Assembly: GCA_944326465.1 (NCBI GenBank)
Contig: CALVEB010000003.1
Location: 1-64,000, forward strand
Source: Candidatus Gastranaerophilales bacterium
Lineage (GTDB): Bacteria > Cyanobacteriota > Vampirovibrionia > Gastranaerophilales > Gastranaerophilaceae
Length of the DNA: 64,000 bases
Direction of reading: 5' to 3'
Of the stretch, positions 1-64,000 are shown one piece after another (the stretch's first letter is position 1; the number at the start of each line of letters is the position of its first letter). A model generated the notes under the pieces. The model was not told the origin of the DNA, made no database searches, and saw only the letters and a list, made by a program, of their open reading frames with translations. Position numbers and translations under genes: made by a program.

Positions 1-181
1 AAGTTCGTTACATGAATTAGTCCCCTTTCCGATTTTCCTAGTCCCGTTTTTTCAATTGGCTGGATTGCTTCGCCTAACGGCTCGCTATGACACATAATTA
101 GGCTATGTGAGCATATCACGTTGACTAATAATTGATAACTCTTATTCCCTTATTTCCTTAATCCCTTATTTCCCTAAAAAC

Positions 182-208
182 AGGCAATGCATAAATCTTG
201 CGTTGCCT
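182..208 (+). terminator. Hairpin, possible terminator
   Basis: AGGCAATGCA and TGCGTTGCCT pair across a 7-base loop with one G-T pair, followed by CTCTTTTAAAAG. The shape fits a weak intrinsic terminator for a gene left of the window; the T-run is short. Confidence 0.4.
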
Positions 209-380
209 CTTTTAAAAGACGATAAGTCGTTAAGACGTGTCTTGGATTTGCTCCGCGCTCACAGAGTTTCGCCTAAAAGCCTTACGGCTTAGTCGGCTCA
301 ATCTGTTCGCTATCCGGATTTGTGCCTTCGGCACGCCATCCGTCCGCAAATCCGCTAAGACGTTAAGTTCGTTACAAAAG

Positions 381-418
381 TTAGACCATGTTGGATTTTC
401 AACATGGCCTAATTTTTT
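381..418 (+). terminator. Strong intrinsic terminator
   Basis: A 13-base stem with one mismatch (TTAGaCCATGTTG / CAACATGGcCTAA, 6-base loop) is followed directly by TTTTTT. This is a textbook rho-independent terminator on the + strand, although no gene precedes it inside the window. Confidence 0.7.
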
Positions 419-425
419 AAAAGTC

Positions 426-446
426 ATCCTGAATTTATTTCAGGAT
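426..446. repeat. REP-like palindrome
   Basis: ATCCTGAA and TTCAGGAT form an 8-base stem around a 5-base loop. Palindromes of this CCTGAA...TTCAGG type are commonly dispersed between genes in bacterial genomes. Only one copy is visible in this window. Confidence 0.4.
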
Positions 447-904
447 CTAGCCACCGTTGCAATTCAAGGGTACCAGAAAACATCCTCCCTAAAGTCGTAA
501 CGAAACTGCTGCGGTATGACGGAAAGGCATTGGTGAGTCGCCACTTTGCCATCTCCGAGGGGGAGGGCAGAAACACTTAACGAACGTAAGTGAGTTTTAG
601 TGTTTCGGGTGGGGGTTGGTTCGTTGAATCCACGCAATTGACCCCCTCCTAGAATTTCTAGCCTCACTGCGTTCGGCAACAAATTCTTTTCCTCCCCCTT
701 GGAGAGGGTGGACACAGTCCACTTTTACATACTGGATGCCCGTAACTTTTGCGTGGGCTAGTGTGTAGGAGCACACTTCGTGTGCCTTCGTCCGCCATCG
801 TACATCGCGCCGTCAGGTGAGCAAATCTGCCAGCCGCTCTTCTATCTCCTTACTCACAACTCTCACGCCATTCACTTTTCGCTTTGTTTATGTTATTAAT
901 AATA

Positions 905-932
905 TTGTTATAAATTCCAGATTGGGGGCTTT
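905..932 (+). promoter_or_regulatory. Promoter and ribosome site of the galE operon
   Basis: TGTTATAAA near 906-914 reads as an extended -10 element (TGnTATAAA), about 20 bases before a GGGGG ribosome site and the galE start at 936. No good -35 box is visible, which is usual for extended -10 promoters. Confidence 0.4.
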
Positions 933-935
933 AAC

Positions 936-1940
936 ATGATTCTAATCACCGGAGGGGCCGGATATATAGGAAGTCACACGGCTATCAACTTTCTAAATGC
1001 AGGTTACGACATTGTAATCTTTGACAGTCTTGAAACAGGTCACATCCAAACTATTGAAACTCTTAAACAAATAGGCAGTGTAAATTTTGTAAAAGGCGAT
1101 TTGCGGCATCCCGATGACCTTGAAAAACTTTTTTCTAAATACAAAATAGATGCAGTAATTCATTTTGCGGCATTCTCTCTCGTCGGCGAAAGCGTCTTTA
1201 ATCCGGCTAAGTATTATCGTAACAACACTTACGGCACTCTTAACCTCCTTGATGCAATGATTGAGCATGACGTTAAAAAAATTGTATTTTCATCAACATG
1301 TGCGACTTACGGCGAACCAGAATACACACCGATTGATGAAAAACATCCGCAAAATCCTATTAACCCGTATGGCGCATCGAAACTCATGGTCGAAAGAATT
1401 ATGGCGGATTACGACGCAGCATACGGGCTTAAATCAATTAAGTTACGCTACTTTAATGTTGCCGGCTGCGATGAAAAAATACGCATAGGCGAATGGCACA
1501 ATCCTGAAACGCACCTTATACCGAATATCTTAAAATCAACATTCACAGGCGGGCAAACCTTCAAGATTTTCGGGAACGATTACAACACTCCGGACGGCAC
1601 CTGTATAAGAGATTATGTAAATGTAGAAGATTTAGCTGAAGCTCACAGGCTTGCGCTTGAATATCTGAATAGAGAAAATAAATCCGATGTGTTTAATCTC
1701 GGAACAGAACATGGCGACAGTGTAAAAAATATTTTTGATACCTGCGAAAAAGTTTTAGCAAAAAAAATTCCTGTAGAAATAGCGCCGCGGCGCGCTGGTG
1801 ATCCTGCTAAATTATATGCAGACGCCGCAAAAGCCAAAACAGTCCTCGGCTGGAAACCGGCAAGATCTATTGAACAAAGTATTAAAACAGCTTACGACTG
1901 GGAATGTAATTTACAAAAAATCATAAAGGATACTGATTAA
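936..1940 (+). CDS. galE: UDP-glucose 4-epimerase
   Basis: This enzyme interconverts UDP-glucose and UDP-galactose in the cytoplasm with bound NAD. The 334-residue length fits the GalE family. The N-terminus has the Rossmann glycine motif GGAGYIGSH (residues 6-14). The short-chain dehydrogenase active site appears as Ser/Thr at 119-121 and Y145-x3-K149 in PYGASK. The ATG follows a GGGGG ribosome site at 926-930. It is the first gene of a tight operon: its stop at 1940 lies one base before the next ATG. With the two following genes it supplies UDP-galactose, UDP-glucuronate and UDP-xylose for surface glycans. A related 4-epimerase acting on UDP-GlcNAc cannot be excluded by eye. Confidence 0.93.
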
Positions 1941-1941
1941 G

Positions 1942-2886
1942 ATGAAACGAATTTTGATAACAGGCGGCGCCGGATTTATCGGCAGCCATTTATGCGAGAG
2001 ATTAGTGAATGAAGGCAATGACGTTATTTGTCTTGATAATTTTTTTACAGGTTCAAAAGACAATATCAGACATCTTTTGTCTAACGACCATTTTGAACTC
2101 GTGCGGCATGACATTACAAAAGAATATTTTGCAGAAGTTGATCAGATATATAATCTGGCATGCCCTGCAAGTCCGCCGCATTACCAGTACAATGCGATTA
2201 AAACAATCAAAACATCTGTTCTGGGGTGTATACACATGTTAGGGCTTGCCAAACGCTGCAAGGCAACTATTTTGCAGGCTTCAACAAGTGAAGTTTACGG
2301 AGATCCGCAGGTTCATCCGCAAACAGAATCCTACTGGGGAAATGTTAACCCTATCGGAATAAGAAGCTGTTATGATGAAGGCAAGCGCTGTGCGGAAACT
2401 CTTATGATGGATTACCACAGGCAAAATAATGTAGATACGCGAATTATACGTATCTTTAACACATACGGGCCTAATATGGACATGAATGACGGCCGTGTTG
2501 TGTCAAATTTCATTGTTCAGGCACTTCAAAACCATGACATAACAATCTATGGCGACGGTTCACAAACACGTTCATTCTGTTATGTTTCGGATCTTGTTGA
2601 CGGTATGATTAAGATGATGAATAATCCGCAAAAATTCATAGGACCGGTCAACCTCGGCAATCCGTCAGAAAGAACTATTCTTGAATTTGCGCAATTAATT
2701 ATCGAAATGACAAATTCTAATTCAAAAATAGTTTACAAGCCGCTTCCGGGTGATGATCCGTGCAGGCGTAAACCAGATATCACGCTTGCTCAAAAAGAAT
2801 TAGGCTGGAGTCCTGAGGTTGACATCAGAGAAGGTTTATCTAAAACTATAGAATATTTTGACAGAAAATTAAGAAAGGGAAAATAA
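1942..2886 (+). CDS. uxs: UDP-glucuronate decarboxylase (UDP-xylose synthase)
   Basis: This protein decarboxylates UDP-glucuronate to UDP-xylose, with NAD as tightly bound cofactor. The Rossmann motif GGAGFIGSH is at residues 8-16. The family-typical TSEVYGDP segment carries E117, and the catalytic pair is Y144-x3-K148 in YDEGK. The 314-residue length is normal for bacterial UXS proteins without an N-terminal extension. It starts one base after galE and ends immediately before the ATG of the UDP-glucose dehydrogenase gene, so the enzyme making its substrate is encoded next door. A UDP-4-keto-pentose decarboxylase such as ArnA is less likely, because the formyltransferase domain is absent. Confidence 0.92.
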
Positions 2887-4191
2887 ATGAAAGTTTGTGT
2901 GATAGGAACAGGTTATGTAGGACTCGTTGCAGGCACATGTCTTGCGGAAATGGGGAATAATGTAATTTGCGTTGATAATGATTTAAAAAAACTTGAGCAG
3001 CTTGAACAGGGTATCGTACCAATCTATGAACCGGGACTTGAAGAATTAATCAAGGTTAACGTTGCGGAAAACAGGCTTTCATTTACCAATGATTTAAAAT
3101 CAGCCGTACAAAATTCACTTGTATGTTTTATTGCTGTCGGCACACCGCAAGGCGAGGACGGCTCTGCTGATTTAAAATATGTATATCAGGTTGCAGAAAG
3201 TATCGGAGAAGCTATAAACGGCTACAAGGTTATTGTTGATAAATCAACTGTTCCTGTCGGTACCGCCGAAAAAGTAACTCAAATTATAAAGTCAAAAACA
3301 AATGAAGAATTTGATGTTGTGTCAAATCCGGAATTTTTAAAACAGGGGGCGGCAGTTGATGACTTTTTGAAGCCGGATAGAGTTGTTATAGGCTCCAATT
3401 CACACCGCGCAACAGAAATTATGCAGGATTTGTATTCACCATTTTTACGTACAGGAAACCCTGTCATCATAATGGATGTTAAATCAGCAGAAATGACAAA
3501 ATACGCGGCGAATTCTTTTCTTGCAGTAAAAATATCTTATGCAAATGAAATAGCAAATATTTGTGAAAAAGTCGGAGCGAATGCTGAAATGGTAAGAATA
3601 GGCATGTGTTCAGACAAACGCATCGGCTCACAATTCCTGTTTCCGGGGCTCGGTTATGGCGGAAGCTGTTTTCCAAAAGACGTAAAAGCTTTGCTTAAAA
3701 CTGCAAAAGATAATAATTGCGATTATCAGCTTTTGCAGGCGGCTGATGATGTAAACAAAAGACAGCGTCAAATATTTATCCAAAAAATTCTAAAAAGATT
3801 CGGAGAAAATTTGGCAGGCATGACATTTGCAATCTGGGGACTTGCCTTCAAACCTAAAACAAATGATATGCGAGAAGCTCCTGCGATTACAATTATTAAT
3901 GCATTATTAAAAAGAGGAGCAAAAATTCAGGCGTATGATCCAAAAGCTTTTGATTGTGCTCAATTCTATTTCGGCGATAAAATAACTTATTCAAAATCTG
4001 CTTATGATGCATTATCAGGCGCAGATTGTATGTTACTTCTTACTGAATGGAATGAGTTCCGCCGTCCGGATTTTGATAAAATAAAAGAACTCCTGAAAAA
4101 TCCGATAATCTTTGACGGAAGAAATCAATATAATGCAGAACGCCTGAAACAACGCGGCTTTGAATACTATTGTGTAGGTAGAAATTCGTAA
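2887..4191 (+). CDS. ugd: UDP-glucose 6-dehydrogenase
   Basis: This enzyme oxidises UDP-glucose to UDP-glucuronate with two NAD. The 434 residues match the UDP-glucose/GDP-mannose dehydrogenase family. It has an N-terminal Rossmann domain with GTGYVGLV (residues 7-14), a central dimerisation domain with K205, and the catalytic cysteine C261 in GYGGSCFPKD. The ATG directly abuts the stop of the UDP-xylose synthase gene, indicating translational coupling. With the preceding genes it forms a complete route from UDP-glucose to UDP-xylose. An 85-base gap with its own promoter-like sequence separates it from the next gene. Confidence 0.95.
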   Translation: MKVCVIGTGYVGLVAGTCLAEMGNNVICVDNDLKKLEQLEQGIVPIYEPGLEELIKVNVAENRLSFTNDLKSAVQNSLVCFIAVGTPQGEDGSADLKYVYQVAESIGEAINGYKVIVDKSTVPVGTAEKVTQIIKSKTNEEFDVVSNPEFLKQGAAVDDFLKPDRVVIGSNSHRATEIMQDLYSPFLRTGNPVIIMDVKSAEMTKYAANSFLAVKISYANEIANICEKVGANAEMVRIGMCSDKRIGSQFLFPGLGYGGSCFPKDVKALLKTAKDNNCDYQLLQAADDVNKRQRQIFIQKILKRFGENLAGMTFAIWGLAFKPKTNDMREAPAITIINALLKRGAKIQAYDPKAFDCAQFYFGDKITYSKSAYDALSGADCMLLLTEWNEFRRPDFDKIKELLKNPIIFDGRNQYNAERLKQRGFEYYCVGRNS

Positions 4192-4276
4192 CAATAATTC
4201 ATAATATATTTAAAATAAGTATGTTTATTGTATATTAATAATATAACATTTTCCACATGGGGGGCTGAGTAAAAAC

Positions 4277-5479
4277 ATGGTTGCTTTATGGAAAAGCGAA
4301 ATAGATAAAGTGATAGATACAGGTTATGTGAACAAAGAAACTTCAATAACCGATGCACTTATTGAAAATTTCTATAAAGAAGTCATGAAACCGGAAGACA
4401 GAAAACTTCTGGAATTGTTTTTCACTCCCAACCCTACACAGGAAGAATTAAATGCGCTGTTAAAAATTTGGGATATAGAAGTTAAAGGCGGTGCAAAAGC
4501 TTTAATGCTGGCTTATTTTATGAAGCAGCATCCGAATTTGCAATTCACCGCCTATGAAGGCCCGCGCCTCAAAGGATTATTAAAATATTTTCGTTTCCAT
4601 AATCTGAAAATCATTGCGCACTACAGTAAAATCGGCCGCGCATTAAATGAAAAAGGCATTACGCCGATGATTTTAAAAGGCGGTGCAATGAAATATCTTC
4701 GTCAGGACTTGCCGCGTGTAATGGGTGATATTGATGCACTTGTTAAACGTGATGAATTTATGCCGGCGGTTAAAACTGTTCTTGCGACCGGTGAATATGA
4801 ATATGACAGAATCTTTGATCATTCCGTCGACTTCCACGAAATTGGTCAGGAAGCAGGCGCTCTGGATTTGCACAGATATATAGAAATGGAATCAGGCAAG
4901 GGTGAAAAACTCGTTAAATTACTCTATAAACGCGCAAGAACAGTGAATGTTTTCGGTGTTCGGTCACTAATTCCGTGCAATGAAGATTTATTGTTCATTA
5001 CTCTGATAAATCTTTCAAGAAATTTAAAAGAAAATACAAGCAAGGCCGGACTTTTATATGCGCTTTTTGACTTTGATTTTCTTCTGAAAAGCAAACCTGA
5101 TTTTGACTGGGATATTGTAACCGGCAATGCAAAAGCAACAGGCATGGAAATTCAGATGAATTTTGCCTTGAAATTTATAAACAAAATAAGCCCGAATATT
5201 TTACCGGATAATATCAAAAACAATATTTTCTTTGAAAAAGAAACAAATAATTTTTCAATAGCAGTAATGTATGACCGTTTTTATCTGAACGATTTAAGAA
5301 CAAAATGCAGACCTATGAAGGTTGCGGATTTATTCAAAAATCCTTCTGAAATTTCTGAGTATTTAAAGCTTAAACCCGTGTATTTTTCACTGAAACTTTT
5401 GCGCGGACATCCGCATTTAATAAAATTATTAATCAGAGATCTGAAAGAACGTGACAACGAAATTGCATGTCTAAATTAA
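4277..5479 (+). CDS. Nucleotidyltransferase-fold protein (NTP_transf_5-like), host copy
   Basis: The 400-residue protein has the hallmark of the nucleotidyltransferase family PF14907: KGG at residues 134-136, followed by R147 and the metal-binding DID at 151-153. The substrate is not known. Members occur beside HprK-like kinases and PqqD-like proteins in peptide-modification and surface-glycan loci, exactly as here. A second copy, about half identical by eye, lies at 25244-26434 in the prophage. A GGGGGG stretch precedes the ATG by 12 bases, slightly far for a ribosome site. The next gene starts 11 bases after the stop. What nucleotide it transfers, or whether it is active, cannot be told from the sequence. 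Confidence 0.8.
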   Translation: MVALWKSEIDKVIDTGYVNKETSITDALIENFYKEVMKPEDRKLLELFFTPNPTQEELNALLKIWDIEVKGGAKALMLAYFMKQHPNLQFTAYEGPRLKGLLKYFRFHNLKIIAHYSKIGRALNEKGITPMILKGGAMKYLRQDLPRVMGDIDALVKRDEFMPAVKTVLATGEYEYDRIFDHSVDFHEIGQEAGALDLHRYIEMESGKGEKLVKLLYKRARTVNVFGVRSLIPCNEDLLFITLINLSRNLKENTSKAGLLYALFDFDFLLKSKPDFDWDIVTGNAKATGMEIQMNFALKFINKISPNILPDNIKNNIFFEKETNNFSIAVMYDRFYLNDLRTKCRPMKVADLFKNPSEISEYLKLKPVYFSLKLLRGHPHLIKLLIRDLKERDNEIACLN

Positions 5480-5490
5480 AAGGGATAAAA

Positions 5491-6339
5491 ATGAATTTTA
5501 AAGATTTAACTAAATCAGAGATAAGAGAATGCTTTAATAACATTGATAAATATTTGATGCAGCAGGAGAAAAAATTTGTCAAATACGTTGATTTAGGCTG
5601 TAAAGTAGTCAGGTTAATCGGATACAGTGAAGAATTTTTGCCGCATATCGAAAAACAGCTTACTTTTGTCTTAAGGGATACAGCAGACAAATACGACGCA
5701 ACTCTCATATTATGGAAAGAAAATAATGCCTTTAATTTTGGAAAAAATTTACTGCCTAAATTTAATCCTAAAACAAATATGAGATTACGAATTGATTTAA
5801 TATATTTTCCTAAAACAATATGGGATATCAGAGTAATTGATGAAAGTATTTCTAAAGTAAAACCGGTTATTGATGTAAAATCAGAACACGGGATTATTCT
5901 TGCAAATGATTATGAAAACAACACTTATTACTATGGTGTGAATAATCTTGAGCCTGAAGAATTTATCAAAGAAGGACATTTGTTTGTACAATTCTTTAAC
6001 AATATTTTGAAAACTCCAACATCAAATCTTGCGCACGGTGCTGTAATCGGTCTTAACGGAAACGGGATTTTGATGTGTGCACGAGGTCAGCGAGGCAAGT
6101 CAACACTTGCAGTGCTTTCTATGATGAAAGGGTTTGAATATGTGTCAGACGATTATCTGATTTTGCACGAAAGAGGTAATGAACTTTTATCAAGTCCGAT
6201 TTATTCAATCATTACGCTTTCGCCCAAAATGTACAACGAATTGTATGATTATTTAGGCGAATCAAGATTTGTTTCAAACAACGCAAGAAAAGATAAATAT
6301 GTGTTTAATATTGCAAATTTCCATGACAAATTCATATAA
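5491..6339 (+). pseudogene. HPr-kinase-like protein, 3'-truncated
   Basis: The protein belongs to the HprK-related P-loop kinases. It has a Walker A variant RGQRGKST (residues 198-205) and a downstream SDDY (219-222). I start it at 5491 (MNFKDL), which follows AAGGGA and matches the start of the paralogue at 23707-25233; an ATG at 5467 is also open. Over the last 115 codons it is about 80 per cent identical to the paralogue, then similarity stops abruptly after HDKF and the frame ends two codons later. It therefore lacks about 220 residues, including the rest of the kinase domain and the PqqD-like tail. The break coincides with the edge of the mobile DNA. It may be inactive. Confidence 0.8.
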
Positions 6340-6340
6340 A

Positions 6341-6378
6341 TGGACAGATAAAATTAAAATATTGGACAGCAAAATTAA
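6341..6378 (+). repeat. Two 22-base-spaced direct repeats at the truncation point
   Basis: TGGACAGATAAAATTAA (6341-6357) and TGGACAGCAAAATTAA (6363-6378) lie in tandem directly after the point where the HprK-like gene breaks. Repeats of about 20-base period at a gene break resemble transposase-binding sites at the ends of Mu/Tn7-type elements. The assignment is inferred. Confidence 0.4.
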
Positions 6379-6388
6379 CCAAAACTCT

Positions 6389-6420
6389 AAACTTCCGAAA
6401 TTTAACTCGGAAGTTTTTAA
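6389..6420 (+). terminator. Intrinsic terminator
   Basis: AACTTCCGA pairs with TCGGAAGTT across an 8-base loop and is followed by TTTTAATTTT. It would end transcripts arriving from the left-hand operon (936-6339). Confidence 0.7.
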
Positions 6421-6593
6421 TTTTAGGTGTCAGACAATTTAAATTAACCTGATAAAAATTCTAAATTTGAATGATAAAAAGTTTTGTGAACATATCTGTA
6501 TAAATGTTACAAAAACTCTAATTTTCAGGTATTGTTTAAGGGGAAATCCTATTTTCTCAATGTCTCTATAATATACGTGGTATAATTATTGTC

Positions 6594-7011
6594 ATGAAAA
6601 AGTTTATAATTGCCATTTTATCACTACTTATGCCAGTTAGCTGTTATGCATCAATACACTATGAATCCAGTTATAAAAATATTGGTGCAATGCCCATAAT
6701 GGAATTATGGAATATAAAAATCCCGATAAAACAAGAGTTGACTGCTTGACTGAAACACACGCAGTAGAATTTGATTTTGCAAAAAATGGGCGGAATCTGT
6801 CGGGCAGGCACTATATTATCAATTGATGACCAATAAAAAAGCAATGGTAGTATTAATTGTGGAAAATGAGAAAAAAGACCAATGTTATATAAATAGAATT
6901 AAACCATTATCAGAACTCTACAACTTTGATCTTGAAATAATTACTCCAAGCGATATTAGTGATAGTAGTGGGAAATGTAAAAATAAAAAATGTAAATGTA
7001 ATAAGGACTAA
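6594..7011 (+). pseudogene. Small secreted protein with RVDCLTE motif, two frameshifts
   Basis: The first frame opens with a clear signal peptide (MKKFIIAILSLLMPVSCYA). Reading then continues in a second frame as WCNAHNGIMEYKNPDKTRVD and LTETHAVEFDFAK, and in a third frame as WAESVGQALYYQLMTNKK to the stop at 7011. Joined, they make one continuous protein of about 138 residues resembling a widespread small exported family whose function is unknown to me. Each break is explained by one missing base, near 6683 and in the A-run near 6786. The third-frame part alone gives an open frame from 6823. Promoter-like TATAAT boxes lie at about 6567 and 6581. It could be a real pseudogene or two homopolymer sequencing errors. 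Confidence 0.75.
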
Positions 7012-7253
7012 TAATATTCTAATCGTTCCAAATTTTTAATGTTAATATAACTTAATTGAAAATGATATTTTAATATTCCTATAATAATAGCAGCTTGTCT
7101 ATTTTTTGCTTTTGTCTTTAGCAATATATTAGATATGTGTGCTTTTGCGGTTGAATGACTAATATGCAGTTTTCTTGCAATTTCTTTATTTGTTGCTCCT
7201 TGTACCATCTCAGAGTATACTTCAAATTCTCTTTCCGTTAATAAATTATTCAA
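7008..7253 (-). CDS. Stand-alone LuxR-type HTH regulator
   Basis: The 81-residue protein is essentially a GerE/LuxR DNA-binding domain (LTEREFEVYSEMVQGATNKE, then IARKLHISHSTAKAHISNIL) with a short tail and no receiver or ligand domain. It starts with TTG at 7253, six to seven bases after GGAG. It lies downstream of rfbA on the same strand, behind a long hairpin that touches its ribosome site. It overlaps the end of the opposite-strand pseudogene by four bases. It probably binds DNA as a dimer and may control the neighbouring surface genes; its target is unknown. Confidence 0.8.
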   Translation of the reverse strand: MNNLLTEREFEVYSEMVQGATNKEIARKLHISHSTAKAHISNILLKTKAKNRQAAIIIGILKYHFQLSYINIKNLERLEYY

Positions 7254-7264
7254 TGTTGCTCTCC

Positions 7265-7305
7265 TATAACGTGTGTAGTTTAGTAATACAACTACACACG
7301 TTATA
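7265..7305 (-). promoter_or_regulatory. 16-base perfect inverted repeat abutting the luxR-like ribosome site
   Basis: TATAACGTGTGTAGTT (7265-7280) is perfectly complementary to 7290-7305 across a 9-base loop. In the leftward transcript the stem ends immediately before the GGAG ribosome site of the LuxR-like gene. It has no T-run, so it could terminate the rfb transcript poorly, control translation of the regulator, or be a palindromic operator. Confidence 0.65.
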
Positions 7306-7345
7306 AGTATATTACGATAAAAATATATTTAAATATTAGGTAATT

Positions 7346-8215
7346 TTATTTCAAAAAACGGATATAAGAATAATATTCATTTTTTTTGTGTTTGTTAGCA
7401 GTTCCCAATATCTGTTCTTTAGTCAAAAAACCCATCCTATATGCAATTTCTTCTAAGCAAGCTATTTTTATACCTTGGTTTTCTTCTATTGTTTGAACGT
7501 ACTGACCTGCTTGTAAAAGAGAACGATGAGTCCCTGTATCAAGCCAAGCAAACCCCCTGCCAAATAATTCAACATTTAATTTGTTTTTTTCTAAATAAAT
7601 TCTATTTAAATCTGTGATTTCTAATTCGCCACGAGCAGAAGGTTTAAGTTTTTTTGCATATTCAACTACACTATTGTCATAAAAATATAAACCAGTTACG
7701 GCATAATTAGATTTTGGTTCTTTTGGTTTTTCTTCTATTGTTTGAGCTTTTCCGTTCTCATCAAATGATACAACACCAAATCTTTCAGGATCCTTAACTG
7801 GATAACCAAAAACTGTTGCTTCCCCATTTTCTTCAGCAGTTTTTACTGCTTTTTTAAGCATTGCAGAAAAACCTGAGCCATAAAAAATATTATCACCTAG
7901 GACAAGTGCAACGGAGTCATTGTCAATAAATTTTTCTCCTAAAATAAATGCTTGAGCCAAACCATCTGGTGACGGCTGTTCTACATAGTCAAACTTTAAT
8001 CCAAATTGTTCACCTGTACCAAGTAACTTCTTGAAGTTTGGTAAATCTATCGGGGTTGATATAATTAAAATTTCTCTTATCCCAGCAAGCATTAAAACAG
8101 AGATTGGGTAATATATCATAGGTTTGTCATAAATTGGTAGTAATTGTTTAGATACCCCTATTGTACTTGGGTATAATCTTGTCCCACTTCCGCCAGCTAG
8201 TACAATTCCTTTCAT
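7346..8215 (-). CDS. rfbA: Glucose-1-phosphate thymidylyltransferase
   Basis: RmlA joins glucose-1-phosphate and dTTP to make dTDP-glucose, the first step of dTDP-L-rhamnose synthesis. The 289 residues match the family. The nucleotide-binding signature GGSGTRLYP (residues 8-16) is followed by [18 protein letters not shown], typical of RmlA. It is the last gene of the rfbC-B-D-A set, starting two bases after rfbD. A non-coding hairpin region follows it. The whole set lies downstream of, and on the same strand as, the phage repressor. Confidence 0.95.
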
Positions 8216-8216
8216 A

Positions 8217-9044
8217 TTACACCTCGATTCTTTGTGCCATATAATCTTTTAAAGCTTCTTTCCAATCCCTTAATAAACCATCGTTATCCATAATTGAATA
8301 AGCAGGTCTCTTTGCAGGTCTTGGAAATTCCTCTGTTGTACATGGTTTTAAGTTAACATTTAATCCGGCTTGATTAAAAATCTCTTCTGCAAACCCATAC
8401 CAAGACGTGCTTCCACCACCACAAGTATGGTATGTTCCGTAGGGTTTATTCTTAATTATTTTAATAATTGCATCAGATAAATCCACAGTCCAAGTCGGGC
8501 AACCCACCTGATCATCAACGACTTTTAATTCAGGTTTATTAGCAAGTGAAATCATTGTTTCAACAAAGTTTTTACCATAGTGTCCATAAAGCCAACTTGT
8601 TCTGCAAATGTAGTATTTTTCTAAATTATTTCTAACAGCTTCTTCGCCTTCCCATTTAGTTAAACCATAGTTATTAAGCGGTGCTGTTTTATCAAGTGGT
8701 TTATATGGTTTTTTACCTTGTCCATTAAAAACATAATCAGTTGAAATATAGACCATAGTAGCATCGTACTTTTTGCAAGCTTTTGCAATGTTTTCTGTTC
8801 CTTCTGCATTTATTAATCTTGCGGTGTTAAAATCTTCCTCAGCTTTATCGACATTTGTATATGCAGCACAATGAATAACTATATCCGGCTTTTCTATTGA
8901 AAAAATTTTATCTATATTTGCAGGTTTAGTTATGTCTAATATATCAACATCTGTTTCAAAAACATTATATCCATTATCTTCAAGTACAGGACATAAATCC
9001 TCTCCGAGCATACCATAAGCACCAGTAACTAAAACTTTTTTCAT
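8217..9044 (-). CDS. rfbD: dTDP-4-dehydrorhamnose reductase
   Basis: RmlD reduces dTDP-4-keto-L-rhamnose to dTDP-L-rhamnose with NAD(P)H, the last pathway step. I choose the start at 9044 ([14 protein letters not shown]), whose ATG overlaps the rfbB stop as TAATG; a longer frame from 9086 would add 14 residues without purpose. The protein is 275 residues. It has the Rossmann motif TGAYGMLG at the N-terminus, an STDYVF segment and the active-site tyrosine/lysine in [11 protein letters not shown]. It ends two bases before rfbA begins. Confidence 0.94.
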
Positions 9045-10027
9045 TATACCAAGCTCGCTTTCTTGTTTTCTATTGATTTCATCCAATCTTGGTTATTTAA
9101 ATACCAGTCAATTGTAAGTTTGATTCCCTCTTCAAATGTTATTGAAGGTTGCCATCCAAGTTCGGTGGTAATTTTGTCATTTGAAATTGCATAACGCCTA
9201 TCGTGACCAAGTCTGTCTTCAACGTATTTAATTGAAGATTCTTCTTTGCCCATTGCATCAAGAATAAGGTGTGTAATTTCAATATTAGTTTTTTCATTGT
9301 GTCCACCAATATTATATATCTCACCCAATTTCCCATTATGAAGGACAATATCAATTGCTTCGCAATGATCATAAACATATAACCAATCACGAACATTTAA
9401 ACCATCGCCATATACTGGCACTTTTTCACCCTTTAGCAATTGTGAAATAAAGAATGGTATTAACTTTTCAGGATATTGATACGGGCCGTAATTATTAGAA
9501 CATCTTGTATTTAGAGTCGGCAAACCATAGGTTTCTCTATATGCTCTAACTAACATATCTGCACTTGCCTTACTTGCAGAATAAGGACTATTGGGAGCTA
9601 GTGGCGTTGTTTCGTAAAAATAGCCAGTTTTGCCCAAGGTTCCATATACTTCGTCTGTTGATACTTGAAGATACCTTTCAACACCAATCTCTTTACTTGC
9701 TTGTAAAAGATTCAATGTCCCTTGAACATTTGTTTCTACAAAAATTTCAGGGTGCTTTATTGAATTATCAACATGTGATTCAGCTGCAAAATTAATTACA
9801 CAATCTGCTTCCTTTATAAGTTCTCTAACAAGTTCATGGTCACATATATTTCCATGCACAAATTTATAATTCGGGTTGTTTTCAACATCTTTTAGGTTTT
9901 CAATATTCCCGCAGTATGTAAGTGCATCTAAATTTATTATTTTATAATCCGAATGTTTTTTTAGTTCGTGTCTTACAAAGCAACTTCCAATAAAACCGGC
10001 GCCACCTGTAACTAATAATGTCGTCAT
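9044..10027 (-). CDS. rfbB: dTDP-glucose 4,6-dehydratase
   Basis: RmlB converts dTDP-glucose to dTDP-4-keto-6-deoxyglucose. It is 327 residues, normal for the family. The Rossmann glycine motif GGAGFIGS starts at residue 8. The catalytic residues are in STDEVYG (T124, D125, E126) and Y149-x3-K153 (YSASK). Its ATG overlaps the stop of rfbC and its stop overlaps the start of rfbD, both as TAATG, so translation of the set is coupled. Confidence 0.95.
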   Translation of the reverse strand: MTTLLVTGGAGFIGSCFVRHELKKHSDYKIINLDALTYCGNIENLKDVENNPNYKFVHGNICDHELVRELIKEADCVINFAAESHVDNSIKHPEIFVETNVQGTLNLLQASKEIGVERYLQVSTDEVYGTLGKTGYFYETTPLAPNSPYSASKASADMLVRAYRETYGLPTLNTRCSNNYGPYQYPEKLIPFFISQLLKGEKVPVYGDGLNVRDWLYVYDHCEAIDIVLHNGKLGEIYNIGGHNEKTNIEITHLILDAMGKEESSIKYVEDRLGHDRRYAISNDKITTELGWQPSITFEEGIKLTIDWYLNNQDWMKSIENKKASLV

Positions 10028-10584
10028 TATATTAACTCCTCTTTATTAATTTCTTTCAATTTTGGTTGAATCTTATCTTTTTCAGAAAGGATTGGTTCAA
10101 ATTCTATTTCCCAATCAATATTTATATCTTTATCGTTCCACAGGACTCCTCTGTCTGCCTGTGGCGCATATTCTCCTGATGCTTTATATAAAAGTTCTGC
10201 TTCATCAGATAAGACTACAAATCCATGTGCAAATCCTACAGGAATATATAACATTTGCTTGTTTTCTTCAGATAATTCAACTTTTACATATTCTCCAAAG
10301 GTTTTAGAATTAGGTCTTATATCAACTGCAACATCATAAATTCGTCCTTTAGAACATCTGACAAGTTTTGCTTGTCCAAATGGATTTGCTTGATAATGTA
10401 AACCTCTTAAAACATGTTTAGTTGATTTTGAATGATTGTCCTGATTAAATACAACGTCAATTCCATTTGCATAAAAATCAGACTTTTTGTAACTTTCCAT
10501 AAAAAAGCCTCGATTATCACCAAATACCTTTGGCTTAACTAATATTACATCTTTAATCTTTTGTTTTTCAAATTCAAATGGCAT
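10027..10584 (-). CDS. rfbC: dTDP-4-dehydrorhamnose 3,5-epimerase
   Basis: RmlC epimerises dTDP-4-keto-6-deoxyglucose at C3 and C5. The 185-residue cupin contains the family core RGLHYQ with catalytic H63, and the aromatic Y133 in LLYKASGEYA. A GAGGAG ribosome site lies 6-8 bases before the ATG. The repressor stop is only 19 bases upstream on the same strand, leaving no room for a terminator, a promoter or a phage end. This makes rfbC the first of four genes that appear co-transcribed with the prophage repressor. Confidence 0.95.
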   Translation of the reverse strand: MPFEFEKQKIKDVILVKPKVFGDNRGFFMESYKKSDFYANGIDVVFNQDNHSKSTKHVLRGLHYQANPFGQAKLVRCSKGRIYDVAVDIRPNSKTFGEYVKVELSEENKQMLYIPVGFAHGFVVLSDEAELLYKASGEYAPQADRGVLWNDKDINIDWEIEFEPILSEKDKIQPKLKEINKEELI

Positions 10585-10603
10585 TTAATTTCTCCTCAAT
10601 ATG

Positions 10604-11302
10604 TTAATTTACGTCTGACTTTCCTCCAGACCAAATGACTTTTCCTATAATCTTAAAATATTCGGTATTGAGATCTACTGTAAAAGGTGCATATTTTGTA
10701 TTTTTACTTATTACTTGAACCTTGTTCCCCGGTATTCGTTGGAGAATTTTAACATATAATTTGTCATCAATGCTTACAACATAAGTGCCTTCTGATGATA
10801 GACCTGTCATAGTTTCATTTACCATAATTAAATCACCATCACTTATTTCACCTTCCATTGAATCACCTTTTACAGTAAATAATACCAGATTATTTGGTGA
10901 CGTTACAGTAATATTTGTTAACCATTTTTTTGCAAAAGCAACGAAATCTTTCGTCATTTCTTTTTCTCTAATAAGACTTCCTGCTCCTGCTGATGGAGAC
11001 ATACTAATAAGTGGCAAGAATATTAAATTGGACATGTCGACATCTGCATAAGTTACTTGGTGTTGAGAATCTGCGCAAAATATTTCGTTCGAATTGCCTA
11101 ATAGCCAAAATGGATTTATTTCGTAAAATTTAACAAGAGCCTCTAAGTACATAGTACTTGGCTGTCTTTCACCTAATTCGTAAGAATATATCGTTCTAGC
11201 AGAAATTTTTATATTATATTCAGAAAGATTGCGTGCTAATTCTTCTACAGAACATCCAATTTCAGCTCTTGCTCGTTTTAGTCTATCTGGCATACTATTC
11301 AT
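10604..11302 (-). CDS. Phage repressor (XRE HTH plus S24 peptidase)
   Basis: This is a LexA/CI-type repressor. Residues about 3-58 form an XRE helix-turn-helix (SVEELARNLSEYNIKISART). The rest is an S24 autopeptidase with an Ala-Gly cleavage region near 105-108, catalytic S148 in VKGDSMEG and K185 in YVKILQR. I choose 11302 (MNSMPDRL), preceded by AAAGGA at a suitable distance; a frame from 11356 would run through operator-like repeats. It is divergent from the early genes and probably represses them until SOS-type cleavage. Its transcript should continue into rfbC. Confidence 0.9.
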   Translation of the reverse strand: MNSMPDRLKRARAEIGCSVEELARNLSEYNIKISARTIYSYELGERQPSTMYLEALVKFYEINPFWLLGNSNEIFCADSQHQVTYADVDMSNLIFLPLISMSPSAGAGSLIREKEMTKDFVAFAKKWLTNITVTSPNNLVLFTVKGDSMEGEISDGDLIMVNETMTGLSSEGTYVVSIDDKLYVKILQRIPGNKVQVISKNTKYAPFTVDLNTEYFKIIGKVIWSGGKSDVN

Positions 11303-11554
11303 ATACAAACATCCTTTCTGTTTGTAAAGTATTTCACAAAATGAAAGATATTTCAAATCATATTTGAACTATTGTGCAACATTTCTTAATATTTGAAATA
11401 TATTTCATAATATTGCATAAAGCACCTTTGCGGTTTTTTATCGTTTGTTCAATGCTGTAAAGAGTTTTACAGTTTTTGATTTTTGTTTGACAGATTTTGC
11501 AGTTTATAATATTCTTTGAAATATCGTGCAGTTATGAAATATTGTGCAGAGGAT
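11303..11554. promoter_or_regulatory. Immunity region: operators and early promoter
   Basis: The divergent region holds repeated 13-base motifs: GAACTATTGTGCA (11366-11378), GAAATATCGTGCA (11518-11530) and GAAATATTGTGCA (11536-11548, 18 bases on). Palindromes GAAAGATATTTC (11344-11355) and GAAATATATTTC (11395-11406) are also present. A rightward promoter fits TTGTTT (11483-11488), a 16-base spacer and TATAAT (11505-11510); its start point would fall on the first of the paired motifs. This is the expected layout for repressor and Ner operators. Confidence 0.6.
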
Positions 11555-11740
11555 ATGAATAAAAAATTTTTAGAAAATAAAATAATTTTACTAGGGTTGG
11601 GGATTACACAGAGGGAAATTGCCAAACAACTAAATATGGCTGAAAGCTATGTTAGTTTACTAATGTCAGGCAAGAGAAAAAATAAAGATTTTGATAATTT
11701 GATGTCCCAATACAAAACTAGCAGCAAAGGAGTATTTTGA
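11555..11740 (+). CDS. Ner-like small HTH regulator
   Basis: This small protein consists mainly of a helix-turn-helix (ITQREIAKQLNMAESYVSLL). It occupies the place of Mu ner, immediately upstream of the transposase gene, and probably damps early or repressor transcription. I prefer ATG 11555 (MNKKFLENK, 61 residues), just after the operator repeats; ATG 11534 and TTG 11516 are also open but lie within the operators. Its TGA overlaps the next ATG. Confidence 0.7.
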   Translation: MNKKFLENKIILLGLGITQREIAKQLNMAESYVSLLMSGKRKNKDFDNLMSQYKTSSKGVF

Positions 11741-13680
11741 TGCTAAATGAAGTATGGATATCAGTAGAGGAAGTTTGCAGTTTAACTGGTGAAATAAAAG
11801 AAACAGTTAGAAGAAAATGTAAAAGCAACAAATATATCTCAAAATATGTTAAAAACGGCAAATTTAAAATTTATTCTGTGCTTTTATCAAGCTTGCCTTC
11901 TAGTGCTCAAAATAAATATTTAAATATAAATAATAAATGGCAAGATAACACCATGTTGTTAGAAAAAAATGAACAATCATATTCTAATGCTCCGTTATGG
12001 GCAAGAAAACAAGCAGATAAATATTTAGAATTGCTGTCATTAACAGACAAAATGACTCATTCAGAAATAGATAAATTTTTACTAAAATGGAATAAAGAAC
12101 ATCCTGATAAAATTACAAGTTATTCTTCCATATATAATGCAAGAATTAAATTTAATAAATTAGGTATAGAAGGACTACTTTCAAAAAAAGGTCAAAATAG
12201 ACTAAAAAAAGGTATTAATCCTGAATTTCTTGAATATTATAAGAGTTTGTATTTAAGAGAAGGCGCTCCTTCTGCTTTTTTCTGTTGGCAAGTAACTTTA
12301 GGTTATGCAAAAAACAAGTATAATATTGCAGTTGAAGAATTTCCTTCCTATAAAACCTTTGATAGATATTTAAAAAATAGTATTCCAGAGCAAGCTATAT
12401 ATTTAGCTCGTTATGGGCAAGCTGCTTGGAATAAGAAATATGCATTGTACATACCTAGAAACTACTCTAATATATCTGCTGGGAGATGTTGGGTATCTGA
12501 CCATGCACAAATTGATGTTGCAGTTAATTTTAACGGTAATGTTTGTTTTCCTTGGGTTACAGTATTCCGTGATGTTAAAACATCAAAATGGCTTGGTTGG
12601 TTTTTACATGCAGAGTCACCAAATTCTGACCACATCTTCCAAGCTTTTTATTATGGAGTCATTAATTTTGGATTACCTGAAGATGTTTATTTAGACAACG
12701 GTAAAGATTATAGATGTAAAGACTTTGCTGGGGGAAGATCTAAGTCCGTTAAAGTGCAGCATTCAAAGAATCTGGAAAATTCATTATTAACTAATATTGG
12801 AATAAATGTGCATTTTGCCCTCCCCTATAATGCCCAAACAAAACCTGTCGAAAGGGATTTCTTAAAAATTAAGACATTCCTTTCAAAGGGTTTTGTGGGT
12901 TATCGTGGTGGCAAAATTACAGAAAGACCTGAAAAACTTAAAACAGAAATTAAAAATGGTTTAATCATGAAATACTCTGATTTCAAAGTGCTTTTTGATG
13001 ATTTTATTGAAAACTTCTTAAATAAGAAACCCTCAAATGGCAAAGTTTTGCAAGGTAAATGTCCTGACGAACTATGGGCAGAAGAATTTACGAATAAGAA
13101 GGTTATTAGTAAAGATGCTTTAAAACTATTCTGCATGCGTACATCTAAAACAATGACGATCGGTCGGAATGGTATTCATGATTCGCAACTCCAACTTACA
13201 TATTGGGGAGAGTGGATGATCTGTGAAAAAGGTCGCAAAGTGTTTATTAGAAGAGATATAAATGCATACCAAGAGGCTTGGGTGTTTGATGCACAAACAG
13301 AAGAATATCTTGGTAAAGGCAATGTTTATCACGCAGTTTCATTCTTGGCACAAACAAATATTGAAAAATTACAGTATAAAGAAGCAATAGAAAGAAAAAA
13401 TAAGGAAAAGAAAATCCTTAAATCTTATATTCAATGCAAATACAATCCGTCAAACGAGGAAATTGTCACTAATTTGAAGAACGGATTAGAAAAAACTGAA
13501 TTTAACAGCACACCAACGGTGTTGCAAGTTACAAATACAAAGATGGATCAAGTTATAAATCAGGAAAAGAAATCTGATAAAAACTTGCAGTTTAAATATG
13601 TGGCACAACCAAAACCGAAAAAGACTCTCTATCTTACAGAGAGCCAAAAAAGACGTGCATTGGAAAGGTGTGCAATGTAA
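11740..13680 (+). CDS. Mu-like transposase (MuA family)
   Basis: This is a DDE transposase that would insert and replicate the phage by transposition. The 646-residue protein starts with a Mu-type DNA-binding domain (VWISVEEVCSLTGEIKETVR), then end-binding HTH domains (about residues 100-200), an RNase-H-fold catalytic core and a Mu-type C-terminal domain. The likely triad is D254 (WVSDHAQID), D319 (YLDNG) and E371 (TKPVERDF). The ATG overlaps the preceding stop and follows AAGGAG at 11727-11732. It is followed after 9 bases by its MuB partner. It differs clearly from the second transposase at 58758-60833. Confidence 0.93.
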   Translation: MLNEVWISVEEVCSLTGEIKETVRRKCKSNKYISKYVKNGKFKIYSVLLSSLPSSAQNKYLNINNKWQDNTMLLEKNEQSYSNAPLWARKQADKYLELLSLTDKMTHSEIDKFLLKWNKEHPDKITSYSSIYNARIKFNKLGIEGLLSKKGQNRLKKGINPEFLEYYKSLYLREGAPSAFFCWQVTLGYAKNKYNIAVEEFPSYKTFDRYLKNSIPEQAIYLARYGQAAWNKKYALYIPRNYSNISAGRCWVSDHAQIDVAVNFNGNVCFPWVTVFRDVKTSKWLGWFLHAESPNSDHIFQAFYYGVINFGLPEDVYLDNGKDYRCKDFAGGRSKSVKVQHSKNLENSLLTNIGINVHFALPYNAQTKPVERDFLKIKTFLSKGFVGYRGGKITERPEKLKTEIKNGLIMKYSDFKVLFDDFIENFLNKKPSNGKVLQGKCPDELWAEEFTNKKVISKDALKLFCMRTSKTMTIGRNGIHDSQLQLTYWGEWMICEKGRKVFIRRDINAYQEAWVFDAQTEEYLGKGNVYHAVSFLAQTNIEKLQYKEAIERKNKEKKILKSYIQCKYNPSNEEIVTNLKNGLEKTEFNSTPTVLQVTNTKMDQVINQEKKSDKNLQFKYVAQPKPKKTLYLTESQKRRALERCAM

Positions 13681-13689
13681 GGGGGCATT

Positions 13690-14568
13690 ATGGATTTACA
13701 AAACAGATTAAAAGATTTTATCAAAACTAAAAAACGCACGATTTCATCTGTAGCAAAGGCTGTAGATGTCTCAACCGCAACTCTTCACCTTTGGATGAAT
13801 AATAAATACGAAGGTAATATTAAAAAGATAAATGATGCAGTTGCTCGCTTTTTAGAAATAGAAGAACTTCGTGAAGGTAGAGTCTCACTTGATTTTGTTA
13901 AAACTACAGTCGCAGATGATGTTTTTGATATAGCAAAAACCTGCCACGTTGAAAATGAAATTGGAGTTTGTTATGGTGAGGCCGGCATTGGAAAGACCTT
14001 TGCAGTTAAAAGATATAAATATGAAAACGCAGGAGTTGTACTTATTGAGGCTGATTTAGGTTACAGACCAAAAGTATTATTCTCTGAAATTCATAAAAAA
14101 CTCGGATTTGACGGGCATGGTACTGTCCATTCAATGATGTTGGACATTATTGATAAATTAAAATCCTCCGGCAGATTAATTATAGTTGATGAGGCAGAGC
14201 ATTTACCATATACCTCATTAGAACTTTTGCGCAGGATTTATGACAAAGCTGAAGTTGGCATTTTGTTGGTCGGTATGCCAAGACTTATGAAAAACCTTAA
14301 GGGTGATAAAAAAGAATATGCACAACTTTATTCAAGAGTTGGTATTAAAACTGAACTTAATCCTTTGACAGATGAGGACAAGATTAAAATAATTTCTAAA
14401 ATCATTCCGAATCAAGATAGTGTATATCCGGCTCTCTCTTCTTATTGTGCAGGAAATACAAGAGTTTTGACCAAACTTTTAGTCAGAGCTATTCGTATTG
14501 CTGAATTAAACAATATGGAAGTAAATGAGGATGTGGTTCAGGCAAGTATTAGTCAAATAATATTGTGA
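13690..14568 (+). CDS. MuB-like transposition AAA+ ATPase
   Basis: The 292-residue ATPase would bind target DNA and activate the MuA-like transposase. The N-terminus has an HTH (SSVAKAVDVSTATLHLWMNN), as in MuB. Walker A is GEAGIGKT (96-103) and Walker B is LIIVDEAE (163-170), with a sensor-like LLVGMP further on. A GGGGG-type ribosome site precedes the ATG. Position and domain order match Mu gene B. Confidence 0.92.
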   Translation: MDLQNRLKDFIKTKKRTISSVAKAVDVSTATLHLWMNNKYEGNIKKINDAVARFLEIEELREGRVSLDFVKTTVADDVFDIAKTCHVENEIGVCYGEAGIGKTFAVKRYKYENAGVVLIEADLGYRPKVLFSEIHKKLGFDGHGTVHSMMLDIIDKLKSSGRLIIVDEAEHLPYTSLELLRRIYDKAEVGILLVGMPRLMKNLKGDKKEYAQLYSRVGIKTELNPLTDEDKIKIISKIIPNQDSVYPALSSYCAGNTRVLTKLLVRAIRIAELNNMEVNEDVVQASISQIIL

Positions 14569-14577
14569 GGTAGAATA

Positions 14578-14718
14578 ATGTTTGAAAATAAATACGAAAA
14601 GTTATTTGTTATTTTACTGATTTTGCTCGGAGTCTTTATTGTCGGTGTTCAGGTCGGTATTTATCATGGTAGAGAATTGCAAGCACAGGGGTATTATGAT
14701 CAGACCGGAACAAATTAG
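14578..14718 (+). CDS. 46-residue single-pass membrane protein
   Basis: A short frame follows GAGG by 8 bases and starts 9 bases after the MuB-like stop. It encodes a charged N-terminus (MFENKYEK) and one strong hydrophobic segment (LFVILLILLGVFIVGVQVGI). It overlaps the next gene start by 23 bases, a typical phage arrangement. The function is unknown. Confidence 0.6.
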   Translation: MFENKYEKLFVILLILLGVFIVGVQVGIYHGRELQAQGYYDQTGTN

Positions 14719-15133
14719 ATATATTCATGTCTTGAAAAATATTCTTGGCATAGATGACGAAACATATCGTGAAATGCTTGGCAGTTTTGCAGTTTGCACA
14801 TCTAAAGCCCTTACTGAAGCTGAAGCAGATATTTTTATTGATTCAATGAGAATAAAGGCAAAGTGCATAAAAAATAATTGTTACAACAAATATGATGATC
14901 TAATAGGAAGAGATCTTGAAATGGCTACTCCACCACAATTAAGAAAAATTGAAGTTTTATGGAAAGAGATATGTCATAACAAGGAGCCTAAAAGCCGAAA
15001 GGTTTCATTAAGAGTTTTTATTGAAAAAAAGTTTCATATTAGTGATATTCGGTTCATTACAAAGAAAAGAGCAGAAAAAATAATAGGAATAATGGAAAAA
15101 ATAAAAAGAGATAAGTTTTTAAAAGCCATTTAA
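14696..15133 (+). CDS. Gp16/GemA-like early regulatory protein
   Basis: The 145-residue protein resembles the Mu Gp16/GemA family: an N-terminal MIRPEQIRYIHVLKNILGID, then DDETYREMLGSF and a C-terminal segment on HN/RF-type helices. The family is found in the early region of Mu-like phages and is reported to affect host gene expression. I start it at ATG 14696 after AGGGG; the upstream open frame from 14639 overlaps the small membrane protein gene and lacks a ribosome site. Confidence 0.75.
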   Translation: MIRPEQIRYIHVLKNILGIDDETYREMLGSFAVCTSKALTEAEADIFIDSMRIKAKCIKNNCYNKYDDLIGRDLEMATPPQLRKIEVLWKEICHNKEPKSRKVSLRVFIEKKFHISDIRFITKKRAEKIIGIMEKIKRDKFLKAI

Positions 15134-15172
15134 ATGACTTTTAATGTATTAGTAAAAAGAAGGAGAAAAACT

Positions 15173-15424
15173 ATGGAAAACACAATGCAAGAAAAAATTA
15201 TGTCTATGATGAATTCACAATTAGAAAAATTGGAAGAGAATCTATCAAAAGCAATGCATGATTTTGCAAATGTGGCATTGCAGGAATGCGAACCAAGATG
15301 GGTGTTCGAAAAAAGAACTAAATGTAAAATAATCGAGGCTCAAATGCAAATGGTTAAAGACATGATGAGGGAAATAGCATCTATGAAATGTGAAATTAAA
15401 ATGCCACAATTTTCAAACATGTAA
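15173..15424 (+). CDS. Small helical early phage protein
   Basis: This 83-residue protein begins at ATG 15173 (MENTMQEKIM), 6 bases after GGAG; the open frame from 15134 is longer but has no ribosome site. It is methionine-rich and predicted fully helical, with two cysteines. I do not recognise the family. Its place between Gp16-like and Mor-like genes suggests an early phage function. Confidence 0.6.
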   Translation: MENTMQEKIMSMMNSQLEKLEENLSKAMHDFANVALQECEPRWVFEKRTKCKIIEAQMQMVKDMMREIASMKCEIKMPQFSNM

Positions 15425-15429
15425 GGTCG

Positions 15430-15480
15430 AAACGGTCGGCTAACAGTGCAAGCTGACCGTCTTAACGTTAGGCGTTAACT
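15430..15480 (+). promoter_or_regulatory. Two stem-loops in the leader of the Mor-like gene
   Basis: ACGGTCGGCT pairs with AGCTGACCGT around a 9-base loop (near 15431-15459), followed by TTAACG/CGTTAA around 5 bases (near 15462-15478). Neither has a T-run. They lie in the 88-base leader of the Mor-like activator gene and could be an operator or an RNA control element. Confidence 0.4.
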
Positions 15481-15512
15481 GATGAGACCATTTAAATCTT
15501 ACAGGAGAGATT

Positions 15513-15791
15513 TTGTATAACGATAAACCTTGGATTAAAAATATAACCGAGCAAACTTTACCCAATGAAGATCTCAAGATAGTTGCATCTACAATAGGAT
15601 TAGATGCAACGATTAAACTTATGTGTGAATTGCCGGGTATTATTATTTCAATTCCAAAGAATGCGACACTACCTGCGAGAATTGCTTATATCAAAGAACA
15701 CTACGATGGTTCCAAAAAATCTCGCCTAAAACTTGCTCAAATGTGCGATTTATCTGAAAGCTACATTTATAAAATTATAAAGAACAAGTAA
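15513..15791 (+). CDS. Mor-like middle/late transcription activator
   Basis: The 92-residue protein resembles the Mor/C activators of Mu-type phages. It has an N-terminal dimerisation region with the beta-strand GIIISIPKN, then an ARIAYIKEHYDGS segment and a C-terminal HTH ending in LAQMCDLSESYIYKIIKNK. It probably switches on the late operons from the 33.7 kb divergent region. The start is TTG at 15513, 6 bases after AGGAGAG. It is the last gene of the rightward early block. Confidence 0.82.
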   Translation: MYNDKPWIKNITEQTLPNEDLKIVASTIGLDATIKLMCELPGIIISIPKNATLPARIAYIKEHYDGSKKSRLKLAQMCDLSESYIYKIIKNK

Positions 15792-15793
15792 AG

Positions 15794-15845
15794 ATTGTGA
15801 TAATTATTCTTTATAATTTTCACAAGGACTTATTTTTTTTATTAT
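15794..15845. terminator. Bidirectional terminator between early genes and cargo operon
   Basis: TTGTGATAATTAT and its imperfect complement ATAATTTTCACAA flank a short loop, with a long T-rich stretch to the right. It lies between two convergent genes and can serve both. Confidence 0.5.
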
Positions 15846-15851
15846 TTACCA

Positions 15852-17939
15852 CTAACTTTTGTCCAATTGAATTGCAGGAAAAAGTATGGAGCCGTAATTA
15901 TCAAAATTACAACACTTACAAATTTCATAGGAATTTGCTTTATAGAAATTTATATAATCTTTAGCAGAGGTATTTTTATTTGTTAAATCGATATAGTCCG
16001 TGTCTTTTAAATTATATCCGCTATCTGCTATGTATTTTGCTAATGCACATGGATATATTTTATTATTTGAAAGACACGGACAATATCTAAAATTACATCT
16101 CAGATATTGTCTTATATTTTGGTCATCTGATATATTTTGTTCTATATCTACGTCAGGCATACGACACCAAGATCTATTTTCTTCTGAAGACATTTCTACA
16201 AAATATTTTATATTATACTCCTTTAATTTTTCTATTATCTGTTCTTGTTTAATAATTTTTATACTTTTATTACCGGAATAATTCGAAAAATAAAAACATA
16301 CTTTGTTTAAATTTTTTATTCTTAAAAAATCCTCCTCATCTGGCATTATTGTCCCATTAGTATGAATCCTTAAACCTTTAATTTGTTTTTTTGAGTTTGC
16401 GTACTCAAGCATGTCCACCATTTCTTTATTGAGCAAAGGTTCACCACCAAGGACATTAATATTATAAACTATATCAACATTCCTCAAAATAGAATCTATA
16501 TTACTCTTAAATTCTTCTAATGTCATAGTATGCTGATTTTCCGGCTTATAATATGGGATCATATGCGAACAATTTTTGCATTTTAATGAGCAGTGTGTTG
16601 TTATGTGTATATCCAAAGATGGAATAGATATTTTTCTTTTTAGTAAATATCTTGAGAATAAGTATAGTTTGAAAAAAGGGTTTTTCTGATAATTCTCTTG
16701 CCAGAATTCTCCTCTAAATATTGTCGGATTGACTATCTTATCAGTAAACCAATTAAATTTTATTTTCGTTTTCTTGCGAGTTTTTACCGGAACGGTTTGT
16801 TTGTTTGTTTCGGATTTGGTTGCTTCACCGCTATAATCAGGAATCCAAGAAACTACTTTATCTTGCTCATAATATTTTTTAATTTTTGCAATCCCTATAC
16901 CAAACAAATAAAGTTTATCCCACGCTTTGTCTATGATTTTTCTTTTTAATACGGGAATACCTAATAAATAATATTTAGATTTGTATACAGGTTTACCAAA
17001 ATGTTTAATTTTGATAAAAGGAAGAAATCCAAATAACTTAACTTTCTCTTTTCTTAAATATTCTTTGTTTAAAACTTGTTCCCACAAACTCCACAATACA
17101 TGACTGTTGTCAGAAATAACATCCGTACTACACTGTAATGAGTCTAATTTGTCCATATCTTCCTGTGTCAGTTCAAAATCGAATATTTCCATATTTTCTT
17201 TCATTCGATTTGGTTTTGTGGAACGTGTTAACGGAATATAACCTTTTTGTATCGACCAGCGAAGTAATATCTGCTGAATCGATTTGTTATATTTAGCTGG
17301 CAATTCTTTCATAAAATCTTTTTCCATAGCCCAAGGACGTGACATCAACGGTCGCCAAGCAATTAAATTTATATCGTTTTCACGGCAATATTCAACTACA
17401 TATTCTTGCTGCCATGCAGGATTCAACTCAATTTGGTTACACACGGGTTTTATTTTTGCTGTTTTTAATAATTCTTTTATATGATAAGGCATAAAATTTG
17501 AACAACCCAAATATCTTAATTTACCCTCTTCATGCAATTGTTCCATTGCACGCCAAGTTTCTGCATTTAATGTTTTCCAAGAATCATCAGCCTGAGAGTT
17601 AGGATAATGAATTAAATATAAATCAATATAATCTAAATTTAAATTTTTAAGACTTTTTTCAAAATAGTGCAAAGTATTTTCATAACCAATAGGATGATGA
17701 ACACTTAATTTTGTAGTAATGAATAATTCATCCCTTTTGCATATTCCTTCCGAAATTGCTTTTGCAATAGCATAACCTACTTCCGCTTCGTTTGCATATC
17801 CTTCTGCGGTATCAATAATTCTGTAGCCTGCTTTTATCGCTTCATACACAGCATTAATACAATCATGCCCAGCCAACAACCATGTACCAAAACCAATTCT
17901 CGGAATATAATCGCCCTGTTTAAACTTAATATTATTCAT
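15852..17939 (-). CDS. Aldo-keto reductase fused to a radical SAM domain
   Basis: The 695-residue protein joins two enzymes. Residues 1-290 are an aldo-keto reductase with the full tetrad D43, Y48, K77 and H111. A lysine-rich linker (about 296-440) carries two KLFGFLPFIKIK-like segments often seen at the ends of surface-glycan enzymes. Residues 440-695 are a radical SAM domain with C450, C454 and C457 (CSLKCKNC), GGEP at 498-501 and several later cysteines (CPCLSNNKIYPC, CKCC) suggesting extra clusters. The radical SAM part resembles the host protein at 61844-62806. It is the last gene of the cargo operon, starting just inside the end of the preceding gene's transcript. Substrates are unknown. 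Confidence 0.88.
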   Translation of the reverse strand: MNNIKFKQGDYIPRIGFGTWLLAGHDCINAVYEAIKAGYRIIDTAEGYANEAEVGYAIAKAISEGICKRDELFITTKLSVHHPIGYENTLHYFEKSLKNLNLDYIDLYLIHYPNSQADDSWKTLNAETWRAMEQLHEEGKLRYLGCSNFMPYHIKELLKTAKIKPVCNQIELNPAWQQEYVVEYCRENDINLIAWRPLMSRPWAMEKDFMKELPAKYNKSIQQILLRWSIQKGYIPLTRSTKPNRMKENMEIFDFELTQEDMDKLDSLQCSTDVISDNSHVLWSLWEQVLNKEYLRKEKVKLFGFLPFIKIKHFGKPVYKSKYYLLGIPVLKRKIIDKAWDKLYLFGIGIAKIKKYYEQDKVVSWIPDYSGEATKSETNKQTVPVKTRKKTKIKFNWFTDKIVNPTIFRGEFWQENYQKNPFFKLYLFSRYLLKRKISIPSLDIHITTHCSLKCKNCSHMIPYYKPENQHTMTLEEFKSNIDSILRNVDIVYNINVLGGEPLLNKEMVDMLEYANSKKQIKGLRIHTNGTIMPDEEDFLRIKNLNKVCFYFSNYSGNKSIKIIKQEQIIEKLKEYNIKYFVEMSSEENRSWCRMPDVDIEQNISDDQNIRQYLRCNFRYCPCLSNNKIYPCALAKYIADSGYNLKDTDYIDLTNKNTSAKDYINFYKANSYEICKCCNFDNYGSILFPAIQLDKS

Positions 17940-17940
17940 T

Positions 17941-19500
17941 TTAAACCTCTGTTTTCATTCTTTCTCTCAAAATTTTCGCAAAATCCTTGTACGAATCCAA
18001 AACTGATATATAAATATTTTTATTTGGATCTATTTGGTGCTTTATTTTCGAAAGATGCTCTCTGTCTACACTACTTAAATTGTTCCAGAAGCAACTTACA
18101 TAACTCATTACAAATGGAACACTTGTTAATAAAATATACTCTCCAAATTTTTCTTTCATGTCATTGGCAAAATCAAGTTCACCCTGCGATACAAATTTAT
18201 AGAATTCTTTTCTTTGCTCCTCTTCCGTTGGAATATTTTCCATGTATATCGGCTTATTGTCATTAATATCAATAATCGGATTTTCTGTTGATGTTAGCAA
18301 AAATTCTACAAAATTCCAATTAAAATATTTAAAATTACTCCAATCAACATCTGACAAATTAAAATAAGTGTATTGAGGATTTGATTTAGCACAAAGATAA
18401 AAACCAGTCAGTTTCCTGTTCAAAAAAGTTTCTAATAAATCCTGTGCTGAAAAAGACTTTGCACAACTGTCCACAATGCCAATTTTATCAGATAAATTAA
18501 AATGTTTTATATATTCAAACAAGGAATTATTCTCCAAACAATTTTTATATTTATCTTTTAAAACTCTGTTAAGGTAAACATAATAAGGTTTTATGCTTTT
18601 GTTTTTATTGTATATTTTAAAAACTTTTTCTAAAACATATCCATCACGTGCTATAAAAAGCAAATCTTTTGCATTGTCATTTAATCTTTCTATAATGTTT
18701 AATACAAAAGATAAAGCGAAAATTCCGCCTATATTATATCCGAGATTATACCAATAATCTTTGTTTATATTGCGAAATTGATTTATGCTGATAAAGCCGA
18801 TTAATGCGCTAATTTGCGGACTAAAACTGTTCTCATAAAAGATGTTCATATATTTGTTATTTTCATCAGAAAGGAATCTATCAATTACTTTTCTATATAA
18901 AAATACATTTATACCAACTGATTTTGGCATCTTATAATCAGATATTTCATTATCACCAATGTGACATATTTTTTTAGGTTCTATTTCGTATTTCGAAAGG
19001 ATGTGCTTAAAAAGATTTCCGCTAACTTTAGATAACCCTATTTCAGAAGAAACAAATATTTCGTCATAGCCGCTAATACCAACTTTATCTAAAATTTTTG
19101 CAATGAAATCTTTTGAAAAGTACATATCCGTAGTTAATATAATTTTCTTACCTGAATTTAGTGCATAATTATAAACTTCAAATATTTCACTATTTAAAGA
19201 TGAAATCTTTAATTCAAAATCACGTTCAATATCTTTAAAAAAACTAAAATTAGGTTTTATCAACTTATAAATATCATCGAATGTTGCAAATTCTTTTTTC
19301 TGCCTTGCAAATGCTAAAATCATAGCCTGTTTTTCCGCTCTTAATCTTTCTTTTGCAAAGTCAGGGGTGTTTTTTAATTCCGAAAGATAGAAAAATACAT
19401 CTTCAGGTTTCACAAAAGGTCGCAATATCAATGTATCAAATACATCAAAAGATACGATGTCAGAGTTATCTATTAACTGTTTTAATTCTTCGTTTATCAT
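17941..19500 (-). CDS. HAD-family hydrolase of glycan loci (COG5610-like)
   Basis: The 519-residue protein starts with a haloacid-dehalogenase domain: nucleophile D19 in SFDVFDTLI, a TTDMY segment for motif II, and GDNEISD for the metal site. A second, hydrophobic half follows (about 215-519; DLLFIARDGYVLEKVF). This layout matches predicted hydrolases found beside glycosyltransferases in polysaccharide clusters. Its start overlaps the preceding gene end by four bases (ATGA). The substrate, perhaps a phosphorylated sugar or glycan, is not known. Confidence 0.8.
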   Translation of the reverse strand: MINEELKQLIDNSDIVSFDVFDTLILRPFVKPEDVFFYLSELKNTPDFAKERLRAEKQAMILAFARQKKEFATFDDIYKLIKPNFSFFKDIERDFELKISSLNSEIFEVYNYALNSGKKIILTTDMYFSKDFIAKILDKVGISGYDEIFVSSEIGLSKVSGNLFKHILSKYEIEPKKICHIGDNEISDYKMPKSVGINVFLYRKVIDRFLSDENNKYMNIFYENSFSPQISALIGFISINQFRNINKDYWYNLGYNIGGIFALSFVLNIIERLNDNAKDLLFIARDGYVLEKVFKIYNKNKSIKPYYVYLNRVLKDKYKNCLENNSLFEYIKHFNLSDKIGIVDSCAKSFSAQDLLETFLNRKLTGFYLCAKSNPQYTYFNLSDVDWSNFKYFNWNFVEFLLTSTENPIIDINDNKPIYMENIPTEEEQRKEFYKFVSQGELDFANDMKEKFGEYILLTSVPFVMSYVSCFWNNLSSVDREHLSKIKHQIDPNKNIYISVLDSYKDFAKILRERMKTEV

Positions 19501-20495
19501 ATTTTTACTTTCATTTTGTTTCTGATTTCTTGAACAACAAATCTTTTTTTATATTTTTTTGTTTTAACAATATTTTTATCTTGTAAAACATCATTAAAAT
19601 ATTCTAATTCAATCATGCCATACCAATTTTTATGTTGATTTATATATGGTTCTATGCGTTTAAAATAATTATATAGCCGTTTAATTACCTCATCATCACA
19701 TACATAATTATCAGCCATAATATATGTATTTATGAATTTCATTTCTTCAACATTGTCTAACAGGTTATTTGTTTCATAGTAATCATAAATCTTATCCAAA
19801 ATCTTTATGTGAGATTTCATGGATTTCATTTCGACCTGCGACAATGTCCCGACAATACTATCTTCTGATAATCTGTAATGATACAATGTATCCCGTGTTA
19901 TATAAATTTTATCTACATACGCAAAACAAACTGCCTGCATGTACATATCCTCTAACACATATCCATCTGGGAATTGTATATTATATTTATCAAAAAATTC
20001 TTTTTTACACAGGTGAACCCAAGGATTCCATATTAGTTTATGAATACATTTTCTTGAGTTTATAAAACCAACATAATTATCTAATGTTTTGTTAGGATAA
20101 AACTGTGCAACGTCTTGCCCATTAATTACAGTTTTTATATTGGTATTTACTACAATATCTAAATCGGATTTTGTTATTGTTGAATGTAAAGTTTCAAAAT
20201 AATCGGGTGCAATCCAATCATCACTGTCAACAAATCCGATATACTTACCGCTTGCACATTTCAAAGCTCTATTTCTCGCAGAAGAAACGCCTATATTATC
20301 TTTACAATCAATTATTTTAAATCTCTTGTCTTTTGAAGCGAACTCTTGCAATATCTGCAAAGAATTATCTGTTGAACAGTCATTTACACAAATTATTTCT
20401 ATATCGGAAAATGTTTGTTCGCAAACACTTTCTAAACACTGCTTCAAATATTTACTAACATTATAAACAGGAATGATTACTGATATTGCTGTCAT
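19497..20495 (-). CDS. Family 2 glycosyltransferase
   Basis: The 332-residue protein is a GT-A type transferase. It has ISVIIPVYNVSKYLKQCLES at the start, VNDCSTDNS near residue 38 and the metal/nucleotide-binding DSDD at 90-93. A C-terminal helical part follows. It overlaps the HAD gene by four bases and starts after a 6-base gap. It is closely related in its first 95 residues to the transferase at 21420-23225, suggesting duplication within the operon. It probably adds one sugar of a surface glycan in the cytoplasm. Confidence 0.88.
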   Translation of the reverse strand: MTAISVIIPVYNVSKYLKQCLESVCEQTFSDIEIICVNDCSTDNSLQILQEFASKDKRFKIIDCKDNIGVSSARNRALKCASGKYIGFVDSDDWIAPDYFETLHSTITKSDLDIVVNTNIKTVINGQDVAQFYPNKTLDNYVGFINSRKCIHKLIWNPWVHLCKKEFFDKYNIQFPDGYVLEDMYMQAVCFAYVDKIYITRDTLYHYRLSEDSIVGTLSQVEMKSMKSHIKILDKIYDYYETNNLLDNVEEMKFINTYIMADNYVCDDEVIKRLYNYFKRIEPYINQHKNWYGMIELEYFNDVLQDKNIVKTKKYKKRFVVQEIRNKMKVKI

Positions 20496-20501
20496 AATAA
20501 T

Positions 20502-21419
20502 TTAATTTCCTTTACTCTTTATCAAATTTCTTACACAAGAAATCATTTCCATTCGCTTGTAATTACGTTGTGCTTTACTAATAGAAGTGTCTACGCCATT
20601 ATCTGTCATTTTATCATATTGCAATTTAATTTCTTCATAAAAGGGTGTCATTTCAGCATATTTCCACCAAGAGTCAAAATTTTTAATAAGTTCACCCTCT
20701 ACATTGAATTTAGAAAACCACGGTTTTCTAAGATAACAAAAATGCCTATTTACAATATTATCTTCGTTACCGAGTAAAGAATTAAATTTACTATCAATTT
20801 CTTTAAAATTGCCACAAAAAACTTTATTAATAACATCTTGATCCGCACAATTCAAATGATCTCGATATTGTTTTTCAATTTCAATACATTTTTCAGTAAT
20901 TTTATTATTTCGCCATTGTTTACAATCTATTAACATCAAACCACAATTAGCATATTTACAGTCTTTGCTAAGTTGCATATTCTTTTTAAATACATAGTAT
21001 GCATCAAGAGGTTCATCTAGAGTTGCTGCAAAGATGAAATTTTCTAAATCTATATTCCATAAACTTGATATATCTTGCATTGATATCATATCAACATCCA
21101 TTATTAATGCCCGGTCAATTTCCGGGTATAGATTAGGTAATAACATTCTAATAAATGTTGATGATGTCATTCGAGATAAAACAAGATATGGAATATTACA
21201 TTGTGTTGTAACATCATATATTTTATAATCAATATCAAAATTATTAAATTTTAATTTCATTTGTTCAATTTTATTTTGATTTTCTTTTGAAATGCCCTTT
21301 CCTATTACATGAAATTCTATATGATTTTTAGTGTTAAAACATATACTCGCAACCATTGTTGCCATATATGGTGCATAATTATCATCACATATTAAAAATA
21401 TTGGAATAGTTTTTTTCAT
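20502..21419 (-). CDS. Family 8 glycosyltransferase
   Basis: The 305-residue protein resembles LPS/glycogenin-type GT8 enzymes: PIFLICDDNYAPYMATMVAS at the N-terminus, the DVD metal motif at 108-110 (ALIMDVDMI), then YANCGLMLIDCKQWR and CADQDVIN. These retaining enzymes usually transfer glucose or galactose from a UDP-sugar, matching the UDP-sugar genes at 936-4191. It sits directly downstream of the large GT2 gene with no gap. Confidence 0.88.
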   Translation of the reverse strand: MKKTIPIFLICDDNYAPYMATMVASICFNTKNHIEFHVIGKGISKENQNKIEQMKLKFNNFDIDYKIYDVTTQCNIPYLVLSRMTSSTFIRMLLPNLYPEIDRALIMDVDMISMQDISSLWNIDLENFIFAATLDEPLDAYYVFKKNMQLSKDCKYANCGLMLIDCKQWRNNKITEKCIEIEKQYRDHLNCADQDVINKVFCGNFKEIDSKFNSLLGNEDNIVNRHFCYLRKPWFSKFNVEGELIKNFDSWWKYAEMTPFYEEIKLQYDKMTDNGVDTSISKAQRNYKRMEMISCVRNLIKSKGN

Positions 21420-23225
21420 TTATGTCCCTTTGTTGCTTAAATGTTTTTTTCTTATTGCATGTATCCATAAGTCTTTTTCTGTTGCCATAGGATATTTTTT
21501 ACCTCCTATTTCTGAAACGGTTCCTCCAAAAATATTATTTGGATATTTAGAATTAACATATTCTATAGATTTTAAATAGGATTTAGGAAGATCATGATAA
21601 CCAGACCAGTGACAACAAGCAAAATATAATGCATATGAGTTTATATTATAATTCAATTTACTATTTATGCAGAAATCTTCTACATACAAATCCCATTTTA
21701 GATTTTCATCAAATCTTAAATTATATTTTTTAATCAAACTTGAATGTACAATTAAGCACTGACAGTCAAAAGTGTCTGTAGGTTCTATAGAATCAGCAAA
21801 AGAAGTTAAATATCTTAAATCTGAACCGTCACGGCGTTTTTCATAACAACACCCCGTCATTGTTCTGTAACATTTATTATTAAATATTTCAACCTTTGAA
21901 CCAACAGGTCCATACAAGCTAGACTTATCCAGTTTTGATAATTGAAGATTTATATCTTCTAATGGTTCCCAATCACAATGGCAAAAAACGAACCAAGCCT
22001 CTTTTGAATAATTATAATTATTCAAAAAACTGTTATACCGTTTAGCTATATATACATTATCTTTTATATTATTGTATTCTACAAGTTTAATATTTTCCGA
22101 ACCTGTTACAAATGGATTATTTTTAATACATCGATTATATAAATCATAATTATTGACTACACTTATAAAAAAAACAGTCTCATTAAAGTTATTAAGATTT
22201 AAATTTTTCACTTCTAATGCTAATTTTTTATTGTTTTTTTCTAATGCATTAATTGTACGCCTAGTTTCGCTAATTTTAATTATATTTTTGTAAATAGTTT
22301 CATCTTGTTTATATGAAAGTATTTTATTCAAATCTCCTGATTTTATAGCTTTGGCAAGAAAATTAGAAAAATCTCTTAAATGATATAAAATTGCATCTTT
22401 ATATTTAGATGTTTGGTAAAATTCAAGGATTTTTTTTGAAGCAAAACATTTGTCTTCAAATTTGCTTTCATATGTTGAATTTAATGTTACATAAAACCAT
22501 AAAGCTAAGACATAACTAACAGATAGATCTGGAGTATTATATTTCTTAGCTGTTTCAATTAATTTTTGTATTCCTTTAATTTTATTTGATACTTGCTCTT
22601 TGTCAGGAATTCTTGCAGTCGTAGAATCTGGTCTCTTACAAATGTTTATATAGCAATCCTCAACAAAAACCAAATTGTTTGTACAATTTGCACAGTGAAA
22701 TGCAAAAACTGGATCTTCCATATCTCTTAAAATAGGAAATTTAATCCCATTATCTTTGATTAATTTTGTTTTAAATATTGCAGAACAATACTCAAACGAA
22801 AAATTAGTTTTACATTCTTTTATTTTTTCATTTAATTTTTCGTTTACAAGTCCATCGTTTGTATATTTATATTCACCTTTAGCTATATCAGAATTGTTTT
22901 CACTTGCCGTATTATATAATTTTTCATAGAAATCTGAATCGACAAAATCATCAGAATCAATAAAACCTATATATTCCCCATTTACTATATCAATACCCGT
23001 ATTCCTTGCTACTGCTGCCCCTTTATTTTCTTTAAAATTAATTATTTTAATTCTTTTATCTTTATCTGCATATTCTTTTAAAATGTCTAATGAATTATCA
23101 GTCGAACAATCATTTATACATATTATTTCAATATCAGATAGTGTTTGATTACAAACACTATCTAGACATCTTCTCAAATATCGCTCAGTATTATATACAG
23201 GAATAATTACAGAAACTTTTGGCAT
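21420..23225 (-). CDS. Two-domain glycosyltransferase (GT2 plus GT-A-like)
   Basis: Residues 1 to about 300 are a family 2 glycosyltransferase (SVIIPVYNTERYLRRCLDS, INDCSTDNS, DSDD at 90-93). After a helical linker, residues about 350-600 form a second GT-A-like domain (VFCHCDWEPLEDINLQLSKL, GPVGSKVEIF, FDENLKWDLYVEDFC). Such two-domain proteins build repeating or branched surface glycans. It abuts the GT8 gene and starts two bases after the PqqD-like gene ends. Confidence 0.85.
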   Translation of the reverse strand: MPKVSVIIPVYNTERYLRRCLDSVCNQTLSDIEIICINDCSTDNSLDILKEYADKDKRIKIINFKENKGAAVARNTGIDIVNGEYIGFIDSDDFVDSDFYEKLYNTASENNSDIAKGEYKYTNDGLVNEKLNEKIKECKTNFSFEYCSAIFKTKLIKDNGIKFPILRDMEDPVFAFHCANCTNNLVFVEDCYINICKRPDSTTARIPDKEQVSNKIKGIQKLIETAKKYNTPDLSVSYVLALWFYVTLNSTYESKFEDKCFASKKILEFYQTSKYKDAILYHLRDFSNFLAKAIKSGDLNKILSYKQDETIYKNIIKISETRRTINALEKNNKKLALEVKNLNLNNFNETVFFISVVNNYDLYNRCIKNNPFVTGSENIKLVEYNNIKDNVYIAKRYNSFLNNYNYSKEAWFVFCHCDWEPLEDINLQLSKLDKSSLYGPVGSKVEIFNNKCYRTMTGCCYEKRRDGSDLRYLTSFADSIEPTDTFDCQCLIVHSSLIKKYNLRFDENLKWDLYVEDFCINSKLNYNINSYALYFACCHWSGYHDLPKSYLKSIEYVNSKYPNNIFGGTVSEIGGKKYPMATEKDLWIHAIRKKHLSNKGT

Positions 23226-23227
23226 TA

Positions 23228-23704
23228 TTATTTACCCAAATCTACTTTTTTCTCACGTACAAGAGTTTCTTCTTTTGTATAACCAATGGAATCTTTTTCC
23301 GGAGTCCAACCTTCATCTTCCTTTACTTCATGTATCGGATCAGTTAGCAACATTTCCTGTGCATCATTATATTCATTAATGCTTAATTCATAATTATCTT
23401 CTTTTGCAATATTTTCATCAATATTAACTGCAGCAGATGATGTTTCTGAATTAATTAATATTTCTTTATCTATCATTATTTGTACAAATTTATTAAATTC
23501 TTTTTCAATATCATTTGTAGCACCTATTGATTTCAATTTAGTTAAAATATCTTTAATACTTGCACCATTTACTATATTTTCATAAATGTTTGTACCGAAG
23601 GAATTTAAACCATAATAAATTCCTGTTTCTGAATTAATTATAATTGCGACTCCATCTGTTACGTCAGCGAACATTTTTTCTTCATTAAGTTTGTAATTTG
23701 TCAT
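23228..23704 (-). CDS. PqqD-like peptide-binding protein
   Basis: Residues about 10-90 match the PqqD fold (VAIIINSETGIYYGLNSFGT, then a helical NIYENIVNGASIKDILTKLK). In known systems this domain binds a precursor peptide and presents it to a modifying enzyme. The C-terminal 60 residues are an acidic, probably disordered tail ending VDLGK. It follows the HprK-PqqD gene with a 2-base gap. Together with that kinase and the nucleotidyltransferase it suggests modification of a peptide or lipid-linked substrate, but no precursor peptide is recognisable nearby. Confidence 0.8.
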   Translation of the reverse strand: MTNYKLNEEKMFADVTDGVAIIINSETGIYYGLNSFGTNIYENIVNGASIKDILTKLKSIGATNDIEKEFNKFVQIMIDKEILINSETSSAAVNIDENIAKEDNYELSINEYNDAQEMLLTDPIHEVKEDEGWTPEKDSIGYTKEETLVREKKVDLGK

Positions 23705-23706
23705 CT

Positions 23707-25233
23707 TTATTTCTCCTTTATTGTTATTAATTGTTTATATTCTTCTTGTGCATATTCGATAAATGAAATTTTATAATTGTCTTCTTTTCCAAAATCTACA
23801 TTTATTTTAGCGTCATAATTTGTTATATTGTTTTGAACAAAAATTTCTTTTTCTTTTAGTTGTTCAATAAATATTTTAAACTCTTTATGAATATTTTTAT
23901 TATACTGAACCAAATTCTCTAATTCTTTTGAAATATTTTCAATAGAAACTCCATTTAATAAATTTTCATACAAATTAGTTGCAAATTTATTCATTGAATA
24001 AATTATCCCTATTTCTGTATTTAAAATATTAGCTAAATCAAACGTGATATCAACAGCGATTTTCGGAGTGTCAAGAATTTTATTTTCCATTGATTCAAAT
24101 TTATTCATAAATTCTCTTAAAAATTCTGTATTTTTATCAATGTTGTAACACAAATTAAATTTATAAAATGGCAAATTTTTAACCATATTCATGATTTTTT
24201 CAACTGTCTTATTTTCTGACATATCAGCGGTTTGAGATAGAGTAGATTGAATAATTTGAACAATTGCTCTACCTTTTTCCTCTTTTGTACAAGGTTTAAT
24301 ACTTGGTTCTTTATCTGAAACTATTTCTGGGAAAATACAAAGTTTGATAGGATAATTTTTCTTAAATCTATCATGATAATTTGAAATGTTAAATACATAC
24401 TTATCTTTTCTTGCATTGTTAGATACAAATTGTGAACCTTGCATATACCCATACAATCTATTATACATTTCTGGTGAAAGTGTGATTATTGAATAAATTG
24501 GGCTTGATAAAAGTTCTTTGTTTTTATTTTGATGCAAAATTAAATAATCATCAGAAACATATTCAAACCCTTTCATCATAGAAAGAACTGATAATGTAGA
24601 TTTACCTCTTTGACCTCTTGCACAGAAACAAATTCCATTATTATTATATCCAATAACTGCACCATGAACCAAGTTTGAAGTATCTGTTTTTAAAATATTA
24701 TTAAAAAATTGAACAAAAATATGACCTTCTTTTATAAATTCCTCTGGCTCAAGATTATTTACACCGTAATAATAAGTATGATTTTCTTTATTGTTTCCAA
24801 TAACAAATCCTCTTGATGTTTGAAAATCTATCATAGGTTTTGTTTTTGAAAAGTCTTTATCAAAAATCTGAGTAGCGTATTCATCTACTTCATTCTCCAG
24901 ACTTATCCCATGAGCTTTTCTAAAAACTTTTTCTAATTTTAATCGCATTCCCATTTTTGGAAATTTTGAAACCATATTTTTGGCAAATTTTAAAATCTCC
25001 TTTTCATTCCAAATAATAAGTGTATCATCAAAATGTTCAGCACTATCTTTTAAGACAAACGTTAGTTGTTTTTCAACAAGAGGTAAAAACTCATCGCTGT
25101 ATGAGATTAATTTTACAATTTTACACCCCAAATCAATATATTTAGTCCATTTTATTTCTTTTGTTTCTAAATATTTATCGATATTTGAATATATTTGATT
25201 TATTTCTTCTTTTGTTAAATCTTTAAATTGCAT
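23707..25233 (-). CDS. HPr-kinase-like protein with C-terminal PqqD domain
   Basis: The 508-residue protein is the full-length relative of the truncated gene at 5491-6339. It has a Walker A variant RGQRGKST (206-213), SDDY (227-230) and the HprK-like kinase region to about 370. Residues about 385-480 form a PqqD-like domain (VDITFDLANILNTEIGIIYS, then NKFATNLYENLLNGVSIENI). HprK-like kinases next to PqqD and nucleotidyltransferase proteins occur in peptide-modification and exosortase-type loci; lasso-peptide kinases phosphorylate a peptide C-terminus. Which substrate applies here is unknown. It starts 10 bases after the nucleotidyltransferase gene. Confidence 0.82.
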   Translation of the reverse strand: MQFKDLTKEEINQIYSNIDKYLETKEIKWTKYIDLGCKIVKLISYSDEFLPLVEKQLTFVLKDSAEHFDDTLIIWNEKEILKFAKNMVSKFPKMGMRLKLEKVFRKAHGISLENEVDEYATQIFDKDFSKTKPMIDFQTSRGFVIGNNKENHTYYYGVNNLEPEEFIKEGHIFVQFFNNILKTDTSNLVHGAVIGYNNNGICFCARGQRGKSTLSVLSMMKGFEYVSDDYLILHQNKNKELLSSPIYSIITLSPEMYNRLYGYMQGSQFVSNNARKDKYVFNISNYHDRFKKNYPIKLCIFPEIVSDKEPSIKPCTKEEKGRAIVQIIQSTLSQTADMSENKTVEKIMNMVKNLPFYKFNLCYNIDKNTEFLREFMNKFESMENKILDTPKIAVDITFDLANILNTEIGIIYSMNKFATNLYENLLNGVSIENISKELENLVQYNKNIHKEFKIFIEQLKEKEIFVQNNITNYDAKINVDFGKEDNYKISFIEYAQEEYKQLITIKEK

Positions 25234-25243
25234 AATTCTTCCT

Positions 25244-26434
25244 TTAATTGTGATAAATTCTGTTCAAATCTTTTATAAATATTTCAATTAATCTCGGATG
25301 TTTATTCAAATATTTAAGACTCTTATACTTTATTTTCAATTTTAAATATTCACTCCATGAGATTTTATTATTGAAAACTTCTTGTATCTTCATTGCTCTG
25401 GATTTGGCTTGTAATTCTACATAATAAAAATTTTTAAACATTATCATTCTTGAATAGTCATTTGTTTCTTTTTCAAATAAATATTTGCTTTGTAGTTCTC
25501 TAGGCAAAATATTTTCCGATATTTTGTTTATAAACTTCATTGCAAGATTTATTTGAACTTCAGCATTGGTTAATTTTGTATTCTCGATTACAATATTCCA
25601 GTTAAAATCAGGCTTATTTTCAAGTAAATATTTACAGGCAAAAATTGCATACAATAAATTTGCCTGTGTTTTATGCTCTCTCAAATTATTGGAAAGGTTA
25701 ACTAAAGTTATAAACATCAAGTCTTCAAAACAAGGTACTAGCGTCTTAACACCATACACTTCTTTTTCCATCGCTCTTTTAAATAAACCTTTTATCCATT
25801 TCTTTTCATTTTTAGAACCTATGTGGATAAATTTGTGAATGTCTAATATGCCGTAACTAGCATCCTTATTCTCTAAAATATCAAAAGAATGAATATCCAA
25901 TTTTTTAAAGTAATATCCGAGTGATTTTGCAATTTTTGCAGATTTAACCCATTGTTTTTCACAAACTAAAATATCAATATCTCCCATGTATCTCGGGAAT
26001 TTTGGGTTTAGATATCGCATTAAACCACCTTTAAATATTACAGGAATTATTCCTTGCTTATTTAATGCTCTTCCAATCTTTGTATAATGGGCAATTATTT
26101 GAAGATTAAAAAATCGTTGATGCTGTAAAAGACCTTTTAGCCGAGGTCCTTCATAATTTGTTGCATTTAGTTCAGGGTGTACTTTTAATAAATAGGCTAA
26201 TAATAAATTCTTAGCACCTTGTTTTGCTTCAATATCCCAATCCGCTAAAAGTTCCTCTAATTTATCTTGAGAAGGATTAGAGGATAATAATAAATCCATT
26301 AATACTTTTTCTTCTTTTCCCATTATTTCTTGATAGAAATTTTCAATTAAAGCATCAGAAATAGAAGTATCTCTTTTTAAATACCCCGACGAATTAATGT
26401 CATCAATTTCTTTTTTATATAAAAAAGTTTGCAC
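25244..26434 (-). CDS. Nucleotidyltransferase-fold protein (NTP_transf_5-like), phage copy
   Basis: The 396-residue protein is the paralogue of 4277-5479, aligned over its whole length including the N-terminal DTSISDALIENFYQEIM and EGPRLKGLL segments. The active-site signature is KGG (135-137) and DID (152-154). It is the first gene of the eight-gene leftward cargo operon and follows a good promoter at 26502-26529. Its conserved pairing with the HprK-like gene in both copies suggests that the two proteins act together. Confidence 0.8.
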   Translation of the reverse strand: MQTFLYKKEIDDINSSGYLKRDTSISDALIENFYQEIMGKEEKVLMDLLLSSNPSQDKLEELLADWDIEAKQGAKNLLLAYLLKVHPELNATNYEGPRLKGLLQHQRFFNLQIIAHYTKIGRALNKQGIIPVIFKGGLMRYLNPKFPRYMGDIDILVCEKQWVKSAKIAKSLGYYFKKLDIHSFDILENKDASYGILDIHKFIHIGSKNEKKWIKGLFKRAMEKEVYGVKTLVPCFEDLMFITLVNLSNNLREHKTQANLLYAIFACKYLLENKPDFNWNIVIENTKLTNAEVQINLAMKFINKISENILPRELQSKYLFEKETNDYSRMIMFKNFYYVELQAKSRAMKIQEVFNNKISWSEYLKLKIKYKSLKYLNKHPRLIEIFIKDLNRIYHN

Positions 26435-26501
26435 AACAAAACCTTTTTAATGTTCACTAGCATGAAGGATATAACCCATGCTAAAACTACTCTACAAAAC
26501 A

Positions 26502-26529
26502 ATTTTAACATAAAAATAATCTCTGTAAA
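26502..26529 (-). promoter_or_regulatory. Promoter of the cargo operon
   Basis: Read leftwards, TTTACA (26529-26524), a 16-base spacer and TAAAAT with an upstream TG (26507-26502) form a sigma-70-like promoter about 65 bases before the first cargo gene. It lies in the 112-base gap between the head genes and the cargo and would let the cargo be expressed in a lysogen independently of phage late control. Confidence 0.5.
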
Positions 26530-26546
26530 CGAAAAGCATGTTGTGC

Positions 26547-27011
26547 TTATAATTTCTTTATTTTTTCAATATATTTTACAGTTAAATTAATAATTTCTTG
26601 TTGATCTTCATCGGTAATTTTTAAATACGGTCTTGCAGGGATTTCAACAGATTTATTTTTGTCGACTTGACCTCCGAGTTGATGAATTGCCGCATACTCT
26701 AAATTTGATCCGACAACAGCAGAATCGTTATCGTAATATGTATTTATTGATGCGGCAAGTTTGCCTTCTACTTGCAAAATCTGTCCCGGCCATTTCCGTT
26801 TTTTAGTTCTCTGCTTTTTTGTTGATTCTGCCAAATCCAACCATTTGTTAGGTCTGCCCTCTTCTTTAAAATTCGCTTCAGTTGAATAAGAGAAAATACC
26901 TGCGATGTTTTTCATCAACGGTCGCAGGTTTTCTACTCTTTTTGCAATATCAAGTAATTTTTCTTGAACTATTCTATGTTCAAATTTTATTTCTATATTA
27001 TTCTTCGTCAT
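26547..27011 (-). CDS. Phage virion morphogenesis protein (Mu gpG-like)
   Basis: The 154-residue protein resembles the Phage_tail_S/virion morphogenesis family: GRPNKWLDLAESTKKQRTKK, a central YAAIHQLGG and the C-terminal PARPYLKITDEDQQEI. In P2 and Mu relatives this protein completes the tail or joins head and tail. It is the last gene of the leftward head operon and overlaps the preceding small gene by 14 bases. Confidence 0.85.
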   Translation of the reverse strand: MTKNNIEIKFEHRIVQEKLLDIAKRVENLRPLMKNIAGIFSYSTEANFKEEGRPNKWLDLAESTKKQRTKKRKWPGQILQVEGKLAASINTYYDNDSAVVGSNLEYAAIHQLGGQVDKNKSVEIPARPYLKITDEDQQEIINLTVKYIEKIKKL

Positions 27012-27351
27012 ATTTTATTTTAAAAACATAAGTTTCAATTAGAGAACCAGAAACTACAAATAATCGATTACTTCCATAATGTATTAAAATACCATTTTCA
27101 TTATCTAATTTTACAAAAATACTATTCCATTCAATACGTTCTGTAATTATTTCGTTATTTATTTTAGAAAGATTTTCTAAAATAAATATTCTATTCTGCT
27201 CATCAAAACTTGATTTTATCATTGGGAATCTATCCCATACTGTGTATTTTTTATAATTTTTTTCAATATATTCCACGATTTTACCATATGTACCATGATC
27301 TTCTTTGTATTTAAGCAAAAGATCAAATAGCCCTTCAGTTTTGTTATCCAT
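26998..27351 (-). CDS. Hypothetical phage protein, 117 residues
   Basis: I do not recognise this protein. It is 117 residues, soluble and mixed alpha/beta by appearance, with a strand-rich middle (ENGILIHYGSNRLFVVSGS). It starts one base before the methyltransferase gene ends and overlaps gpG, so it is probably a genuine part of the head operon rather than chance coding. Confidence 0.55.
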   Translation of the reverse strand: MDNKTEGLFDLLLKYKEDHGTYGKIVEYIEKNYKKYTVWDRFPMIKSSFDEQNRIFILENLSKINNEIITERIEWNSIFVKLDNENGILIHYGSNRLFVVSGSLIETYVFKIKYDEE

Positions 27352-27352
27352 T

Positions 27353-28165
27353 TTAACCTCCTTCTATTTGCATGCTTATTATATCATAATTGGCAATTAA
27401 AAGTTCCTTAAACATTTTATTGCGCTGTGTTCCCTCTCTGTTGTTGATTCCGTTTAATCTTTCAACCGCAATCATATCAAAGCCTTTGTATAATTCTCTG
27501 ATTTTAGGTGAATCGTCATAAGACAATAGAAAACGACCTTTGACCGCTCCTAAAACCTCTCTTAAACGCTCGTGGTCAAAATCTTTTGTTGATGTTACTT
27601 CATAACCACAACCTCTTGAATACGGAGGATCACAATAGAAAAATGCACCCTCGTGGTCGTATTGGTTAATTAGTTTTTCAAAATCACGACCTTCAATCAT
27701 TACAGTATCCAAACGCTCATGGATAGCCTCGATTTTTTTAGGAACATTGTGCAGGGATTTACAAGCACCGCCGGAAGTCTTTTTGACAGTTCCGAAAGTA
27801 TCACCACGACCGCCGAATGAACGAGTAATTAAAAAGTAAAACTGAACTGCTTTTTGAATATCTGTTATGAAAGTTCCGTTCAAGAATTGCAAAAACATCT
27901 CACGTGAGCCAAGTAAATGCCTCCATTCTTCAATAAAAGCATTAGGGTGGTATTTGACAATGCGGAACAGATTTACAAGTCTGCCATCGAGGTCATTATA
28001 GACTTCCAAATCTGCCCACTTGTCTTTATAAAACAACACCCAACCGCCTCCGCCGAAAGGTTCGATGTAGGATTTAATATCTTCAGGAATGAGTTTGGCA
28101 ATAGTTTTTCTCAATAATCTTTTTCCGCCAACCCAATTTATTAAACATTTTCTATCAATAGTCAT
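27353..28165 (-). CDS. DNA adenine-N6 methyltransferase (Dam/D12 class)
   Basis: The 270-residue enzyme transfers methyl from SAM to adenine. The SAM-binding motif is EPFGGGG (35-41) after WVGGKRLLRK, and the catalytic DPPY is at 179-182. No restriction partner is nearby, so it looks like an orphan phage methylase protecting phage DNA or altering host expression. It sits within the head operon, four bases overlapping the end of the MuF-like gene region, and would be expressed late. The recognition site cannot be inferred. Confidence 0.9.
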   Translation of the reverse strand: MTIDRKCLINWVGGKRLLRKTIAKLIPEDIKSYIEPFGGGGWVLFYKDKWADLEVYNDLDGRLVNLFRIVKYHPNAFIEEWRHLLGSREMFLQFLNGTFITDIQKAVQFYFLITRSFGGRGDTFGTVKKTSGGACKSLHNVPKKIEAIHERLDTVMIEGRDFEKLINQYDHEGAFFYCDPPYSRGCGYEVTSTKDFDHERLREVLGAVKGRFLLSYDDSPKIRELYKGFDMIAVERLNGINNREGTQRNKMFKELLIANYDIISMQIEGG

Positions 28166-28201
28166 AATTCAAACTCCTTTTTATTATTGTTCAAATGCCG
28201 T

Positions 28202-28963
28202 TTAATTACCTTCAATAAGACCGCTTGCAGGGTTATGACTCCACCCGACGTCAGGTGCGACACGTTTTCCTGTGAGAGGATCAGTATAAACTGTGACGGG
28301 TTTATACTCTCCCGACTTTTTAGAAACAAGAGCCAATTCCTCCGATAATGTGCCGGCTGAAGAACTGACCGTTCGTTGTTTCTTTTGCAGGTTGTAATCA
28401 GAGAGTGCATTTACTCTGCATCTGCACCTCCAACCGTTCGGAGGGTAAAAGCTCTTCCAAAACGGATCATCATATCTATAAATAAGTCCGTTTAACATTG
28501 CGTGTTCAGGTCGAGTCGAGGCATCCATAACCGCCACATATTCCCAATACGGTCTGTTATCCACATTCTCGTATTGAGTTTTATATCTTCCTGTTTGATA
28601 TGCCGTCTGCATATTAACCGAATAAATGGTTTTCAGGCGGTACATTGAGCCGAGCTGAACTTTTTCTGCGACACCTTCTGTATCAACGACTATCTGCTCA
28701 CCCCACCAACCTTTCTTTTGAAGAGTTGGTTTAAGTTCCTTTGAAAATTCTCGGAATGTTTTTCCCTCTGTAAGTGCTTTTTCAAGAGCAGAACGGATGT
28801 CTTTTAATATGTCCTCACGCATAGCTTTTGCTACTGTGAAAGATTTTTTATGAGCATCTTGCCATAATTCGTACCAGTCCCAAGTAAACTTATTGTTTTT
28901 GTTTTTAAAGTATTTAATAGCCATCGCAGGAGCGAGTTTAAATAATGATTTTAATTGAATCAT
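28202..28963 (-). CDS. MuF-like minor head protein
   Basis: The protein resembles Mu gp30/SPP1 gp7 minor head proteins: helical N-terminus, NMQTAYQTGRYKTQ, ASTRPEHAMLNG, then the C-terminal YPPNGWRCRCRVNALSDYNL typical of the family. I start it at 28963 (MIQLKSLF), where ATG overlaps the preceding TGA; the longer frame from 29020 runs into the neighbour. It is 253 residues and probably associates with the portal. Confidence 0.88.
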   Translation of the reverse strand: MIQLKSLFKLAPAMAIKYFKNKNNKFTWDWYELWQDAHKKSFTVAKAMREDILKDIRSALEKALTEGKTFREFSKELKPTLQKKGWWGEQIVVDTEGVAEKVQLGSMYRLKTIYSVNMQTAYQTGRYKTQYENVDNRPYWEYVAVMDASTRPEHAMLNGLIYRYDDPFWKSFYPPNGWRCRCRVNALSDYNLQKKQRTVSSSAGTLSEELALVSKKSGEYKPVTVYTDPLTGKRVAPDVGWSHNPASGLIEGN

Positions 28964-29913
28964 CAGTATTTTACCCCCAAGAAGTCTAAAACTCTGCCAC
29001 AGCCGAGAGTGTATATACAATAATCGTGCAACTTTGGATGTGTTTCTCTCATTTTTTCAAATTTATTCGGGGATTTTTCACGATGCACACCGAACATACA
29101 GAACATACATCCTGTACGATCAACCTTTGTAGTGCAATATTTTCCTTTACTATCTTGCAGGATATCGCCATAAACCGAGCAGTAAGGAACATCAAATTCT
29201 TTTATATACTGATAAATATCCTGTTCAGTCCAAAAACCAAGCGGAGTGGAAGCAGGACGATCTGAATTAAAAGAATTGCATCCTTTTTTAAGATATTCCG
29301 TTTTTCTTAAGTTACTTTCTGCCGCCATTGTTGCAATAAATGGTTTAAGTCCTGCTTCTTTCTCAAACTTCTTTGCAGGAGTCTTTTTCATAACCTGACA
29401 ACATTTAGCAGATATAGGAATGTCGCTATCTCGGAGGAATTGCCATTTTGCCATACAATAATGAGTGCCATATCTTTTTACATAATCGCTATTTGGATCA
29501 AACTTCTTTTTTGTATATCCGTCAGGATTCCTACGACTTTCTTCGATAACCTTTGCGACTTCTTTGCTAATAACAGGGTAGCCATATTTTTCCAACACTT
29601 CTTTGAATGTTATTTTAGGTCGGATTGTAATCGTGTTTTCGGTTTGTTTTACAAACTGTCTGACTTCAGGATATTCAAGTCCTGTGTCTACAAAAACAGC
29701 AGGAACTTCAGGATAAAGAGAACGGACAAGATGCAACAAAACTGTTGAATCCTTTCCGCCGGAGAAAGACACATAAACTTTGCCGTCAAAATGCTCATAA
29801 AATTGCTTAATTCTGTTTTTTGACAGTTCAATTTTTAAATGTAAAGGCAAACTCTGCCGTTGTTTTAAGAAGTTGCGTTTCATCGCATACTCTTCAGGGG
29901 AAATGGATGCCAT
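28963..29913 (-). CDS. Phosphoadenosine phosphosulfate reductase-like PP-loop protein
   Basis: The 316-residue protein has the ATP-pyrophosphatase P-loop SGGKDS (51-56) and the VFVDTGLEYPEV segment of the PAPS reductase family, plus several cysteines (CCQ near the middle; TGCMFCMFG near the end). Such genes are common in phages. Proposed roles include sulfur metabolism and, by similarity to DndC, DNA modification. Placing it between the portal and MuF genes is unusual for a metabolic enzyme and suggests action on the virion or its DNA. Confidence 0.85.
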   Translation of the reverse strand: MASISPEEYAMKRNFLKQRQSLPLHLKIELSKNRIKQFYEHFDGKVYVSFSGGKDSTVLLHLVRSLYPEVPAVFVDTGLEYPEVRQFVKQTENTITIRPKITFKEVLEKYGYPVISKEVAKVIEESRRNPDGYTKKKFDPNSDYVKRYGTHYCMAKWQFLRDSDIPISAKCCQVMKKTPAKKFEKEAGLKPFIATMAAESNLRKTEYLKKGCNSFNSDRPASTPLGFWTEQDIYQYIKEFDVPYCSVYGDILQDSKGKYCTTKVDRTGCMFCMFGVHREKSPNKFEKMRETHPKLHDYCIYTLGCGRVLDFLGVKY

Positions 29914-29915
29914 AA

Positions 29916-31349
29916 TTAATCCTCGTCAAGTCCATCTGCTCTACCCTGTAACTCACACAGGAATAAAGCCTTTTGTATCGTCTCTTCAAATTTTTTACTT
30001 TGCAGGTTCTTATCTGTGAGTAATTCAAAGGCTTCTTCGTAATTCTCACAGCTTTCAAATAAATCTATAAGTGGCGCAAGCATATTTTGAGATTGTTTAT
30101 TCAATTCGCCCTCTGTTATGAATTTATACAAATTCTCAATCTGTCCTTGTCCGGGGAGAAGATGTTCTTCTTGTTCGCTGAATTGTTTAAAATTAGGATT
30201 GATAGGAATAACATCTTCTCTGATGTCAAAGTCCTCTTCTTCCAAACCATAGGTTTTAATAAAATATTCCTTTGTAAATTTGACTCCTGTGTCAGAGAGG
30301 ATTTTATCTCGTTGAGCCAAAGTTAAATCAACATCTTCAGACTCGTAAAGTTCAAAAACAGGGACTTCTGCTTTTGCAAAATTGATTTCATAAATCCATT
30401 GAATTAACTGATTTACAGTCTTTTCAACCAGTTTTTTATCTGCATCAATGATGTCCTGTCTGACAGCCATATGCGTGTTTGATGCGGCATAACTTCCTGT
30501 CGCACCAATTTCAGTAGTAAGTGTTTGCCCAAGAATTGCCTTTGATATTTCTGAATTCATCTTATCTATTAGTTTTTCAAATATCTCAGCTGATGATGAT
30601 TTATTTGCCTCTTGAATTTCTACAGATGAATCATCAGGAATAACCGCAATGGCATCTTGGATCATCTCTTCTAATAAATCAGCAAGTTTATCTGTTTCTT
30701 CTTTTGTTGCGCCACGAGGGTGCTTGCCTATAAGGTGAGGGATTCCGTATTTTTCTGTAAATACTACCCAAAATTTAAGACCACCTTTTTTAAATGTTAC
30801 CGGCCAAAAAACACGAGAAAGAACTCTTTCCCCATAAGGGTTGTCGTAACTTGGATTATTTTGAGGACATAAGAACTTTTTAGGAGGTAATTCTTCTCCC
30901 CAATAGTGTTCTTTAGTTCTGAATTTTAAAAGATTCTCCTCATCAAAACAGAACCATTCAGAAGGTTTTGCTTTTAATTCAAGTGGTAAAACGTAATTGC
31001 CAACCTTACCCCACATAATCTCTATGGGTTGAAAACCGAATAATGTCGCATCTAAAATGTCATTAATTAGTTTATGAATATCAATTTTTTTTAGGACATC
31101 TTCAACCAATTCAGCATCTTTTGCTTTATCCAATCCTCTATTAATCTCCCATTCAAGAGATAAAACACCTGATTTTCTTGATTGAATACAAGCAAAAACG
31201 TGTGGATCACAAAATAATTCCCTATAAATTTTTACATCTTTGCCTTGCTTGCGCAGAACGATGTCGGGATCGGGTAAGTATGAACCTAATGAATAAAAAT
31301 TTATACTTCTTTTTCGAGTTGCAATTTCATCTGATAATTTTTTAGCCAT
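29916..31349 (-). CDS. Portal protein (Mu gp29, DUF935)
   Basis: The 477-residue protein matches the Mu gp29/DUF935 portal family: DPHVFACIQSRKSGVLSLEW near the N-terminus, FGFQPIEIMWG, a central TEKYGIPHLIGKHPRGATKE and ILGQTLTTE. It forms the ring through which DNA enters the capsid. It lies between terminase and the PP-loop gene, two bases from the latter. Confidence 0.92.
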   Translation of the reverse strand: MAKKLSDEIATRKRSINFYSLGSYLPDPDIVLRKQGKDVKIYRELFCDPHVFACIQSRKSGVLSLEWEINRGLDKAKDAELVEDVLKKIDIHKLINDILDATLFGFQPIEIMWGKVGNYVLPLELKAKPSEWFCFDEENLLKFRTKEHYWGEELPPKKFLCPQNNPSYDNPYGERVLSRVFWPVTFKKGGLKFWVVFTEKYGIPHLIGKHPRGATKEETDKLADLLEEMIQDAIAVIPDDSSVEIQEANKSSSAEIFEKLIDKMNSEISKAILGQTLTTEIGATGSYAASNTHMAVRQDIIDADKKLVEKTVNQLIQWIYEINFAKAEVPVFELYESEDVDLTLAQRDKILSDTGVKFTKEYFIKTYGLEEEDFDIREDVIPINPNFKQFSEQEEHLLPGQGQIENLYKFITEGELNKQSQNMLAPLIDLFESCENYEEAFELLTDKNLQSKKFEETIQKALFLCELQGRADGLDED

Positions 31350-31463
31350 AATTTTTCCTTTTAGGGTGATGTTAAATGTTCGTTAAAACCTTTTTAAATT
31401 CTTTTAATTTTAATTTTTAGGGGTTGGTGTAATAACATGTGAGTCAAAATAATTTAAGAGCCC

Positions 31464-32804
31464 TTAAAAGCCATTTACGAGTTTTAAGGTTTCAAATTTT
31501 TGTCGGGATGAAATATGTATCTCTCCAGTTCCGTTTCCGGCGGCGTGCAGAGCAAGAGCCAATGCCCAAAAGCGGTCAGCGTGTCCGTTGTCTGAACGGT
31601 CAGCATCAAAACGGATATTGTTTGCAGTTGTTGTTATTCTGCGAATTGAGTGTAAGTCCTCTCTAATTTCGTGTTGTTTAGGAATAAAGACTGTTCTGTC
31701 TTCAAAGTGTGTGCGTAAGCAATAAGCCAGTTCCTCTTTAACTCGATTAGTGAACATAATCGGCTCGACTCTATATTTGCCGAATTTTATTTGTGCATTT
31801 TCAGATAATTGCATCCCGATCCCGGTTGAATCAGGACAGCATCTTCTGAACGGTTTGCAGGATAACACTTCAGATAAAATCTCTTCTTGTTTATGAAATG
31901 GCATTTTAACCAGTTCAATAACACTTCGGGTGTATAAAATATTTTCTAATTTTTCTAACACCCAAATTACAGTTAAATCCTTTTTACGACCGACATCCAT
32001 TCCGATAAACATATCGTTTTTGATTTCAGATAACGGTCTTAAAATATCATCTAACTCGCAGGTTGAAATAAGGTCATAAGGTAAAAATGCACAAGCCTCA
32101 TCAACGGCTATACAACAATATTCTTGCAACCAAGTGTATTCATCAAAACAGTTGTCTTTTTCATTTTGAATCCAAGCATCACGTTCTTCCCGAGTTGTTT
32201 TTCTTTGAAGAATTTTATCAACAAGACCTTCATCTACAGCAAGTTGAATTGGCGTTTTATGATGTGACCAGTTTAATTTACCCTTAACAACTTGATCTAT
32301 AAACTTATAATATAAGCAGTTTTGACCATTGTGCGTAGACAATATTCTCAAAGGATAACCCCAAGTTATACAAGGGCGTGCCGCTTTCCAAAGTTCATCG
32401 GGGTTATTATGAAATGCAAATTCATCTAATACTACTTTGCCACCTTTAGAACGGAAAGCTTTAGGGTTAGATGAAAGAGCGTGTATTTTTGTGCCGTTTT
32501 TAAATTCAATAACAAATGCTTTTATATCTTTATCGCTATCAATAACCTGTTCCCCCCTACTTTTTGCTACTGCGTGGAAAAATTTAACCCATTTTTCACA
32601 GTAATCAATATATTCTTTTGCGGCAGATTCATCAGCAGAAGAAAACCAAACAGCAGGGACTTTTTTATTAATACAATCCTGAACATCCTCAAAACTTTGA
32701 ACATAAGTCGCACCGATACGGCGTGACTTCTCCCATATTTTTATCTTTGATTTATCATTTAGCCATTTCATTTGATACGGCAAAAAATACTCGTTATTCG
32801 TCAT
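31464..32804 (-). CDS. Terminase large subunit (Mu gp28-like)
   Basis: The 446-residue packaging motor has an ATPase half with KIWEKSRRIGATYVQ near residues 22-36 (adenine and Walker-type region) and VWFSSADESAAKEY. The nuclease half starts at GMDVGRKKDLTVIWVLEKL, with metal-binding aspartates. This matches Mu gp28. An 114-base gap separates it from the portal gene. It overlaps the small terminase gene by 11 bases. Confidence 0.92.
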   Translation of the reverse strand: MTNNEYFLPYQMKWLNDKSKIKIWEKSRRIGATYVQSFEDVQDCINKKVPAVWFSSADESAAKEYIDYCEKWVKFFHAVAKSRGEQVIDSDKDIKAFVIEFKNGTKIHALSSNPKAFRSKGGKVVLDEFAFHNNPDELWKAARPCITWGYPLRILSTHNGQNCLYYKFIDQVVKGKLNWSHHKTPIQLAVDEGLVDKILQRKTTREERDAWIQNEKDNCFDEYTWLQEYCCIAVDEACAFLPYDLISTCELDDILRPLSEIKNDMFIGMDVGRKKDLTVIWVLEKLENILYTRSVIELVKMPFHKQEEILSEVLSCKPFRRCCPDSTGIGMQLSENAQIKFGKYRVEPIMFTNRVKEELAYCLRTHFEDRTVFIPKQHEIREDLHSIRRITTTANNIRFDADRSDNGHADRFWALALALHAAGNGTGEIHISSRQKFETLKLVNGF

Positions 32805-33216
32805 ATTTGATTCCTAAGAAGGTTTCGTTAATTTCTTTTATAAATTCAGGGGTAATTTCTTTGTTTTGAGTGCTTTCTTCTTTTTGAGATACATTATCCT
32901 CATATGATTTAACTTTGTTTATCATAGGAAGCAGTTTTGTAAAAGCAAACATTCTACCGGGATCAATTTTTTCATTATTGTCCAAGTCCAATTCAATTGA
33001 TGTCATAAGTTTTCTTGCAAAATTATAAAGTTCTTCATGGAACATCTGTTTTGAATTTAAATATTGCTCTCTTTTGTAGTCCCATTTGAATTCATCTTTC
33101 CATCTACGGATGGTTCTTTCATTAACACCTACTCTTTGTGCAACATCTTCAATCAACATTTGCTCGACTACATAAAGTCTCTCTGCATTTTCAAGAAAAA
33201 CATCTCGTTTATTCAA
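32794..33216 (-). CDS. Terminase small subunit (Mu gp27-like, DUF1804)
   Basis: The 140-residue protein opens with a helix-turn-helix (EDVAQRVGVNERTIRRWKDE) and WDYKREQYL, as in DUF1804 small terminase subunits of Mu-like phages. It probably recognises the packaging site and recruits the large subunit. The rest is helical and ends in a short acidic tail. Confidence 0.85.
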   Translation of the reverse strand: MNKRDVFLENAERLYVVEQMLIEDVAQRVGVNERTIRRWKDEFKWDYKREQYLNSKQMFHEELYNFARKLMTSIELDLDNNEKIDPGRMFAFTKLLPMINKVKSYEDNVSQKEESTQNKEITPEFIKEINETFLGIKYDE

Positions 33217-33454
33217 AATATGCCTCCAAGTCAGAGATTTTCTTTTTCAGAGTTCTTAGCTCCTGAACAATGTTATTTAGTCGAGTTAACGAAACAAGTG
33301 CTTTTTCTGTTTCTTGTTTCGTAGTATCTTCCTCAAAAGGATTTAATAATGAACGTACAAGAATTATTAAACCTGAAGCTTCTACATCTAATTTTTTGTA
33401 TTTTGATTTTGCTTCGGCAAGCTGTCCTTTTAGTTGTATTCTTTCTATGTTCAT
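33209..33454 (-). CDS. Small coiled-coil phage protein (Mu gp26 position)
   Basis: The 81-residue protein is nearly all helical, with two heptad-like segments (LKGQLAEAKSKYKKLDVEAS; LNNIVQELRTLKKKISDLEA). It occupies the place of small head-module genes in Mu-like phages. It overlaps the terminase small subunit gene by 8 bases and abuts the upstream membrane protein gene. The role is unknown. Confidence 0.65.
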   Translation of the reverse strand: MNIERIQLKGQLAEAKSKYKKLDVEASGLIILVRSLLNPFEEDTTKQETEKALVSLTRLNNIVQELRTLKKKISDLEAYFE

Positions 33455-33699
33455 TATTTAGTTAACTCCTTTTTTAGAATTGGACACCACAAATTACCGT
33501 CAATTTTACTTTCAATTCTTGACAAAACAGTTGCACTATATTGGTTTGTTTCAACCAAATCTTTCAAAATATCAAAGTTGTTGGCTATAATTTTTTCAAA
33601 AGTTTTAACCTGAGCATTGTGGTAAATGTACCAAATTACAAAAATTACAGCAGGGAAACCAATACTTTCAAATAATTTTAACAATAGTGATATCTCCAT
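33454..33699 (-). CDS. Small single-pass membrane protein, holin-like
   Basis: The 81-residue protein has one N-terminal membrane segment (FPAVIFVIWYIYH) followed by a helical soluble part. This topology resembles BhlA/class-III-like holins and Mu-phage lysis proteins, but no motif settles it. It is the first gene of the leftward head operon, divergent from the protease gene. Confidence 0.6.
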   Translation of the reverse strand: MEISLLLKLFESIGFPAVIFVIWYIYHNAQVKTFEKIIANNFDILKDLVETNQYSATVLSRIESKIDGNLWCPILKKELTK

Positions 33700-33927
33700 A
33701 TTTATGACCTCGTTTTATGAGAGAAAAAGAAAAGGCGCAATGCCTTTTGTATGTTTTTAAGATAACTCTGTACTGTATAAAACTTCAAATGACAGGAGGG
33801 AGTTTATTGTAGAGTGATTTATATAGTGGAAAAATCTCTCCCCACGGCTATTTGAAGATGATTCCAAACAGAGCATATACTGCAAAGGTAAAGAATAAAG
33901 TTTAAACAAAATTTATGGAGAGTTTTT
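33700..33927. promoter_or_regulatory. Divergent late-promoter region
   Basis: This 228-base gap separates the leftward head operon from the rightward protease/capsid/tail operon. It holds a terminator-like hairpin (AAAAGGC GCAAT GCCTTTT, near 33752-33770) and an inverted pair CTTCAAAT/ATTTGAAG about 55 bases apart (near 33785 and 33850). Rightward -10-like boxes are TATATA and TATAAA. It is the likely place where the Mor-like activator turns on both late operons. Confidence 0.45.
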
Positions 33928-34902
33928 ATGAAGTATTTTGAGGTTTTTAAGGCCGGAAACTACCCACAGGGAAAATTTACAAAGGAAGAAGTGCAAGAAC
34001 TTGCAAAGAACTATGATCCAAGTTTTTGCGAAGCTCCTATTACTTTAGATCACGAACAGAAGGGGCCGGCTTATGGTTGGGTTGATAAATTAAAAGAAGA
34101 AGATGGTATGCTTAAGGCTTCTTTTAAAGATTTATCAGACGATTTAAAAGAATTTGTTAATAAGGGCAAGTACAAAAAAATATCTGTTGAAATATACAGA
34201 GAGTTAGAGGGTAAAAAGCCATATTTAAAGGCTGTTTCTTTCTTGGGTGCATCAATCCCTCAAGTAAAAGGAATGGAACCGGTTGAATTTAAAGAAGGCG
34301 AATCAGAAACCTATATCTTTGAAACTCAAACAGATGATGAACCTGAAACAGAAGATATTGAAGAATTAAAAAATACAATTCAAGATTTAAAACAACAGGT
34401 AGCTGATTTTAAAGAAAAGGCTCAAAACAAAGAAACAATCAAGGAATTAAAGGCACAAGTCAAAAACTTAAATATTGAACTTGCAAAATTTAAAGATCAG
34501 GCGGCAGGTAAGGATGAACTTGCAAAGAAATTGCAAGACTTAGAAAACACTATAAGAGATAAAGATTTTAACGAGTTTATTGACTCTCAAATCTCTGCCG
34601 GTGTTTTAACTCCTGCAAATAAAGATGCTGTTTTATCTATTTTACAGGGCTTAGATAACGTTAAAAAGTTTGACGAGTCCTCTAACAGCATCGAAGAATT
34701 TAAAGCTTTTTTATCTGCACTCCCAAAACAAGTTGAATTCGATGAAATTGCGTTAAAAAACGCAAAGAAAAAGTCTGAAGACGATCTTAAGTATGCTGAT
34801 GCAGATGAGGAAAGTTTAGAGATATTCAAACAGGCACAGTCTATCGCCCAAGAAGAAAATATCTCATTTCGTGAAGCACTATTAAAGATTAAGGAGGTAT
34901 AA
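33928..34902 (+). CDS. Prohead protease with scaffold domain (Mu gpI-like)
   Basis: The 324-residue protein has an N-terminal Mu protein-I-like protease domain (EAPITLDHEQKGPAYGWVDK; KKISVEIYREL; AVSFLGASIPQVKGM). A long coiled coil follows (about 130-215), resembling the scaffold part made from the same gene in Mu (I/Z). A final helical region follows. The ATG is 5-7 bases after GGAG. It starts the rightward late operon and abuts the capsid gene. Confidence 0.88.
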   Translation: MKYFEVFKAGNYPQGKFTKEEVQELAKNYDPSFCEAPITLDHEQKGPAYGWVDKLKEEDGMLKASFKDLSDDLKEFVNKGKYKKISVEIYRELEGKKPYLKAVSFLGASIPQVKGMEPVEFKEGESETYIFETQTDDEPETEDIEELKNTIQDLKQQVADFKEKAQNKETIKELKAQVKNLNIELAKFKDQAAGKDELAKKLQDLENTIRDKDFNEFIDSQISAGVLTPANKDAVLSILQGLDNVKKFDESSNSIEEFKAFLSALPKQVEFDEIALKNAKKKSEDDLKYADADEESLEIFKQAQSIAQEENISFREALLKIKEV

Positions 34903-35844
34903 ATGGGGCGTTTAGAAGAATTAAGAATTAATGCCTATTTGTCCGAAGTTGCACGAGGATATAGTAATAATTCATTTATTGCTGAAAGTTTATTCCCTGT
35001 TATTAATTCAGATTTGGAAAAAGTGGATATCTTTGAATTTAACAAAGAAGCATTCCAAGTTTATGACACAGAACGTGCAATTAGAGCTAATTCAAATGTA
35101 ATTAGTCCTAAAGGATTTAAAAAACATACAACAACCCTTACAGAACACGACTTGGCTTATCCGATTGATTACAGAGAAGAGGAAGAAGCTCGTAAAATCA
35201 AGTTGCAAGTACACGCAACAAACGTTGTAACACAGGGACTTTTATTGAAACTTGAAACTCAATGTGCCGCATTAGCACAAGATCCGATTAAATATCCTGC
35301 AACAAATAAAATTGCTTTGTCCGGCACAAGTCAATTTACACACAAAGACTCCGATCCTGTAGGTGTAATTGATGATGCAAAAGATGCAATTTCAAGACAA
35401 ATCGGTCAAGATCCCAACACTCTCGTTATGGGACAAGAAGTATGGGAATCATTAAAAAGGAATGAATCTCTGAAAGGCTTAATTGCAAACTCTACAAATA
35501 AAATCGTAACTCTCGATTTATTAAAAGAGTTCTTTGAAGTTGAAAATATTGTCATTGGAAAGGCGATTTATTCAAATGCAAGCGACCAGTTTGAAAGAGT
35601 ATGGGGAAACAATATTATTCTTGCTTATGTTCCTAAACTTAATGCAAGAACCGAATACGATCCTGCTTTTGCTTACACTATCCGCAAAAAAGATGCTCTT
35701 CAAATTGATGAGTATGAAAAAGAAGGAAACAAAGTCCGCTACATTCGTGCGACTGATATTTACACACCATTCCTCGTTGGTGCTGAAGCCGGTTATTTAA
35801 TCTCAAATGTTAACGGAACAAAAGGAGGTAACGGTGGCAACTAA
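34903..35844 (+). CDS. Major capsid protein
   Basis: The 313-residue protein resembles HK97-fold major capsid proteins of Mu-like phages: SLFPVINSDLEKVDIFEFNK near the start, a loop region, GQEVWESLKRNESLKGLI in the middle and VRYIRATDIYTPFLVGAEAG near the end. It directly follows the protease/scaffold gene after GGAGG, the expected position for Mu gpT. Confidence 0.88.
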   Translation: MGRLEELRINAYLSEVARGYSNNSFIAESLFPVINSDLEKVDIFEFNKEAFQVYDTERAIRANSNVISPKGFKKHTTTLTEHDLAYPIDYREEEEARKIKLQVHATNVVTQGLLLKLETQCAALAQDPIKYPATNKIALSGTSQFTHKDSDPVGVIDDAKDAISRQIGQDPNTLVMGQEVWESLKRNESLKGLIANSTNKIVTLDLLKEFFEVENIVIGKAIYSNASDQFERVWGNNIILAYVPKLNARTEYDPAFAYTIRKKDALQIDEYEKEGNKVRYIRATDIYTPFLVGAEAGYLISNVNGTKGGNGGN

Positions 35845-36046
35845 AAAATACAAAGTTAAAAACACTAACATTTTGCACAATGGTGATTTGTATAAAATCG
35901 GCGATGTAATTGAGCTTGATGAGAAACAAGCTACAAAATTGCAAGATGTATTAACTGTGGTAAAAGAAACCTCCACAACAAATAAAAATCAAAACAAAAC
36001 AAAGACAGAAAACTCTGAAAAATCAGGAGGTGAAAATGGCAAATAA
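35834..36046 (+). CDS. FluMu_N-like small head protein
   Basis: The 70-residue protein begins with KKYKVKNTNILHNGDLYKIG, then DVIELDEKQATKL, matching the small N-terminal FluMu domain found next to Mu-type capsid genes. A lysine/asparagine-rich tail follows. I choose GTG 35834, preceded by AAAGGAGG; a frame from 35807 would overlap the capsid gene end further. The function is unknown, probably structural. Confidence 0.7.
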   Translation: MATKKYKVKNTNILHNGDLYKIGDVIELDEKQATKLQDVLTVVKETSTTNKNQNKTKTENSEKSGGENGK

Positions 36047-36374
36047 ACTATATAAACCTTTATTGATTGATTCTGTGCTTGCTACTGCTGACTTACCAAA
36101 ACAAAGATTTATTTCTTTTAATGGCGCAGTTTCAGGAGCCGGAGAAAAAGCCTACGGTATTTGTGATGTTGAAACCGAATCAGGTCAGTATGCACCAGTT
36201 GCAACAATAGGTATTTTACTTGTTGAAGCAGGCGGCACAATTACTGTCGGTTCCGAAATCACATCAGATACCAACGGAAAAGCAGTCACTTTAGGCGATA
36301 ATCAAAAATCAAATGGTTATGCTCTCGATGACGGAGCAGAAGGTGATGTCATCAGAATAATCAGAGGCATTTAA
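36036..36374 (+). CDS. Capsid decoration protein-like
   Basis: The 112-residue protein is beta-rich (GICDVETESGQYAPVATIGI; AGGTITVGSEITSD; GYALDDGAEGDVIRIIRGI) and resembles DUF2190/gpD-like head decoration proteins. It starts at ATG 36036 after AGGAGG and overlaps its neighbours by a few bases on both sides. It probably stabilises the capsid. Confidence 0.75.
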   Translation: MANKLYKPLLIDSVLATADLPKQRFISFNGAVSGAGEKAYGICDVETESGQYAPVATIGILLVEAGGTITVGSEITSDTNGKAVTLGDNQKSNGYALDDGAEGDVIRIIRGI

Positions 36375-36817
36375 TGTCTTTCTACTGTACCCCCGAAGAT
36401 ATTGAAAAGCAAGTTAGTACACATACCCTTATCCAGCTAACTAATGACAACCCCGAACAGGAAGCTGTCGATGCGGTTGTCTGTGAGGAAGCACTTATCT
36501 ACTCCTCTACCCTTATTGATGGTTATTTAAGGGGAAAATACACACTACCCTTAAATAACCACTTTCCTTTATTACGGATAATTGCGATTGATTTAAGTAT
36601 TTATCGCCTTTATTCAAGAAGAATTTATACAGATATTCCTGAATCAGTTTTACAAGCATATAAAAACGCAATTAAAACATTGGAAGATCTCAAAAAGGGA
36701 ATAATAAGCCTGCAAACAGAAGAGGAAACGAGTGTCAGGACTTCAGGGGAATACAGAACAAATAAAACTGAATCAGACAGGTTATTTAATAAGCGAGTAA
36801 TGAATCTTGAGTATTAG
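36374..36817 (+). CDS. Head-tail connector (Mu gp36, DUF1320)
   Basis: The 147-residue protein matches DUF1320: MSFYCTPEDIEKQVS, then ALIYSSTLIDGYLRGKYTLP and LLRIIAIDLSIYRLYSRR. In Mu this is the gp36 connector subunit. It overlaps the preceding gene by one base. Confidence 0.86.
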   Translation: MSFYCTPEDIEKQVSTHTLIQLTNDNPEQEAVDAVVCEEALIYSSTLIDGYLRGKYTLPLNNHFPLLRIIAIDLSIYRLYSRRIYTDIPESVLQAYKNAIKTLEDLKKGIISLQTEEETSVRTSGEYRTNKTESDRLFNKRVMNLEY

Positions 36818-37226
36818 GGATATTGAGAATTCAATAATTCAATATTTAAAAGATAAATTCCCACAGTTTTTAGTTCAGGGATTCCCTGAAAAACCGCAAG
36901 AATTTATTTTACTCCATCCTGTCGGTGCAATACTCGTACATTACAGAGGTGGGAATTATTCTCAAACTGATGCAATCAATTTTATTTCACAAGATAAAAA
37001 TCTCAATTTTGCAATAACAGTCGTTACAAGAAACCTGCGTAATAATAACGGTGCTTATGAAACCCTCGATAAAGTTAAGCAATATTTATGCGGATATAAA
37101 ATTCCCGAATGCACAAAATTAACCCCAAACAAAGAAGGCTTTATATCTGAAACAAACGGTATATGGCAGTACGAAATAGAATTTAGACTCTCTACCCCAA
37201 GTATAGAAGAAATGGAGGAAATATAA
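36807..37226 (+). CDS. Tail completion protein (Mu gp37-like, DUF1834)
   Basis: The 139-residue protein resembles DUF1834/gp37: IRDIENSIIQYLKDKFPQFL, LLHPVGAILVHYRGGNYS, and the C-terminal WQYEIEFRLSTPSIE. It starts with TTG at 36807, overlapping gp36 by 11 bases, with only a weak ribosome site, suggesting translational coupling. It lies directly before the tail sheath gene. Confidence 0.82.
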   Translation: MSIRDIENSIIQYLKDKFPQFLVQGFPEKPQEFILLHPVGAILVHYRGGNYSQTDAINFISQDKNLNFAITVVTRNLRNNNGAYETLDKVKQYLCGYKIPECTKLTPNKEGFISETNGIWQYEIEFRLSTPSIEEMEEI

Positions 37227-38455
37227 TGCCTGCAAGTTTTTTACATGGCGTTGAAACAATAGAAATTGAAAAAGGTGCAAGAACAATCCGAACTGTTAAA
37301 ACAGCAGTAGTCGGACTTGTTGGAACAGCACCGTTAGATGATGTTGATGCTGAATTCAGAACAGTAAACGAGCCAACGCTTATATTAAATGAAATTGATG
37401 CTGTTAAATATTTCGGCTCACCTAAAAACGGATATACAATACCTCAAGCACTACAAGCAATTTTTGATCAGGGTGCAGGTGTTGTAATTGTTGTTAATGT
37501 CTTTGATCCTACACAACATGAAACCGTATCTGATGTTAAAAAAGCAGATATTATTGGTGGAGTAAATGCATTAACAGGTAAAAGAACAGGCATGAAAGCC
37601 TTTGAGGACTGCTATTCTCTATTTGGTTATTTCCCAAAAACTATAATTGCACCTGTTTATTGCGAGGACACCGCAGTTGTTTCAGCTCTAAAAACGATAT
37701 GCGATAAAATTAGAGCAATTGGATTAGTTGATGCTCCGGTCGGTACAACGGTTCAAGAAGTAATTACAGGTAGGGGGCCGGAAGGACAGATAAACTTCAA
37801 TATTGCCTCCGATAGAATTGTGTTGTGCTACCCCCACCTTAAAGTTTATGACTCTAAAACAGACTCAAATGTTTTAGAGCCATATTCCCAAAGGTTGGCA
37901 GGTGTAATTGCCGCTAAAGATATTGATAAAGGTTACCATTGGAGTCCATCAAATTCATCAATTAACGGAATTGTTGGTGTTGAAAAACAATTGACTTCAA
38001 TGATAAATGATCCATCAAGTGAAGTTAATACCTTAAACGAAGCAGGTGTTGTTACGGTATTTAATTCTTATGGTTCAGGCTTTAGGACATGGGGCAACCG
38101 TTCATCTGCTTATCCAAGCTCAACACACGTTACTAATTTTATAAATATAAGAAGAACTGCTGATATTCTTCATGAGAGTGTTGAATATTCGATGTTACAG
38201 TTTATCGATTTCCCAATAGATGACGGTTTAATTGATTCAATTAATGAATCAGTAAATGCATTTATTAGGACATTAATCGGGCGTGGCGCACTTATTGATG
38301 GCAAGTGTTCATATAATCCTGATAAAAATCCTGTAACGGAAATCGCCAATGGGCATTTAGTATTTGATGTTGAGTTTATGCCACCGACTCCGGCAGAACG
38401 TATTACTTTTGAAAGTTTTATCGACATTGAATTACTAAAAACCTTGGGAAGTTAA
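37226..38455 (+). CDS. Contractile tail sheath protein
   Basis: The 409-residue protein matches Mu gpL/P2 FI sheath proteins: SFLHGVETIEIEKGARTIRT, VGLVGTAPL near residue 30, a TVFNSYGSGFRTWGNRSSAY segment and a C-terminal NGHLVFDVEFMPPTPAERI. Its presence shows that the phage is a myovirus with a contractile tail. Confidence 0.94.
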   Translation: MPASFLHGVETIEIEKGARTIRTVKTAVVGLVGTAPLDDVDAEFRTVNEPTLILNEIDAVKYFGSPKNGYTIPQALQAIFDQGAGVVIVVNVFDPTQHETVSDVKKADIIGGVNALTGKRTGMKAFEDCYSLFGYFPKTIIAPVYCEDTAVVSALKTICDKIRAIGLVDAPVGTTVQEVITGRGPEGQINFNIASDRIVLCYPHLKVYDSKTDSNVLEPYSQRLAGVIAAKDIDKGYHWSPSNSSINGIVGVEKQLTSMINDPSSEVNTLNEAGVVTVFNSYGSGFRTWGNRSSAYPSSTHVTNFINIRRTADILHESVEYSMLQFIDFPIDDGLIDSINESVNAFIRTLIGRGALIDGKCSYNPDKNPVTEIANGHLVFDVEFMPPTPAERITFESFIDIELLKTLGS

Positions 38456-38634
38456 TGAGAGCCGAGATAAATAGTTGGGGCGAACTTGCTATTTACTGTG
38501 AGGATTATGACATCTGTAAGCAATGTAGAAACAAGAAAAAATGCCCTTTAATACAAGCCATCAGTCAAGAAATAGTTATACTTCATTACTCTGATGTAGC
38601 AATCGGAGAATGCGGATTATTTAAAAAGGAATAG
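38455..38634 (+). CDS. 59-residue cysteine-rich protein
   Basis: A small frame with its ATG overlapping the sheath stop (TAATG) encodes 59 residues with C20, C24 and C27 (YDICKQCRNKKKC region), plus others at the ends, a likely zinc-ribbon-like cluster. It lies between sheath and tube genes with correct spacing on both sides. The function is unknown. Confidence 0.65.
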   Translation: MRAEINSWGELAIYCEDYDICKQCRNKKKCPLIQAISQEIVILHYSDVAIGECGLFKKE

Positions 38635-38637
38635 GTT

Positions 38638-39159
38638 ATGAGCAAAATTAAGATCAACAAACTTACAAATGCAAATGTTTATATGAATGGCATAAATCTC
38701 CTTGGAAGAGCTGAGGAAGTTCAACTTCCTCAGATTAAACATAAACTCGCAGAACACAAAGCATTAGGTATGGTTGGTTCTGCTGAGTTTTTCTCAGGGA
38801 TTGATAAATTAGAATGCAAGATTAAATGGAATGCACTTTATCCTGAAGTTTTACTTGCATCAGCAACCCCATTCACAGCCTCAATGATTCAGGTTCGTGC
38901 TTCTCTTGAAACATACAACGGCACAGGAAGAATTGAGGAAGTCCCTGCGACAGCATTTCTAATCGGAACATTTAAGGAATTCCCACTTGGCACAATTAAA
39001 CCACACGAAAACGCTGAGTATGAAACAACAATGTCAGTTACTTATGCAAAACTCGTGGTTAATGGTGTTCCTCTGTTTGAAATTGATGTTCTTGAAAACA
39101 TCTACAAAGTGGGCGGAATAGATATGTTAACCAAATATAAGAAAAATATAGGAGCGTAA
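38638..39159 (+). CDS. Tail tube protein
   Basis: The 173-residue protein resembles the P2 FII/Mu gpM tube family: TNANVYMNGINLLGRAEEVQ near the start, FFSGIDKLECKIKWNALYPE, ATAFLIGTFKEFPLGTIKP and the late VNGVPLFEIDVLENIYKVGG. It follows the sheath as in other contractile-tail phages. Confidence 0.92.
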   Translation: MSKIKINKLTNANVYMNGINLLGRAEEVQLPQIKHKLAEHKALGMVGSAEFFSGIDKLECKIKWNALYPEVLLASATPFTASMIQVRASLETYNGTGRIEEVPATAFLIGTFKEFPLGTIKPHENAEYETTMSVTYAKLVVNGVPLFEIDVLENIYKVGGIDMLTKYKKNIGA

Positions 39160-39164
39160 AAATT

Positions 39165-39458
39165 ATGACAAAAACACTTTCATTACCATCAGGAAAAATT
39201 GCATCATTGAAAAAAGGAAGAGGATTTGACCTCCTGCAAGCACAACAAAAAGCAAAGACATCTGAAGAGATTCCTTATGCTCTTATTGCTGAACTTGCTG
39301 AAATTGACGGTCAGAAGTTGGTTTACGAAGATATATTAGAACTTGACTTGGAAGATGTAATCGCTCTTCAGGCAGAAATATCGGGAAAGTTTACGGAGGC
39401 GAAAGCCACAGAGGTAAAGGAAACGACTCAAAAGTCTCTCGAGCAAGAAATTGCATAG
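39165..39458 (+). CDS. Tail assembly chaperone (Mu gp41/P2 gpE-like)
   Basis: The 97-residue protein resembles the phage tail assembly chaperone family (SLPSGKIASLKKGRGFDLLQ, ALIAELAEIDGQKLVYEDIL, LDLEDVIALQAEISGKF). In related phages a programmed -1 frameshift near the 3' end makes a longer form; the matching -1 extension is present (39440-39628). Confidence 0.85.
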   Translation: MTKTLSLPSGKIASLKKGRGFDLLQAQQKAKTSEEIPYALIAELAEIDGQKLVYEDILELDLEDVIALQAEISGKFTEAKATEVKETTQKSLEQEIA

Positions 39459-39628
39459 ATGTATTACCTGATTCTCAATCAATAATTCATCTGTGCAAAA
39501 TAACGGGTTGGCAGTATTCGGAAATCGGAAAAATGTCCATTCCCCAAATCGCATACTGGTGCAAAGAGGCTATTAAGTACACGAATAATCAAAATCAGGA
39601 ATTAGAGGAACAATGCTCGACACTATGA
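39440..39628 (+). other. -1 frame extension of the tail chaperone
   Basis: The -1 frame is open from at least 39410 to a TGA at 39626-39628, past the zero-frame stop at 39458. It encodes IIHLCKITGWQYSEIGKMSI followed by PQIAYWCKEAIKY, the known type of E' extension in P2/Mu-like tail chaperones. No ideal X-XXY-YYZ heptamer is seen; CAAAAG near 39429-39434 is the best slip site. It ends 16 bases inside the tape measure gene. Confidence 0.65.
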
Positions 39629-42066
39629 TGAAAGTATCATTAACTCTTGTAGCCATCGACAAAATGTCGAGGGTTATTCGTGATGCGGTTTCAAAATCTG
39701 AAACGGAGTTTGATAGACTTCAAAAGAAAATAAACCAAACATCAGAGCGATTAGATAAGCTCGGGCAAAATATGGCAAAGGTCGGTGCAGGTTTAACTGC
39801 TGTCGGCACAGGAATTGCGTATAAACTCGGAATAACGGAAGCGATCCCGGAAGCCATTGCATTGGAACATCAATTAAGAGAATTGGGGAATGTCGGTCAA
39901 TTAACAGGCGAACAATTAAAAGAAATGGATGAGCGACTTGGCTCAATTTCAAGATATACAAATCAAATGCGTGGTGAAATTGCTGAAGGTTTGAATGTTC
40001 TTGTTGCATCAGGTATTGATCCGACAGCGGCACTTGATTATATGAATGTAATCGGTCAAACCGCAACGGCGGCACAAGCAGAAATAGTTGATATTTCTAA
40101 AACTGCATTCTCCGTTACTGATAACTTAAAAGTTAATGTAAATGACCTCGCTAAAACAATGGATATTTTGGCACAAGCAGGAAAAGAGGGAAGATTTGAA
40201 TTAAAAGATATGTCTGCCGCATTCCCAAGTTTGACCGCAGGTGCAAGTATGCTCGGTATGAGAGGTGTGCCGGCTGTTGCTGAATTAGGTGCGGCACTTC
40301 AAGTTGCAATGAAAGGTGCAGGATCAGCTCCCGAAGCGGCAACAAATTTTGAAAGTTTCTTGCAAGCTATAACTTCACCAATGGCAGTTAATCGGTTTAA
40401 AGAATTATATGGTGTAAATCTTCCGGCATTCTTAAATCAGGTTATTGCCGAGAATAAAGATCCGATTGAAGAGATGGTTGTTTTAATCAACCAGTTAACA
40501 GGCGGAGATGTATTTAAGGTTTCGGAAATATTCAGGAATAAAACGGACTTGAACTTCCTTAAACCAATGATGCAAAATCTCGATGAGTATCGAAGAATAA
40601 AAGCATCGGCTCTTGGTGCGAATGGCATTATGGATGAGGACTTTAATCACATGATGGAAACCACATCAGAGCAATTTAAACTCTTAAAAATCAATATGAA
40701 AGAGTTGGTGTTCCCTCATTTGCATAAACCAATTGAGAAAATAAACGAATTATTGACGAAGATAAACAAACACCCGATTTTACAAAAAGGAATCTTCTCT
40801 GCAATTATAGGAACGATCGGTGTCGGATTAGTTCTCACTACACTTGGAACTGCCACGATGCTTGTCGGAAAACTTGTCAAAGGTTATGGCACGTTTTTAG
40901 GATACGCAAGAGATTTAACCCCTGTTTTGGTTCAGAATTCAATAAAATTACTTGAATTTTTAGGATTAAACACAACCGCTCACAACCTCACTTTTGGCAG
41001 AAAAATTATGCAAGCCGGAAACCCTCTTGGATTGGATATGAAAAACTTTTCACTTGGAAATGGTTTAATGGCAGACATTCGCAGAATAGATAATAATTTG
41101 CGTGAAGCTATTATTAAAGGCTTTAAGGAACTGCCTGCAAATATATCAAAGTCGGGTGTTGCTCTTAAGGATTGGACTGTTACTTCAATCAGGGCAATTC
41201 CTGCTAATTTTACAAAAGGTTTAATTGCGTTCAAAAACGGTTTTCTTGGAATTCCGTCTATGATTGGAAAAGCAATTATGGCATTCAGAGCATTTTCGGT
41301 TACTCTTTTAACTTCTCCGATTGGTTGGATTGCTCTTGCAATTGGTGCGATCGTATTTGTAATTTACAAGTATTGGAAACCTATAACGGCATTTTTCAGA
41401 GGTTTATGGAACGGATTAAAAGAGGGACTACAACCTTTAATGCCTTTATTTAAGAGATTAGCCGTTGCTCTTGAGCCTGTCCTTAAACCTATAAAAGCAA
41501 TAATTGACTGGTTTAAGAAACTCATCAAGTCTGTCGAGGACACAGGCGGTAAAGCAGAATCAATGGGATTGAAATTCGGGAAAGCAATTGCAAGTGTCAT
41601 TGTAAAACTTGTTGAACTCGTAACCAAAGCGGCAGAATTCGGCAGAAAAATTGGCGATATGCTCGCAGGTGGTATTATTTCAAAATTTGCAAAAGTCAAA
41701 GAAGCAATAGGAAAAATGGCTCAAATAATAAGAGACCACCTCCCACATTCTCCGGCAAAGACTGGTGCTTTGAAAGACTTAAACAAAGTAAAAATTATTG
41801 AAACTATTGTTTCAACTATGAAACCTCAACCTCTCGTAAACGCAATGAATAAGAATTTAGGACTTATGATAAGCGGTGCGAAAGGTAGTTGTGGAAGAGT
41901 CGGAATCGGAGGCGGTTCATCTTTTGTTGTTAATTATTCCCCGACAATATCAATGCCGTCAGGCACTTCAAAAGATGAATTCTCACAACTTCTAAAAAGG
42001 CACAAAGACGAGGTTGTGGCAATTCTAAAAAGAGAATTTGAACGGAAAGAGAGATTGGCGTACTAA
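39613..42066 (+). CDS. Tail tape measure protein
   Basis: The 817-residue protein sets tail length. It has an N-terminal coiled coil (SETEFDRLQKKINQTSERLD), a TP901-type domain (DPTAALDYMNVIGQTATAAQ; PSLTAGASMLGMRGVPAVAE), two hydrophobic segments (IFSAIIGTIGVGLVLTTLGT near 395; SPIGWIALAIGAIVFVIYKY near 575) and a helical C-terminus with DHLPHSPAKTGALKDL. The ATG follows GAGGAA by 4 bases and overlaps the chaperone extension. Confidence 0.93.
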   Translation: MLDTMMKVSLTLVAIDKMSRVIRDAVSKSETEFDRLQKKINQTSERLDKLGQNMAKVGAGLTAVGTGIAYKLGITEAIPEAIALEHQLRELGNVGQLTGEQLKEMDERLGSISRYTNQMRGEIAEGLNVLVASGIDPTAALDYMNVIGQTATAAQAEIVDISKTAFSVTDNLKVNVNDLAKTMDILAQAGKEGRFELKDMSAAFPSLTAGASMLGMRGVPAVAELGAALQVAMKGAGSAPEAATNFESFLQAITSPMAVNRFKELYGVNLPAFLNQVIAENKDPIEEMVVLINQLTGGDVFKVSEIFRNKTDLNFLKPMMQNLDEYRRIKASALGANGIMDEDFNHMMETTSEQFKLLKINMKELVFPHLHKPIEKINELLTKINKHPILQKGIFSAIIGTIGVGLVLTTLGTATMLVGKLVKGYGTFLGYARDLTPVLVQNSIKLLEFLGLNTTAHNLTFGRKIMQAGNPLGLDMKNFSLGNGLMADIRRIDNNLREAIIKGFKELPANISKSGVALKDWTVTSIRAIPANFTKGLIAFKNGFLGIPSMIGKAIMAFRAFSVTLLTSPIGWIALAIGAIVFVIYKYWKPITAFFRGLWNGLKEGLQPLMPLFKRLAVALEPVLKPIKAIIDWFKKLIKSVEDTGGKAESMGLKFGKAIASVIVKLVELVTKAAEFGRKIGDMLAGGIISKFAKVKEAIGKMAQIIRDHLPHSPAKTGALKDLNKVKIIETIVSTMKPQPLVNAMNKNLGLMISGAKGSCGRVGIGGGSSFVVNYSPTISMPSGTSKDEFSQLLKRHKDEVVAILKREFERKERLAY

Positions 42067-42114
42067 CACGACAATCGTTGAAATACACAAAAATAAGGAA
42101 AGATAATAAAAAAA

Positions 42115-42537
42115 ATGTTTGCACAATTAGGTGATATTCAATTCGATTTAATAACATATTTTGACGGAATCAATTCGACCGTAACCTACAACTACGCAGA
42201 ACATGAGCGAATCAACAATAAAACCCTTTTACAGTTTATGGGCGAGAACCTGCAAGAGTTCACAATAAAACTGAATTTACATTCAAACTTCTGTGTGCCG
42301 GAAGATGAAATTCTAAGAATAAGAACGGAAGCACAACTCGGAAAACCGCTCAAATTCATAAAAGGAAATGGCGAATATGTCGGAGCATTCGTTATTTCAC
42401 AAATACAAAAGACAACAGAACAAACAAGTCCTGAAGGTGATTTGATAGCGATTCAGGTTGAACTTCAACTAAAAGAATACGCAGGAAACATACCCGAAGA
42501 CGAGGAAGAAGAAAAAGGACTTAAGAAGAAAGAATGA
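42115..42537 (+). CDS. Tail protein gpU-like
   Basis: The 140-residue protein resembles P2 gpU: FAQLGDIQFDLITYFDGINS, a central ENLQEFTIKLNLHSNFC and an acidic/lysine-rich tail. GpU caps or terminates the tail tube. It lies between tape measure and gpX as in P2-like tails, and overlaps gpX by four bases. Confidence 0.85.
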   Translation: MFAQLGDIQFDLITYFDGINSTVTYNYAEHERINNKTLLQFMGENLQEFTIKLNLHSNFCVPEDEILRIRTEAQLGKPLKFIKGNGEYVGAFVISQIQKTTEQTSPEGDLIAIQVELQLKEYAGNIPEDEEEEKGLKKKE

Positions 42538-42749
42538 GCGAATATTACTCATACATCACAAAAGACAAAGACCGATGGGATTTAATAGCAAATAAATTTT
42601 ATAAAAACCCCTCAAAATATGAGCCAATTATAAAAGCTAATCCCAATGTGCCTATCACCCCAATTTTAGATTCAGGAATACATTTAAGAATTCCTGTCTT
42701 GGAAGATTCAGAGACTATCAAATTTACATTACCCCCATGGAAAGAATAA
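42534..42749 (+). CDS. Tail protein X (LysM-like)
   Basis: The 71-residue protein matches the gpX family with a LysM-like fold: WDLIANKFYKNPSKYEPIIK, then ANPNVPITPILDSGIHLRIP. It overlaps gpU and directly abuts the gpD gene, the conserved U-X-D order. Confidence 0.9.
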   Translation: MSEYYSYITKDKDRWDLIANKFYKNPSKYEPIIKANPNVPITPILDSGIHLRIPVLEDSETIKFTLPPWKE

Positions 42750-43718
42750 ATGCTAACACCAATTTTTAAATTAGAATATAACCATAAAAACATCACAGAA
42801 GACGTTTCGGATTATGTCGTAACGATTGAATATTCCGACTACGAACAGGGACAAAGTGATGAAATTACGATCACTTTTGAAGATACAGAAGGACTTTGGA
42901 ATGATTCTTGGATACCTTCAAAGGGTGATGCTCTTCGTTTGTATATTGGTTATGCAGGGGAGAAATTGTTAAACTGCGGAATATTTGAAATTGATGAAAT
43001 TGAATATAATTCCCCACCTGACACCTTAATTGTAAAAGCACTTGCGACAGGGATTAAAAAAGCATTCCGTCAGCCAAATTCTGTCGGATACGAAAATAAA
43101 ACATTAAAACAAATTGCAAATGAAATTGCCAAAAAGCACGAGTTAACTCTTGTAGGTGAAATTGACGATATCAAAGTCGAAAGGATCACTCAAAATCAAG
43201 AGAGGGATTTATCATTCCTGAAAAGGTTATCTGAGCAATATGGATATATTTTCAAAATTGCCGAAGATAAACTCGTCTTTTATAAATCTGAAAAGTTAAT
43301 CTCTGCTGATTCAGCGAAAATTATCTATAAATCGGATTTATCAAATATAAGGCTGACAGAAAAAACAAGCCACACATATAAATCGGTTTCAGTTGCATAT
43401 CGAAACCCAAAGACAGGCAAAGATGTAACAGCGACTGCTAAAAATCCGAATTGTGTCAAAGGTGATACGCTTAAACTCTCTGTCAGAGCAGAGAATAAAC
43501 AACAGGCTCTTTTACAGGCAAAGGCGGCACTTGCTAAAGGCAACTACACTATTGAAGGCTCTTTATCAATGCCGGGAAATCCTTATTTAGTCGCAGGATT
43601 AAATGCTGAACTTAAAGATCTTGGTTATTTTTCAGGAAAATACCACATAACCGAAGCCCACCACATCATTGATAAAACTTCAGGCTATGCAACAAGTTTG
43701 GAGGTTAAATCGTGTTAA
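42750..43718 (+). CDS. Baseplate hub protein (late control gpD-like)
   Basis: The 322-residue protein matches P2 gpD/Mu gp44-type hub proteins: VSDYVVTIEYSDYEQGQSDE, ERDLSFLKRLSEQYGYIFKI and the C-terminal FSGKYHITEAHHIIDKTSGY. It would form the hub on which the gpV spike sits. It overlaps the next gene by seven bases. Confidence 0.92.
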   Translation: MLTPIFKLEYNHKNITEDVSDYVVTIEYSDYEQGQSDEITITFEDTEGLWNDSWIPSKGDALRLYIGYAGEKLLNCGIFEIDEIEYNSPPDTLIVKALATGIKKAFRQPNSVGYENKTLKQIANEIAKKHELTLVGEIDDIKVERITQNQERDLSFLKRLSEQYGYIFKIAEDKLVFYKSEKLISADSAKIIYKSDLSNIRLTEKTSHTYKSVSVAYRNPKTGKDVTATAKNPNCVKGDTLKLSVRAENKQQALLQAKAALAKGNYTIEGSLSMPGNPYLVAGLNAELKDLGYFSGKYHITEAHHIIDKTSGYATSLEVKSC

Positions 43719-44221
43719 GGTTTGGAACTGTAACTTCAATAAATCCAAAAACAGCGAGAGCAAGAGTTCAATTCGCAGAAGACGGAATGAATTCTTATTG
43801 GCTCGCAGTCCTGCAAAATAGAACGTTGCACGATAAATTTTATTCTATGCCGCCAATCGGCGAACAGGTTGCGTGCCTTATGGATGATAATTCGGAAGAG
43901 GGTGTGATTCTTGGTGCTATCTATACATCTGAAGATACTCCTGTTATAGAAACCGAAAAACAATATTCTGTAAATTTTGAAGATGGCACTTTCGCCAAAA
44001 TAGATAAAGAAACTCAAACCCTCACACTCTCATTCCCCAATATACATTTAATCGGAAATATTACACACGAGGGAACACTTTCAAACACAGACGGTATTAT
44101 TTCTCAAGCAGATATTACTGATAAAAAATCGTCAATGCAAGCAATGAGAGATATTTATAATCCGCACAAGCACACAGGAAATCAGGGAAGTCCAACTTCC
44201 ACACCAGATCAGGAAATGTAA
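43712..44221 (+). CDS. Baseplate spike protein gpV
   Basis: The 169-residue protein starts with GTG after GGAGG and contains the OB-fold region LRFGTVTSINPKTARARVQF, MPPIGEQVACLMDD and EEGVILGAIYTSED. A beta-rich part and a C-terminal HKHTGNQGSPTS, likely metal-binding at the tip, follow. It matches the gpV membrane-piercing spike. Confidence 0.9.
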   Translation: MLRFGTVTSINPKTARARVQFAEDGMNSYWLAVLQNRTLHDKFYSMPPIGEQVACLMDDNSEEGVILGAIYTSEDTPVIETEKQYSVNFEDGTFAKIDKETQTLTLSFPNIHLIGNITHEGTLSNTDGIISQADITDKKSSMQAMRDIYNPHKHTGNQGSPTSTPDQEM

Positions 44222-44580
44222 TGACAAACTTAAATGAAATAACATATGTAGATTGGCAATGTAAACTCAACGGAATCGGTGGAGTCGCAGAGGGTGTTGA
44301 GGATATTAACCAATGCATCGCAATAATTTTACAAACTCAAAAAGGCTCTGATCCGCACAGACCAACGTTCGGTTCAGACATCATGAAATATGTGGACTAC
44401 CCGATAAACATAGCAAAAGCAAACATTATCAGAGAAACAATAGATGCAATTAATCTGTGGGAAACAAGAGTAAAAGTAAATAAAACAGAAGTTGAAATCA
44501 ACGGCTCAACCATTCTCTTAAAAGTTGAATGGACATTGGCTAAAGGCAAAACTTCAGGAACTGTGGAGGTTACATTATGA
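44221..44580 (+). CDS. Baseplate protein gpW
   Basis: The 119-residue protein matches the GPW/gp25 lysozyme-like baseplate family: GGVAEGVEDINQCIAIILQT, then DPHRPTFGSDIMKYVDYPIN. It overlaps gpV by one base and gpJ by four, typical of the V-W-J-I baseplate operon. Confidence 0.92.
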   Translation: MTNLNEITYVDWQCKLNGIGGVAEGVEDINQCIAIILQTQKGSDPHRPTFGSDIMKYVDYPINIAKANIIRETIDAINLWETRVKVNKTEVEINGSTILLKVEWTLAKGKTSGTVEVTL

Positions 44581-45686
44581 CAAAACTACCTGAGCCAAAT
44601 TTTATTGATAGAGATCCCGATATTATTACAAAGGAATGGATTGAAAAATTTGAGGAGAAATCCGGGAAAGTCTTGCAACCTGCACAAATTGAAAGGTTGA
44701 TGATTGATGTTGGAGCATATCGTGAAACTGTATTAAGAATGGAAATTCAGGAAACAGCCAAGAAAAACCTTTTAAGTTATGCTCCTCTTGATATTCTTAA
44801 ACACATAGGAGAGCCTTTAGGTGTTGAACAATTAGTTGCAAGTTGTTCAGTAACAACACTTAAATTCACTATTGAAAACGCTCTTGATTTTGATTTTACA
44901 ATTCAAAAGGGAACTGAAGTTGAAACAAAAGATGGTCTTTTTATATTCCAAACGGATCAAGATGCTGTTATTTATTCAGGATCAAAAGATGCAACAGTAA
45001 AAGCAACTTGTGAAACCGCAGGTGCATCATCTAATAACTATAATCTTGGAGCAATAAATAATTTAATTACACCATTGAGTTACATTTCAAAAGTTGAAAA
45101 CATAACTGTTTCTTCCGGTGGTGCAGATGACGAGGAAGCTGACAATTTAAGAGATAGAATAAGACAAGCTCCTGAAAAATTTTCTAACGCAGGAAGTCGT
45201 GGTGCATATCGCTATCATACGTTATCTGCACATCAATCAATAATAGATGTTGCAATAACGTCTCCGTCTCCGGGCGTGGTTAATATTTATCCTTTAACCA
45301 TAGATGGAAACCCAACGCAAGATGTTTTAGATATTGTATTAAATTATTTATCTGATGATAAAGTAAGACCTTTAACAGATTATGTTCAGGTCTTATCACC
45401 CGTAAAACACGATTTCAATATTAGTGCAACGATTTATCTTTATAAGGATGCAGATGAAACAAGCGTACTTACAACCATAAATGCAAAATTGGAAGAATAT
45501 AAAAAACAACTGTCTGCAAAACTTGGTAAAAGCGTTATTAAAACTCAGATTATATCTATTTTAAACAGTATTTACGGTGTGTTTAAAGTTGTTGTTGATA
45601 TCCCTGATGACATAGAAATTTCGGAAAATGAATGGGCAAATTTGGTTGATTATGAGATTACGTTTGGAGGTTATGCTAATGAGTAA
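44577..45686 (+). CDS. Baseplate assembly protein gpJ
   Basis: The 369-residue protein matches baseplate J: EPNFIDRDPDIITKEWIEKF at the start, RETVLRMEIQETAKKNLLSY, SGGADDEEADNLRDRIRQAP and SAHQSIIDVAITSPSPGVVN. It forms the wedge that holds the baseplate together. Confidence 0.93.
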   Translation: MTKLPEPNFIDRDPDIITKEWIEKFEEKSGKVLQPAQIERLMIDVGAYRETVLRMEIQETAKKNLLSYAPLDILKHIGEPLGVEQLVASCSVTTLKFTIENALDFDFTIQKGTEVETKDGLFIFQTDQDAVIYSGSKDATVKATCETAGASSNNYNLGAINNLITPLSYISKVENITVSSGGADDEEADNLRDRIRQAPEKFSNAGSRGAYRYHTLSAHQSIIDVAITSPSPGVVNIYPLTIDGNPTQDVLDIVLNYLSDDKVRPLTDYVQVLSPVKHDFNISATIYLYKDADETSVLTTINAKLEEYKKQLSAKLGKSVIKTQIISILNSIYGVFKVVVDIPDDIEISENEWANLVDYEITFGGYANE

Positions 45687-46224
45687 ATCTCTTGCACCTA
45701 TAAATGACATTAATTTGAAAATTTTTGATGAGATCTGTGAGGAACAATTCAAAAATATTGATTTGGAATGTATTTTAATCTCAATAATCGACAATGTTCC
45801 TTCTGATGCTTTACCACATTTAGCTGAACAATATCATGTAACAGGGAATGAAGGTTGGATTCAGTCAAAAAACGATATAGATAAAAGATCATTGATTAAA
45901 AATGCTATAAAAATGCATCGACATAAAGGAACAAAATATTCTATTGAAAGAGTCTTTCAGACTCTAAGTTTAGATGGCGAGGTTATAGAATGGTTTGAAT
46001 ATGGTGGAAATCCTTACTATTTCAAAGTTGCAGTGGATATTTTTAATCAAATCATCTCTCAAGATACAGAACAGAATCTTAGAGATTTGATTAATGAATA
46101 CAAAAATGAACGTTCGTGGTTGGAATCTGTACAGATAAATTTATGTTCTTTATGTTCACAAAAAATATATTCAACATTCACTACAGAAGAGCATTTAGAA
46201 GTTATACCAAAGGAGTCAGTATGA
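45679..46224 (+). CDS. Tail protein gpI
   Basis: The 181-residue protein matches tail protein I: ECILISIIDNVPSDALPHLA, then NEGWIQSKNDIDKRSLIKNA and HRHKGTKYSIERVF. I start it at ATG 45679 (MSKSLAPI) after GGAGG; the open frame from 45628 lies inside gpJ. It overlaps gpJ by 8 bases and the tail fibre start by four. Confidence 0.9.
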   Translation: MSKSLAPINDINLKIFDEICEEQFKNIDLECILISIIDNVPSDALPHLAEQYHVTGNEGWIQSKNDIDKRSLIKNAIKMHRHKGTKYSIERVFQTLSLDGEVIEWFEYGGNPYYFKVAVDIFNQIISQDTEQNLRDLINEYKNERSWLESVQINLCSLCSQKIYSTFTTEEHLEVIPKESV

Positions 46225-49115
46225 CACAGAACTTTTATTCAATAGTTACACAAATAGGTTTAGAAAAACAATTAAATTGTCTAAATGATTTAACAGACTT
46301 TGAAATTTCTGAAATTGCTGTTGGTGACAGCAATGGAGAATATTATGAGCCATCAGAAGAGCAAACTGAATTAAAAAATGAGTTGTGGAGAGGAAAGATT
46401 TTAACCCATGGAGTGAAAAATGGTCAGTTATACGCAACGACATCAATTCCTCTTGATATAGGAGGGTTCACTATTCGGGAAATAGGTCTTTTTGATTCGA
46501 ATAATCGACTTCTATGTATTGCAAAGTGTCCTGAAACAAATAAACATCATTCTGACGAAGGTGGTGCTCAAGAATTATTTATAAAGATATATATGAGCTT
46601 ATCGAATAGTGATTTAGCGCCATTGATTGTTCAGGAATCATCACAAATGGCAAGTGTTGAATTTGTTGAACAAACCTTTGCAACACAGGATTTAGACAAC
46701 TTAACAATAGTTGGTCAAGAAAAATTTAATAGTAAACAAGATAAATTAATTGAAGGTGAAGGAATACAAATTATTAATAATACAATATCTGCTCCAAAAG
46801 AGTTACCTTCTCAAACATCCAATAACGGCAAAATATTAAAAACAGATGGCACAAATGTGTATTGGGATGATTTACCATCAAGTTATAATCTCTTTGATAT
46901 TGTGCAAAAAGACTATATTTTAGACTATGAAGAATCTTTTGGTTTCGCCCGTTTAGGCACTTATGTTTATAAGGAAGCTGTCGCAGGTGTTAGATACGGA
47001 TACCCTGATTTTTATGCAAAGTGTAAACAAGAATATGAAAATGGTACTCCTATTTGGATAGCATCAAATGTTACAAAGCAAGGTGACATAATTGATAATC
47101 AAGGTGTTTTAAGCGGATTTAATGCAAATAAATATGCTGTATTACCTAAAACATTTAATCCCGGAGATAAAACTTGGGAAATTATGTTAAAGGTGAATAC
47201 TGGAAGTGGTTACCCAAACACAAATGCTCCTTTATTTAGAGATGGAACAAGAGAATTTGATGGATTTGTATTGTATGGCAGGTCTGGTGGAATTTTGGAT
47301 GTACACATAACTAGTGACGGTGCAAATTGGAATATAGCCAAAAATGTAAAGTCAACAATTGCGTTACAACCATCGACAGATTATTATATTCGTTCAAGAT
47401 TCACAGGGGAGTCATATACTGTTGATGTTTCAACAGACAAAATCGAATGGACAAATTATATTACAGTTGAATCTTCGCTTCCTATTTATAGCAACTTAAA
47501 TAGAAGTTGTATTGGGTGGGAACAGTACGGATATTATTGGACAGGTTCAATTGATTTGAATGAATGCTACATAAAAATAGATGGCGAATATTTTTGGAAA
47601 GGTACAATAGATGGTTCAAAACTAACTAATGGTCATATTTATTATGACATATCAGACAAAGAGTATATTGATGAAATTTATATTAATAAAGGTGCTGCGT
47701 GGTTTTATGGATTAGATACGGAAAATGAAAGAGTATTTTTACCACGAAATGACTGGTTTTTTCAAAATGGAGACGAGCCGGGGAAATTTACAGATGCAGG
47801 ACTTCCAAACATTACTGGTGCTACAGCAGGTATGCAAACAGCAAACCAACAAGGAAGCCCTTATGGTGCTTTTTACGCAGAGTATGTAACAAATACAACT
47901 GACCAATCTTGGGGTGGCAGTGGTGATTATTATAGGCAAGCGTTTAATGCGGCAAGATGCAGCAAGGTATATGGCGGTTCGAATACAGTACAACCAAAAT
48001 CAATCACTAATATAATATATATTGTTGTCGGTAATGTAAAAAGAGAAGCACAGATTTCGAATGTTATCAATGTGACGAGCTCTGATAACGACACCATTCC
48101 TTTGTTTACACCTAAGATTTTTGGTTTTACCCCAAACCATCTCTGTTGGTTAAGAGCAGGAGAGCAAAGAAACTGCAATTCGCTGTATTCATTCATCTAC
48201 AACAAACTTGTAAATGCAATTAATGGAGATAATCCACACAATATCAAAGTTATTGATTCTAATGATATGGAGTCAGGTGTGGATTATGGAGAATATTGGA
48301 GAGTTAATCAAGATACTTTACAATTTTGCTGTCCGATAAAAACCGAAGATAGAATTTTAATAGACAAAAAAATAGCAACACCCACAGATACAACTTGGTA
48401 CAATTTATATTCTGACGGATATTGTGAGCAGGGTGGTTATGGAAATTACGGCTCAGGTTCAATCAATATTAATTTGCCAAAAACTTATAGAGATACTAAT
48501 TTTGATGTTATTGCAACGTGTAGGCAAAATAATTTATATGCCACAGCAGGGATAAGATCAGTTTCAACTATATGGATTGAAACAAGAGGTCACGATTATA
48601 CTGTTCAAAACTGTAATTGTACGTGGCGAACCCAAGGCTATGTAGAGTTAAATGCTAATGATTATGTCTTAAATTCTCTATATTTTAAAGTCGCAAATTC
48701 TGTGGAAAACTTGGAACTTTTAAATGCCGGAGCAGTTTTACAGGCAGTAAATGAAATTAATACTCAAGTTTCAAATATGCCGCATGTAATTGAGACTTAC
48801 AATAATGGTAACTCTGGTTATAGGCTATGGTCTGATGGATATTGCGAACAATGGGGACTACTTGATTACGGTTCTGATTTTACAAATACAGGTCGTGGTT
48901 TTAGCATAACTTTTATTCTTCCATTCAAAGACATTTATTATTATCCAACCCTTCAATATATGGGAAATAGTACAGGTTCAAGTTATGGCAGTTATGTTGC
49001 TGTGCAATTTACAAGTAAAAGCACTGCTGGTTTTAGTGGCTATATATGGAAAACAGAAACAAGTAACAGATTTATAGGATGGAAAGCAACAGGCTATGTT
49101 CCGACAGGAGTTTAA
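46221..49115 (+). CDS. Tail fibre with lectin-like and repeated tip domains
   Basis: I start it at ATG 46221 (MTQNFYSIVTQIGL) after AAAGGAG; the frame open from 46116 lies within gpI. The 964 residues begin with a DUF3751-type baseplate-attachment domain (residues 1-160; FTIREIGLFDSNNRLLCIAK). A ConA/laminin-G-like region follows at about 290-450 (KTWEIMLKVNTGSGYPNTNA). A collar-like RLPRN-type segment lies near 500-590. Two tandem tip repeats start at YNLYSDGYCEQGG and YRLWSDGYCEQWG. The fibre probably binds host surface glycans. Confidence 0.88.
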   Translation: MTQNFYSIVTQIGLEKQLNCLNDLTDFEISEIAVGDSNGEYYEPSEEQTELKNELWRGKILTHGVKNGQLYATTSIPLDIGGFTIREIGLFDSNNRLLCIAKCPETNKHHSDEGGAQELFIKIYMSLSNSDLAPLIVQESSQMASVEFVEQTFATQDLDNLTIVGQEKFNSKQDKLIEGEGIQIINNTISAPKELPSQTSNNGKILKTDGTNVYWDDLPSSYNLFDIVQKDYILDYEESFGFARLGTYVYKEAVAGVRYGYPDFYAKCKQEYENGTPIWIASNVTKQGDIIDNQGVLSGFNANKYAVLPKTFNPGDKTWEIMLKVNTGSGYPNTNAPLFRDGTREFDGFVLYGRSGGILDVHITSDGANWNIAKNVKSTIALQPSTDYYIRSRFTGESYTVDVSTDKIEWTNYITVESSLPIYSNLNRSCIGWEQYGYYWTGSIDLNECYIKIDGEYFWKGTIDGSKLTNGHIYYDISDKEYIDEIYINKGAAWFYGLDTENERVFLPRNDWFFQNGDEPGKFTDAGLPNITGATAGMQTANQQGSPYGAFYAEYVTNTTDQSWGGSGDYYRQAFNAARCSKVYGGSNTVQPKSITNIIYIVVGNVKREAQISNVINVTSSDNDTIPLFTPKIFGFTPNHLCWLRAGEQRNCNSLYSFIYNKLVNAINGDNPHNIKVIDSNDMESGVDYGEYWRVNQDTLQFCCPIKTEDRILIDKKIATPTDTTWYNLYSDGYCEQGGYGNYGSGSININLPKTYRDTNFDVIATCRQNNLYATAGIRSVSTIWIETRGHDYTVQNCNCTWRTQGYVELNANDYVLNSLYFKVANSVENLELLNAGAVLQAVNEINTQVSNMPHVIETYNNGNSGYRLWSDGYCEQWGLLDYGSDFTNTGRGFSITFILPFKDIYYYPTLQYMGNSTGSSYGSYVAVQFTSKSTAGFSGYIWKTETSNRFIGWKATGYVPTGV

Positions 49116-49118
49116 AAT

Positions 49119-49544
49119 ATGAGTTACAAATTAGATAAACCTTTTACAAAAAGGCAAAAAGCCGACTTTATTGTTGAATTTAATCATAATAGGAATTTAA
49201 AAATTTTTGAGACTGCGGATTATTTGGCAGCACTAGAAGTATATGAGTCTTTCGAAAATGGTGAAATTATAAATCGAAAAACAGAATATGAAAAAGAACT
49301 AGAGGAACTGAGTATTCTTAATGAAATAGAAACTCTCAAAAATGAAATTTATGATATTGATTTAAAACGTATAAGGGCTGTTTGTGAGCCGAGCATTAGA
49401 AACGAAGAAACAGGTGAAACGTGGCTTGAATATTATAATGCTCAAATTTTGGAATTGAGAAATCAAATACAAACATTACAAGAAAGGATTACCCCAAATG
49501 ACATCACTAACGAAAATCTGCCTCCATTGGACAGCGGGCAGTAA
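49119..49544 (+). CDS. Tail fibre-associated protein
   Basis: The 141-residue protein lies directly after the fibre gene, the usual place for fibre assembly chaperones. It is mostly helical with a coiled coil (KTEYEKELEELSILNEIETL) and a segment IRNEETGETWLEYYNAQI seen in such proteins. It overlaps the amidase gene by 47 bases. The role is inferred from position. Confidence 0.6.
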   Translation: MSYKLDKPFTKRQKADFIVEFNHNRNLKIFETADYLAALEVYESFENGEIINRKTEYEKELEELSILNEIETLKNEIYDIDLKRIRAVCEPSIRNEETGETWLEYYNAQILELRNQIQTLQERITPNDITNENLPPLDSGQ

Positions 49545-50049
49545 TACACCCTGCAACACCGATATAAAAGCATACCATTTCTTAATTGATTCTAATGGTC
49601 GTATTTATCCGGGGACACACAAACCTGAAGATAATTTAAACTGTAAAGACGGAAATTATGCGGCACATTGCGGAGGTGGAAACACAGGATGCATCGGTTT
49701 ATCTGTTTGCGGAATGGCAGGTTTTAACCTAAATAAAAAAGAAACAAAATACCCTCTCACTCAAAAGCAAATCGAAACCCTGTGCTGTTTAACGGCTTAT
49801 TTAACAATTAAATACGGAATTATTATTAAGGAAAATTCAGTATTTACCCACTATGAATTTGACCGCAAAAAAGCAAAACCTGAAGGTAAAATCGACATCA
49901 CTTATTTACCCTATCTGCCGAATTTACAAATAATCAGGATCGGCGGTTATCTCAGGAACAAAGCCGAATGGTACAGAAAAAAGATTAAAGAAGGAAAGTA
50001 TAAGTTAGAAAAGAAAGGAAGTTATTATGAATTTATTTGCGTTTGTTAA
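49498..50049 (+). CDS. Endolysin, N-acetylmuramoyl-L-alanine amidase
   Basis: The 183-residue enzyme is an Amidase_2-type zinc amidase that cuts between muramic acid and the stem peptide. Likely zinc ligands are H10 (ICLHWTAG), H118 (FTHYEFD) and D133 (GKIDI). A GCIGLSVCGM core segment fits the fold. It lacks a clear signal peptide, so it needs a holin. The ATG follows AAAGGA within the preceding gene. Confidence 0.92.
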   Translation: MTSLTKICLHWTAGSNTPCNTDIKAYHFLIDSNGRIYPGTHKPEDNLNCKDGNYAAHCGGGNTGCIGLSVCGMAGFNLNKKETKYPLTQKQIETLCCLTAYLTIKYGIIIKENSVFTHYEFDRKKAKPEGKIDITYLPYLPNLQIIRIGGYLRNKAEWYRKKIKEGKYKLEKKGSYYEFICVC

Positions 50050-50317
50050 ATCTTGGAAAGATTTTAGTTTTTTGTGGACATTGATTCAACCGTTTATTTT
50101 GAAACTTTTGAAAAAGAATGTTCCAACATCAATTACGAAATTATATGAAAATCTTGCAAAATACACTCAGCCGGCACTCGACAGTTTGTATAAATTAAAA
50201 GCCAAGATTAAAGAAACACCAACAGAAGTTGATGATTATTGTTTCGATCAGGGTGTAACAGCCATTGAAACTTTTGCGAATTACTTATTGGGTGAAGTTC
50301 AAAACTTAAGAGCTTAA
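50027..50317 (+). CDS. Small lysis-cassette protein, unknown
   Basis: The 96-residue protein follows and overlaps the amidase gene. The N-terminus is amphipathic/hydrophobic (FSFLWTLIQPFILKLL), and the rest is helical. It could be a holin or spanin-like protein by position, but it has only one weak membrane segment. Confidence 0.55.
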   Translation: MNLFAFVKSWKDFSFLWTLIQPFILKLLKKNVPTSITKLYENLAKYTQPALDSLYKLKAKIKETPTEVDDYCFDQGVTAIETFANYLLGEVQNLRA

Positions 50318-50327
50318 GGAGGATTCA

Positions 50328-50957
50328 ATGACTTGGCGAGATTTATTAAATGTACAAAATGTTGAAAAAGGCTTTTTTCGCTCCTCAAATTCCTACGGGA
50401 TACCCGACATCAGAAAGGATGAGTTCGATATAAAAGAACTCATCCCATATCGGGTGGACAAAAACAGAAAAGGAACAGCACATTTCTTTCTTGATGATTA
50501 CAGATTCGAGCGTTGTTGGAAATGGGCAGACTCTCAAATCCCCGAATTAAGAAAATATGACGGTGTTTTATCTCCTGATTTTTCTATGTACACCACTTAT
50601 CCTAAAGCATTCCAAATATGGCAAGTTTATAGAAACAGATGGTGTGCCGCATTTTGGCAAGCTCACGGAATTAAAGTTATTCCAACCATAAGTTGGTCTA
50701 CCGAGGATAGTTACGACTTTGCGTTTTTAGGAGTTGAAAAAGGCTCTGTGGTGGCTGTTGGAACGGTTGGTGTGCTTAATGATGAGTATGCGAAAAAGTT
50801 GTTCTTGGATGGTTTTAAAGAAATGATAAAACGACTTGAACCGAAAGAGATTTTGGTTTATGGAAACAGGTTGATCGAACTTGATGAATATAAAAATGTC
50901 AGATGGTTCGAACCGTACATGAATAAATTTAACGATATAAAAAAGAAAGGACACTAA
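50328..50957 (+). CDS. DUF4417 protein
   Basis: The 209-residue protein resembles DUF4417: FRSSNSYGIPDIRKDEF, HFFLDDYRFERCWKWADSQI, GVLSPDFSMYTTYPKAFQIW and AHGIKVIPTISWS. Such genes are frequent in phages and mobile elements and are often found beside glycine-rich MGGRGS proteins, as here. The function is unknown; the conserved WQAHG...PTISW region suggests an enzyme fold. The start follows AAGGAGG. Confidence 0.82.
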   Translation: MTWRDLLNVQNVEKGFFRSSNSYGIPDIRKDEFDIKELIPYRVDKNRKGTAHFFLDDYRFERCWKWADSQIPELRKYDGVLSPDFSMYTTYPKAFQIWQVYRNRWCAAFWQAHGIKVIPTISWSTEDSYDFAFLGVEKGSVVAVGTVGVLNDEYAKKLFLDGFKEMIKRLEPKEILVYGNRLIELDEYKNVRWFEPYMNKFNDIKKKGH

Positions 50958-50959
50958 CT

Positions 50960-51616
50960 ATGGGCGGAAGAGGTTCCGGCGGTGGTAAAGGCGGTGGCGG
51001 AGGCGGTGCCGCTAAAAAAATACCAACAGGTGAAGGCATAACCGATAAAAACGAATTAATCAATTTATATAACAGTATTTCAGGCAATTCAAATTTATCC
51101 GTTGATCAGCGAGTAAAAGCAATGCACGATATTGAAGAGAGAATCAAAGAATTAGATGCTAAAAAAGCAGACTCAAAACAAAAACGGCTTGATGCTCTTG
51201 CAAAGGCTCGTGCAAAACGTGCTGAAAATAAGAAAAACGGAATTAAACCTGAAAAGAAAGAAAAAGATCCAAGAAAGTCAAAACCTAAAATGTCTATGGA
51301 TAGCACAGTTTCAGACCTTAAATATAATCTAAGACGAGGTGTTGAATCAGACGGATATATATCAAATTCAGACTTTAGGGTTGAAGATTATGGAAATTCT
51401 GTTAGCGTTCAAATCAGATATTTAGGTAAATGGAAAAATCCTTCACACGCTCGCTATGAGGAAGATTACGATTGGCAGGAATTAAAATCATCAAGCGGAA
51501 AGCAGATTGATAAAGTAATTAAAAAATTATCCAAACAGTCAGGTCGTAAAATCACTTGGGGAACGAGTGAAAAGAATTGGATTGATATAGATATACCCAA
51601 AATGAAAGGAGACTAA
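50960..51616 (+). CDS. Glycine-rich MGGRGS protein 1
   Basis: The 218-residue protein opens with MGGRGSGGGKGGGGGGAA, then a helical, strongly basic middle (about 50-115) and a globular C-terminal part (LRRGVESDGYISNSDFRVED; YEEDYDWQELKSSSGKQI). It starts two bases after the DUF4417 stop. The N-terminus is shared with the next gene only, suggesting a common tag for targeting, assembly or processing. The function is unknown. Confidence 0.6.
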   Translation: MGGRGSGGGKGGGGGGAAKKIPTGEGITDKNELINLYNSISGNSNLSVDQRVKAMHDIEERIKELDAKKADSKQKRLDALAKARAKRAENKKNGIKPEKKEKDPRKSKPKMSMDSTVSDLKYNLRRGVESDGYISNSDFRVEDYGNSVSVQIRYLGKWKNPSHARYEEDYDWQELKSSSGKQIDKVIKKLSKQSGRKITWGTSEKNWIDIDIPKMKGD

Positions 51617-51619
51617 TAA

Positions 51620-52225
51620 ATGGGCGGTCGTGGTTCAGGAGGCGGCAGATCAGGTGGAGGTGGCGGTGCATCATCTCAACAGGATCACGAAGTAAGACTC
51701 CGCAGTCTTAATGATATATATCAGGAAAAATATTCCCAAATGACAGATTCTGAATTGAATCGGGCATTGACTAATGCTAAAAATCAAATGAATAAAGAAC
51801 AAGCAAAAGTCCTGCACGAACAACAGAAACTTCAAAAAATGGTGGATGAATTTAAAAAAATGAAAGATACCGATCCGGGAGTTGATGAAAAATGGAATGC
51901 TATTGATAAACAAACTGGTGTTTTGAATGATGCACGTTCAAGATTAGATATCAGGTCACAGGCATATTATTTAGGAATTAATGAAAAACACAATGTAAGA
52001 GGAAAATATACTGCAAACGACATTAAAAATATGTCTAACGGTCAATTAAACTCTTTCTATAATAATTCCTATAAAGAAAGTTCAAAAGCTCGCAGACGTA
52101 TTGAAAACACATCAAATCCTAAAACGAAAGCCAAATATCAAAAAATATACGATACTCAAAACGATTATTTCAATAAAGCGACTGCCGAAAAAAATATCCG
52201 AGGACTTGATGGAAAGGGTTGGTAA
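51620..52225 (+). CDS. Glycine-rich MGGRGS protein 2
   Basis: The 201-residue protein shares its first 18 residues with the preceding one (MGGRGSGGGRSGGGGGAS) but is otherwise different: a long helical region (MTDSELNRALTNAKNQMNKE; LHEQQKLQKMVDEFKKMKDT) and a basic C-terminal half. It starts four bases after its neighbour, so the two are probably co-produced. The function is unknown. Confidence 0.6.
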   Translation: MGGRGSGGGRSGGGGGASSQQDHEVRLRSLNDIYQEKYSQMTDSELNRALTNAKNQMNKEQAKVLHEQQKLQKMVDEFKKMKDTDPGVDEKWNAIDKQTGVLNDARSRLDIRSQAYYLGINEKHNVRGKYTANDIKNMSNGQLNSFYNNSYKESSKARRRIENTSNPKTKAKYQKIYDTQNDYFNKATAEKNIRGLDGKGW

Positions 52226-52226
52226 T

Positions 52227-52320
52227 TGTGTCTGAATGATACAAAACTCAGCCCAATGACTTTAATTAAAGTATATTCCGAGTGATAAATGTGGTTGTAC
52301 AAATTAAAAAGGAGGTCATT
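52227..52320 (+). promoter_or_regulatory. Structured leader repeat, copy 1
   Basis: This 94-base leader closely matches 53138-53233. Shared blocks are TGTGTC, TGATACAAAA, CAATGACTTTAATTAAAGT and GAGTGAT, ending at the ribosome site. An imperfect hairpin spans 52246-52286 around the palindrome ACTTTAATTAAAGT. Confidence 0.55.
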
Positions 52321-53136
52321 ATGACTACAATCACAGCAGAACAAGCTCTAAAGAGTAAACAGAATTTTTCAGAATTCTTGGAAAACAACACTCCCGTTCA
52401 GGTAACTTCAACCATAGCAGATTATCAAGCAAAGAGTGGAAAAGTTGTTGTAACACTTACGGATTTAACTCAAAACTTCGACACTTTTGTTGATGTTGTA
52501 AATGATCCGACCGTTTTAGAATTACCTCAAAAGCCATACTTCGCTTGGATTGTAACAAATCCAAAAGATCGTATCATGAATGTTTTAAAAACAATCAACG
52601 AAAGCTCAACTGGGGATCTTGGAATTTTTGTTTTTAAAGCCTTTTTAAATGGCGATAAAATGGATTTTAAATGTCTATTAAAACCTGAAATAAATAAGAA
52701 ACAAAAGAAAGCAAAAACAATTACTAAAACAGGTGCAATTCAATATGATTATTGGAAAACATATTCAGAAGTATGTGATGAATTGGGTGAAGGTGATTAT
52801 CAAATAGAACCTGCATCACGGCATTACCAAAATATACCAATCGGGCTTAAAGGTGCATATATCAAGCAAACAATAAGCGTAAAAGATAATTATGTCGCAT
52901 CGGAATTGTTTATCGGAGATAATAAACAACTCTTCGCAGACCTCAAAGAACATGAAAAAGAAATAGAAAAAGAACTCGGAACTTTGACTTGGGATTGTAA
53001 GGATTCAAATAAAAGTTGCTTTATAAGAAGAACGATATTTGTAGATTTTACAAACCCTGACAGATACGAAGAGTATGCAAAACAACAAATTGAATTAGCC
53101 ATAAAAGTCAGAGAAACATTTTTTAAATACATATAA
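52321..53136 (+). CDS. DUF4268-like protein
   Basis: I start it at ATG 52321 (MTTITAEQALKS), 5 bases after AAGGAGGT; an upstream GTG at 52282 lies in the structured leader. It is 271 residues. The C-terminal half (about 140-271) resembles DUF4268: YDYWKTYSEVCDELGEGDYQ, NYVASELFIGDNKQLFADLK and TNPDRYEEYAKQQIELAIKV. DUF4268 is known at the C-termini of nuclease-like or restriction-linked proteins, but no nuclease motif is visible here. An accessory or anti-defence role is possible. Confidence 0.6.
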   Translation: MTTITAEQALKSKQNFSEFLENNTPVQVTSTIADYQAKSGKVVVTLTDLTQNFDTFVDVVNDPTVLELPQKPYFAWIVTNPKDRIMNVLKTINESSTGDLGIFVFKAFLNGDKMDFKCLLKPEINKKQKKAKTITKTGAIQYDYWKTYSEVCDELGEGDYQIEPASRHYQNIPIGLKGAYIKQTISVKDNYVASELFIGDNKQLFADLKEHEKEIEKELGTLTWDCKDSNKSCFIRRTIFVDFTNPDRYEEYAKQQIELAIKVRETFFKYI

Positions 53137-53137
53137 A

Positions 53138-53233
53138 TGTGTCCAATTGATACAAAATCACTCGCAATGACTTTAATTAAAGTCCATTGTGAGTGATGAA
53201 TGTTAATGCAGATTAAAAAAAGGAGCAATAAAT
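53138..53233 (+). promoter_or_regulatory. Structured leader repeat, copy 2
   Basis: This is the second copy of the leader at 52227-52320. The hairpin at 53157-53197 is longer and cleaner: ATCACTCGCAATG and CATTGTGAGTGAT pair outside the central ACTTTAATTAAAGT palindrome. It precedes an AAAGGAG ribosome site. Confidence 0.55.
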
Positions 53234-53458
53234 ATGGGCATTATGACAACAGTCAAAGAAGAAAGAAACTACCAAGCATTTATGAATGAACTAGAAAAAT
53301 TATCTAAAAAATACGGAATAGGCATTTCGGGTTGTGGTGTATTTGATTATTGGGATGAAAACGGATTCAAAGAAATCGAATACAGAAGAGATTCCTCAAG
53401 CGGTGATTTACGAATTAAAAAACTTGTATTTTCAGACGGCACTTCATTAGACGATTAG
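53234..53458 (+). CDS. Hypothetical phage protein, 74 residues
   Basis: This small protein (KLSKKYGIGISGCGVFDYWD; DLRIKKLVFSDGTSLDD) follows an AAAGGAG ribosome site and the structured leader. I do not recognise the family. It begins a three-gene block (53234-54167) of small phage accessory genes. Confidence 0.55.
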   Translation: MGIMTTVKEERNYQAFMNELEKLSKKYGIGISGCGVFDYWDENGFKEIEYRRDSSSGDLRIKKLVFSDGTSLDD

Positions 53459-53467
53459 GAGCGAGCA

Positions 53468-53695
53468 ATGATTGAATTAAACGGTATTTACAAATTAAAA
53501 CACATTAAAGGATTAAATAGCAACACAGATTATGAATATAAAGTTATTGCTATCAACAAAGAAAAAACAATGGTTTGTTGCGAGCAAATAGATGGATTTG
53601 ATGCCGGCGAACGATTTGTATTTATGATCGAATGCTTGCTTGATCCTGAAAAATCTGATGATATTTACTTCGGTGAAATAATAAGAAAGGACTAA
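53468..53695 (+). CDS. Hypothetical phage protein, 75 residues
   Basis: The small beta-rich protein (NGIYKLKHIKGLNSNTDYEY; EKTMVCCEQIDGFDAGERFV) follows GGAG at a correct distance. It is unrecognised. Spacing of 9 and 4 bases to its neighbours supports a real gene. Confidence 0.55.
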   Translation: MIELNGIYKLKHIKGLNSNTDYEYKVIAINKEKTMVCCEQIDGFDAGERFVFMIECLLDPEKSDDIYFGEIIRKD

Positions 53696-53699
53696 GACA

Positions 53700-54167
53700 A
53701 TGACAAAAACAGTATTAGGAAGCGAAAACACAGAGTACGGATTTTACGGAACTATCAACACCTACAACACAACAGAAGAAACAGAACAAAAGTGGGCAGA
53801 AGCATTTACAACACTACTTGAATTATCCGGTTTGTCTCCTGTTGAAATCAGAACTTATCTTGATAGCAGAAGCGGTCGTAAATTGGCAGATTGTTGTAAT
53901 GATACAAAGAACGATGTAAAAATAGAAATTTTAAGACTGTATTTCAACTGGATTGAAGATGATTTATATGAATGCAGAGTTAAAGAACTTCAGAATCCAA
54001 GCAGAATTTTATTTGGAACTGTAATGAAAGATGAGATAAGAAATCAAAATGTTGTAATATTATGTGAGGGAGATAAAAAATACAGAAAAGAGAAATATTT
54101 TAAGGTTATCGACCAAAACGAAAATATTTATATTACAAGAATAGATTTTTTAACCCCAATTGATTAA
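53700..54167 (+). CDS. Hypothetical phage protein, 155 residues
   Basis: The 155-residue protein (NTTEETEQKWAEAFTTLLEL; TYLDSRSGRKLADCCND) is unrecognised. It is the last rightward gene before a terminator and therefore the likely right-hand end of the prophage gene set. Confidence 0.6.
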   Translation: MTKTVLGSENTEYGFYGTINTYNTTEETEQKWAEAFTTLLELSGLSPVEIRTYLDSRSGRKLADCCNDTKNDVKIEILRLYFNWIEDDLYECRVKELQNPSRILFGTVMKDEIRNQNVVILCEGDKKYRKEKYFKVIDQNENIYITRIDFLTPID

Positions 54168-54176
54168 TTTACACCA

Positions 54177-54208
54177 AGCAACGCTATAAAATATAGCGTT
54201 TTGCTTTC
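54177..54208 (+). terminator. Terminator after the last phage gene
   Basis: AGCAACGCTATA and TATAGCGTTTTGCT pair around AAA with a two-base bulge and are followed by a short T-rich stretch. It lies 10 bases after the last phage gene and before a new promoter. Confidence 0.55.
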
Positions 54209-54233
54209 CCCTTAAGTATTTTATATAGTTATG

Positions 54234-54261
54234 TTGCCATATATATTTTTTTTGCTAAAAT
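54234..54261 (+). promoter_or_regulatory. Promoter of the small glycosyltransferase gene
   Basis: TTGCCA (54234-54239), a 16-base spacer and TAAAAT (54256-54261) form a sigma-70-like promoter just after the phage terminator, so the glycosyltransferase has its own transcription. Confidence 0.5.
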
Positions 54262-54281
54262 TGTATTGAGGAAAAATAAGC

Positions 54282-54953
54282 GTGGCAGATTTAATTTCAG
54301 TTGTTATACCAACATATAATGGTGAAAAGTACATAAAAGATTGTATAGAAAGTATTCAATCACAAGACTTTCCACACGAAATAATAGTGATTGACGATAT
54401 ATCAACAGATCGTACGGTAGAAATAGCTCGTTCTATGGGGTGTAGAGTAATAGTAAATACTGAACATAAAGGACAAATGGCAGGTAAAAACACCGGCATA
54501 AGAGAAGCAAAAGGGAATTATTGGTTGACTATAGATCAGGATGACATGCTCGTTAATAATGCTCTACAAATGCTTTATGATGAAATGCAAAAAGACTTGA
54601 GTTATCAAATAGTTATGGCTCAATTAAAGAATTTCTGTTCTCCAGACACTCCTCAACAAGCAAAATTTGTCAATCCGAAACCATTTACCAATATATTGAC
54701 AGGATCAACTCTGTTTAAAAAAGAAGTATTTAACACAATCGGTTTTTTTAGAGAAGATACTATCACTGGGGATGTTATCGATTTAAGGGAACGTTTAGAG
54801 AAAAATGGTTTAACAATCCACATGGTAAATTTCATTACATGTAATCGTAGAATTCATGAAACGAACTATGGCATTACGAACCAAGCCGATGAATATAAAG
54901 ACTATGCAAAGATATTAAGAGATAAAATTAAAAACCGTAAAATCGGTGTTTAA
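54282..54953 (+). CDS. Small family 2 glycosyltransferase
   Basis: The 223-residue protein is a minimal GT-A transferase: LISVVIPTYNGEKYIKDCIE, VIDDISTDRT near residue 36 and DQDD at 85-88. Its C-terminal third is clearly related to the fragment at 61437-61694 (NRRIHETNYG versus NRRIHTSNFG; EYKDYAKILRDK versus EFKDYAKSLRDR). It has its own promoter and a GAGGAA ribosome site. It converges with the second module's last gene with a four-base overlap, so whether it belongs to the phage, the second module or the host is open. Confidence 0.85.
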   Translation: MADLISVVIPTYNGEKYIKDCIESIQSQDFPHEIIVIDDISTDRTVEIARSMGCRVIVNTEHKGQMAGKNTGIREAKGNYWLTIDQDDMLVNNALQMLYDEMQKDLSYQIVMAQLKNFCSPDTPQQAKFVNPKPFTNILTGSTLFKKEVFNTIGFFREDTITGDVIDLRERLEKNGLTIHMVNFITCNRRIHETNYGITNQADEYKDYAKILRDKIKNRKIGV

Positions 54954-56491
54954 CAAGCTTTTGCTAATATATCAAAGTCTTTATCTAACTCTTTTTGAAA
55001 TAAGAAGTTAAATCTCATTTCAAAATCGTATAAATTCTTATATCCTAAGTTTTTACATATAACATTCATTGGTACATTTTTATCTAATAGCAATTTTACA
55101 TGGGTATTTAATAAGACTGTAGAGTCATCCATATCTACATTTTCATAAATTACTCCAGTGCCTTTTTTGTCTAACATATCAAGCAATATTGGGTGTAATT
55201 TAAGAGTCCTTATTGCGTGAAGGTGGAAATATTTTCTAAATCGGGTTTTTTGATAAATTTTATCTATTTTGACAGTCCCTTCTTTAAAATTAATATCGTT
55301 GTAATTTAAAGCGGCTAGCTCTTGTGGGGATATACCTAAACAAATAGTCCATAACTTTGGCGATTTTTCGCTTATTAATTTATTAATCTCTTTAATAGAT
55401 AAGCATTCTTGTTCTCTAATGGGCAATATTTTCTTAAATTTAAAAATAGCAACATTGTTTGTATCCATATATTCTTTATAAATATGATTCAGAATATTCA
55501 TCATACATCTCACAGAAGCTATTGAATAACCCTCTGATATTTTTATATCTTGAAAGTCTTCAGCCATATTCTGAGATATATCTTTTAATTCAGTATCTTT
55601 AAAATAAGGGATTAAATGAGTTTGTAAAAAACTAAAACTACCTTCCGAGTGTCTTTCTTTCATAAATTTATGTGCTGCATCAATAAATTTCATTGTTTTA
55701 AAATCAATATTTTCTGTTTCCATAGAGGCATATTTATTACTGTTATATATTTCAGGTGAAGGATTCCTTTTTGTTAAAATATATTCCATTGAGTATTTTT
55801 TCTTTAAGTATTTGCTCATAGTTATATCCGCAGGAATATCAACAGGATCGAACTCTTTTTCTAATAGTTTAATACAATGTTGATACGAATATCGTTTCGG
55901 ATTTAAATATAGGTTTTCAAATTTATTAAGAACTTCTTGTGAAAATCTTTTGGGCGGAAGATAACCCTCTCTCGGAACAAAAGCATTTATTCCTTCAAGT
56001 CTATATGCTCTGTTTTTTGCAACAACTGTTTCAGGAGCACATTTTAAAGCAGGGTATTGATTTGAAATATCCCTAACTTTCTTATATAAAGTTTTTCCCA
56101 TAAGATTTGTTGTAGCCTTATATAAAATATAGTATTTGATAACATTCCGTTTTTGGATAGCGTTTAAATTATTGAAGTGTTCTATTTCTGTTTTTTTATC
56201 AAAAAATAGACACGGATCAATTGTTTTTAAACTTAAATTATTTAAATCTCCATTACAATTGTTTTTTACCCAGTTATCAAAATTAACTTTCTTTTTTGAT
56301 ATGGTTGGTTTTGAGGATACCTTTTTAATAGAATAATGTTTCTCTGAAGTTTGAATTATAAATTTTGTATCTAGCAGTTCTTTTAAGATTTCTTGTAGAG
56401 TTTCTTCATTGTCGCATTCTGTCATTGTTTGAATTTCATCAAAAGTAAAATCTTTTAAACTTTTAATTATTCTAATTAGTTTTTGTTTCAT
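54950..56491 (-). CDS. MuA-like DNA-binding region fused to an inactive tyrosine-recombinase-like domain (paralogue 1)
   Basis: The 513-residue protein has an N-terminal winged-helix-like domain (1-57). Residues about 100-240 resemble the end-binding HTH region of Mu-type transposases (YRLEGINAFVPREG; LYLNPKRYSYQHCIKLLEKE). A SAM-like core-binding domain (about 268-345) and a tyrosine-recombinase-like catalytic fold (about 363-500) follow. The first catalytic arginine is replaced by S388 (LGISPQELAAL instead of GLR), the HxxR region reads LLNTHVK, and the nucleophile position is F494. The protein thus looks unable to cut DNA. It ends the leftward four-gene module. A regulatory or target-selecting role is inferred. 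Confidence 0.75.
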   Translation of the reverse strand: MKQKLIRIIKSLKDFTFDEIQTMTECDNEETLQEILKELLDTKFIIQTSEKHYSIKKVSSKPTISKKKVNFDNWVKNNCNGDLNNLSLKTIDPCLFFDKKTEIEHFNNLNAIQKRNVIKYYILYKATTNLMGKTLYKKVRDISNQYPALKCAPETVVAKNRAYRLEGINAFVPREGYLPPKRFSQEVLNKFENLYLNPKRYSYQHCIKLLEKEFDPVDIPADITMSKYLKKKYSMEYILTKRNPSPEIYNSNKYASMETENIDFKTMKFIDAAHKFMKERHSEGSFSFLQTHLIPYFKDTELKDISQNMAEDFQDIKISEGYSIASVRCMMNILNHIYKEYMDTNNVAIFKFKKILPIREQECLSIKEINKLISEKSPKLWTICLGISPQELAALNYNDINFKEGTVKIDKIYQKTRFRKYFHLHAIRTLKLHPILLDMLDKKGTGVIYENVDMDDSTVLLNTHVKLLLDKNVPMNVICKNLGYKNLYDFEMRFNFLFQKELDKDFDILAKAC

Positions 56492-56513
56492 ATTTGTTTC
56501 CTTTCTTATTGAA

Positions 56514-58064
56514 TTAATACATCCCTTTCAAAATATCTACTTGAGGTTCTTCATTGTCTAGTAAAAATCCGTATCTTGATATAAACATATCTAGATTTTT
56601 TAACCCAAGTTTTTTATAAATTATGTGTATTGAAACGTTATTATCGAGCATTAATTTAACATATGTGTTTTGAAGTACATTTGCATTAGTTATGTCTAAT
56701 GATTCATAAATTAATCCCTCTATTCGACCTTTATCAAGTAAATCTATTAAAAGAGGGTGTAATTTTAAAATTCGCATTTGATATAATTCTCTATGTAATC
56801 TTATGCTCCTGTTACAAAATGTCCTATTTATGTGGACACTTTGATTAGAAAAATCAATCATTGAATAATCAAGAGCAACGAGTTCCTGTAAGGATATTCC
56901 CAATAGTAAAATCCATAATCCTGCCGACTTATTCTTTATTAAATCTTTGATTTCTTGTTCATTTAAAACCTCTGTCTCCAAAATGGGTAATAGTTTATTT
57001 GATTTTAGCATTAGTGGATATTTCATACCCGTATAACATAATAGAATACTATTCAAAGTTGTTATCACACTTTTAATGGTTCCTATTGCTAGTCCTTCTT
57101 TTAACATTTCTGACTGAAATTTCATTGCAAGTTCAGGTGTTATATCGTCAATATTATAATCTCCAAAAAACGGTATAATATGTCGTCTTATAGAACAAAT
57201 TGAAGCCTGAGATAAATTTTGTCTTTCCATATAATCCAAAGTAAATTTGTAAAAAAGTTTGTTTGGCAGTGATTTGGCAGTTCTATTGATATCATAAAAT
57301 TTATTAATAATTTCTTTTGGACTATTTTTTCTCTTCGCAAGAAGCTCTTCAGGTGTGTACTTTGAATTCATATACCGGCTTAAAGTTGCTGATGTTGGGA
57401 CAAATTCTTTACCATATTTAGTTTTTAATATCGCAACACAATGTTTATATGAATATTTATCTGAGGATAAATACATTTTTTCAAATTCATCAAGAATTTC
57501 TTGTGGGTATCTTCTAACATTCTTATCAATATGGTCTTTCTTTAAGAATGCATCTATACCCCTTTGTTTAAAATGTCTTTTCTTGGCGATAAAACCTGAA
57601 TATGATATTTTCAAATCAGGATTTATTTTACTTATATCAAATAAGAATTGAGCTAACTCTCTCCCGGAATAAGTACTTGCTAATTTCATTAATGAATAAT
57701 TACGAACTATGTTAGCTTTGCTTTCATCGTTTGCTTCTTCGTAGATTTTTCCATACGTTTCGTCATCAAAAAACGTAACCGGATTTATTTTGTTAAAATT
57801 TATATTTTTTATGTCTCCTTTAAAGTTTACGCTCAACCATTTATTTACGTTAGGATTTACTTTTATGTGATTTTTATTTAATTTTTTCTCTAAATCACCA
57901 ATAAAAGCATACATGTTGATCCCAATTTCTTTAATCATTTTTTGCGAATCTAATTGTTTTAGGAATAAATCTAAATCAAATGAGTCGTTTTCTAAAACTG
58001 ATAACAAATCCTCTTTTTTAAATGTCTTTAGTGTCTTGATTAATTTCAATAGTTTCTGCTTCAT
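56514..58064 (-). CDS. MuA-like DNA-binding region fused to a degenerate tyrosine-recombinase-like domain (paralogue 2)
   Basis: The 516-residue protein has the same layout as its neighbour and is clearly its duplicate (MKQKLLKLIKTLK versus MKQKLIRIIKSLK). The Mu-type segment is best seen at 154-235 (SYSGFIAKKRHFKQRGIDAF; LDEFEKMYLSSDKYSYKHCV), which parallels residues about 130-180 of the MuA-like protein at 11740. In the recombinase-like half, S391 replaces the first catalytic arginine (LGISLQELVAL) and the HxxR region reads NVLQNTY, but Y498 remains near the nucleophile position. It overlaps the ATPase gene by 47 bases and is 22 bases upstream of paralogue 1. Confidence 0.75.
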   Translation of the reverse strand: MKQKLLKLIKTLKTFKKEDLLSVLENDSFDLDLFLKQLDSQKMIKEIGINMYAFIGDLEKKLNKNHIKVNPNVNKWLSVNFKGDIKNINFNKINPVTFFDDETYGKIYEEANDESKANIVRNYSLMKLASTYSGRELAQFLFDISKINPDLKISYSGFIAKKRHFKQRGIDAFLKKDHIDKNVRRYPQEILDEFEKMYLSSDKYSYKHCVAILKTKYGKEFVPTSATLSRYMNSKYTPEELLAKRKNSPKEIINKFYDINRTAKSLPNKLFYKFTLDYMERQNLSQASICSIRRHIIPFFGDYNIDDITPELAMKFQSEMLKEGLAIGTIKSVITTLNSILLCYTGMKYPLMLKSNKLLPILETEVLNEQEIKDLIKNKSAGLWILLLGISLQELVALDYSMIDFSNQSVHINRTFCNRSIRLHRELYQMRILKLHPLLIDLLDKGRIEGLIYESLDITNANVLQNTYVKLMLDNNVSIHIIYKKLGLKNLDMFISRYGFLLDNEEPQVDILKGMY

Positions 58065-58746
58065 TTTTCATTACCTCCTTAAGTAGTATTTCATCAATTG
58101 AGTTTAATCCGTTTGATTTTGCAAATAATTCAGCCTTATTTAACAACTTAACTATTTGTCTGAATCTTTTAATATATGTGTAAATATATTTGATGGCACA
58201 ATCTGTCATTTCGACTTCGGATAATTCTTTTACTATGAGTTTAATGTCCTCTTTTGAGAACATTTCAAACTTGATTATTTCAGACAACCTGTCATACAAA
58301 TGCTTAAATTTTTTGAGTCTTGATTTTGCACTTGTCATACCAATTAAAACTAAAGGGACATTCGTTCTATCATGAATGTCCCTTAATGTCTCAACGGATC
58401 TTGAATCTATTGTTAAATACTCAATTTCATCAACCATAAGCACCTGTGGTTTTAGGATTAAATTTTTGATTACCTGATTAAAACAATCAGATGTTGTATA
58501 ACTTGGAATTTCTCCCATATTGTCCAAGATTTCACTTAATAACCATCTTGATGACATTTGCTGATTACACCTGATCAAAAGGGCATCATTTTTAAAAGCC
58601 CACCAATTTACGGTTTGGGTTTTTCCCAGTCCGGGTTCTCCATAGACAAGTCCCATGCCGGGGACACCTTCAGGGCGATTTTGTAAATTATTCATCATCG
58701 TAATGAATTTTTTTACATTGTTTGTTTTTACAAAAACTTTTCTCAT
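58018..58746 (-). CDS. MuB/TnsC/TniB-like transposition ATPase (second module)
   Basis: The 242-residue AAA+ protein has Walker A GEPGLGKT (36-43), Walker B VLMVDEIE (102-109) and a sensor-like LVLIGMT. It lacks the N-terminal HTH of the phage MuB-like protein. Position after a MuA-like gene indicates that it activates that transposase and selects targets. It starts 11 bases after the transposase stop and overlaps the next gene by 47 bases. Confidence 0.88.
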   Translation of the reverse strand: MRKVFVKTNNVKKFITMMNNLQNRPEGVPGMGLVYGEPGLGKTQTVNWWAFKNDALLIRCNQQMSSRWLLSEILDNMGEIPSYTTSDCFNQVIKNLILKPQVLMVDEIEYLTIDSRSVETLRDIHDRTNVPLVLIGMTSAKSRLKKFKHLYDRLSEIIKFEMFSKEDIKLIVKELSEVEMTDCAIKYIYTYIKRFRQIVKLLNKAELFAKSNGLNSIDEILLKEVMKNEAETIEINQDTKDI

Positions 58747-58757
58747 TCTTCTCCTTT

Positions 58758-60833
58758 CTACTTATAGATTTCTTTATATTCATTTGACTGTATGTAACTT
58801 GCTAACCATAGTCGGTCTTCTTGGTTTATGCACCCATTTTGCATATGCCATTCATATCTTTCATAATTGCTATTAAAATATGGTCGTGCGGCAGGTGAGG
58901 ATGAGTGAACCACAGGGATAAACTTTTTATCTTTTACTAATTCTTGTTCTGTAGTTTGACCAAGTTCTGCACTTTTTAGTGGTCGTTCTCCCATATCTTC
59001 TATTAATTCTTTTTCAATTAAATCTATGTCTTCAATATTAAAATATTCTTTTACGGCTTTTATTGTTTTTCGTCTTAACGAAGCTTGTTTTTGAATTTTA
59101 TGTTTATAATCCTCTATGTCTTTAATGTCTCCCATTTGATTAGCGAGGGGGTGTGTTTCGGTTACTCGATGGGCTTTGCATATAAACTCTCCTCTAAGTG
59201 AATACACTTTAATCGAAGTTAAGTCGAATAAACTGTATTTAATTATTGTTTTTTCTCTAATTCCGTATAAAGCCTCATCAAAGTAGTCGGCTTTTAAAAA
59301 TCTTATTCCGTTTCTGCCTATACTTTTTATTTCTTGAGCCATCATCAAATCATCTAATTGTGACTCATCAATATTCTGAGGTTCAATTTCATTTAATACT
59401 TCTTGAATTGTTTTCCCTGTATCATTAGTGCATGGTTGGGAATGTTTAAATTTGAGCCATTTATCAATAAATTTTATTGTTTGTTCTATAGTTGGGATAA
59501 AACTATTCTTTTCGTGTATAGCCTTATGTAATTTTTCGTTTCTTTTCATGTAGGCAGGTTTAGATTCGATACTTGTTCCTATATAACTTGGCATTAATTT
59601 TTCAAAGCTCTCTTGAAAATCTAAAAAGAAACGCTCGATGACTTTTGCACGAGCGTTATATGGAGTAGCATAGACTGGTTTTATTCCGAGTTTTTGATAA
59701 ATCCCTGTAAATCCTAATTCTTCAAATTTATCATCTCCGTTAAAGAACTTACTTTTAAAAGCTCTTCCATTATCTTGGTAAACAAAATCAGGGATATGAT
59801 CCATTTTTAAAATGGCATTTCTTAATGCAGATGCAATATTTTGAGTACATTCTTCTAGCATAATGTCATAGCCGACAAGTCCACCTGAACGCCAATCTAG
59901 GAATCCAAGTAATGTGGCTCTACAAGGTTTCCCTGTGAAAGGATTGATTACCTGAAAATTTAAAGTGTGTCCATCTGCGATTAATACCTGTCCCGGCTTT
60001 AATAAAGCGGCATTTCTTACTATATATGGTTCAACCTTATCCTTTAAAGCTTTCTGCCCTTCTCGCGCAAGAACCCACTTGTCGTAATTATTGTCACGAA
60101 ACCAGTCTGCATATCTTCTAAAGGTAACATCTTTGGGGAGTATTTCAACTCCACGTTCTCGTAATATTTGTTTTGTAAGGCTTATGGATTTGCCGATTGA
60201 AAAAGCGTTTGGGGATAAAAGTATTTTTAAAAAAATCTTTATTTGTTCCTCATTTAATCTTGTTCGAATCTCTCCTCGTCTTACATAATTATATTGACCA
60301 ACTAAAGCTGTCCAATCATATTTATATTCGAGTAGCCCTTTCCATCTATATAGAGATGCCGAACAAACTTTGCCTAATGTTTTATATAATTCTTCTAACA
60401 AGACTCCTGTATTGTATAGTTCCAAAAATCTCTCATCAGCATTTTTACCAATTTTAATCTTTTGCTTTTTATATTTCTTTTTGAAATCTAACCAATTCAA
60501 AACTAAATCGTATTTTGCTAATGCGAGTTTCTTTTGATTTTCTGTAATAAGTTTTTCTTGTTTGATATTGAGATTTTTAAGTTCAATAATTTCATTATCT
60601 ACACAACTCAAATCATAATATTCTTGAATGTACTTTACCTGAAGATGTTCTTCTAAACTGTTCAATTTAATCTTGTATGCTTTTTTACCTTTTATTTTTT
60701 CTGTCTTATATATATATTTATGTATGGATATTCTTACAGCTCTGTTGGTAACATTTTTCAATTTTGCAACAGTTTCGACATCTACCCATATTTCATCTCT
60801 TTTTATTTTGTCTAAAATATCGCTGTATTCCAT
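58758..60833 (-). CDS. MuA/TnsB/TniA-like DDE transposase (second module)
   Basis: The 691-residue protein has an N-terminal Mu-type DNA-binding domain (EIWVDVETVAKLKNVTNRAV), HTH end-binding region (about 190-245; LNEEQIKIFLKILLSPNAFS), RNase-H core and a Mu-type C-terminal domain. The likely catalytic triad is D287 (IADGHT), D354 (YQDNGRAF) and E400 (KVIERFF). The ATG follows AAAGGAGG by 5 bases. It is only distantly similar to the phage transposase, so this is a second, independent transposition system. No TnsA-like endonuclease or TniQ-like protein is present. Confidence 0.92.
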   Translation of the reverse strand: MEYSDILDKIKRDEIWVDVETVAKLKNVTNRAVRISIHKYIYKTEKIKGKKAYKIKLNSLEEHLQVKYIQEYYDLSCVDNEIIELKNLNIKQEKLITENQKKLALAKYDLVLNWLDFKKKYKKQKIKIGKNADERFLELYNTGVLLEELYKTLGKVCSASLYRWKGLLEYKYDWTALVGQYNYVRRGEIRTRLNEEQIKIFLKILLSPNAFSIGKSISLTKQILRERGVEILPKDVTFRRYADWFRDNNYDKWVLAREGQKALKDKVEPYIVRNAALLKPGQVLIADGHTLNFQVINPFTGKPCRATLLGFLDWRSGGLVGYDIMLEECTQNIASALRNAILKMDHIPDFVYQDNGRAFKSKFFNGDDKFEELGFTGIYQKLGIKPVYATPYNARAKVIERFFLDFQESFEKLMPSYIGTSIESKPAYMKRNEKLHKAIHEKNSFIPTIEQTIKFIDKWLKFKHSQPCTNDTGKTIQEVLNEIEPQNIDESQLDDLMMAQEIKSIGRNGIRFLKADYFDEALYGIREKTIIKYSLFDLTSIKVYSLRGEFICKAHRVTETHPLANQMGDIKDIEDYKHKIQKQASLRRKTIKAVKEYFNIEDIDLIEKELIEDMGERPLKSAELGQTTEQELVKDKKFIPVVHSSSPAARPYFNSNYERYEWHMQNGCINQEDRLWLASYIQSNEYKEIYK

Positions 60834-61436
60834 TCATACCTCCTTTAAGCATTCGTATGTTAAACTGAAGTCTTTAAATTTGGAAGTCTATTTATGGGAA
60901 ATGTGTTGTTTTGTGTCTGTAAAATAAATCAAAAAATTTTTTCAATTACCTGTTTTTTTAAAATTTCAATTACCTGAGCATTAAATTATATAAATTTTTA
61001 CCCAAAACTTTAAATATGTAGGAAATTTACACTAATAATGCTTCCATAAAAGATTTTAATTGGGTATAAATATATTTTAAGGAATGATTTTAGAGTACAA
61101 AACAATTACTCAATCTTTCGGAAATGTGTTTCCCCTTAATACGGCTAAAGTAGAGTTATATCTTCCCTTAAGACAATTTCCCTATTATTGGGAAGTTGGA
61201 TTTTAAGTAATTGAAACAAAATTTAATGTTAATTGACAGAATGCTCTATTTGTGCGATATTTAGGCATGTTGTTTATATCATCAAAGTATTTTCTAATGA
61301 CAAAAAGTGGACAAACTGGACACGATTACCTTGTCTAACCACAATTTAAGGGAAGTGCCTGAAATATAAACATAGTGCGGAAAGGCGGTATAATTGTTCA
61401 ATTACTTTTTGGTTAATATGTCCGAAGAAACGATAA
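60834..61436. other. Non-coding probable end region of the second module
   Basis: No gene is seen in these 603 bases. They hold several copies of a CAATTAC core: TTCAATTACCTG at 60941-60952 and 60965-60976 (24 apart), CAATTAC near 61103, GTAATTGAA at 61207-61215 and TTCAATTAC at 61398-61406. They also hold TTTCCCCTTAA (61129-61139) and TGGACAAACTGGACA (61308-61322). This is the expected place for the promoter and transposase-binding sites upstream of the second transposase. The right limit is set by the broken glycosyltransferase at 61437. Confidence 0.5.
61406..61426. repeat. Candidate terminal inverted repeat, right
   Basis: TTTTTGGTTAATATGTCCGAA is an imperfect inverted match of the left-hand TTGGACAGCAAAATTAACCAAAA at 6362-6384: GGACA and ATTAACCAAAA are shared, with a three-base difference in between. 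It lies 10 bases from the broken glycosyltransferase, as the left copy lies near the broken kinase gene. Confidence 0.35.
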
Positions 61437-61694
61437 TTGATACGCAAAAATGTTTTTGATATTATTGGGGATTTTGATGAGCAGGTTACAGCCGGAGAGA
61501 TTTTAGACTGGCAAACAAAAATGAAAAAGTATAATCTCAAAATCAAAAAGCTTGATTTAGTTTCAACAAACAGACGAATACATACTTCAAATTTTGGAAG
61601 AACGCAGCAAAAAACAGAATTTAAAGATTACGCAAAATCTTTACGCGATAGACTAAATATGATAAAAAACAAAATTAAAGATAAACCATCTTAA
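61437..61694 (+). pseudogene. 5'-truncated small glycosyltransferase
   Basis: Only the last 85 codons remain (IRKNVFDIIGDFDEQ to the stop), aligned with residues about 143-223 of the transferase at 54282-54953. A stop codon lies directly before it and there is no ribosome site or true start. The missing 5' part is replaced by the non-coding end region, so the gene was most likely broken by the mobile DNA. It lies directly before a radical SAM gene on the same strand. Confidence 0.75.
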
Positions 61695-61843
61695 TGCCAT
61701 AAACTCTAGCGAATATAATTTCTATTTACAAATTTAACAAAATTCATGTAAGTGCGACTTAGCCATAAGAACTATTTTTAATTGTTCACCGAACAAAATA
61801 CTCATTTTTATACTATAATAATATAGAAAAAGGAAGTATAATT
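61695..61843 (+). promoter_or_regulatory. Promoter region of the radical SAM operon
   Basis: The 149-base gap contains an inverted repeat TTGTTC ACC GAACAA (near 61779-61793) and a TATAAT-like box near 61818-61825, followed by an AAGGAAG ribosome site. It allows the downstream host genes to be transcribed despite the interruption upstream. Confidence 0.4.
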
Positions 61844-62806
61844 ATGTTACATACCTCAGACATTGAAGAAAAATTGATATCAAAAAGCTTTAAAAGAAGA
61901 TATTTAGAAGAAAATGCACGGCAACGCCTTGGAATGGAGATGCAAAAATTTCTTCTTTTTAGAGAAGGTAAGTTTATTAATCCATTAAAGAAAAATGAGC
62001 TTTTACAAGAATACTTTAAAGAAGAATATGACAATTTTTTCAATAAAAAAATTATAAATATTCCGCAGATTGAATTTTGCATTACAACAAAATGCACACT
62101 AAAATGTAAAGATTGTTGTGCTTTGATACCAAAATTTAATTCTGCCGGCCATATTGATATGACGTTTAATGATTTCAAACTTTATCTTGATAAATTAACT
62201 GCAGCAGTTGATATGATAAGACATTTTGTAATCCTCGGCGGTGAGCCTTTAATAAATCCGGACTTACCGAAAATGATTGATTATGCATGCCAACAAAATA
62301 AAATTTTTATTGTACAACTTATTACAAATGGGACAATGAAATTTAATGAAGAACTACTTTCAGCTTTAAAAAGAAATAATAAAAAAGCTTATGTGTATAT
62401 AAGCAATTATTCTATAAATGAAGCTCTAAAACCTATTTTAAAACACGAAGAAATAAAGAATACTTTAAAAGAAAATGATATAAAATTACAAATGGCCGAT
62501 AATAAAGAATGGGTCACAGAAAAAGAATTTGCCACCGACAAAACAGCAGTTGAGGTTTCACAAGAAAAAATAAAAGAATGTTTTAGAGTTCAGTGCAATC
62601 AGGTACTAAACGGACATCTTGATATTTGTTCAAAGGCTGCGACTGCACGTGAGCTTGGTTTGTTAAATATCAAAGATTCAGTTGATATCGTAAATTCAAA
62701 AGATCTAAAACAAGATTTAATAGATTTTTATACAAAAGATCTCATTGATGCATGCGAATATTGCATATTGTCAAATGAAATAACACAGCCTGCTATACAA
62801 GAATAA
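61844..62806 (+). CDS. Radical SAM protein of a surface-modification locus
   Basis: The 320-residue protein contains the [4Fe-4S]-SAM cysteines C84, C88 and C91 (CTLKCKDC) and GGEP at 132-135, with LITNGT further on. The C-terminal part has more cysteines (CFRVQC; CEYCIL) that may hold another cluster. It resembles the radical SAM half of the fusion protein at 15852-17939. Its neighbours, a glycosyltransferase and a transketolase pair, suggest modification of a sugar or nucleotide-linked substrate. The substrate is unknown. Confidence 0.87.
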   Translation: MLHTSDIEEKLISKSFKRRYLEENARQRLGMEMQKFLLFREGKFINPLKKNELLQEYFKEEYDNFFNKKIINIPQIEFCITTKCTLKCKDCCALIPKFNSAGHIDMTFNDFKLYLDKLTAAVDMIRHFVILGGEPLINPDLPKMIDYACQQNKIFIVQLITNGTMKFNEELLSALKRNNKKAYVYISNYSINEALKPILKHEEIKNTLKENDIKLQMADNKEWVTEKEFATDKTAVEVSQEKIKECFRVQCNQVLNGHLDICSKAATARELGLLNIKDSVDIVNSKDLKQDLIDFYTKDLIDACEYCILSNEITQPAIQE

Positions 62807-62823
62807 TAAAATAGGAGAGAGTA

Positions 62824-63663
62824 ATGCAAACATTACAAACAGAAGATACACAAAGAATGTATAATATCAAATCTTTACTAATTGATATTGTATCAAAAAA
62901 CAGAGTAGGTCATTTGCCTTCATCACTAAGTAGTTTAGAAATTCTTTATACTTTATATTCAAAAATAACAAATATAAATAAAGAGAATTTAAAAAGTATT
63001 AATCGAGATCGTGTTATAATTTCAAAAGAACACTGCAAAATGGGGCAAATTTGTGTCCTTGCTGAACTTGGTCTTTTGGATAAAAATTTAGTTTATGAAT
63101 GGCTTCAAGATGGCGGAGCGTTTGGACACGATATATTTTGTGGAGTAGGAAGTCCGAAAGCTTCCGCAATAGATGTTTCATTTGGCTCACTCGGTCAGGG
63201 CATTGGAGTGGGGATAGGATTAGCGTTAGCTAATCCTAACAATAACATTTATGTTATTGTTGGCGACGGTGAATTACAAGAAGGCTCCTGCTGGGAAGCA
63301 TTTATGTTTATAGGGCAGCATCAGATAAAAAACATTACTGTAATTATTGATAGAAATAATATACAGGCAGCCGGCGGGTATACAAAAGATGTAATTGACA
63401 CATCATCCAACCTGCCTGAGCAGATCGGAAGTTTTCATCTGGATGTTATTGAATGTGATGGACATAATATTGAAGAGTTGGGAAAAGCATTCAGGCAAGA
63501 AACGACTAAACCGAAATGTATAGTAGCACACACTATAAAAGGGAAAGAATGTCAATTTGTACTGGCGACCAAGGACTTTGGTTATTTTCATGGTGCAGCA
63601 TTTACGGAAGAAGAACTCAAGGAAACACAGGAGGCGATTAACAATGAATACACAATTAAATAA
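62824..63663 (+). CDS. Transketolase, N-terminal subunit
   Basis: The 279-residue protein is the thiamine-diphosphate-binding half of a split transketolase. H30 (RVGHLPSS), a GSLGQGIGVGIGLA segment and the TPP motif starting at GDGE (147-150) and ending near DRNN fit the family. The paired C-terminal half starts 20 bases before this gene ends. Split transketolases in sugar loci often make unusual ketoses or branched sugars rather than serving the pentose phosphate pathway; this is inference. Confidence 0.92.
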   Translation: MQTLQTEDTQRMYNIKSLLIDIVSKNRVGHLPSSLSSLEILYTLYSKITNINKENLKSINRDRVIISKEHCKMGQICVLAELGLLDKNLVYEWLQDGGAFGHDIFCGVGSPKASAIDVSFGSLGQGIGVGIGLALANPNNNIYVIVGDGELQEGSCWEAFMFIGQHQIKNITVIIDRNNIQAAGGYTKDVIDTSSNLPEQIGSFHLDVIECDGHNIEELGKAFRQETTKPKCIVAHTIKGKECQFVLATKDFGYFHGAAFTEEELKETQEAINNEYTIK

Positions 63664-64000
63664 TAGAGATTATATGTATAAATTAATTGAAGACAAAGCC
63701 TTGTGTGATGATAATATATACATTGTGTGCTCTGATGGTTTAGATAATATCATCTTTCCTGAATTTAAAAAACAGATTCCTGATAGAATAATAAGTTGTG
63801 GCATATCAGAGCAAAACCAGATTTCAGTTGCAACCGGATTGGCTTTAGGCGGGAAAAGAGTTTATTGCGTAATGTTATCAACATTTATGCTACATCGAGC
63901 ATTAGACCAATTTAAAATGGCCTGCTACTCTAATGCAAATATTAAATTTATAGCATTTGACAGCGGTATTGAAGAAATGAAGGCAGGATATTCGCATATC
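63644..64000 (+). CDS. Transketolase, C-terminal subunit (partial)
   Basis: The frame starts at ATG 63644 (MNTQLNNRDYMYKLIEDKAL), 10 bases after GGAGG and inside the end of the N-terminal subunit gene. The 119 codons visible include SCGISEQNQISVATGLALGG, the pyrimidine-binding domain with the catalytic glutamate of transketolase. The gene continues past the window end. Confidence 0.9.
   Translation, partial: MNTQLNNRDYMYKLIEDKALCDDNIYIVCSDGLDNIIFPEFKKQIPDRIISCGISEQNQISVATGLALGGKRVYCVMLSTFMLHRALDQFKMACYSNANIKFIAFDSGIEEMKAGYSHI

Follow-up and report, generated by a model that had tools for sequence, protein, structure and literature searches.

We focus here on two proteins, X1 and X2, encoded within a 64,000-nucleotide stretch of a Candidatus Gastranaerophilales genome (the window), which are members of a newly recognised helper family that combines a broken integrase with a DNA-binding part of a phage transposase. 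Target choice as the function of this family is well supported by the sites at which its elements are inserted and by the co-segregation of tRNA identity with X, and the family is most likely a target selector, like TnsF of Tn6022, that apparently works without TniQ. For X1 and X2 themselves, we consider it probable, though well short of certain, that they bind DNA without catalysis and select the target for a Mu-type transposition system.

The operon lies on the reverse strand in the order A2, B2, X1, X2. Its first gene, A2 (58758..60833), encodes a MuA-like DDE transposase (phrog_310 at 8.7e-92, PF09299, PF09039 and rve), for which profile searches retrieve MuA (4fcy) and TnsB from the PDB and in which D287, D354 and E400 are conserved in the family alignment; no TnsA endonuclease is encoded upstream of it. 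B2 (58018..58746) is a MuB/TniB-like AAA ATPase with the Walker A motif GEPGLGKT (PF13401, PF05621, phrog_296 and alignment), and its gene overlaps that of X1 by 47 bp. X1, the third gene (56514..58064; open reading frame, profiles, structural model and Foldseek), encodes a chimeric protein of 516 aa, and X2 (54950..56491; open reading frame and alignment) a paralogue of 513 aa at 35-36% identity. In both, a winged helix and a MuA-type end-binding region are joined to a tyrosine-recombinase half. The first-pass annotation of this DNA had described two chimeric proteins sharing an operon with a MuA-like transposase and a MuB-like ATPase, and this arrangement is borne out, X1 and X2 directly following A2 and B2. 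Inspection of the operon revealed no TniQ; a PF06527 search of the element's own genome was silent, and so was its control.

The recombinase half of X1 (residues 265-505; 56550..57272, reverse strand; profiles, model and Foldseek) retains its fold. X1 matches PF14659 (1e-7) and the phrog_1 integrase profile (2e-11), and its homologues match PF00589 (best 9e-20). As a single sequence, X1 gave no meaningful match in the PDB and the family profile was needed, which retrieves the XerC-like 4a8e at 5e-11 together with other recombinases. Furthermore, an AlphaFold model of X1 (pLDDT 79 overall, mostly >88 across residues 371-490) recovers Tn1549 Int, XerA, IntI and Cre in Foldseek, so the structural check proposed with the earlier annotation upholds the recombinase fold. 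The catalytic residues, on the other hand, are largely gone. Box I reads GIS(L/P)QEL, in which S391 of X1 and S388 of X2 replace Arg I (the active control, L118:1274-2656, has GLR), and the HxLRH box is lost from both; at the nucleophile position X2 has Phe (MRFNF) and X1 still has Tyr (SRYGF). The recombinase had been annotated as disabled on these grounds, and we agree. Arg I is absent from all full-length X proteins aligned, where residues such as T, S, K and N take its place, and some homologues have a degenerate LRD or NELRH instead of HxLRH. Although the fold is kept, the loss of Arg I and HxLRH led us to reject an active tyrosine recombinase or integrase as the identity of X1 and X2.

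The MuA-type end-binding (I-beta/I-gamma-like) region occupies residues 100-245 of X1 (57330..57767, reverse strand; phrog_310, X profile and hhalign). The phrog_310 transposase profile matches X1 residues 115-253 (1.6e-4) and is found in 17 of 24 X-family members (best 1e-11), 9 of the 24 also being matched by PF09039 (Mu I-gamma). Judged by sequence comparison, homology to transposases is thus far beyond chance, and a region homologous to the DNA-binding part of MuA, as had been claimed, is indeed present. Its source, by the same kind of comparison, is an A1-type transposase, other than the operon's own A2. The X profile aligns with residues 76-221 of A1, the second MuA-like transposase of the window, at 89 bits, and with three A1-type transposases at 89-99 bits; against A2 it scores -2 bits, and a duplication of A2 as the origin of this part was rejected on this difference. 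Comparison of the region by hhalign with the A2 family gave E 1.2e-5, and a further search against A1-type transposases gave E about 1e-15.

When X1 alone served as query in pattern searches of IMG/VR and genome contigs, nothing was found, and loci were collected via the conserved B2 alignment (80 + 20). Some 80 Gastranaerophilales loci, and also several contigs of IMG/VR, share the conserved A2-B2-X operon. A2 and B2 are nearly constant, while X, whose reading frames are open across distant taxa, varies in a modular fashion: after a constant winged helix comes a Mu-type region, a recombinase core-binding domain, to which a catalytic domain may be attached, or another helix-turn-helix-like part. 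Short X proteins (121-205 aa), present in 125 of 383 Gastranaerophilales genomes sampled, about a third, consist of the winged helix and a recombinase core-binding domain, lack both the Mu-type region and the catalytic domain, and have the core-binding region in common with X1 (BLASTP 1e-6).

Elements with a short X formed an independent sample (n=54) in which a tRNA or tmRNA gene lies upstream on the same strand in 46 and on the opposite strand in none. The element's end motif lies a median of 70 bp 3' of the tRNA, and the gap between tRNA and A2 is merely 310-600 bp in most tRNA-adjacent elements. Not every A2-B2-X element homes to tRNA genes, a proposal we rejected: such a neighbour occurs in 0 of 16 elements with a sibling X of ~260 aa (Fisher p 3e-10 against short X), in about 1 of 11 with a 414 aa X and in 2 of about 13 long-X elements of the first sample, L049 and L095, which were again the only ones on re-sampling. 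The flanks of the long-X and 414-aa-X elements are diverse. One X clade adjoins several RNA genes (tmRNA, Ser, Lys and Arg); the relation of X to tRNA is thus not one to one, which weakens the proposal that each tRNA has its own X type.

Since tRNA gene 3' ends are classic targets of tyrosine integrases, it could be argued that an ordinary integrase places the tRNA-adjacent elements and that X is a decayed passenger; indeed, in four of seven long stretches there is a recombinase gene that is small (179-187 aa) and has Arg I. Against this, three of the seven have no other recombinase gene; G174 (tmRNA) and G197 (tRNA-Asp) have none within the stretch examined; the site lies about 70 bp past the tRNA and not inside it; and A2 keeps its DDE residues while the X frames stay open across distant taxa. 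We regard this explanation as highly improbable. The G174 element, beside its tmRNA, carries Hachiman and type I restriction-modification as defence cargo.

Changes of tRNA identity were counted on trees of the X core-binding region, A2 and B2, with 2000 shuffles. The X tree requires 16 changes against 29.0 +- 1.4 in shuffled data (0/2000), the A2 tree 26 (88/2000) and the B2 tree 27 (292/2000). After removal of near-identical X proteins (18 rows), the X tree still requires 11 changes against 13.7 (12/2000), and the A2 and B2 trees carry no signal. The identity of the tRNA therefore tracks the recombinase-derived part of X, and A2 or B2 much less. Together with the placement of short-X elements, this makes X most likely a target selector. 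Alternatively, the main role of X could be to regulate or repress transcription of the early operon, with its integrase and transposase parts serving as generic DNA-binding modules. The winged helix does resemble TrmB/MarR/Lrp-type regulators, and in two IMG/VR Mu-like phages (L127, L131) the third gene encodes a winged-helix protein of 90-100 aa alone; however, regulation predicts neither the same-strand placement 3' of tRNAs nor the distribution of tRNA identity on the X tree, and an S24/CI-type repressor is already encoded in the A1 module. We thus consider a mainly regulatory role unlikely.

The target selection we favour has to be viewed against the layout of the window. The A1 module comprises A1 (11737..13680; PF02914, PF09039, PF09299), the MuB-like B1 (13690-14568) and a Mu gp16-like gene (14639-15133), all on the forward strand. 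Between it and the A2 module lie a Mu-like head block (26547-33216, reverse strand) and a protease-capsid-tail-lysis block (33928-54167, forward strand), their Mu-homologous genes assigned partly by inspection, so that MuA/MuB-like pairs occur together with Mu-like structural genes, as in a Mu-like prophage. The A1 and A2-B2-X modules face inward from opposite ends here and in four other loci (G044:C79, G236:C8, G175:C20 and G248:C6), and are adjacent in five more (L032, L097, L133, L134 and L137). This arrangement, and a Mu-type region that is A1-like and not A2-like, make it possible that X is an end-bridging adaptor, which would bind A1-type ends and let A2 and B2 use, pair with or compete for the A1 end on the far side of the element. 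On the other hand, many X proteins with a Mu-type region are on contigs without A1 nearby, in fragmented assemblies; X proteins with this region and no recombinase half adjoin a tRNA or tmRNA gene in four of seven cases, which suggests site choice; and short X lacks the region altogether, no A1 being detected in the short-X stretches examined. We consider end bridging rather doubtful, and give a similarly low chance to a combined scheme in which each prophage has two complete and different MuA/MuB systems, one per end, coupled by X1 and X2, the A1-derived domain sitting on A1-type ends and the dead recombinase reading the target. If true, one chimeric protein would link two transposition machines and set the insertion site.

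The outer end of the window element, TATCGTTTCTTCGGACATAT (61416..61435, reverse strand), is an end motif common to related A2-B2-X elements, and comparison with sister genome G003 places the host junction at about 61431-61437. Beyond it lies the remaining 3' part (61436..61693, forward strand) of a host family-2 glycosyltransferase gene that is intact in G003 at 91% DNA identity, so the element interrupts such a gene (n=1); the 5' half was sought in its own genome and not found. A complete family-2 glycosyltransferase gene at 54282..54953 (forward strand; PF00535 1e-29), convergent with X2 with a 4 bp overlap, is probably element cargo. Motif scans and inverted-repeat searches of the window gave no clear candidate for the left terminus, and motif and repeat searches established no target-site duplication, a 5-bp duplication not being found within the window. 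The target choice suggested in the first-pass annotation is well supported for the family, through its tRNA sites and their co-segregation with the X tree, and does not carry over directly to X1 and X2, whose element sits in a glycosyltransferase gene.

In the mechanism we propose, X, with modules that originate from a tyrosine recombinase and from a second MuA-type transposase, would bind the chosen DNA site and bring B2 and A2 there; B2 would carry the target signal and A2 would carry out strand transfer. X may contact B2 perhaps via its N-terminal winged helix, its binding would be the cause of tRNA-adjacent placement, and the long X1 and X2 would act likewise at another, putative site. The family would thus be a second lineage, apparently TniQ-free, of DDE transposons that have taken over the DNA-reading part of an integrase for site choice, and it suggests that the Mu-type machinery, although known to insert almost at random, can be directed to particular sites. 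As X is modular while A2 and B2 are nearly constant, the steering of a Mu-type transposase becomes testable, namely whether exchange of one domain changes the insertion sites.

Several known systems share part of this design. Phage Mu has one transposase and inserts nearly at random, and we know of no recombinase-derived third protein in it; the window resembles Mu in its MuA-like A1 and A2, MuB-like B1 and B2 and Mu-like head and tail genes, and differs in having two MuA/MuB sets in one prophage region, one of them followed by X1 and X2. The tyrosine integrases of phages and ICEs share with X the core-binding and catalytic domain fold and the tRNA-gene sites; unlike them, full-length X lacks Arg I in our alignment, HxLRH is degraded, short X has no catalytic domain at all and a DDE transposase is present. 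Tn7-like and CAST elements that home 3' of tRNA genes likewise insert on a fixed side downstream of the tRNA and carry defence cargo, as in G174, yet here the selector is derived from a tyrosine recombinase instead of TniQ/TnsD or Cascade, the transposase and the ATPase resemble those of Mu/TniB, and TnsA is absent. The closest precedent is TnsF of the Tn6022-like Tn7 elements, an inactivated tyrosine recombinase that serves as target selector, with N-terminal zinc fingers, two core-binding domains and a partial catalytic domain, and that acts via TniQ together with TnsA at comM (Faure et al. 2023, PMC10293859). The initial claim that no such system had been described is therefore only partly upheld, since TnsF is published (PMC10293859) and the part list here is distinct from it. 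In both, genes for a DDE transposase and an AAA ATPase accompany one for an inactivated tyrosine-recombinase domain. Unlike TnsF, X carries a winged helix and no zinc fingers, in many cases together with a MuA-type region; its operon lacks TnsA and, by inspection, TniQ; and its sites are, in place of comM, tRNA and tmRNA genes for short X and a glycosyltransferase gene in the window.

The MuA-like DDE transposase A2 (58758-60833; phrog_310, 8.7e-92), the MuB/TniB-like AAA ATPase B2 (58018-58746; Walker motifs intact) and the two chimeric proteins X1 (56514-58064) and X2 (54950-56491) are encoded in a single tight operon on the minus strand of the window, as the first-pass annotation had described. 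A2 conserves D287, D354 and E400, with MuA (4fcy) and TnsB among its PDB matches, and X1 and X2 are paralogs sharing 35-36% identity. Upstream of A2, a motif, CAATTACCT/CAATTACTT, occurs four times in both orientations (60834-61415), and these repeats are probably transposase-binding sites; other elements have different repeated motifs of their own at this position.

We consider first the make-up of the chimeras, which had been proposed to join a Mu-type segment to a disabled tyrosine recombinase; both halves of that description are upheld. The C-terminal half has the tyrosine-recombinase fold, with domain matches to PF14659 and phrog_1 and a profile match to the XerC-like 4a8e (5e-11), and the predicted structure of X1 (pLDDT 79 overall, mostly above 88 across the catalytic part) finds Tn1549 Int, XerA, IntI and Cre as its best structural matches. 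The first catalytic arginine (Arg I) is replaced by Ser in both proteins (S391 in X1, S388 in X2), the HxxR box (HxLRH) is absent from both, and the nucleophile position retains Tyr in X1 and carries Phe in X2. The middle region is MuA-like, phrog_310 matching 17 and PF09039 9 of 24 family members. Its profile scores 89 bits with residues 76-221 of A1 (11737-13680), the transposase of the second Mu-like module in the window, and 91-99 bits with two further A1-type transposases, against -2 bits with A2; a related X consisting of winged helix and Mu region, searched against 383 genomes, also matched A1-type transposases (E about 1e-15). Judging from these sequence matches, the middle region thus derives from the end-binding part of a Mu-like transposase other than A2, and X has three origins in all, the others being a winged helix and an integrase.

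The A2-B2-X operon is conserved across loci, and X is modular, with the N-terminal winged helix as its constant part. This helix is followed by the Mu region and recombinase (about 510-595 aa; in tandem pairs like the window's at L065, L066, L067 and L100), by the Mu region only (about 240-250 aa), by the recombinase core-binding domain only (about 165-205 aa), by core-binding and catalytic domains (about 364 aa) or by a different, DNA-binding-like C-terminal part (414 aa), and a lone winged helix may be all that the third gene encodes in Mu-like phages of IMG/VR (L127, L131). Arg I, present in an ordinary integrase from the same bacterial order, is missing from every aligned full-length recombinase domain of X. 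At least three additional loci of this type occur in the genome to which the window belongs (G000:C14:47935-48411, G000:C11:27457-27951 and G000:C51): one lies 3' of tRNA-Met, one has an X of ~260 aa, and the third, on a 3.7 kb contig, has B2 and a short X ahead of an A1 transposase. All elements with ~260 aa X (L237-L255) have, upstream of A2 and on the other strand, a small gene, an ORF of 88-135 aa with the core MKKELRKQIELLEQKMSKSPNN..ITGERYN...

ARAGORN places a same-strand tRNA gene directly upstream of A2 at many loci. A short X then served to draw an independent sample from 383 genomes. It contains 54 elements with sufficient flank whose X measures 121-205 aa; 46 of them lie on the 3' side of a same-strand tRNA or tmRNA gene and none has an opposite-strand one as neighbour, whereas none of 16 sibling elements with ~260 aa X lies 3' of such a gene (Fisher p 3e-10). 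The A2-side end motif, common to the window element (TATCGTTTCTTCGGACATAT, 61416-61435), starts a median 70 bp past the tRNA. Two or three tandem copies of it stand at the left ends of L080, L051, L054, L104 and G075, as if they were remnants of earlier elements at the same site. Tyrosine recombinases of 179-187 aa that have Arg I (GLRxxD ... HSSPSITLRYIG) and no core-binding domain recur in stretches of G000C14, G046, G060 and G075 and are possibly resolvases.

Trees bear on which protein sets the site. When the RNA gene is mapped onto the tree of the recombinase-derived part of X, its identity changes 16 times, compared with 29.0 ± 1.4 after shuffling (0/2000 as low); the A2 and B2 trees need 26 (88/2000) and 27 (292/2000) changes. 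Once X more than 80% alike were removed, leaving 18, the signal was kept for X (11 changes versus 13.7 shuffled, 12/2000) and gone for A2 and B2. X and RNA gene do not pair off strictly: a single X clade is found next to genes for tmRNA and for tRNA-Ser, -Lys and -Arg. X is thus most likely the protein that reads the target, its co-variation with the RNA gene being the strongest, though correlational, support. The earlier suggestion that these proteins choose the target is well supported for the short-X relatives and may hold for X1 and X2. In the window, the A2-side end lies within a disrupted family-2 glycosyltransferase gene, of which the sister genome G003 has an intact copy; the sites of long-X elements are diverse, two adjoining tRNA genes (L049, L095). 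The other half of the glycosyltransferase gene was not found in the window's own genome; therefore, either this was no simple insertion or the flank was lost later. In five elements (L054, L071, L074, L079, L087), the DNA just beyond the A2-side end holds HipB/HipA-like gene pairs with about 80% DNA identity, which are either a common target or a module that moves with the elements.

The window element is accompanied by Mu-like head, tail and lysis genes. Here and in G044:C79, the A1-B1-gp16 and A2-B2-X-X modules enclose the entire prophage region, both facing inward, with the prophage body oppositely oriented; A1 and A2-B2-X also face inward within stretches of 14-23 kb in G236:C8, G175:C20 and G248:C6. 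A glycosyltransferase/radical-SAM cluster (15852-26434, minus strand) separates the A1 module of the window from the phage head genes. Its first genes are homologs of the plus-strand host genes at 4277-5479 and 5467-6339 (the second cut off at 6339), and it may therefore be an alternative surface-modification cluster brought by the prophage. The distantly related G044:C79 (L026) parallels this pattern: the element end holds a truncated Wzz-like (chain-length-determinant) gene (1353-1781), and a polysaccharide cluster within the prophage holds a full one (17229-18590). Behind the tmRNA-adjacent element of G174, whose distal end was not located, stand Hachiman (HamA, HamB), type I restriction-modification and a Fic gene, contents of the kind expected of a Tn7-like transposon with defence cargo. 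Further along the same stretch, a type II Cas9 gene lies beside ORFs of Cas1-/Cas2-like size (L265:14998-18105), either cargo or host.

As to mechanism, X would bind the target and pass it to B2, which would recruit A2, a hand-over that is most likely by analogy with TnsF, TnsD and TniQ. Since X1 and X2 carry an A1-type end-binding region, they may also bind A1-type ends, either as a partner or as the target. TnsF, the inactivated tyrosine recombinase of Tn6022-like Tn7 transposons, binds both comM DNA and TniQ, and its removal impairs comM-directed transposition (PMC10293859); no TniQ was seen for A2-B2-X, in a search that had no working control. Among the papers searched, largely open-access journal articles, only the one on TnsF (PMC10293859) brings together a target selector, a tyrosine recombinase, tRNA and a transposon. 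The first-pass view that no described system has this part list needs qualifying: TnsF is a precedent, but the X operon lacks TnsA, X lacks zinc fingers and its site is not comM, and for these reasons X is outside the TnsF class as defined. In selecting the target, on the other hand, X most likely works as TnsF does.
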